A stretch of 26,656 bases of DNA from a virus: the IMG/VR virus record IMGVR_UViG_3300031278_000388, positions 1 to 26,656 of that record. One strand, written 5' to 3'. Below are positions 1 to 26,656 of this stretch, piece by piece (the stretch's first letter is position 1; each line of letters opens with the position of its first letter). A program made the position numbers and the translations under genes. The notes under the pieces are model-generated. The model did no database searches, was not told the DNA's origin, and saw only the letters and a list, made by a program, of their open reading frames with translations.

Positions 1-39
1 GGATTCGAACCGCCAACCAATGGCTTATGAGACCATTAG
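1..39 (-). other. Attachment-site core: 3' half of a CAT-anticodon tRNA
   Basis: Read on the minus strand, this segment gives a 5-bp anticodon stem (ATGGT/GCCAT) around the loop CTCATAA. A short variable loop follows, then the T arm with GGCGG and TTCGAAT. The acceptor end lies left of the window. The anticodon is CAT, and the loop is the type seen in elongator tRNA-Met (a tRNA-Ile2 is also possible). To the right, where the D arm and 5' acceptor strand should be, the sequence is AT-rich and not tRNA-like. This is therefore only the 3' part, as left by integration of an element into a tRNA gene. The complete tRNA is predicted at the other end of the element. Confidence 0.75.
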
Positions 40-53
40 TTTATTAACTTATT

Positions 54-1001
54 TTAATCTAACCACGTATACATTTCGTGGGCGGATGAGAGTTCTCTCT
101 CGTTGGCGGTTCCATAAATATCCCCCGTGACATTGACACTGCTGTGACCGGCAAGCTGGGAGGCTAAGGATAATGGCATACCATTGTTGAGCCATCCTCG
201 TATAGCCCCATGACGGAAATTGTGCGGATTGAATCCTTTTTCTATTCCGCATTGCAAAGCCAAGCGCTTTAAGATTTGATAAATACCGGCTTCCGAGAGT
301 TTTTTGTAAAATCCCCGAGATTTTCTTGAGCCCAAGAATACAGCTTCTAAGGAATCAGCGTGAATTTCTTCATCCTGAGGTTTTTGAACTATCGTTGATG
401 AGAGGGCAAAGGCTGTTCGATCCCCAAAGAACACCGTGCGCTTTTTTGCACTTCCACCTTTCCCCTTTTCAAAGACAATCGCTCGATTGTTATTCAGATC
501 AATATTCTCGATCTTGAGATGGGTTAATCCCCCCACCCTGCAGCCGGTATCGGCGAGGAAGAGGACAATAGCGAGATCACGGACGCAGGATTTTTCTGCG
601 GCGGCAATAATCTTGGCCAGATTCACTTTACTAATGCCTTTACGAGCAAGATCGGGCTTAGGCGGCATTTTCAGCCTTTGCGCTGGATTGTAATCAAGCT
701 TCTCATCTTCATAGAGCCATTTGAAGAAACGCTTAGCACATCTCACATACTGGCGAATGGTGTAAGGGGAAAGTTTACCCTTCACCTCAGGGCGGTATTT
801 GTGGTTCTTGTATTTGACTTCTCGCTTTGAGAGCGATGTGCGCCAATAGCGCAAATCATCGAGGGATACTTCTGAGATTTCTTTATCCCCCAAGATCTTG
901 ATCAATGACGGCAGCCGATTATCATAGAACTTGATCGTCGAGTCGGATACCACGCCGTACATAGACATGTAGAAGATTTCCAACGCACTTGATAACCGCA
1001 T
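54..1001 (-). CDS. int: Tyrosine recombinase/integrase of the element
   Basis: A 315-residue site-specific recombinase with an N-terminal SAM-like core-binding domain (about residues 15-110) and a C-terminal catalytic domain. The catalytic set is complete: R155 in TGCRVGGL, a hairpin lysine near residue 180 (EKGKGG), H260-x-x-R263 in PHNFRH, H286 in LAGHSS and nucleophile Y296 in GDIYG. The start at 1001 is chosen because AAGGA lies 8 nt upstream. A longer open frame to 1100 exists but adds a non-conserved N-terminus. The gene ends 15 bp from the tRNA fragment, the normal position for an integrase acting on that site. It should catalyse integration and excision. It is transcribed toward the attachment site and divergently from the two plus-strand genes. 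Confidence 0.95.
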   Translation of the reverse strand: MRLSSALEIFYMSMYGVVSDSTIKFYDNRLPSLIKILGDKEISEVSLDDLRYWRTSLSKREVKYKNHKYRPEVKGKLSPYTIRQYVRCAKRFFKWLYEDEKLDYNPAQRLKMPPKPDLARKGISKVNLAKIIAAAEKSCVRDLAIVLFLADTGCRVGGLTHLKIENIDLNNNRAIVFEKGKGGSAKKRTVFFGDRTAFALSSTIVQKPQDEEIHADSLEAVFLGSRKSRGFYKKLSEAGIYQILKRLALQCGIEKGFNPHNFRHGAIRGWLNNGMPLSLASQLAGHSSVNVTGDIYGTANERELSSAHEMYTWLD

Positions 1002-1077
1002 GACCCCTGTCCTTCGATGAAGTGAAAGACCTTGCTGCAAACAAAAAGCAGCCAGGTGTTGACCAGCCGCTTTGCGG

Positions 1078-1132
1078 ATGCGTACCCGTTCAAGACGCAT
1101 GGGTCCTCAGGTGTTGCACCACTTGGGGACCC
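1078..1132. promoter_or_regulatory. Two adjacent hairpins in the divergent int promoter region
   Basis: The 173-bp gap between the integrase start (1001) and the next plus-strand start (1175) holds two abutting inverted repeats. ATGCGT (1078-1083) pairs with ACGCAT (1095-1100). GGGTCC (1101-1106) pairs with GGACCC (1127-1132) around an inner GGTG/CACC stem. There is no T-run typical of a terminator. They could bind a regulator or excisionase, or shape the 5' leader of the plus-strand transcript. The function is inferred only from position. Confidence 0.35.
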
Positions 1133-1174
1133 AAAATATTCAATTTCCAAAATTATATCATAAGGGAGGCTCCA

Positions 1175-1759
1175 ATGGAATATCCAAAAGCGATTCAATT
1201 TGCAAATTCATTACTCAGAGAAATTCAACCCTATTGTAGGAAAGTAGAGATCGTCGGGGATATCCGACGCCGATGTAAAGAAGTGAAGTCTATAGAAATT
1301 CTAGCTGTATCACGAGAAGAAGAAGTGTTCAACCTCTTCGGTGAAAGTGTGACAGCTTACTTAATCATTGAGGATTGGGTTCATTCGTGTGGATTGAATT
1401 TTGCCAAGAATGGTGCTAAGTATAAAAATTTCATTTGGAATGGTGATTGGATCAATCTTTATCTGACCAGCCCTTATCAATGGGGATTACATACTCGAAG
1501 AGTGCTTCGCATGGCATTAAGGACGGGTAATCCTCATTATGCTTCATGGCTGGTCACACCCAAGAGAAAAGGCGGTGCGCTGCCAGGGATGATGTGTGTG
1601 AAAGATGAGTGGTTATTGTGCAATAATAAGCAGATTGTCACACAAACAGAAGTTAATTTCTATGAAGCTATTAATGTTGATTGTATCTCGAAGAGTGCTT
1701 CGCAAGACCGGAAGACCGCAACGAGAAAGTATGGGGTAGATGACCGATGTTCACCTTAG
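1175..1759 (+). CDS. DNA polymerase beta-like nucleotidyltransferase fold protein, catalytic residues lost
   Basis: 194 residues starting at an ATG with AAGGGAGG 5 nt upstream. Residues about 25-48 (VEIVGDIRRRCKEVKSIEIL) align by eye with the polymerase X palm motif, normally VxxxGSxRRxxxxxxDxDxL. Here the two metal-binding aspartates are Ser and Glu. The third aspartate (IDI/VDL in active enzymes) appears to be Asn in WINLYL. The region after that (RTGN..YASWLVTPKRKGG..P....VKDEWL) resembles the C-terminal part of phage-borne polymerase-beta-like proteins. It is therefore probably a non-catalytic derivative, perhaps DNA binding or regulatory. Two copies of a short palindromic repeat sit inside the reading frame (1493-1510 and 1687-1703). 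It overlaps the next gene by 13 bp, suggesting co-transcription. Confidence 0.65.
   Translation: MEYPKAIQFANSLLREIQPYCRKVEIVGDIRRRCKEVKSIEILAVSREEEVFNLFGESVTAYLIIEDWVHSCGLNFAKNGAKYKNFIWNGDWINLYLTSPYQWGLHTRRVLRMALRTGNPHYASWLVTPKRKGGALPGMMCVKDEWLLCNNKQIVTQTEVNFYEAINVDCISKSASQDRKTATRKYGVDDRCSP
1493..1510. repeat. Short palindromic repeat inside the polymerase-beta-like gene, copy 1
   Basis: The sequence ACTCGAAGAGTGCTTCGC has a perfect palindromic core (ACTC-GAA-GAGT) followed by CTTCGC. The same unit recurs in intergenic DNA at 5732-5748 and, slightly changed, at 6380-6396, so it is a dispersed element. Here it is read in frame as part of the HTRRVLR segment, between two stretches that look conserved. 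Confidence 0.7.
1687..1703. repeat. Short palindromic repeat inside the polymerase-beta-like gene, copy 2
   Basis: CTCGAAGAGTGCTTCGC, identical over 17 bases to the copy at 1493-1510 without its first A, lies in the last 25 codons of the gene. It encodes part of the SKSASQD segment. The C-terminal tail that follows looks unconserved, so the insertion may have extended or replaced the original terminus. Confidence 0.65.
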
Positions 1760-2352
1760 CCACATTACGAGCATTGAAAGGCGCGCCATTGAGCATTGTC
1801 ATCGCAATGTTGATCGTCAATCAACCTGTAGGAGAAAATTGGTTGTGCAGCATTACGGGTTACAGCCAAAACACCATCCGGAAAGGGTGTCAATTTCTCA
1901 TTGAAACACAAATGATCAGAAGAAATGAACGTTACCATGGTTATGCATTAATAAAAGGCGCCATGCAACTCCCCCTAGGCATGGCAGAGATCGGGGAGCG
2001 TCATAAATTGACGCTCCCCTCAGTTACTACTACTACTGCTTTTAATAGGTATGAAAAAGAAAATAATGAAGAGAATGCAGTAGAAGTAAGAGAGCGAGCG
2101 TCAAAAAATGACACTCGACTTGTTCTACTCTACAGCGCGGGGATCATGGAACCCACAGCTTCAAGATTATTAGAAAATTCTTGGGTTACACAAGACTATC
2201 TTGAGGCTCATATTGAAAAAGCGAATGAAGAAAATACACCAGTTGCATTACTGATACATAGAATTAGATCTCATGACCCTAAACCGAAAAATGGCCTTGG
2301 ATGGAAAAGTCCTGAAAGTTATCGAGAAAGTTGGTTTGGGTCTAAGAATTAA
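1747..2352 (+). CDS. Winged-helix-like protein, possible replication or regulatory protein
   Basis: 201 residues. Residues about 1-65 are predicted helical with a pattern typical of a winged helix: a first helix with LRALKGAP, a recognition-helix candidate (SITGYSQNTIRKGCQFLIE) and a wing (IRRNERYHGYAL). The middle is low-complexity and acidic (TTTTA, then a Glu/Asn-rich stretch). The C-terminal third is a second helical segment (RLLENSWVTQDYLEAHIEKA). I do not recognise a specific family. An HTH followed by a short second domain is common in replication-initiation or repressor proteins of small elements. It overlaps the upstream polymerase-beta-like gene and meets the minus-strand virion operon tail to tail, with overlapping stop codons at 2349-2352. 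Confidence 0.5.
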   Translation: MFTLATLRALKGAPLSIVIAMLIVNQPVGENWLCSITGYSQNTIRKGCQFLIETQMIRRNERYHGYALIKGAMQLPLGMAEIGERHKLTLPSVTTTTAFNRYEKENNEENAVEVRERASKNDTRLVLLYSAGIMEPTASRLLENSWVTQDYLEAHIEKANEENTPVALLIHRIRSHDPKPKNGLGWKSPESYRESWFGSKN

Positions 2353-3887
2353 AGAGACTTTATAATCAACCTATCAAAAGCAGGGAAATATTCTGCGCTT
2401 TCAATGAAGCAAGCGGGGATACGATTGCGGTCCCAGGGCAGACTGACGCGGGTTGTGGCGGCAAGCCTGGCGAAGCGGCCTACGGGCGGCAAGTAAGATG
2501 GAAGCTGAACCTGGTGCTTCGTGAAAAAACGAGATTTTGCGTCAATATAAATATCGGCTTCATCGGGATCTGGCTGTTCGTAGAATTTGAGAAAGCGTTC
2601 TGGTGTGACCGTAGCCAAAACCCATCTTCTATTGGAGGTTCCAACTTTCATCAGCGCTTCGATCTCTTTTAAGCAATTATTCCCATTATTGCGATAGGGT
2701 GAAGTTTGAATATCGGTTGTCAAACCCAGGATTTTCTCAAAGAATTGATCACCAGCAGAAGCGATGCTGGCCATTTGCGACCCGGTATCTGAGAGACAGA
2801 CAAATCGGAAATATAAATCTGGCTTCGTCCCGGGTGAGGTCCCAGAAGGAAGCCGAGACCATGTGGTGGTTGTTTGGTTGTAATAAGCTCCATGTCGCCA
2901 AAGCTGAGGAAAGCTCATATTTTCATCTGTCTTAATGTAAAAATAATTGGACGCGTTGACTGACCAGGGGTTCAACACAACCCAGTAAACAGTATCTGCC
3001 GAAAGAGAAACAGGCGATGAATATGTAAAGCGAATCCAGGTATATTTTGAAGAATTAATCAGAGATGATGAAACAGGATCGGAGGTTGCGAGATGAGTTC
3101 CTGGAACATTAGAAATTTGATTATAAAGTCGAGCAACAATATGAGTTGAGGGGGAGCCCTCAGAACGAAGGCGAAAATAAACATATTTGAGATTGACATT
3201 TGAACCTGGCTTAAAAGACTGACCAACGAAACGATGAGCATTGGAATCGCCAAAGGCAAAAATGCCAGGCCCGGGGCCATAGTTGGCATAGAAGCCATCA
3301 AGGTTTTGGTAATTGAGCCAGGTGAGAGTTTTAAACCAACCGGAGCAATGAAGCTGAGCGTGAACCTCGCCAGACTTGGCGCGCTGGGAAAGCTCAGAGA
3401 AGGGCCAAGCGTGAGCGGAGAGGAAGGTATCCCTTAAAGCATTGGCAAAATCCTCATCAAGATCCATCTCATGAATAACCGTTTCTTTGATCCCAAATTC
3501 TGACTGGGACTGGGGATTATTGATGGGGGTCGTTTCAAGCTGATCTGCAAGTTTGTTATCCGGTGAGATAAAGGAATATGTGACTGTGACTCGGTTGAAA
3601 AGGTTCGCCAAGGATACTTTGACCTGAACATTTTCCAGGAAAATGAGTACCTCATCGACAAAGCCCCACCAAACAGGGGTATTTTGATGATCATGTATCG
3701 TCACTGCGTAACGAAGAGCGGATGTTAATTCCAACAGATTATTGATCTGACCATCAGCGTGAATGACAGCTTGTTCGGGACCGCCAAAGGCGGACCAGCT
3801 CATGCGCTCGGGCAATAAACGGATTGAGGGCAGGAAGGGGCCGGAGAAATCACGGCGGAGAAAAGAAACAAATAGCGTTTGAGTCAC
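2349..3887 (-). CDS. Tail-hub-like virion protein with a choice-of-anchor R-like beta-sandwich insert
   Basis: 512 residues, last gene of the virion operon. Its ATG overlaps the previous stop in an ATGA arrangement, so translation is coupled. Residues about 55-105 (YAVTIHDHQNTPVWWGFVDE, then a NRVTVTYS segment) resemble the beta-barrel of siphovirus tail-hub proteins, and residues about 410-512 (WVLATVTPERFLKFYEQP) look like the continuation of that fold. Between them, about residues 205-365, lies a beta-rich block (GQSFKPGS, IVARLYN, SADTVYWVVLNP, LYFRFV). This block resembles the carbohydrate-binding-like choice-of-anchor R domains. The likely role is at the distal end of the particle, possibly in receptor or glycan binding. 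The assignment rests on pattern recognition only. Confidence 0.5.
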   Translation of the reverse strand: MTQTLFVSFLRRDFSGPFLPSIRLLPERMSWSAFGGPEQAVIHADGQINNLLELTSALRYAVTIHDHQNTPVWWGFVDEVLIFLENVQVKVSLANLFNRVTVTYSFISPDNKLADQLETTPINNPQSQSEFGIKETVIHEMDLDEDFANALRDTFLSAHAWPFSELSQRAKSGEVHAQLHCSGWFKTLTWLNYQNLDGFYANYGPGPGIFAFGDSNAHRFVGQSFKPGSNVNLKYVYFRLRSEGSPSTHIVARLYNQISNVPGTHLATSDPVSSSLINSSKYTWIRFTYSSPVSLSADTVYWVVLNPWSVNASNYFYIKTDENMSFPQLWRHGAYYNQTTTTWSRLPSGTSPGTKPDLYFRFVCLSDTGSQMASIASAGDQFFEKILGLTTDIQTSPYRNNGNNCLKEIEALMKVGTSNRRWVLATVTPERFLKFYEQPDPDEADIYIDAKSRFFTKHQVQLPSYLPPVGRFARLAATTRVSLPWDRNRIPACFIESAEYFPAFDRLIIKSL

Positions 3888-5221
3888 AATAACCTGATGC
3901 GCTTTCGATAGTATGCCCTGAGTGTGGATGTCCGAAGGATATCCACCTGATGAGCGGTATTGGATAGGACAAAGAACAGGCGGTTATATTCCCCTGGGAA
4001 AAGTAATAAGGGTCCGCCCTGGCGAAGGTAGCCAACGGCTTCTGAGCCGATGGTCGGATAGCGAATGTTGTGCTTTTCATAGAAACTGTCATCAACAAGA
4101 ACGGCGTCCTCCATGAGCGTGAAGAAACCAAGAAAGGTGGCTGAGGTGTCCAAAGGGAGTAAGAGAAGGTTATCCACATCGATCTGATGGGTTCCTGATG
4201 CTTGGCGCTGTGCGAAAATGGCAAGATCGATATGGTGCGGAAGGTTTTCGTTGAGCAAAGGCACGGGGGGAATGCGGAGGGGTGGGAAAACAAGGTATTG
4301 ATAAGACGGGTCAGCATAGACGGCTTCGCCTTCCCAAAGGACAAGAGTGCCTTTTAGAAGTTTGGCTTTCAGATAGAGATCGGAATAGGCCTGCGGGTTA
4401 TAAAGGTGCAAGATGGGACGGTAGGCTCGGCCAGAAAATAACTGAACATCAGCATTAGTGAAGGTCCAGGAACCTAAATCCGACCAGGATGTCGCAGACC
4501 AATTGAGCCGACGAAAATATTCATTGATAGCGTTCGGGCTGTAAAGTAAAGATCCGCCCATAAACTCAGGCGCGAGACAAAAGAAAATCTCATGATCGTC
4601 ATTAGTTGGATGATGGTAAAGGCCGGTGAATATATCCTGAACCTCATCGGTATCATACGAATTTTCAAGTTCAAAACGGATGGGCGAAGGGAGAGCGGAG
4701 TCAATATTCTCTGGTTTTATAAGGACTGAGGAATCATGGCCTGCGTGAGCGTCCGTGTGGTTGAAAAGCGGGATGCCGCCTGTGACATCCTCCCCATTGC
4801 GATTGGTAAGAGGCAATTCAATTTGATCCGAGTCAAACCAGTTGGGGCGAGTGAAATGAAGTGTAGCTTGTAAGGAACCGGTATGATGGGTCGTATATCC
4901 GGAAGTGTTGAAGATGAGAAAAGGATTGGTAATGGGGCAATAAAAATAGATCCCGTCAGCTTCGGGTTGAAAACGCAGCATTTGAGGAAAAGGATAGCCG
5001 CCCTGGGCATGAAGAATAGAGCGGGAAATCACATTTTCCAGAAGCGCCAAGGCGGCTGATATTTGAGAGGGCGTGCCCTCTAAATATAAGTCAATCTTAT
5101 CACCTACATAATTTTCCGGACAAGATGAAGGCGCGTAAGCGGCGCGAAGGAAGGGGGCTGACACCGACACGCCATGGATAATCGTCCAGGAGGATATGTC
5201 TCCAATAGCAATCTGGTTCAT
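3884..5221 (-). CDS. Distal-tail-like beta-rich virion protein
   Basis: 445 residues, coupled to both neighbours by 4-bp overlaps. The N-terminal 160 residues follow a pattern I associate with phage proteins near the tail tip: a helix with ISAALALLENVISRSI, a beta strand ending in YFYCPI, then LHFTRPNWFDSDQIELPLTN. The RPxW...LPLTN..G.xVTGG signature is typical of such virion proteins. The remainder is a beta-sandwich-rich region with WSDLGSWTFTNADVQLFSGR, consistent with a jelly-roll. No signal peptide or membrane segment is seen. Position after the adaptor and before the hub-like protein supports a structural role. I cannot assign a named family with certainty. Confidence 0.5.
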   Translation of the reverse strand: MNQIAIGDISSWTIIHGVSVSAPFLRAAYAPSSCPENYVGDKIDLYLEGTPSQISAALALLENVISRSILHAQGGYPFPQMLRFQPEADGIYFYCPITNPFLIFNTSGYTTHHTGSLQATLHFTRPNWFDSDQIELPLTNRNGEDVTGGIPLFNHTDAHAGHDSSVLIKPENIDSALPSPIRFELENSYDTDEVQDIFTGLYHHPTNDDHEIFFCLAPEFMGGSLLYSPNAINEYFRRLNWSATSWSDLGSWTFTNADVQLFSGRAYRPILHLYNPQAYSDLYLKAKLLKGTLVLWEGEAVYADPSYQYLVFPPLRIPPVPLLNENLPHHIDLAIFAQRQASGTHQIDVDNLLLLPLDTSATFLGFFTLMEDAVLVDDSFYEKHNIRYPTIGSEAVGYLRQGGPLLLFPGEYNRLFFVLSNTAHQVDILRTSTLRAYYRKRIRLL

Positions 5222-5634
5222 GACTCATCCCACTCCCATTGAGAATAGGGCACGTCGGAAGAATTCTGATGAATTCGTGCTTTGATCCCTGCAAGGAGGG
5301 TTTGGAAGTGTTTCATCTGTTGCTCGGCCCAGCCGGCAAGGTGATCTGGGCGGTCTTGATCAGGGACGGCGTCATCGAAACGCCCTGAGACATGGAAGGC
5401 GAGGGCGTAAGCCACTGCGCCGGTTATCAGAGCGTGTTCATCCTCAGCTGGGAATGTGGTTTCTACGGCTTCATCGAGGCCGGAGAGGGTGAGAACAGCG
5501 CCAGAGACTCTTGAGATGTCAGATAGAGCGGAGCGGATGGATTCATCCAACAGTGTCAGTGAATAGATAAGGTTGGATGGGTCGGACAGACGGGTTGCGA
5601 GGTGGGTTCGGATGTCTGTGAGGGTTAGGGGCAT
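5218..5634 (-). CDS. Putative head-tail adaptor/connector protein
   Basis: 138 residues, mostly alpha-helical, with an N-terminal LTDIRTHLATRLSD and a following helix LLDESIRSALSDISRV. This arrangement is typical of the four-helix adaptor proteins that sit under the portal. A second helical half (ALITGAVAYALAFHVSGRFDD and AGWAEQQMKHFQTLLAGIKARI) completes the bundle. It lies downstream of portal and capsid and upstream of the tail-type genes, the normal place for a connector, and it overlaps the next start by 4 bp. The ribosome binding site is weak. Function is inferred from size, helicity and order. Confidence 0.5.
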   Translation of the reverse strand: MPLTLTDIRTHLATRLSDPSNLIYSLTLLDESIRSALSDISRVSGAVLTLSGLDEAVETTFPAEDEHALITGAVAYALAFHVSGRFDDAVPDQDRPDHLAGWAEQQMKHFQTLLAGIKARIHQNSSDVPYSQWEWDES

Positions 5635-5652
5635 GGGGACACTTTAGGTATT

Positions 5653-5764
5653 AGGAAAAGATTTTTTCACCACGAAGTACACAAAGAGCACGAAGGATTC
5701 ATTGATGATTGTCACGTGGGCAGCCTGGCGGCTCGAAGAGTGCTTCGCGACTGCCACACGTGAC
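5653..5764. repeat. Composite repeat: CCACGAAG element plus large palindrome with a nested mini-palindrome
   Basis: The intergenic gap 5635-5792 holds AGGAAAAGATTTTTT followed by CACCACGAAGTACACAAAG (about 5652-5697). After that comes an inverted repeat with outer arms GTCACGTG (5711-5718) and CACGTGAC (5757-5764). The loop of the inverted repeat contains a complete copy of the mini-palindrome (5732-5748). The same order is repeated at 6281-6412, on the other side of two small genes. Confidence 0.85.
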
Positions 5765-5792
5765 CTGCACACGCACGGGAATAATAGAATAC

Positions 5793-6035
5793 TTATATTG
5801 TGTCTGGTTTGCTCTTGCGGGCTTTTTTAGGCTTTGGGGGAGCTTCCTGTGGCGGTTCTGGTTTTTCCGCCTCTGGAAGGTCCCTTTTCTGCCAATCCTG
5901 ATGGGTAAAGCGGAATTTTTGACCTGTGGGGCCAATGACACAAAGGGCACCGGTTTCAGGATTGAAGGCGACATCCATGGGGGAACCACCGACAAGATCA
6001 GATATCTGTTTTTGAGTTGGTTGTTTATATGCCAT
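5793..6035 (-). CDS. Small phage protein, proline/lysine-rich C-terminus
   Basis: 80 residues from an ATG preceded by AAGGGG, 5 nt away. A GTG two codons earlier is less likely. The first 45 residues look folded (SDLVGGSPMDVAFNPETGAL, then VIGPTGQKFRFTHQDW). The last 30 are a charged, Pro/Lys-rich tail (EKPEPPQEAPPKPKKARKSK), probably disordered. It starts 3 bp after the holin-like gene, so the two form a pair, bracketed by composite repeats. I do not recognise the family. A small virion or lysis accessory protein is possible. Confidence 0.5.
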   Translation of the reverse strand: MAYKQPTQKQISDLVGGSPMDVAFNPETGALCVIGPTGQKFRFTHQDWQKRDLPEAEKPEPPQEAPPKPKKARKSKPDTI

Positions 6036-6037
6036 GA

Positions 6038-6241
6038 TCACCCCTTGAGTATAGAGTTATGTGAAAGACCATCTTCGATGCCGGTGCCGAGGATGTAGGC
6101 CACCAGGACATAGACCAGGCCGGTGAGCTGTTCTTCAGCGAGGGGGAATTCAGGCTGCCAGGCTTTGATGATGATCAGCACAAGGCCGATGAGGGCGGCC
6201 CAGAATTTACGGGAACTGAGAAGTTGTTTGAGTTTGGACAT
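6038..6241 (-). CDS. Holin-like small membrane protein
   Basis: 67 residues with AGGAG 7 nt before the ATG. A short basic N-terminus (MSKLKQLLSSRKF) precedes a hydrophobic helix (WAALIGLVLIIIKAW), a polar turn (PEFPLAEEQ) and a second hydrophobic segment (LTGLVYVLVAYILGTGI). Two membrane segments in a protein this short, in a phage operon that also encodes a lysozyme, suggest a holin that permeabilises the inner membrane for the GH25 enzyme. No experimentally known holin family is recognised for certain. It is separated from the lysozyme by the portal and capsid genes, which is unusual. Confidence 0.55.
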   Translation of the reverse strand: MSKLKQLLSSRKFWAALIGLVLIIIKAWQPEFPLAEEQLTGLVYVLVAYILGTGIEDGLSHNSILKG

Positions 6242-6269
6242 GGGTTTGCTCCTTAGTTAATAAGAGATC

Positions 6270-6560
6270 AGAAATAGTTTTTCACCACAAAGGACACAAA
6301 GAACACAAGGTTTTAAAGCGAGGGATTGCTTCACTTTGTTCGCAATGACAAGAATTTTTGTCACGTGGGCGGCCTGTTGCTCGAAGAGTGCTACGCGACC
6401 GCCACACATGACCTACGCTTGTGAAGAGGAGAAAAGCAAGGGTTTGCGAAATCATGGGATTGCTTCACTTTGGCAAGCGGCTCCTGCCGCGTTGCACTGC
6501 GCTGATGCGCCTTGAGGGCGCTCAGCTTGTCGCAACCCTCTGACGAGGGCGGGTGACAGG
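6270..6560. repeat. Repeat-filled gap between capsid and holin-like genes
   Basis: The 322 bases from 6242 to 6563 contain no gene. They hold a CCACGAAG-type repeat (about 6281-6310) and a large palindrome with arms GTCACGTG (6360-6367) and CACATGAC (6405-6412) enclosing a mini-palindrome variant (6380-6396). There is also a segment (6505-6531) that matches 24 of 27 bases of a stretch inside the large terminase gene (11421-11447). This is the second half of the pair of composite repeats that brackets 5793-6241. Confidence 0.8.
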
Positions 6561-6563
6561 AAG

Positions 6564-8615
6564 TTAGGCGTCGGCGACATTGTTTTTGTGGAGCGGGCGG
6601 AAGTCGTTCACCCAGACTGCTAGGAAGTGGCGGACTTTGAGACGGTGTTCGTCACTCATGAAGACGGCTGGGGAGAGTTCATCACCAGCGACGTAAATCT
6701 CAGGCATGATGCCGAAACGCTCGCCAACAAAGATTGCAGGGGCAATGAGAGGATCGCAAGCGGCCGCCCAGTCTGAGGGATCAATCCAATCCGGAACGAC
6801 AATCGGAACGGCTGAACCCTTGAGAACATTATCGTAGACATAATCCTGTTCCCGGACGAAATTACCCTGGAGAATTTGAAACGCCGTTTTCTGCAAGGCA
6901 CGAGGGACAAGGCAGAACTTGGGATTGATGGCCAATTTCGGGCCGGTGCCATAATATGTTTCAGCATTCTTGATGAGCATGGGCTGGTCATAAACCGCAT
7001 TGCAGGCTGCGTCCCAAGCGGTTGTTGATAGTTCGTCTGTTAGAAGATTGGCATGGCCACCGGCAGAAGTGACGGCTGTGGCATTAAATAACGCCCCCGT
7101 GTCCGCCATGGTCGGCCCAACCCCTGCATTGGCCGAAAAGATCTCAGCGACGAGCTTTGATATCTTACGCAGTCCTGCAGAGCCCAATTCACGGGCATAG
7201 GCTTTGAGCTTGCGGGTCTCATCACGATCGATCAGTTCGAGGGTGAGGGGGATATACCCACCATACTTGGTGAAGCTGGCCGTCTCGGGTGAGTCACCAA
7301 TCAGCAACTCGGTATAGGGATCGCCCTCTGCCACTACTGGCAGGTCACCCACTGTGCCGATCAGTGTGCCGGTGACATCATGCAGGGTGTTAAAATGCTC
7401 GGTCTGGCTGATGTGTTTCCACCAGTCATACCCTGCACGGCCCAGCATTTCCCAGGTATTGACCACGATCTTGTTGAGGGCGTTCTTGATCAAGCCGGTG
7501 AAATCGGCTGTGGTGGCCAACTGGACACGATCCGGATAATAGCCACCGTGAAGCTCGTGATCACCGGTGAGCATGAGATACAACTCACGAACGCCGGAAA
7601 GCGACGGAACGGTCAGGGGCTTTAGATCATCAGAGCGGGGATTGCCGAACAAATCATCCACCGCGACTTGAAGTTTGTCATGCTCATTGAAGACCAAAGA
7701 AATCCTGCCAGGCCCATTGATGGACTGAGCCGCGGTTAACTCACTGAGCATGGTGCGGGCGTCCTGAACGGCCTCTTGAAGAACTGGGGCTTCGAAAACT
7801 TGCCCTTGAAACTGCTTGCGGATCCGCTCCTGGATTGGCTTGGGGAGATTGGACGCGGACAAGGTTGAATCCAAAAGCATTTCGCACATTTGCAGGCGAA
7901 CCTGACGAGCTTCGGAAAGCACTTGTTCTAATTGTTCCGTATTTTCTTCTAATTTCGAAGAGTCCTTCGCAGGAACAGGAAGTGGGGGATCTTGGAGAGG
8001 TCTGGCTAATTGGACTTCACCAGGCTGCACTTCTTCATGATTTGGGTCTGGATCAGGCTTTGAAATTGGGATATTGGGCAATGTTGGCTGATTTAATTCT
8101 GACATGGGAAAACCTCCATTCATTTGATTCATTGCCCGGAGAAAGGCACCACCCCGGGCAGGGTCATAGACAAGATCAACAGAAATCACACGCAGGATTT
8201 CTCTTACTTTTTTGGCGTTGGATGTGAAAAGAATATCTGCGGAAAAACCAATTTTGGGACGGTCACCCTCACTCTCGGCGAGGATTTGACGCCCGAACTC
8301 GGTCAGTAATTCACCCCCTGGACCAAAGGATTTCAAGGTGGCGCGAATGCCCTGGTTTTCGTCATCCCAAACGGGATTGACAATCTGACCGGCGATATCA
8401 CGCACCGAACGTGAAAACCAGGCATGATCGAGGAAACAATGGGCGCCATCCCAGAGAGAAAGCGATTGTTCAAGAACGTCCGGTGGGAAGGTCCAACCAT
8501 TAGCCTCCCCTGCTGTGATACAGAAGATCTCAAATTCGCCGGTTTTCAGGGGATGGGCGCTGGCTGTGAAACGGGCTTGGTGTTGTGTTAAGTAAACAGC
8601 TTGTGCTTCAGGCAT
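6564..8615 (-). CDS. Prohead protease-major capsid protein fusion
   Basis: 683 residues with a strong AGGAGG 5 nt before the ATG. Residues about 1-165 form a prohead protease-like domain, with candidate catalytic H64 (FLDHAW) and S125 (IGFSAD) and a conserved strand ISVDLVYDPA (144-153). Residues about 165-300 are a proline/glutamate-rich then helical linker (EQVLSEARQVRLQMCEML), which would serve as scaffold. From about residue 300 to the end lies an HK97-type major capsid protein. In most phages protease and capsid are separate genes; here one polypeptide must be self-processed. A copy of the mini-palindrome (7954-7970) lies in the linker. It follows the portal gene and precedes the holin-like gene. 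Confidence 0.8.
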   Translation of the reverse strand: MPEAQAVYLTQHQARFTASAHPLKTGEFEIFCITAGEANGWTFPPDVLEQSLSLWDGAHCFLDHAWFSRSVRDIAGQIVNPVWDDENQGIRATLKSFGPGGELLTEFGRQILAESEGDRPKIGFSADILFTSNAKKVREILRVISVDLVYDPARGGAFLRAMNQMNGGFPMSELNQPTLPNIPISKPDPDPNHEEVQPGEVQLARPLQDPPLPVPAKDSSKLEENTEQLEQVLSEARQVRLQMCEMLLDSTLSASNLPKPIQERIRKQFQGQVFEAPVLQEAVQDARTMLSELTAAQSINGPGRISLVFNEHDKLQVAVDDLFGNPRSDDLKPLTVPSLSGVRELYLMLTGDHELHGGYYPDRVQLATTADFTGLIKNALNKIVVNTWEMLGRAGYDWWKHISQTEHFNTLHDVTGTLIGTVGDLPVVAEGDPYTELLIGDSPETASFTKYGGYIPLTLELIDRDETRKLKAYARELGSAGLRKISKLVAEIFSANAGVGPTMADTGALFNATAVTSAGGHANLLTDELSTTAWDAACNAVYDQPMLIKNAETYYGTGPKLAINPKFCLVPRALQKTAFQILQGNFVREQDYVYDNVLKGSAVPIVVPDWIDPSDWAAACDPLIAPAIFVGERFGIMPEIYVAGDELSPAVFMSDEHRLKVRHFLAVWVNDFRPLHKNNVADA
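7954..7970. repeat. Mini-palindrome inside the protease-capsid linker
   Basis: TTCGAAGAGTCCTTCGC is a variant of the dispersed unit and is read in frame as the AKDSSK segment (about residues 216-221) of the fusion protein. It lies in a proline-rich linker between protease and scaffold, where an insertion would be tolerated. Confidence 0.6.
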
Positions 8616-8633
8616 ATTGCCTCCTAAACGGAA

Positions 8634-10028
8634 TTATTCATTGGTCTCACCCTCATTAGTTTTAACTGTGTCAGGGTTATGGGGCTTAAGATCATTTTTG
8701 GTTTGACGGGTATCTTTTCCGGAGCTTTTAGACAGGATCTCATCGATGTCCGCTGATTCGCCAGCAAACCTATACGAAATTCGGAGTAATTCGCGCTGGT
8801 CAATAAGTCCCATGTCGAATAAACGTTCCAGCATTTTGAGGATATTGACGCCGGCCAGGGCATGAGAAACATTATCACGGGCTGAGAGATCCGCACCAGT
8901 CACGGTGACTTCCCCATGAGACTTGATCGTCTTATCAACCAAGGCGCGACGGGAAATGACCACGTGTAAAAGATCAGAAAGCAACCAGAGAAAGAACTGC
9001 TGACGCTGTTCAAAACGGCGAAAGGTTGGGCCCCCAGCCGCTTCGGCTGTGGTGCGAGTAGAACTCTCTGGTTCGGCTAAGAAGTGAAGGGGTAAGCCCA
9101 CGCTGGCGGCGATCATCTTTTTGAGCGCCAAGCCATCCTGCATGGCGTCGAGGGCTTCCAGTTTGGGTGAGATGACGGACCAGGTCTCGGATTCGTCCGT
9201 GACGAGAATGGAACCCGGCGACGGCGGATTGGCAGCAAGCTCCATCTGACGGGCTTTTCGGGACGCTTCAGAGGTGAACTGGCCGGTGACGACATAGAGA
9301 AAGGCGTTTCTAAACCTGTTGAGGCGGACACGGTCTTCAAGCCAGGCGGAGTAGCGGCGGAGCCAGATGAGCAGGGGCGCGAGATCGGACTCGCCCCACT
9401 GCGCGCCGGCTGGGCGGTTGATGGCATAGTGCAGGACAACGGGCGGGAACTTGCCAGAGCCATCAACTGTGTCCTTGAGATGATCATAAGAAGCATAGGT
9501 GACGGGGTTGAGATCCTGATCTGCTTTGGCAATAAAAATTAACGGCTGTTCGATATCGTTGGGAGAGGCTTCAATTCTATCGATGTTGGATGCCGGCAGA
9601 ATGCGGATGTAGGACATGCCAGACTGATCGGTGCTGATCAAAACAAAGAGATTACCCGTGCGAGTGAGTTCATCACACATTTCAATGACACGGGATTCCA
9701 TGCGGTTGAGACGGTGGTTCCAGAATTGATCGATAAAGGCTTTGGTTTTTTCATCCTGGCACTTGATATCCAGCCCTCCCCCAACGACGTACTGGCTGGT
9801 GAGTTCCACGATGCGGCGGGCAAGGGGATTTTCGCGCCAGGCAGTGAGACACTGCTCGAGGATAGCGGCGCGGTCATATTCGAGGCGGTCACGGTCGGAT
9901 TCGTCGTAGCGACGGGTGCCGATGAGGAAGGTGTTGTCGGTCTCGGTGATCGCGAGCTGATCTCTCACCGTTTTTTCGATAAGTGGAGAGAAGATATTTG
10001 AGAGGAAGCGGGTCAATGGATTGGGCAT
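8634..10028 (-). CDS. Phage portal protein
   Basis: 464 residues, the normal size for a portal. Typical features are the early helix with LTAWRENPLARRIVELTSQY and the strand YVVGGGLDIKC (about 80-90). There is a stem region with YSAWLEDRVRLNRFRNAFLY and a late LKKMIAASVGLPLHFLAEPE followed by the tunnel and clip helices. The C-terminal 40 residues are polar and probably disordered. It forms the dodecameric ring for DNA entry and docks the terminase. The stop is 18 bp before the capsid start. The ribosome binding site is weak. It is separated from terminase by an inserted lysozyme gene. Confidence 0.9.
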   Translation of the reverse strand: MPNPLTRFLSNIFSPLIEKTVRDQLAITETDNTFLIGTRRYDESDRDRLEYDRAAILEQCLTAWRENPLARRIVELTSQYVVGGGLDIKCQDEKTKAFIDQFWNHRLNRMESRVIEMCDELTRTGNLFVLISTDQSGMSYIRILPASNIDRIEASPNDIEQPLIFIAKADQDLNPVTYASYDHLKDTVDGSGKFPPVVLHYAINRPAGAQWGESDLAPLLIWLRRYSAWLEDRVRLNRFRNAFLYVVTGQFTSEASRKARQMELAANPPSPGSILVTDESETWSVISPKLEALDAMQDGLALKKMIAASVGLPLHFLAEPESSTRTTAEAAGGPTFRRFEQRQQFFLWLLSDLLHVVISRRALVDKTIKSHGEVTVTGADLSARDNVSHALAGVNILKMLERLFDMGLIDQRELLRISYRFAGESADIDEILSKSSGKDTRQTKNDLKPHNPDTVKTNEGETNE

Positions 10029-10046
10029 AATAGTATTATTTAATCT

Positions 10047-10110
10047 AAGAGTCCTTTGAATAGGAAAAGATTTTTCAACACGAAGTACACAAAGAACACG
10101 AAGGATTTAA
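10047..10110. repeat. CCACGAAG-type repeat overlapping the lysozyme 3' end
   Basis: A degenerate mini-palindrome remnant (AGAGTCCTTTGAATAGG) runs into AGGAAAAGATTTTTCAACACGAAG and continues as TACACAAAGAACACGAAGG. The same composite order occurs at 10976-11060 and 12717-12778. The last codons of the lysozyme frame lie inside this copy. Confidence 0.8.
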
Positions 10111-10899
10111 GGAGAAGACATCTTCGGGGGAGAGAGATGACAATTTCTTGGGTTCCATTTTGTTTCCGGTGCAGGGGAGGTTGTCGAGGGGACAGGTGAC
10201 ATGGATCATTTCTTGTTGATTGATGTAGCTGAGGACAGCGGCTTTGTCGCCATTCCAGCGGTTGTAGTCCATGTAGTAATTGGCTTTGGCTCCGATGGAC
10301 GCGCCGCGGGCGGCCGTCTGATGGACGAGCCAGGATGTTATTCCTTTGGGCATAGCCGGGGGACAGGCGTGTTCGGGGGTGTGGAGGGGATAAGGCCAAG
10401 GCCAGCGATATTGAGCCAACCACCAGTGAACGGCGGGGAGATCAGCAACCCTCAAGTATTGATTGACCCAACCCGCACGGGAATAGATGATGGGGATGCG
10501 GCTGGTGCGCTCTTGGATGATAGTGAGAGAATCTGCTGTGCATTTTGTGATGCGAGAGACAGTTTGGCCGTGATCCAGTTCCAGATCGAGAACGAGTGGG
10601 GTGACGGCATAATCAATATCCCCAAGAATTCGAAAGAGGTTGTCCATTTGCAACTGCGCGGATTCACCGGGGTAGAGGACGTGATAAGCCAAGCGGACTC
10701 GGCCGATGCGTCCGGCTTCTTGGAAGTAGTAAGCGAACCAGGGGTCCTGATAGCCCCAGGAAATGCCGGCGCGCATGGCAATGAAGACCACTTCGGGGTC
10801 GTGGGCAGCGATGGTGTCGAAGTTGACTTTGGTTTTGCCGTCGGGTGAGGTGTTGTAGCGGGAGAGGTCGATTCCGAAGGCGAGGGCGGTGTTAGGCAT
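10075..10899 (-). CDS. Glycoside hydrolase family 25 lysozyme (endolysin)
   Basis: 274 residues. The ATG at 10899 has AAGGA 7 nt upstream and is preferred to the in-frame start 7 codons earlier. The GH25 barrel is clear: FGIDLSRY with D11 at the first strand, FIAMRAG, YHVLYPG, and the catalytic D-x-E pair in LVLDLELDH (D105, E107). PIIYSRAGWVNQYL, WWLAQY and WLVHQTAARG follow later. It would cleave the beta-1,4 bond between N-acetylmuramic acid and N-acetylglucosamine. There is no signal peptide, so release depends on a holin. The final residues (about FSLNPSCSLCTSC) are encoded by the repeat at 10062-10110, so the natural terminus has probably been altered. The gene lies between terminase and portal, flanked on both sides by direct repeats. 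Confidence 0.9.
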   Translation of the reverse strand: MPNTALAFGIDLSRYNTSPDGKTKVNFDTIAAHDPEVVFIAMRAGISWGYQDPWFAYYFQEAGRIGRVRLAYHVLYPGESAQLQMDNLFRILGDIDYAVTPLVLDLELDHGQTVSRITKCTADSLTIIQERTSRIPIIYSRAGWVNQYLRVADLPAVHWWLAQYRWPWPYPLHTPEHACPPAMPKGITSWLVHQTAARGASIGAKANYYMDYNRWNGDKAAVLSYINQQEMIHVTCPLDNLPCTGNKMEPKKLSSLSPEDVFSLNPSCSLCTSC

Positions 10900-10927
10900 T
10901 TGAGATCCTTTATTAATCAAAAATTAT

Positions 10928-11060
10928 GAAAAGATTTTTAACCACGAAGTACACAAAGGTCACTAAGGAATTAAGGCGAAGCTCTCTTCGAGTAGGAAAA
11001 GATTTTTAACCACAGGCGAAGCCCTCTTCGAGAGGACACAAAGGGCACGAAGAAATTAAA
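10928..11060. repeat. Two tandem CCACGAAG-type repeats with mini-palindromes
   Basis: The gap 10900-11078 holds two copies. The first is GAAAAGATTTTTAACCACGAAG onward (10928-10975), ending in a reverse mini-palindrome (10976-10992). The second begins AGGAAAAGATTTTTAACCACA (about 10993-11013). It is interrupted by another reverse mini-palindrome (11016-11032), after which the repeat resumes with GGACACAAAGGGCACGAAG. This shows directly that the small palindrome can insert into the larger repeat. Confidence 0.85.
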
Positions 11061-11078
11061 GATTTGAAGATACATTGA

Positions 11079-12719
11079 TTAGAATCCTTTCATGTCGTCG
11101 AGGGGGTCGCGGGCTTTGATGATTTCGGATGGGCCAGTGATGGACCAGGGCTGGTCGTCCAGAAGGCTGAGCATAGCGGCTGAGATCATGAGGTCGTCAT
11201 GGATCAGTTTGCCGGACGCGGGGTCTCGTGTGCCGTCGGGGACTGACCAGCGGATTTGTTTCTGGGGGCCGGGGACAATTTCGTACTGGCAATACTCGAG
11301 CTGGCGGAAGTATTCTGTTTGAAGGTCGAGGAGTTCTTGGTTGGCCTGGGACTTCGTCAACATCTCTTGATGTTGACGCTTCGTGTCGGCCGACGACTCA
11401 TGTCGCTCGGCACTTCGCTTATGCGCCTTGATGGCGCTCAACTCGTCCAGGCTATAGTCTTTCATCCGGCCGGAGTCAATCATGGCAAGGAAGGACCAAC
11501 CGAGGGCGGATTTGGTGCGGGCATTGAAGACAAAGGGGATGACTTTGGAGCCTAGAGAACGCGAGAGAAAAGCGGATAAGCCAGCACCCACGCCGGTGGC
11601 GTCCACAACCAGATAGCGGATGCGCCAGGATTCGGCGTAAGCAAGAATCTGAGAATAGATTTTGGTATGCTTGACCCCTACCCATTTTCGACGAAATACA
11701 ACACGATAGGTCGGCAGTAAAAGGCCAGGATCCTCAACGGTTGAGAGATCCACTTCGGCGATGGTGAGCGCGGTGGCGTCACGGGCGGGATTGCTCAAAG
11801 AGCACCCTTTGGGTGAAAGGTTATTGACATCACTCTTGTTTTCATCTTCGCCTGCGACATCCAATGTCATGACATAGATGGGGCCAAGCTGCGGTGTGGA
11901 CTGTGGCGGGTGAATGCCGTAAAGCAATGCAATGCGGGAAGGCGGGAACAAGCCCCCCTGGGCGTCGATATCCTCAGAATAGTACTGGGTCTTGACCATA
12001 GGATGATTTCGGCCCAATTTGGCCACCTGCTCAGCAACGAACTTCCCATAAGCGGGGACTTCCGGGGCGACTTGATCCACGGATAAGCGCCAAACCCGCT
12101 GGATGCCGTCTTGCTCCTGAAGCGATTTAGCGAGGGCATATTCCCTGGCAAGGAGGGTGTTACTCGTCCAGGCCGTGCCCCAAAAGATGCGGGTTGCATT
12201 GGTGCTGGCGGCCATGGGAGCAATATCTTTGTCGAATTTATCGATCTGAATATCCTGCGCCTCATCAATAGATAAGAGGATATTGGCGGTTGCACCCACG
12301 ATGTTGGCTGAGGGGGATCCGGAGAGAAAATAAATGCGAGCCTTACCCACACGAAAGATATAATCATGATGCTTTTCCCACATATCGCGGGTGATGAGGT
12401 TGTTGGACAGGACGCGTTCAATACGGCGCATGGCATTATGGGCTTGAGGATTCCAGGTGGGAGAGACGGAGACCATCTCGGCTTCTAACATAGAAAAGAT
12501 GGTAAGAAGATAAGTTTGAACCTGAGCCTGGAGTTCGTTCTTACCGGACTGGCGGGGAAAAATAACCACAAAGGATAAGCCCCTCTTGTGGACTACCGAA
12601 TCGACAACGGCTTTGGCGGGTTCCAGTTGATATTTGCGCAAGGTAAGGCACGAGCCATAGCGACAGAACTTGGCGACATCCCTGAGAAGCTGCTTGATGT
12701 TATCTTTGAGAGCGGGCAC
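11079..12719 (-). CDS. terL: Terminase large subunit
   Basis: 546 residues with both terminase domains. The ATPase carries Walker A-like PRQSGKN (56-61) and Walker B LSIDEAQD (D152, E153), followed by the coupling segment IFWGTAWTSN. The RNase H-like nuclease has its acidic residues in MTLDVAGED (D287), LVVDATGVG (D373) and IHDDLM (D508/D509). It packages DNA through the portal. The GTG at 12719 is chosen because AAAGGA lies 8 nt upstream. The longer frame begins at a TTG inside a CCACGAAG repeat. Two stretches look like repeat-derived expansions: residues about 292-313 next to the first nuclease Asp, and about 433-456, the latter containing a perfect 9-bp hairpin in the DNA. Confidence 0.92.
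   Translation of the reverse strand: MPALKDNIKQLLRDVAKFCRYGSCLTLRKYQLEPAKAVVDSVVHKRGLSFVVIFPRQSGKNELQAQVQTYLLTIFSMLEAEMVSVSPTWNPQAHNAMRRIERVLSNNLITRDMWEKHHDYIFRVGKARIYFLSGSPSANIVGATANILLSIDEAQDIQIDKFDKDIAPMAASTNATRIFWGTAWTSNTLLAREYALAKSLQEQDGIQRVWRLSVDQVAPEVPAYGKFVAEQVAKLGRNHPMVKTQYYSEDIDAQGGLFPPSRIALLYGIHPPQSTPQLGPIYVMTLDVAGEDENKSDVNNLSPKGCSLSNPARDATALTIAEVDLSTVEDPGLLLPTYRVVFRRKWVGVKHTKIYSQILAYAESWRIRYLVVDATGVGAGLSAFLSRSLGSKVIPFVFNARTKSALGWSFLAMIDSGRMKDYSLDELSAIKAHKRSAERHESSADTKRQHQEMLTKSQANQELLDLQTEYFRQLEYCQYEIVPGPQKQIRWSVPDGTRDPASGKLIHDDLMISAAMLSLLDDQPWSITGPSEIIKARDPLDDMKGF
11356..11447. repeat. Repeat block within terL
   Basis: GTCAACATC (11356-11364) and GATGTTGAC (11369-11377) form a perfect 9-bp stem with a TCTT loop. 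A GTCGG/CCGAC-rich stretch follows, then 11421-11447, which matches the intergenic segment 6505-6531 at 24 of 27 bases. The block is read in frame as a lysine/arginine/histidine-rich stretch (AHKRSAERHESSADTKRQ). Confidence 0.6.
11793..11818. repeat. Palindrome-like insert near the first nuclease aspartate of terL
   Basis: CTCAAAGAGCACCCTTTGGG followed by TGAAAGG resembles the other short palindromic units (CTCAAAGAG arms, CCCTTTGGG core). It encodes the LSPKGCSL segment, between LDVAGED and DATALTIAEV. These two normally lie closer together in terminases. Confidence 0.45.
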
Positions 12720-12778
12720 TCGAAGAGTCCTTTGGATAGGAAAAGATTTTAACCACGATGGACACAAAGGAAAAGAAG
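12717..12778. repeat. Mini-palindrome plus CCACGAAG-type repeat at the terL start
   Basis: CACTCGAAGAGTCCTTTGG (12717-12735) runs into ATAGGAAAAGATTTTAACCA and then CGATGGACACAAAGG. Read on the minus strand, the repeat supplies AAAGGA and, 8 nt later, GTG. It therefore appears to provide the ribosome binding site and start codon of the terminase gene. Confidence 0.75.
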
Positions 12779-12787
12779 AAATTGTGT

Positions 12788-13069
12788 TTAGAAACTGAAA
12801 AAGGACCTGATCAGGGCAACGAGGGACATCAAGCCCGAACCGCCGGACGCCAAACCAGAAAACAACTTGAATTGTGTGACACCCTGGGTGGCGGCACGGA
12901 TGCGAGTTTCATGATCACGGGAAGTCTCTTCGAGGGCGGAGAGGCGGTGATCGGAGATCTCTTTGGTGTGCTTAAGCTTCTCTTCGAGGGCGTCCATGCG
13001 GGCCTTGTAGAGGGTGTTGAGGTGCTTGAGCTGTTCGGCGAGAAGTTGAGAGGAGGGGTCATCACACAT
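12788..13069 (-). CDS. Small coiled-coil protein with a C-terminal membrane segment
   Basis: 93 residues. The start at 13069 overlaps the upstream stop as TGATG, which fixes it. Residues about 10-58 are a heptad-rich helix (SSQLLAEQLKHLNTLYKARM, then KLKHTKEISDHRLSALEE), typical of a coiled coil. Residues about 70-92 are hydrophobic (LFSGLASGGSGLMSLVALIR) and could span the membrane. This resembles small membrane-anchored coiled-coil proteins in other phage operons, sometimes linked to lysis or superinfection exclusion. No family is recognised. It lies between the small-terminase-like gene and terL. Confidence 0.55.
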   Translation of the reverse strand: MCDDPSSQLLAEQLKHLNTLYKARMDALEEKLKHTKEISDHRLSALEETSRDHETRIRAATQGVTQFKLFSGLASGGSGLMSLVALIRSFFSF

Positions 13070-13266
13070 CAAAATGACTCCGCAAGGTTCCATTCTTCCG
13101 TCAGTTCAGAGACAGCAGCTTGAATGCGCTCCATCTCAAAGAGTCCTTCGGAGAAGCGGTCACGAAAAGTGCGTATGGAAGTTTTGAGAGATTGGGATTT
13201 TTTGATGAAATCATCGACATGGGGGGCACTCGAAGAGTGCTTTTCAAGCAGGGTGCATTTAGACAT
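13069..13266 (-). CDS. Small helical phage protein of unknown function
   Basis: 65 residues from an ATG with GGAGG about 9 nt upstream. It overlaps the upstream gene by 8 bp and the downstream start by 1 bp, so the three are translationally linked. It is charged and helical (VDDFIKKSQSLKTSIRTFRD, FEMERIQAAVSELTEEW). A mini-palindrome copy (13228-13245) encodes part of its N-terminal KHSSSAP segment. A longer open frame to 13329 only runs out of frame inside the upstream gene. A packaging-accessory role is conceivable from position, but nothing in the sequence shows it. Confidence 0.5.
   Translation of the reverse strand: MSKCTLLEKHSSSAPHVDDFIKKSQSLKTSIRTFRDRFSEGLFEMERIQAAVSELTEEWNLAESF
13228..13245. 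repeat. Mini-palindrome in a small phage gene
   Basis: ACTCGAAGAGTGCTTTTC is the dispersed unit with its last bases changed. It is preceded by GC, giving a GCACTC/GAGTGC stem. It is read in frame within the first 15 codons of the 65-residue gene. Confidence 0.6.
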
Positions 13267-13621
13267 CTTTGAGATCCTCCGTGAATTCTGAGATGGCGGT
13301 GTGGATGGCTTGCATGACGGCAGAGTCATCAGAACCGGTGAGGAGCCGGTCGGCGCGCAGCAGGCCGGCTAGGCGAGTCATATTTGAGCCAATGGCGTTG
13401 AGGTAAATTGAGGTATCTTCCAGGGAAAGGTCCTCCTGGGCTTCGATGGATTCTACAAAGCGGCGGATGAGGACACGGAGAAGGGCGATCTCATCCCCGA
13501 GCCCCTCCCCGAGGGCGGTTTCGAGGTCGGTGAGCTCAAGCTGGGAGAATCGTTTGGAATAGAAGCCGTGTTTGAGGGCGTTGGTGTTGCCTGGCTGCGC
13601 GCCTCTGGATCGTTTGGGCAT
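13259..13621 (-). CDS. Terminase small-subunit-like protein
   Basis: 120 residues, first gene of the virion operon. The N-terminal GAQPGNTNALKHGFYSKRF motif is characteristic of small proteins encoded just before phage large terminases, commonly treated as DNA-binding small terminase subunits. The rest is helical (DEIALLRVLIRRFVESIEAQ, SNMTRLAGLLRADRLL). Together with the large terminase encoded 540 bp downstream, it would recognise the packaging site. The ribosome binding site is poor (ACGGACT before the ATG). Confidence is good for a phage packaging-region protein, moderate for the exact role. Confidence 0.6.
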   Translation of the reverse strand: MPKRSRGAQPGNTNALKHGFYSKRFSQLELTDLETALGEGLGDEIALLRVLIRRFVESIEAQEDLSLEDTSIYLNAIGSNMTRLAGLLRADRLLTGSDDSAVMQAIHTAISEFTEDLKDV

Positions 13622-13819
13622 AGTGAGTCCGTGGTGATGACGATGCGTTATTTATTATTTTATATATATTTATGATTTTAATCAAGTATTAAAATTGGGA
13701 ATGGGGAATTGAGAATGGAGCGGGTATTGGGTATTTGGAAACAGGTATTGGGGTCTTGGTGAGAGAGATCTAACGTGAAAAAGAGGTATGCTTATTCTTT
13801 AAAATTATGGGAAAAGAAC
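13622..13819. other. Gene-free junction between phage operon and toxin-antitoxin locus
   Basis: No reading frame or RNA gene is visible. The left half is AT-rich (TATATATATTTATGATTTTA). The right half has degenerate tandem GGGAATGGGGAATTGAGAATG and GGTATTGGGTATTTGG units. It probably contains the virion operon promoter reading leftward, but I see no convincing -35/-10 pair. It marks a change from moderate-GC phage genes to AT-rich genes. Confidence 0.5.
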
Positions 13820-15205
13820 TCACGTCTGATCAATAATATGAGCGAGAAAATCTAAAATAATAAGAACTTTAATCATATAATCTTTTCGACCGTAATATAT
13901 ATTTTCCCCATGCATAATTTTATGACGACTGAATAGAATTTCTTTTTCTGGTACTGCACCTCGGTAAGCTCTTTGAAATAATATATCAAAAGCGAGCTCA
14001 GATGCCAAATCATCTAATAATGACGGCATTGTTTTTGGTTTCAAATCCTTGATTATATCTTTTGGTTTTAATTTATTTCCATTTTTATCTTTAAGCAAAT
14101 CATGTGTTTTTAGATCAATCCAACCGTATTCATTCAGATTCCAGGACAATCCATGCATTTCCAAATAATCACACATTATCCCTTCAATTAAAGTGATTAA
14201 AGTTGGAACAACAACATTTGCAGCATTATTACCTGTTGAATCACAAAACATTATGACGTCAACACAATCAGTGATTATTTTGAATCTTTTTCCACTGAAT
14301 AAAGGAATATCCTCCCAGCTATTGACCATATTTTGCAAATTACTTCTGTGATTTTCTTTAAAATATTCATAAAACAAATAATTTATCTCTCGATGAAGGT
14401 TACTCCCTCCCTTTTCATCAACTTTGACTATTTTATCTAAGAGAGAAAATGGCATACTGGGAGAGAAAAACCAATGATATTTACTAAGTATTTCAACAGC
14501 TCTTTCTTCCGTGATTTTATATTCTTCTTCAAATGACTGCCAGTATTGGCGAAAAGGAGCAAATATTGCATCATGACTATCAAACCAATCAATCAAATAA
14601 TTTACTTGATGTTGAACAGATTCAGTTACGTGTTGGTTTAATGAAGAAATTAATGTTGAGAAGCTTTCTAATGAACTTATAATATCTAAATTTGGAAGAA
14701 TAATACTCTGGGCAATATTAGCGATCCATTCACGTTGAATGTCAACTATAAGATCAATTTGAGGTTGTCTTAAGATTATTGAAGATTTAAGTAATGGCTC
14801 AATTGTTTTCATTAAATTATTAACAAATTTTATATTTGATTGCAATATAGGCGAAACAGTGTTTTGAAGATTTTTTCTAAATTTATTTTCTTCATTAGAA
14901 ATAACTCTAAGAAAGAAATGATAAAAATCCTCACCATCAGAATATTCTAGTTCCGAATCAAAATTGTTATTCAGAAATTTTGAACCCAAATCTTCTAAAT
15001 TGATATCTGAAATTTCCTCGAATTCTTCAAATTCAACGGGTGGGGAAATCATATGATCATAAAGAATCTTCTTTACTCTAGCTTTTTCAGGTAAAGGTAT
15101 ATCTTCATCTTTAGTTAATCTAAAATAATCATCTAGAGAATAAGGTCGCAACCGAATTTCAAGACCTAAAGACTCAATATAAAATTTTTCATTTTCATCA
15201 TTCAT
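13820..15205 (-). CDS. HEPN-motif protein, candidate RNase toxin of the Panacea operon
   Basis: 461 residues if the ATG at 15205 is used. A TTG four codons earlier is possible, and neither has a strong ribosome binding site. The C-terminus carries LFSRHKIMHGE, an R427-x4-H432 motif followed by a long hydrophobic helix (YMIKVLIILDFLAHII). This is the arrangement of HEPN RNases, in which R and H form the active site. The remainder is largely helical with an acidic N-terminal third and aromatic-rich segments (SNEENKFRKNL, HWFFSPSMPFSLLDKIV). No DNA-binding motif or membrane segment is seen. It follows the antitoxin gene by 15 bp and is AT-rich like the antitoxin's C-terminal half. A second toxin or effector is inferred; a regulatory or sensor role is possible. 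Confidence 0.55.
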   Translation of the reverse strand: MNDENEKFYIESLGLEIRLRPYSLDDYFRLTKDEDIPLPEKARVKKILYDHMISPPVEFEEFEEISDINLEDLGSKFLNNNFDSELEYSDGEDFYHFFLRVISNEENKFRKNLQNTVSPILQSNIKFVNNLMKTIEPLLKSSIILRQPQIDLIVDIQREWIANIAQSIILPNLDIISSLESFSTLISSLNQHVTESVQHQVNYLIDWFDSHDAIFAPFRQYWQSFEEEYKITEERAVEILSKYHWFFSPSMPFSLLDKIVKVDEKGGSNLHREINYLFYEYFKENHRSNLQNMVNSWEDIPLFSGKRFKIITDCVDVIMFCDSTGNNAANVVVPTLITLIEGIMCDYLEMHGLSWNLNEYGWIDLKTHDLLKDKNGNKLKPKDIIKDLKPKTMPSLLDDLASELAFDILFQRAYRGAVPEKEILFSRHKIMHGENIYYGRKDYMIKVLIILDFLAHIIDQT

Positions 15206-15220
15206 CGATACATCCAATTA

Positions 15221-16222
15221 TTAAATTTTTAAATCTTTAGCATATTTATAAGAAATACACTGACTTTTGTTTGTCATTAGATATCCTTTTTCTTGATGTG
15301 AAAATTCCTCAATTTCTCCTGATGAAAAATCTTTGAAGAAATCTTTGACGTATCTGATCGTATTCAGTTCATCTAACGAAAACAAATTTAGATTTGGGTC
15401 GCTATTAGAAGTAAACGCTTCACCCAGAAATAAATCAAAGTCGATTTTCTCCGTTTCAAGGATTCCCATCCAATCCGTAAGGGCAGCCAACCATGTCTTA
15501 TATTCATCTGGTACTGGCCCATGGGGAAGATGAACATATTGCATACCGGTTATGGAAGAATTAAATTCTTTATAATGCTTGAAATCCACATAAAAGAATA
15601 ATTTTTGAAGTTTAGTTGTAAATTGACTTGTTTCATGACAAAGAATTTTTGCCACTTCAGAAAATTTATGAAAATCTAAGACTCTACCACCACTTAGGAT
15701 GCTGGCTTCATAAGAACCAAAACGATCAATTGCATCTGACACTAATTGGGGAATACCATTTTGATACTGTTCAATATTTTCATTCAATAGCTTAAGATCT
15801 TGTTCAGAAAAAATCACTTTTTTATTTTTAGCGAACTTCATCAATATCCAAGGATCATTAATGCACAAAGAAATAATCTGGTTGTTTGCTTCGGATTGAA
15901 GCGTGCCATTCTCATAGCGGTTGAGGGTGGCGATGCCAATGCCTAAGAGATCACTGAACTGCTTTTGGGTGAGCCCCAGGCTTTCACGGAACTCTTTGAT
16001 TTCTTCGGGTTGGACCCACCCTTTTCGGCGGCGGTATTCACGATAGGCAGCGGCATAGGGATCGTAATCCTCTTCGAGGACTTCGAACTCTTCGCCACAT
16101 GACGCGCAACGATAGTATTCCCTTTCAACGGGAATGGCGAGATCACGAACTTCCATCTCTTCGGTTTGGGTGATTTTTTCGATTTGTGTTTCTTGTTCGC
16201 AAAATGGACATTTTTTATTCAT
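15221..16222 (-). CDS. Chimeric antitoxin: MqsA-type zinc finger, HTH and Panacea/SocA-like domain
   Basis: 333 residues with AGGTAGGA upstream of the ATG. It has three parts. First is a zinc finger with CPFC (C5, C8) and CASC (C39, C42), as in MqsA/YgiT antitoxins. Second is an XRE-type HTH at about 72-110 (FRESLGLTQKQFSDLLGIG, then NRYENG). Third is a C-terminal region, about 184-295, with KLQKLFFYVDFKHYKEF and HLPHGPVPDEY, which fits the Panacea (DUF4065, SocA-like) antitoxin domain. MqsA proteins normally bind MqsR with the zinc finger and the operator with the HTH. The extra domain could neutralise a second toxin. It lies between an MqsR-family gene and the HEPN-type gene. Base composition changes near codon 110. 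Confidence 0.8.
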   Translation of the reverse strand: MNKKCPFCEQETQIEKITQTEEMEVRDLAIPVEREYYRCASCGEEFEVLEEDYDPYAAAYREYRRRKGWVQPEEIKEFRESLGLTQKQFSDLLGIGIATLNRYENGTLQSEANNQIISLCINDPWILMKFAKNKKVIFSEQDLKLLNENIEQYQNGIPQLVSDAIDRFGSYEASILSGGRVLDFHKFSEVAKILCHETSQFTTKLQKLFFYVDFKHYKEFNSSITGMQYVHLPHGPVPDEYKTWLAALTDWMGILETEKIDFDLFLGEAFTSNSDPNLNLFSLDELNTIRYVKDFFKDFSSGEIEEFSHQEKGYLMTNKSQCISYKYAKDLKI

Positions 16223-16258
16223 TTTGGTGTCCTACCTTTTGATTTTTGTTGTCATAAC

Positions 16259-16642
16259 TTATTTCTTGGTGACTAATGGAAAGTCATTCATTGGTGATGT
16301 GGATTCATGGAATGATAAACAATATGGGACATCGGTTCCATCCCCTTGCGTGTGGATTTTAATCTTGATGTAAAGCATGCAACCTTGGACTAACTTCCCA
16401 AATACCCAAAAATTCCCTCCGTGATACTTATCTGGCTCCGGACCTTCATAATAATCCTCAGGTGTCAAGGAATAAAGGACCTCCTTGATTTGGTAGAGGG
16501 AAAAACCGAGCTTGAGTATCGTTTGATCATTTACATAGCGAGATTTAATAAATCGATTGGATACATCCAGGCAATTTTTGAAGTCCGACAGGAAGCGCTC
16601 CACTTTTCGGCGAAGATCACGTTGATTATTCTTTTTTTGCAC
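16259..16642 (-). CDS. mqsR-like: MqsR-family toxin (mRNA interferase)
   Basis: 127 residues from a GTG with AGGAAGGGG about 8 nt upstream. Helices at about 8-60 are followed by the signature SLTPEDYYEGPEPDK, GNFWVFGKLVQG, MLYIKIKI and PYCLSFHES. This matches the MqsR-family toxins usually encoded next to MqsA/YgiT zinc-finger antitoxins. Known MqsR cleaves mRNA at GCU. The specificity of this member is not evident from sequence. The antitoxin starts 36 bp after its stop, and the toxin-first order is the usual one for mqsRA. It is the first gene of the three-gene operon and lies just downstream of two operator-like palindromes. Confidence 0.75.
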   Translation of the reverse strand: MQKKNNQRDLRRKVERFLSDFKNCLDVSNRFIKSRYVNDQTILKLGFSLYQIKEVLYSLTPEDYYEGPEPDKYHGGNFWVFGKLVQGCMLYIKIKIHTQGDGTDVPYCLSFHESTSPMNDFPLVTKK

Positions 16643-16670
16643 GGTGGTTTCCCCTTCCTGTTAGCATAAG

Positions 16671-16713
16671 TTTATCATTTGATAAATATTAAGTCAAGGA
16701 TTATCGTTTGATA
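16671..16713 (-). promoter_or_regulatory. Paired operator-like palindromes upstream of the toxin-antitoxin operon
   Basis: TTTATCATTTGATAAA (16671-16686) is a perfect palindrome, and TTATCGTTTGATA (16701-16713) is a near copy. The shared core is TATC(A/G)TTTGATA, with starts 29 bp apart, about three helical turns. They lie 29-71 bp upstream of the GTG of the first gene, in an AT-rich region suited to a promoter. Binding by the HTH of the antitoxin, giving autoregulation, is the expected use. Confidence 0.6.
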
Positions 16714-16787
16714 TATCTTCTTAAGTAAATAATGATATACAATATGTTAATCAATCCATTTAATAAGTTTACTTCGTTTTAACCGGT

Positions 16788-16928
16788 GTCTCATGATGGC
16801 CGGCACTTCGCTGGTGCGGTTTGTCCCCCTGGGCTTCGCTTCGGGGATTGGCAAGATCACTCCAACTCGTCACAGCAAGGAGAATTTGATTTTGTCACGT
16901 GGGCGGCCGTGCGGCCGCCACACGTGAC
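16788..16928. repeat. Hairpin-rich repeats including a large GTCACGTG palindrome
   Basis: The 374 bases between the toxin gene and the next gene (16643-17016) have no frame. After the operators they hold hairpins such as CCGGCACTTCGCTGGTGCGG and CCCCCTGGGCTTCGCTTCGG. These are followed by a large palindrome at 16894-16928 with arms GTCACGTG and CACGTGAC and an inner GGCGGCCG/CGGCCGCC stem. The last is one of six copies in the window. Confidence 0.8.
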
Positions 16929-17016
16929 CTACGAACTAATTAACTATGGATAACCTTGTCATTACTTTAAGGTCAATACGATTAAAATCTCAACTTAATG
17001 GGCTATCGAAATGAGA

Positions 17017-17778
17017 TTATGAGAATGATGAATAATCGAACTCATCAAAAGGATCGTCTAACTTCTTTATTTCACTCCAATCAAAATCATATCTTTCTTC
17101 TTCAGGCCAATCATCGGGTAATCCTACACGAAACATTTCTCCAACAGCAGAGATCATCCCATCATCCGAATCATATCCTTCATACTCGATTGCAAGCCCT
17201 ATTGGACCCGGATGATATTCATTATTAAAAAATTGTGCTGTTATTACTGCTGTAAGACCACACATGGAAGCTATCAAAGCCTTGAATGTTGCCATTGAAA
17301 AATTATTATGACGATCGTGTTTTGATTTGTTATAGGCATCATACCAAGGTAAGCTCTTTTTAGCTTTCCAGGGCTTAAAAGGCTGATAAATATTCTCTTT
17401 CCCATTCCATCCCGGCAATCTGACTTTGTAAGATGATAATCTATGCGAGAATTCTACTGTTTTATAATCAGTCATAGTCCAATCATTCATTTTTCTCTTT
17501 GTATAGTTATTCTCATTTAGAATGGCTGTTAAATTTGCTTCAACTTCAACACAACACCGCATTAGTAATTGCTGTATTCTATGAGAATAAGTGTCTAGAT
17601 TACTATCTGCAGGTTCTACATAAGAAAAGATATTTTCCAAATCATTCTGCAATATTAAATAAGCCCTAATATAATGTTGAGGATCAACAGCAAATTTTTT
17701 ATGATCAAAATAAGTGCCACCATAATTTCCTTTTTTAAATGGCCTACATGTTCTCCGAAAAGGTCTACTAACTGTCAT
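17017..17778 (-). CDS. HEPN-like domain protein of unknown function
   Basis: 253 residues. The ATG at 17778 has GAGGG 5 nt upstream, and an earlier in-frame start at 17826 is less likely. The protein is helical in its first 110 residues (HYIRAYLILQNDLENIFSYV, then QLLMRCCVEVEANL). Around residues 168-190 it carries AYNKSKHDRHNNFSMATFKA and a hydrophobic helix. This YNxxKHxR pattern is seen in HEPN-type proteins that accompany toxin-antitoxin and defence loci. The C-terminal 50 residues are very acidic (DDWPEEERYDFDWSE). It stands alone between two large palindromes, without a partner on the same strand nearby. A defence or abortive role is inferred from the fold and the neighbourhood only. 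Confidence 0.45.
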   Translation of the reverse strand: MTVSRPFRRTCRPFKKGNYGGTYFDHKKFAVDPQHYIRAYLILQNDLENIFSYVEPADSNLDTYSHRIQQLLMRCCVEVEANLTAILNENNYTKRKMNDWTMTDYKTVEFSHRLSSYKVRLPGWNGKENIYQPFKPWKAKKSLPWYDAYNKSKHDRHNNFSMATFKALIASMCGLTAVITAQFFNNEYHPGPIGLAIEYEGYDSDDGMISAVGEMFRVGLPDDWPEEERYDFDWSEIKKLDDPFDEFDYSSFS

Positions 17779-17954
17779 TTTTTCCCTCTTTCTAAATCTC
17801 CAAAATTCCACACCCTCAGTTTGCAAATTATATCAGATTTTAATTTTACAAATCTTCCCACTTTAATTATTTTACCTTTTCAGCAAATCCACCAATTAAA
17901 CAAACAAATTTTTTACGATGAGAATGATTAAAAAACTAACTAAATCAATACATT

Positions 17955-18176
17955 GTCACGTAGGCGGCCGTGCGGCCGCCACACATGACCTACGGGTTAC
18001 TGTGTGCGCATGGTAAACCCCATTTTATTTTTTTACCTCATCCGGTGCTTCGCACCACCTTCCCCTTTCACCCTTCGGGTGTTTCGCTGCGCTCAAGGGG
18101 AAGGCTAATTAAAAAGGTGTTTTTGTCATTAGGACTTCCTCGCCGAGCATGTCAATGATCTTGATGGCGACGAGGG
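17955..18176. repeat. Left copy of a duplicated ~220-bp segment
   Basis: This segment is nearly identical to 19226-19445, at an offset of 1,271-1,272 bp. It includes a GTCACGTA/CACATGAC palindrome (17955-17989), the stretch GTAAACCCCATTTTATTTTT, a GGTGCTTCGCACC hairpin, an outer CTTCCCCTT/AAGGGGAAG stem and the final codons of a mod gene. In the right copy these codons are the true 3' end of the type III methyltransferase gene. The remaining gap 17779-17954 is AT-rich and shows nothing else. Confidence 0.9.
18109..18176 (-). pseudogene. C-terminal remnant of a type III mod gene
   Basis: On the minus strand this reads VAIKIIDMLGEEVLMTKTPF then stop. It closely matches the end of the intact Mod protein encoded at 19381-21168 (VKIIDMLGEEVLITKTLS). 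Similarity ends at about 18176 and no upstream coding region remains. It is a leftover of the duplication that brackets the DUF5677-like gene. Differences from the parent (Ile to Met, LS to PF) suggest it is old or derived from a diverged mod allele. Confidence 0.85.
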
Positions 18177-18195
18177 GAAAAATCAAGCCATTATA

Positions 18196-18221
18196 GTCAC
18201 GTGGGCTTCGCCACATGTGAC
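18196..18221. repeat. Short member of the GTCACGTG palindrome family
   Basis: GTCACGTGGG, TTCG loop region, then CCACATGTGAC form a compact inverted repeat followed by CTACGGGTTT. The same flank follows the copies at 17955 and 19226. It ends exactly at the stop codon of the next minus-strand gene (18222). Confidence 0.75.
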
Positions 18222-19067
18222 CTACGGGTTTACTATAGTATCAAAATCAAAGGATGATAGTTCAAGAGCAAGATTAGTAGCAGGAAAGTTTTGCTTACAA
18301 GTTTCTTTTGCAATATCTAACAGCATAAATAAAGCTATAATAACTTTCGCTAATATGACGTTTACAATTACCTGCATAATAAGACATTGCTTTTTGTTAT
18401 CGGTAATTTTAACAAGAGACATCATCTGGTCTACACTGTAACCATCAGGATGAATGAAGCCAGAAATATATTTCTTAATAAATCTTATCATTTTTGAATC
18501 AAAACCAATTTTCTCCGAGATATCAGTCCAATTGATTCCCCTTCTTCCACAAAGAACAGCCTTTTTTTGTTTAGGTGTTAATTCTTTAAAGTATTTATTT
18601 CCTTTTAATTCGTTTCGAAGATTACGGATAATTTTCTCGGCTTCTTCTAAATCACTTGGATCTTTATTTGATTTCATATACTTATCATTAAAGATGGAAT
18701 AACCAGCTAATTTCCACTTAAAATACTCAAATCTAAACTTTTCTTCATCATGTGCGATTTCAAAATATACCTGGGGCAAAGTAAAATAAGTTTCGATTAT
18801 TATCCTTGTTAATACAATTATTGATGGAGATTCAATCATGATTTCTTCATTTTCACGTTTAGGAAATTTGATAACAACTCCTTGCCTAAGACCATGTAAA
18901 GACACTGCATGAACCCATAATTGCTTTAATAGCTGGGGGATCTCTTTCCATCCATAAATAGAAATTTTTGTACCACTCATGTTTTGTAAAATTTCGTAAA
19001 ATAATTCCAATAACAACCTAGAATTATAATTAATTTGTTTTTCATCAAGAGTTTTCTTCAATGCCAC
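18222..19067 (-). CDS. DUF5677-like protein of unknown function
   Basis: 281 residues from a GTG. An AAGG lies only 3 nt upstream, so a TTG two codons later is an alternative. It is helical throughout, with SIIVLTRIIIETYFTLPQVY (R88, E92), RFEYFKWKLAGYSIF, and W180 in GINWTDISEKIG. H206 lies in ISGFIHPDGYS, and a late hydrophobic helix (CLIMQVIVNVILAKVIIALF) follows. The R-x3-E, the aromatic RF.Y and the late SGF-H motif match the general pattern of DUF5677 proteins, which often occur in defence islands. The gene sits between two copies of a ~220-bp repeat and is more AT-rich than the flanking mod gene, so it looks inserted. The function is unknown. Confidence 0.5.
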   Translation of the reverse strand: MALKKTLDEKQINYNSRLLLELFYEILQNMSGTKISIYGWKEIPQLLKQLWVHAVSLHGLRQGVVIKFPKRENEEIMIESPSIIVLTRIIIETYFTLPQVYFEIAHDEEKFRFEYFKWKLAGYSIFNDKYMKSNKDPSDLEEAEKIIRNLRNELKGNKYFKELTPKQKKAVLCGRRGINWTDISEKIGFDSKMIRFIKKYISGFIHPDGYSVDQMMSLVKITDNKKQCLIMQVIVNVILAKVIIALFMLLDIAKETCKQNFPATNLALELSSFDFDTIVNP

Positions 19068-19225
19068 AATCCTTTTATTTATTAGTAGATACGTAAGCAG
19101 TCAAAATCAAATTAGCTGGAATGAATTATTCTGTTATTTCATGAAAAATTTTAAATCTCGGAAGGCCTTTGATTCAGCCAACTATACTTACTGGTATTCA
19201 AATATGTTGATGGAACAAATATATT

Positions 19226-19445
19226 GTCACGTGGGCGGCCGTGCGGCCGCCACACATGACCTACGGGTTTATGTTGTGCGCATGTTAAACCCCATTTTAT
19301 TTTTTTTCCTCATCCGGTGCTTCGCACCACCTTCCCCTTTCACCATTCGGGTGTTTCGCTGCGCTCAAGGGGAAGGCTAATTATGACAGTGTCTTGGTTA
19401 TCAGGACTTCCTCGCCGAGCATGTCGATGATCTTGACGGCGATGG
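19226..19445. repeat. Right copy of the duplicated ~220-bp segment
   Basis: This begins with the GTCACGTG/CACATGAC palindrome (19226-19260) and ends within the last codons of the intact mod gene. The gap 19068-19380 between the DUF5677-like start and the mod stop has no other gene. Its first 150 bases (19068-19225) are AT-rich and should contain the promoter for the DUF5677-like gene, though none is clear. Confidence 0.9.
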
Positions 19446-21168
19446 TGGTTTCATTTTCGGGGGCGGGGAGCTCGTAGTGACCAGTGACGAGGTCATCTTT
19501 TTTCTCGGGGACGTCGGAGAGGGCAATTTCGAAGACTTCCCCATCGTAGTTTAGGTCGATCATGACACAGTCCACCATGGATCGCCAGTCGGGGATTTGG
19601 GCTTTGAAGAGGGGCGTGTCCATCTCCAGGCGTTCGACGATGGTAGGGGAAATGAAATCCTCTATATCTATCACGATTTGATCCCCCTGGCGGGTGATGC
19701 TGACCTCAGCTTCGGCGGGTTTGTGCACAAAGAATTTGCCATATTTCTCGTCAGTGCGAAGTTCGATGACTTCGATCCGGTTGACAGGACGGTGATCGTT
19801 GTATTCCTCCAGCCAGGGATCCACACGGGTTTCCTTACCGAGGGCGACGACGACGATGTCCCTCTGGTCATCGCGGGTTTCGATCTCGTCTTTGACGGAT
19901 TGAAGGTCAAGGAGGGTGAGGGGGTGGTTGAAGGGAATGATCTTGACCAAGCGCTGCCCCAAGGTGCCATCAAAGAAAGAATCGGATTTGTTTTCCTCGA
20001 TGCCGATGTGTTCGATGGCCAGTTTTCCGGCTTCGTTGTGCTGAATCTGGAGGTCATAGTCATTGACACGGTAAACGGAGAAAGAAAAGGCAGTGAGCGG
20101 TGGATTGTCTATATCGTCACCTAGTTCTACCTTTTCCTGATTAATTTCTTCCCGTTTTTTGATTTGATCCTGGATAATGGATTGAAGGCGCTTTGAGGTG
20201 GTCTGGATGGCACCCTTGTTGATGTCGGCAGCGATCCATCGCCGGCCCAATTTTTGTGCAACAGCCGCTGTTGTACCCGAACCTATAAAAACATCAAGAA
20301 CGAGATCACTCTTATTTGTTAAACCTGTAATTAACCTCTTAACCAAACCTTCAGGTTTTTGAGTAGGAAAACCTAATATTTCTTCATGGATATACCCTAT
20401 AGTCGCGATATCTGACCACCAATCTTCAATCAACTTTCCTCTTTCGTCGATTTTCCTTAATTCTTCATCTGACGCCCTACCAGTGAGGGCTGTTTCTCCA
20501 GTAGATAAATTAGATTTCTTGTATGGAACTCTCATATTATCTGCATGAAATTTATATTCATTTGATTGTGCATACCAAAGTATCGAATCATGTTTTCGTG
20601 GAAAATGATTTTTAACTCTTGATGGGCCTGTATAACACCAAATTATTTCATTATTAAAATTATCAGGGGAAAAAACTTCATCCATCATACATCGAAGGTG
20701 ATGAGTCTTACGATAATCCACGTGTAAACAAATACTTCCATTTTTTGATAACAATTCCTTCAATAATAATAATCTTTCATACATGAACTGAAGGTACATA
20801 TCATTTACCCAAATATCTGTGTACTGTATTTGTTCTCCGAGACTATGAGATTCACCATTAATTAAAGGTAATTCTGATCCCCTTAGGTCAATATTTCGAA
20901 CATAATCAGCACCACTATCAAATGGCGGGTCAATATAAACCAGATCCACTTTTCCCCGGTAGCCATTTGCTAGAAGCCAGGCAAGGATATCTTTGTTATC
21001 CCCGTGAAAAAGCATGCCTTGGGCATCGGTTTCTTCGTCCAGGGGGTTGAAGACCTCCACCTTTTGCGCTGGAAAAGCTTTGACATAATCGAGGGGCTGC
21101 TTGCCCACCCAATGGAGCATGGGCCGGCCTTTGGCTTCACCAATTTTCACTTTTTGTGTGTCACTCAT
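19381..21168 (-). CDS. mod: Type III restriction-modification methyltransferase subunit
   Basis: 595 residues. The ATG at 21168 has AAGGA about 10 nt upstream and overlaps the end of res by 8 bp. It is a beta-class DNA methyltransferase: catalytic motif IV DPPF (80-83) precedes the AdoMet motif FIGSG (294-298), with TQKP (269-272) just before it. The segment between is the target-recognition region. The C-terminal 280 residues are a beta-rich region typical of larger Mod proteins (VVVALGKETRVDPWLEEYND and others). It would methylate adenine, or possibly cytosine N4, in the recognition site and guide the Res subunit. The DNA from about 20,275 to 20,940 is visibly more AT-rich than both flanks. 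That segment matches the stretch from motif IV to motif I and suggests a swapped specificity region. Confidence 0.9.
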   Translation of the reverse strand: MSDTQKVKIGEAKGRPMLHWVGKQPLDYVKAFPAQKVEVFNPLDEETDAQGMLFHGDNKDILAWLLANGYRGKVDLVYIDPPFDSGADYVRNIDLRGSELPLINGESHSLGEQIQYTDIWVNDMYLQFMYERLLLLKELLSKNGSICLHVDYRKTHHLRCMMDEVFSPDNFNNEIIWCYTGPSRVKNHFPRKHDSILWYAQSNEYKFHADNMRVPYKKSNLSTGETALTGRASDEELRKIDERGKLIEDWWSDIATIGYIHEEILGFPTQKPEGLVKRLITGLTNKSDLVLDVFIGSGTTAAVAQKLGRRWIAADINKGAIQTTSKRLQSIIQDQIKKREEINQEKVELGDDIDNPPLTAFSFSVYRVNDYDLQIQHNEAGKLAIEHIGIEENKSDSFFDGTLGQRLVKIIPFNHPLTLLDLQSVKDEIETRDDQRDIVVVALGKETRVDPWLEEYNDHRPVNRIEVIELRTDEKYGKFFVHKPAEAEVSITRQGDQIVIDIEDFISPTIVERLEMDTPLFKAQIPDWRSMVDCVMIDLNYDGEVFEIALSDVPEKKDDLVTGHYELPAPENETTIAVKIIDMLGEEVLITKTLS

Positions 21169-23812
21169 GATTTGAAGTTCCTTCAATAAACATATTCACA
21201 TTTTTCAAATGATTCATGCCAACTTCATCCCCACTGGTAAAGATCATCTCATATTTGAGCAGCTCGGGGTTAAGATTCTCCCAACCACGGACGGCCATGG
21301 CTTTGCGGCCGGATTCCCCATCGATCTTATGATCCCGCTCCCGCTCGGCTTTGATCTCCACGATGTAACAGCGGTCATCCTTACGCCGGATGAGAAAATC
21401 GGGGCTGTAACGGTGCCAGCGATCATCCTCGCCTTTATATTCAACAAAGAAATCGGTCTTTTTAGGATCCATCAGGCCGCCGGTGAAATAGATATCCTCC
21501 ACCTCATCAGGATTGACATTCAAGAGGCTGAGGGCTTCCTGGAAGAAACTCTGTTCTGGTTGGGAATCAAAGTTATAGGGGTGATAGTGGAAACTGAAAT
21601 CGTGTTCGTTCTTGGCACGGACTTGATTGAGACTCAATAAGAGATGCTCACGAGAGGTGTGATAGGTGATCTCGGTAGTGTAAATGCGGTTCCCCTCCTG
21701 ATCCTGCTCCTGATCGAAACCCTCCGGCTTGATGAGGGCAAGCGCCACCTCTACTTCTTCCTGTTCCAGACGATAATTCTGGGTTTGATCTTCAATTTGC
21801 TCACGGAGGGACGGCAGGTGGGCTACAGGGACGATGCCCCCTTCCCCATAGAGACGCCTGAGTTCCTTGAGGACTTGAAATACGGGCAAGCGATAGACCG
21901 CAGCGAGTTGGGTGGCCACAGTGAAGAGGTCTGAACCGACGACACGCCTCTCTCTTCCCTCATCACCACCAAGGGTAAAGGGGATGGTCATGGGGATCAA
22001 GACCCCACCAGTGTTAGCATCGCTGGTGGTAAAGACTGTCCGCTCCAAGACCGTTTCAGGTTCAACATCGGGTTTTTCAAGGGAGGAAAAACCTTGATTG
22101 CGGGCGTCATCCGGCACGACATGGGAGATTTTCTTCTTGATCACCAGATCAGGGATCTCCATCTTGCGAACGACGAGACGAGCAGTGCGGGTTTCTTGGG
22201 AGGTGCGCTCGAGATCGCCCACGGTCTCCCCATAGGTCTCCTGAAGCTGCTGATCGAGAGCGCCGCGATTATCCATGGATAGATAGATGCGGGCTTTTCG
22301 GGTGTTGCCGGGCACCTGACGCAGGCAGCGGGTGGCTGCCTGGAGAACAAAGTTATTGCTAGTTTTGAGCTTGCGTGCTAGGGCGCAGGAGAAGAGGCTG
22401 GGGCAATCCCAACCTTCGGTGCCCTTATTAACCAGGAGTATGACACGGTGACGTGCATCGGGATGGTTAAGACGATTAAAGGCGCGGATCTCCTCCTCGG
22501 TGGAATTGGAGGTGTTACGGAGGACGATGTCGATGGGATAGCCGAGATTTAAAAGCGTAGTTTCCACTACGGGGCGGAGCTGGCGAAGGTCTTTTGTTTG
22601 AGGGAAATACATGGCCAGTTTGGCGGGTGCGCCATTGGGAAGGTTCACCTCTCCATAGTCTGTGAAAAAGTCGGTGACGACTTCAGCAACAAATTCGGCT
22701 GTTCGGTTTTCAGAAAAATCATAGGCATAGATGCTGCCCTCAACGGACTTGAGAATGTTATCTTCAATCCCTTCGGACAGGCCATACCAGATGACAACGT
22801 CTTTGAGAAGCTGACGCTCGTAATAGGGGGTGCCGGTGGTATTGATGACGGCGATGAGATTGGTTTTGTCATGAAGATAATTGACCGTCTGACGAACACG
22901 CTTAAGGCGTTGGTCCATCTCTTTACCGTAGGTGTGATGGGCTTCATCGGAAAAGAGACCCAGGTTCGGAAGCGAAGCGATGGCACGAAGACGAAGATTG
23001 GCTTCGGCTTTGTATTCCTCCTGCATGTGCTGGGCGTAAAGCTCGGACCAGGTGTAGTGACGATAGGCACGTTTTTGGATGCGGATCTTTTCGGTGTTGG
23101 TAACCACGAGGTTATAACGGCTGCCGCGAATAACAGGGATATCCTTTTCACCCTCACGAGTGAAAATCAGTTTATAGGTCGATTCAAAGGGCTTGTGGAG
23201 ACGAGGGGGAAGGATACGGCTGAAATCCACCTCAGCAAGTTCCCGAAGGCTTTCGAGAATGGTGAGCCCGGGGGCAAAGACCAGGGCGTTTTGGATGAAG
23301 GGACCCTCCCGATCGGGATGGTATTCGAGAGCCATGGCAAACTCGGTGGCAATAATGGCGCCAATGAGGATGGTCTTGCCAGTGCCCATGGCCAGAGCGA
23401 AGATATAGGAGGGGTAATCGAGAGTGAGGGTTTCGTGAACAGATTCAAGTTTGTGGTTCTTGACGAATTTTTTATCGGTTTGGATACGGTTGAATAGTTG
23501 ATCTTTCCCTTCATCCAGGGCAATCCGCATGAATTCATCGGATCCTAAGCCCAAGGCTTCTAATAAATCTGTGGTGGTTTCATAGTAACGTTTGTAAAGG
23601 TCAAAGATGTGAGGCGTTCCCTCAACCAAGCGGAGATACCAATAGGTTTCAAGAGCACGAATCTGAGCGCCACGGAGAAAGCGCAGGGTGTTAGAGTCGG
23701 GCAAGGTAGCGTAGTTGAGAATTTCGGCGATGGCGGGGTATTCGTCCGTAGGGTAGCCGGCTTTACGCCAGCTGATGACTTTTTCTTGGATCTTTTGGTA
23801 GAGGTGTTGCAT
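21161..23812 (-). CDS. res: Type III restriction enzyme, helicase-nuclease subunit
   Basis: 883 residues. A superfamily 2 helicase motor carries Walker A in MGTGKTILIG (143-147), DEAH (289-292) in LFSDEAHHTYG, motif III-like INTTGTPYY, and motif VI QAATRCLRQVPG. The C-terminal nuclease has the PD-(D/E)xK signature: SPDFLIRRKDD with D805, then VEIKA with E819 and K821. With Mod it would cleave DNA after ATP-driven communication between sites. The length is within the type III range. The ATG has no strong ribosome binding site. Res is transcribed before Mod here, whereas the best-known systems (EcoP1I, EcoP15I) have mod first. It is divergent from the Excalibur-domain gene. Confidence 0.92.
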   Translation of the reverse strand: MQHLYQKIQEKVISWRKAGYPTDEYPAIAEILNYATLPDSNTLRFLRGAQIRALETYWYLRLVEGTPHIFDLYKRYYETTTDLLEALGLGSDEFMRIALDEGKDQLFNRIQTDKKFVKNHKLESVHETLTLDYPSYIFALAMGTGKTILIGAIIATEFAMALEYHPDREGPFIQNALVFAPGLTILESLRELAEVDFSRILPPRLHKPFESTYKLIFTREGEKDIPVIRGSRYNLVVTNTEKIRIQKRAYRHYTWSELYAQHMQEEYKAEANLRLRAIASLPNLGLFSDEAHHTYGKEMDQRLKRVRQTVNYLHDKTNLIAVINTTGTPYYERQLLKDVVIWYGLSEGIEDNILKSVEGSIYAYDFSENRTAEFVAEVVTDFFTDYGEVNLPNGAPAKLAMYFPQTKDLRQLRPVVETTLLNLGYPIDIVLRNTSNSTEEEIRAFNRLNHPDARHRVILLVNKGTEGWDCPSLFSCALARKLKTSNNFVLQAATRCLRQVPGNTRKARIYLSMDNRGALDQQLQETYGETVGDLERTSQETRTARLVVRKMEIPDLVIKKKISHVVPDDARNQGFSSLEKPDVEPETVLERTVFTTSDANTGGVLIPMTIPFTLGGDEGRERRVVGSDLFTVATQLAAVYRLPVFQVLKELRRLYGEGGIVPVAHLPSLREQIEDQTQNYRLEQEEVEVALALIKPEGFDQEQDQEGNRIYTTEITYHTSREHLLLSLNQVRAKNEHDFSFHYHPYNFDSQPEQSFFQEALSLLNVNPDEVEDIYFTGGLMDPKKTDFFVEYKGEDDRWHRYSPDFLIRRKDDRCYIVEIKAERERDHKIDGESGRKAMAVRGWENLNPELLKYEMIFTSGDEVGMNHLKNVNMFIEGTSNHE

Positions 23813-23839
23813 ATTTAAAAAGACTTTCTATTTTTTATA

Positions 23840-23947
23840 TTATCCCCTTAATTTACTTGGGGCTTTAATTACATCTAGGTCTATTATATAATAGAAACAT
23901 CCCAAATGAGATGACATTTGAGGATTGGCATACGTCAAGGGAGGACT
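23840..23947. promoter_or_regulatory. Divergent promoter region with three inverted repeats
   Basis: Between the res start (23812) and the Excalibur-gene start (23949) lie three inverted repeats. CCCC/GGGG arms flank TTAATTTACTT at about 23845-23862. The perfect 14-bp palindrome CTATTATATAATAG is at 23881-23894. CAAATG (23903-23908) pairs with CATTTG (23915-23920). The palindrome overlaps TATAAT-like sequence, so it could hold a -10 element and an operator. AAGGGAGGA at about 23938-23946 is the ribosome binding site of the plus-strand gene. Confidence 0.4.
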
Positions 23948-23948
23948 A

Positions 23949-24443
23949 ATGTATAGAAAAGAGGGAAAAACATCCCTTTTGAAAGAACATCCATGGCTAT
24001 GGATTGTCATTATAGCATTAGGATATTGGATGATGACGAAGTTCTGTAGTTCTGGACCTGATCTTGAAGGAGCAGAATTTCCTGGCGATGATCAATACGT
24101 TGAGGATGCTTATATTGAAGAAGAAATTAGAGAGGGTAAAGCTGAACTCGAGCGGATAAGAAGCGATCCATGCCTTTATGATATATACTTGGGCGTGCCT
24201 GAAGAATATCGAAGATGCGGGGATGAATATGAGGAAGATTTTTCATGGGAGGATGAATATTATGAACCCGATCCTCAGAATGTTTCGTCATGTGATTGTT
24301 ATGCAAATATTTATAATTGCAAGGATTTTGATACACAACGAGAAGCCCAAGAATGTTATGAGAGGTGCTTATCACTCACTGGGGGTGATATTCACTGGTT
24401 GGATGATGATAGCGATGGGAAAGCGTGTGAATTGAATCCGTGA
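23949..24443 (+). CDS. Membrane-anchored Excalibur-domain protein
   Basis: 164 residues. The ATG at 23949 is preceded by a strong GGGAGGA. A short basic N-terminus (MYRKEGKTSLLKE) leads into one membrane helix (HPWLWIVIIALGYWMMTKFC), then a highly acidic, disordered extracytoplasmic stretch. The last 45 residues are an Excalibur calcium-binding domain: NCKDFDTQREAQECY and a closing DDDSDGKACE loop. Several cysteines (CDCY, CYERC) suggest disulfides outside the membrane. Excalibur domains occur at the end of surface proteins and some nucleases, but no nuclease domain is present. It is the first of three plus-strand genes and diverges from res. Confidence 0.75.
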   Translation: MYRKEGKTSLLKEHPWLWIVIIALGYWMMTKFCSSGPDLEGAEFPGDDQYVEDAYIEEEIREGKAELERIRSDPCLYDIYLGVPEEYRRCGDEYEEDFSWEDEYYEPDPQNVSSCDCYANIYNCKDFDTQREAQECYERCLSLTGGDIHWLDDDSDGKACELNP

Positions 24444-24499
24444 GAAGAAAATTTCTTCTTAAACAGAACTACAACTTATAAAATTGAAAGAGAAAAAAA

Positions 24500-25042
24500 A
24501 TGAAATGTCTAAATGAACCAGAAATCATCGGTGCTATTGTCGGCGGCTTGATTGGGATATTAGGATCAGCTATCTCATATATTATTGCATATTTAATAAG
24601 AATATCTGGAAAAGTGAGCTTGTTTTCAAATAGATCGAAGGTCATATTACTCGGTAAACAAGATGAATATGGACAATTTGGGAAGGTAATGAAATTAGAA
24701 AATGCTGAAGAGATAATGATTAATATTGATATTGATTTGTTTAATTCATCTGATATACCCAAGATAATAGGTAATTTTCAGATCATGTTAAGTAACAAGA
24801 ATAATGAAAAAATATTCTCTGTACATAAGACCGAGTGGATAGCTAATGGCGTTCCAACCTTCGAATCACTAAATACCATTCCCATTCCTCCAAAACAAAG
24901 TACACAAATTAAATGTGAGACTCACGTCTTTTCTAATGAGTTTCCAGTATCACAATCAAAATTAGAAATATTTCTACTTTATAAGACTCTAAAAAAGAAT
25001 TTTAAGAAGATTAAAATTACAGAAATTAATAAGATTAGATAG
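24500..25042 (+). CDS. Membrane-anchored protein of unknown function
   Basis: 180 residues. Residues about 8-34 form one hydrophobic helix (IIGAIVGGLIGILGSAISYI). The rest is predicted beta-rich: ENAEEIMINIDIDLFNSSD, IGNFQIMLSNKN, KLEIFLLYKTL. This resembles an immunoglobulin-like sandwich of about 125 residues on the cytoplasmic or outer face. The terminus is lysine-rich. The ribosome binding site is weak (GAAAGAG before a run of A). I do not recognise the family. It stands 56 bp after the Excalibur gene and 98 bp before the DUF3800-like gene. The three could be one transcript, though the gaps are longer than in tight operons. Confidence 0.5.
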   Translation: MKCLNEPEIIGAIVGGLIGILGSAISYIIAYLIRISGKVSLFSNRSKVILLGKQDEYGQFGKVMKLENAEEIMINIDIDLFNSSDIPKIIGNFQIMLSNKNNEKIFSVHKTEWIANGVPTFESLNTIPIPPKQSTQIKCETHVFSNEFPVSQSKLEIFLLYKTLKKNFKKIKITEINKIR

Positions 25043-25140
25043 ACAATCATGTTCTAATTATCTAATAAAAGTCGACTTATAACATAAATTTGTTCATCTG
25101 TAAGAAAAGAAATTAATTGAGAGATATTTAGGAAGTTGTT

Positions 25141-26067
25141 ATGGACAAAGGGAAATTCGAATTATTCCACGACGAATCAATGAAAAAAGGATTCTGGCAT
25201 GGTATGTTATTGATTCCGTGTGAAAAAAAACAAGAGATCACAGATTACCTAGTGAAAGCAAGAAACAATACTAATTATTACGATCCAATTGGAATAAAAA
25301 AAGTAAAAACGAAAAATAGAATTTTCAATGTGGCAAGGGCATGGTTACAAATAGGTATTGGATTCATGCGATCAACATCAAAAAACAAGAAATACCCGAT
25401 ATTCTTTGGAGAATTAAAAAAAGGTAAACCGATTTATGGGTTTTTACCTGATGAATGTGTAGGTGCTAAATTTATATTATTTCGGGAAAAACATTCTCAC
25501 GAAAAAATGGATTTTTATTCGGATCATGCAAGCAAAGTTGAAACCACCTTCAGGATGGGTTTAAAAGGAGGATTGCATTTCCTTGGAAATGAAAAGTCAC
25601 AGATAAATATTACAATAATGCACTTTGATGGGCATGAACATTATCAAAGAAATCTAGATAAGACAAGGATTGTGGATAGATTAGAAGGGCTAAGGGAGTA
25701 TTGTTCAATATCTAACAGAGATGATTTAATTGATGACAGAAATAGTGATCATCGAAAAGATAATAGTCAATCTTATGAAGACTGCCAGTTATTACAATTG
25801 ACTGATTTATTAATTGGCGGTTTTAGAACATTTTTAGGTGAGAAGACAAGAGAAATACATGGAGAATTATCTAGTCCTATTTATCAAATTATTGCTAGAT
25901 ATAAAAAGGGTTATGCCCGAATGAGACACAGCCGATGGTTTGGATCTTTTTGTGTCAGTCAATGCTATCTTAACGATGGGGGATGGATATTCGAAGATGT
26001 TAATAAATTGGTGTTCGAAAAAGAAAATATTAAACAATTAGAGTTATTCGAAGAAGAATCTAACTGA
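25141..26067 (+). CDS. DUF3800-like RNase H-fold protein
   Basis: 308 residues with AGGAAG 6 nt before the ATG. The N-terminal strand FELFHDES (D11, E12) followed by GFWHGMLLIP is the typical first strand of DUF3800 proteins, which have an RNase H-like fold. Near the C-terminal side, EDCQLLQLTDLLIGGFR carries the matching late aspartate (D222). Between them lie helices and ITIMHFDGHEHYQ, which may add another acidic or histidine residue. DUF3800 proteins are frequent on mobile elements and beside defence genes. A nuclease activity is plausible but unproven. The C-terminal LELFEEES resembles a short peptide tail. The gene is AT-rich like its two upstream neighbours. Confidence 0.65.
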   Translation: MDKGKFELFHDESMKKGFWHGMLLIPCEKKQEITDYLVKARNNTNYYDPIGIKKVKTKNRIFNVARAWLQIGIGFMRSTSKNKKYPIFFGELKKGKPIYGFLPDECVGAKFILFREKHSHEKMDFYSDHASKVETTFRMGLKGGLHFLGNEKSQINITIMHFDGHEHYQRNLDKTRIVDRLEGLREYCSISNRDDLIDDRNSDHRKDNSQSYEDCQLLQLTDLLIGGFRTFLGEKTREIHGELSSPIYQIIARYKKGYARMRHSRWFGSFCVSQCYLNDGGWIFEDVNKLVFEKENIKQLELFEEESN

Positions 26068-26205
26068 GATATTCTACATACTAAACATTTTAATTATTTT
26101 TCAAGAAAGAATAACAATAATGGGGATTATTTGTTCATTTTTGATCAGTTTTGACATAACCGACTTTAATATGCTATGTAATTCAGTAAGAATTATGTTG
26201 GTCTT
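26068..26205. other. AT-rich gap with no recognised feature
   Basis: The space between two convergent genes shows only AT-rich sequence. No stem followed by a T-run convincing enough to be called a terminator was found. Confidence 0.4.
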
Positions 26206-26656
26206 TTATTGGTGATTTATATTCTTCAATTTCTTAGCTAAATTTCGCTTAACAAAATGATATGGGACGAAACGTTTGTCACCTGTTATCAATGAAAAAG
26301 CTTGAGAAAATATTGTAAATAATAGAACGATAAGGAAAAAGGCAAACAAGAAACTTATCCATTTATCTATATAAGTGATTTGGTTTATGTCATAGGGGAA
26401 AATCACTGATTTTATACTGAAAAGTCCAAAAAATAGACCCACTGATCCTTTGATGAATGTTGCGAAGGTGTCAGCAAAAAGCAATGAGAATTCAAAAATG
26501 AAAATAACGATGAGAGGAATTACCACCATCAATTTGACGTAAGCAGGGCGGGAAAATTCGATATTATATGTATCGGGATTTGGAAAATCAAATGGCCCAT
26601 GAGGTTGTGATGAGTAAGGTGATACCTGCCAGTCTTTTGTGATTATATATTGTTTT
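26206..26656 (-). CDS. Membrane protein, N-terminus cut by the window end
   Basis: The frame is open without a stop from 26206 to the end of the window, so the gene extends beyond it. A start at 26532 would drop an evidently coding segment. About 149 residues are visible: a soluble start (KQYIITKDWQVSPYSSQPHG), hydrophobic helices (LMVVIPLIVIFIFEFSLLF and SVGLFFGLFSI), a polar loop (PYDINQITYIDKW), another helix (ISFLFAFFLIVLLFTIF) and a basic tail (FVKRNLAKKLKN). At least two and probably three membrane segments are present. No family is recognised. It is convergent with the DUF3800-like gene. Confidence 0.55.
   Translation of the reverse strand, partial: KQYIITKDWQVSPYSSQPHGPFDFPNPDTYNIEFSRPAYVKLMVVIPLIVIFIFEFSLLFADTFATFIKGSVGLFFGLFSIKSVIFPYDINQITYIDKWISFLFAFFLIVLLFTIFSQAFSLITGDKRFVPYHFVKRNLAKKLKNINHQ

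Follow-up and report, generated by a model that had tools for sequence, protein, structure and literature searches.

The window analysed here, by which we mean the whole stretch of DNA, is the 26,656-base virus record IMGVR_UViG_3300031278_000388. Its genes include, by Pfam, an integrase, a capsid protein, a lysin (GH25) and a portal protein, the last resting on a weak match below the cut-off, and terL was assigned via PHROGs and alignment. A short unit recurs in and between these genes: ten copies with no more than three mismatches occur in the 26.7 kb, compared with 0.03 expected (shuffled sequences: mean 0.03, maximum 1). A PolX-like gene and a small gene near 13.2 kb hold two copies each, the protease-capsid gene holds one and another is at the start of terL, the others being intergenic (Table 1). 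The copies listed in a sequence-only reading of this DNA are all present, and further ones were recovered at 13135 (degenerate) and 10043 (weaker). That reading described a 17-mer, which was correct as to the repeat and not as to its length, since alignments with empty sites set it at 18 bp, CTCGAAGAGTSCTTYGSA, a sequence that can be divided into CTC-GAA-GAG and TGC-TTC-GCA, with TCC-TTY-GGA as a variant second half. The intergenic placement it proposed holds for the copies at 5732, 6380, 10976 and 11016, and fails for the copy reported at 12717, which is situated at the terL start (12719).

Table 1. Copies of the 18-bp unit, and one palindromic insert of another repeat family, in the window
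Feature	Position	Strand	Remark
Element in PolX-like nucleotidyltransferase gene (1175-1759)	1494..1511	+	WGLH[TRRVLR]MALRTG; homologue comparison
Element in C-terminal tail of PolX-like gene 1175-1759 (ISKSASQ)	1687..1704	+	Pattern match; only a net 3-residue difference to homologues
Element at apex of larger intergenic palindrome GTCACGTGGGC...	5732..5748	+	
Element, CTACGC loop variant, at apex of second larger palindrome	6380..6396	+	
Element in protease-capsid linker (gene 6564-8615, minus strand), AKDSSK	7954..7971	+	
Degenerate copy (ATCTAAGAGTCCTTTGA) between portal and lysin genes	10043..10059	+	
Intergenic copy adjoining CACGAAGTACACAAAGG repeat	10976..10992	-	
Intergenic copy interrupting AACCAC...ACACAAAGG repeat; L016 without copy	11016..11032	-	
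Different palindromic insert in terL (LSAIKAHKRSAERHESSADTKRQHQEMLTKSQ), related to 6462-6531 and 16772-16823	11351..11444	-	Missing from 14 homologues
Element, TCC-TTT-GGA variant, at terL start	12719..12736	+	L016: ATG, without copy
Diverged copy in small gene 13069-13266 (minus strand)	13135..13152	+	
Element in small gene 13069-13266, EKHSSS; common to L016	13229..13246	+	

Two related phage contigs, L012 and L016, with about 75–87% DNA identity, were used for comparison, L016 being informative for the L012 copies only where it was covered. In gene alignments, both the capsid linker and the lysin gene of L012 contain a clean 18-bp in-frame addition that the window and L016 lack, and a small gene adjoining the holin of L012 carries another (MAY[AKHSSS]KQP) that is absent from the window. 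In a systematic census of the coding genes, each 18-bp indel found corresponded to the element. In-frame insertion within coding regions, as earlier proposed, is confirmed at 1494, where the copy adds exactly six residues in a conserved motif, and nine of nine homologues from Anaerolineaceae genomes (about 25–36% identity) are without them (WGVIFALRTG type); no relative of the window PolX-like protein was found in PDB, phage records or viral contigs. A clean insertion could not be demonstrated at 1687, because the homologues differ there by a net three residues only, in a variable tail. A related copy (PKDSSS) is present near the protease-capsid linker position of the 7954 copy in both L012 and L016, and the 7954 copy is therefore older. 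At the start of terL, the window reads ...TTCGA-GTG with the element, compared with ATG and no element in L016. The coding strand with the element reads TCCAAAGGACTCTTCGA-GTG, in which the element supplies AAAGGA and the G of the GTG start; it could serve as a ribosome-binding site together with a GTG start replacing ATG, although this role in translation start is inferred.

The unit is not confined to phages. A scan of 84,980 species genomes with the 18-mer yielded 21 stretches, several of which are from Anaerolineae (two Brevefilum, two UBA6801 contigs and one Anaerolinea), plus one from Chloroflexi. The Anaerolinea and Centralia Chloroflexi matches look like coding sequence. CTCGAAGAGTCCTTTGG/CTTCGG matches in three genomes (G180, G352 and G157) were rejected as ordinary coding sequence or chance; the same is probably true of most single matches outside Chloroflexota. 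Brevefilum KA23 (G005) holds 49 copies versus one for a reversed-pattern control, and two further genomes hold eight (G006) and seven (G007) versus none. Copies with at most one mismatch are found in 20 of 147 Anaerolineaceae genomes, and at order level an exact copy exists in only 10 of 400 genomes, some of these being coding sequence, so that the distribution is patchy. Anaerolineaceae are the likely host family, the exact host of the phage being inferred from the shared repeat and not shown. The prediction of the sequence-only reading that the unit should recur in host genomes is thus met in the likely host family, where it is far above the control and in frame in one bacterial gene. The phages hold about 19 copies (no more than two mismatches) in 41.5 kb versus 49 in the 3 Mb of Brevefilum KA23, a roughly 30-fold higher density, and 15 more distant phages with related terL have no copies except one degenerate match. 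All copies were gathered by similarity to the consensus, and variation is accordingly under-sampled. No paper on repeats like these in Anaerolineae was found in the open literature, most subscription journals being outside that search.

The bacterial gene in question is nadE (NAD synthetase) of the Brevefilum genome G007, in which the unit is read in frame as MPY[AKHSSS]KTSP. The six residues are missing in 30 of 30 NadE homologues of the family, the closest of which has 95% amino-acid identity, and the DNA alignment reveals an exact 18-bp empty site; NadE from PDB is also shorter at this position among the alignments listed. Homologues without the inserted residues, on which the earlier claim of insertion depended, are therefore available for the PolX-like protein (nine), for NadE (30) and, within the phages, in L016 and the window relative to L012. 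Copies are also associated with transposase genes, which we take to belong to the IS256, IS1380 and IS21 families. In IS256-type genes of three genomes, the additions are of 19 bp, occur as filled and empty sites in both directions and shift the frame; the copy in an IS1380-type gene appears frame-breaking, and others are directly upstream of an IS21-type transposase gene (L063, L085). The 18/19-bp unit is found in IS256-type genes at L073, L097 and L055; it rides on insertion sequences, which are a possible vehicle between genomes. Since the IS256 copies are 19 bp long and frame-breaking, the intact genes look like survivors of selection, and 18 bp in working genes versus 19 bp in dispensable ones fits a frame-blind insertion followed by selection. 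Target-site duplications were looked for and none was seen at the nadE, L012 or IS256 insertion sites; a 1-bp duplication (A-17mer-A) was rejected, as the core in nadE is preceded by G and followed by A.

The 18 bp can be read as two back-to-back 9-nt triloop mini-hairpins, with one C-GAA-G mini-hairpin per strand. Among 96–97 copies, the stem positions are nearly fixed and the loop positions vary; positions 11 and 17 switch jointly from G-C to C-G (permutation 1e-4 among distinct copies). The second loop, on the lower strand, conforms to GNA in 82 of the 96 copies, and each of the four bases occurs at N. GNA-loop mini-hairpins such as GCGAAGC are extraordinarily stable, melting near 78 °C, and are nuclease-resistant (PMC4686876). 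The outer pair of the second hairpin is not kept in most bacterial copies, and ViennaRNA with DNA parameters favours a single 5-bp hairpin over the double triloop. Against the observed variation this single hairpin (CGAAG-AGTG-CTTCG) fares poorly, losing two pairs out of five, in 27 and 35 of the 96 copies, without compensation. GAA, TTC, AAA and TTT triloops are generally enriched in the three copy-bearing phages and hardly in distant ones, which may be largely the element itself. At 230–330 of L016, several different GAA/TTT-loop mini-hairpins in a row are added at the end of a small gene, before the next start codon.

Many copies are nested in other repeats. The copies at 5732 and 6380 each form the tip of a longer palindrome of the type GTCACGTGGGCGGCC...GACC, which also occurs without the unit at 16891, 17952 and 19223. 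A 177-bp direct repeat, 90% identical, follows the GTCACGTGGGCGGCC palindrome at 17994–18170 and 19266–19442. The copy at 11016 interrupts another repeat, and its site is empty in L016. Bacterial copies are mostly within GTAGGGGC-type palindromes, and those inside larger palindromes may have spread together with them. The palindromic blocks in terL, previously regarded as related to the unit, belong to a different and longer repeat family of about 45–57 bp (GCCATCAAGGCGCATMAGCGAAGTGCC...), with one insert in the window terL and two in that of L016 (about 1540–1600 and 2080–2140), all missing from 14 homologues. In the window, this repeat occurs both in terL (11351–11444) and between genes, the further places being 6462–6531 and 16772–16823. 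One L016 terL insert is between direct repeats of 12–16 bp, and the second repeat may therefore duplicate its target.

Repetition, filled and empty sites, in-frame retention, clade restriction and structure-like variation are all observed. From these we consider it probable that we are dealing with a mobile, non-autonomous repeat, 18 bp long, composed of two 9-nt triloop hairpins and spreading via Anaerolineaceae chromosomes, insertion sequences and phages; mobility itself is inferred, and so is present-day activity, which is deduced from the filled/empty polymorphism, no transposition having been observed. Such an element would insert cleanly, adding 18 or 19 bp without target duplication, in either orientation and in any reading frame. 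As read from its sequence, the 18-mer is free of stop codons in all six frames, so that 18-bp copies in tolerant places of working proteins would survive and be kept, and those of 19 bp would remain in IS genes, which are dispensable. The route that we favour, again by inference, runs through an intermediate that is probably single-stranded DNA folded into mini-hairpins; exposure of single strands during replication may account for the enrichment in the phages. That this folded DNA is handled in trans by a host enzyme, one candidate being a Y1/HUH-type transposase, remains a speculative proposal that we would not favour over its negation, and no enzyme has been linked to the element. Y1_Tnp is present in six of six copy-bearing genomes checked, yet also in 116 of 147 family genomes, most of them without copies, and was rejected as a marker since it does not discriminate. 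In size, the unit may rank with the smallest mobile elements on record. The full claim is offered only tentatively, with slightly less than even confidence: that no known mobile element is smaller than this 18-bp unit of two GNA-type DNA mini-hairpins, that it travels within a bacterial family and its phages as single-stranded DNA in folded form, that it adds exactly six residues to proteins, and that it builds a new translation start at terL.

The closest in kind to the unit are the small dispersed repeats (SDRs) of cyanobacteria and the double-hairpin elements of Allomyces. SDRs are cyanobacterial, hairpin-forming repeats of about 21–27 nt that are clade-restricted, nested in other repeats and without clear target duplication, and they have been proposed to be mobile. 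They were reportedly described in Nostoc punctiforme and relatives by Elhai et al. in 2008 (Genome Res 18:1484). By this definition, the unit is likewise a dispersed repeat of ~20 nt with a conserved hairpin structure and nesting in other repeats, but is 18 bp long, occurs in Chloroflexota and phages, and is in frame in conserved genes. Cyanobacterial SDRs are cited in PMC3116915. The Allomyces mitochondrial elements consist of two adjacent hairpins inserted in genes without flanking duplications (PMC2800124). Read as two hairpins, the unit shares all three features, whereas it is found in bacterial and phage DNA rather than fungal mitochondria, and proteins read through the insert. Measured against Allomyces-type compensation, the unit has one compensated pair (G-C/C-G) and variable loops, and in bacterial copies the outer pair of hairpin 2 is poorly conserved. 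For both systems, spread of a short structured RNA copied by reverse transcriptase has been proposed, and short hairpins lacking target duplications would suit such a route here, as argued for Allomyces (PMC2800124). We regard it as unlikely: a search of six copy-bearing genomes (G005, G006, G007, G037, G026, G125) found no RVT_1, which argues against it, although these are drafts in which absence is not proof, and two relatives without copies do have RVT_1. A reverse transcriptase on a phage or plasmid remains possible.

The 18-mer might not be mobile on its own, being merely the apex of larger palindromic repeats with which it spreads or between which it is exchanged by recombination. The nesting of most bacterial copies and of those at 5732 and 6380 is what such a process would leave, but the nadE, PolX-like, lysin and capsid insertions are of exactly 18 bp with no palindrome arms, and the IS256 copies add exactly 19 bp, which makes this explanation improbable. 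Still less credible are protein-binding or signal sites for packaging, partition or regulation selected in the phage lineage: the high density in three related phages and the positions shared in some genes could be so explained, but close relatives carry the unit at differing positions, it is found in both orientations, it is present in bacterial nadE and IS genes as well, and 15 distant relatives have essentially none. Convergent hydrophilic linkers selected at the protein level, suggested by the recurrence of AKHSSS or close variants in several genes, are refuted in practical terms, as identical DNA also yields peptides from other frames (TRRVLR, SKSAS, LEECCA), and its conservation extends to intergenic DNA.

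A mobile 18-bp element can also be set against better-known families. In Rickettsia, the RPE is a palindromic repeat located both between genes and, in frame, within genes for conserved proteins (PMC2229807). The comparison with RPE made in the sequence-only reading is supported as regards behaviour, the unit being in frame in conserved protein genes (nadE, PolX-like, lysin, capsid), and not as regards kinship: RPE is 105–146 bp with a long stem-loop, while the unit is 18 or 19 bp at each resolved site, consists of two mini-hairpins, and is present in phages as well. In REP/REPIN systems, a Y1/HUH enzyme (RAYT) acts on single-stranded hairpins, the REPs being 20–40 bp with a GTAG or CGTC tag at one end (PMC3733652). 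The unit resembles these as a short palindromic repeat that is at times intragenic; neither tag was found in the copy consensus CTCGAAGAGTSCTTYGSA or its flanks. Unlike MITEs, which have the terminal inverted repeats of a parent transposon together with target-site duplications, its ends (CTC...GCA) are not inverted repeats and no duplication is seen. Elements this small cannot accommodate transposase ends in the usual sense, and how they move is therefore an open question. Mobility is nevertheless testable, given the closely related filled and empty sites, the 18/19-bp length pattern, a defined clade and an enriched phage. The unit also shows one way in which short peptides are added to housekeeping and phage structural proteins, and it is a warning that a small in-frame insertion in an Anaerolineaceae protein can be selfish DNA.

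Several other features of the window were noted. Positions 1–40, beside the integrase, resemble a tRNA 3' portion, with CTCATAA as anticodon loop, and are likely the attachment site, no complete tRNA being reported by ARAGORN. The protein encoded at 15221–16222, adjoining the gene at 13820–15217, has MqsA-like, HTH and SocA/Panacea domains and is a probable antitoxin. Between 19381 and 23812, a Type III-like methyltransferase (PADLOC MTase_III) is accompanied by a ResIII helicase that also gives a weak match to a TnsA-like nuclease; together they are probably restriction-modification cargo.
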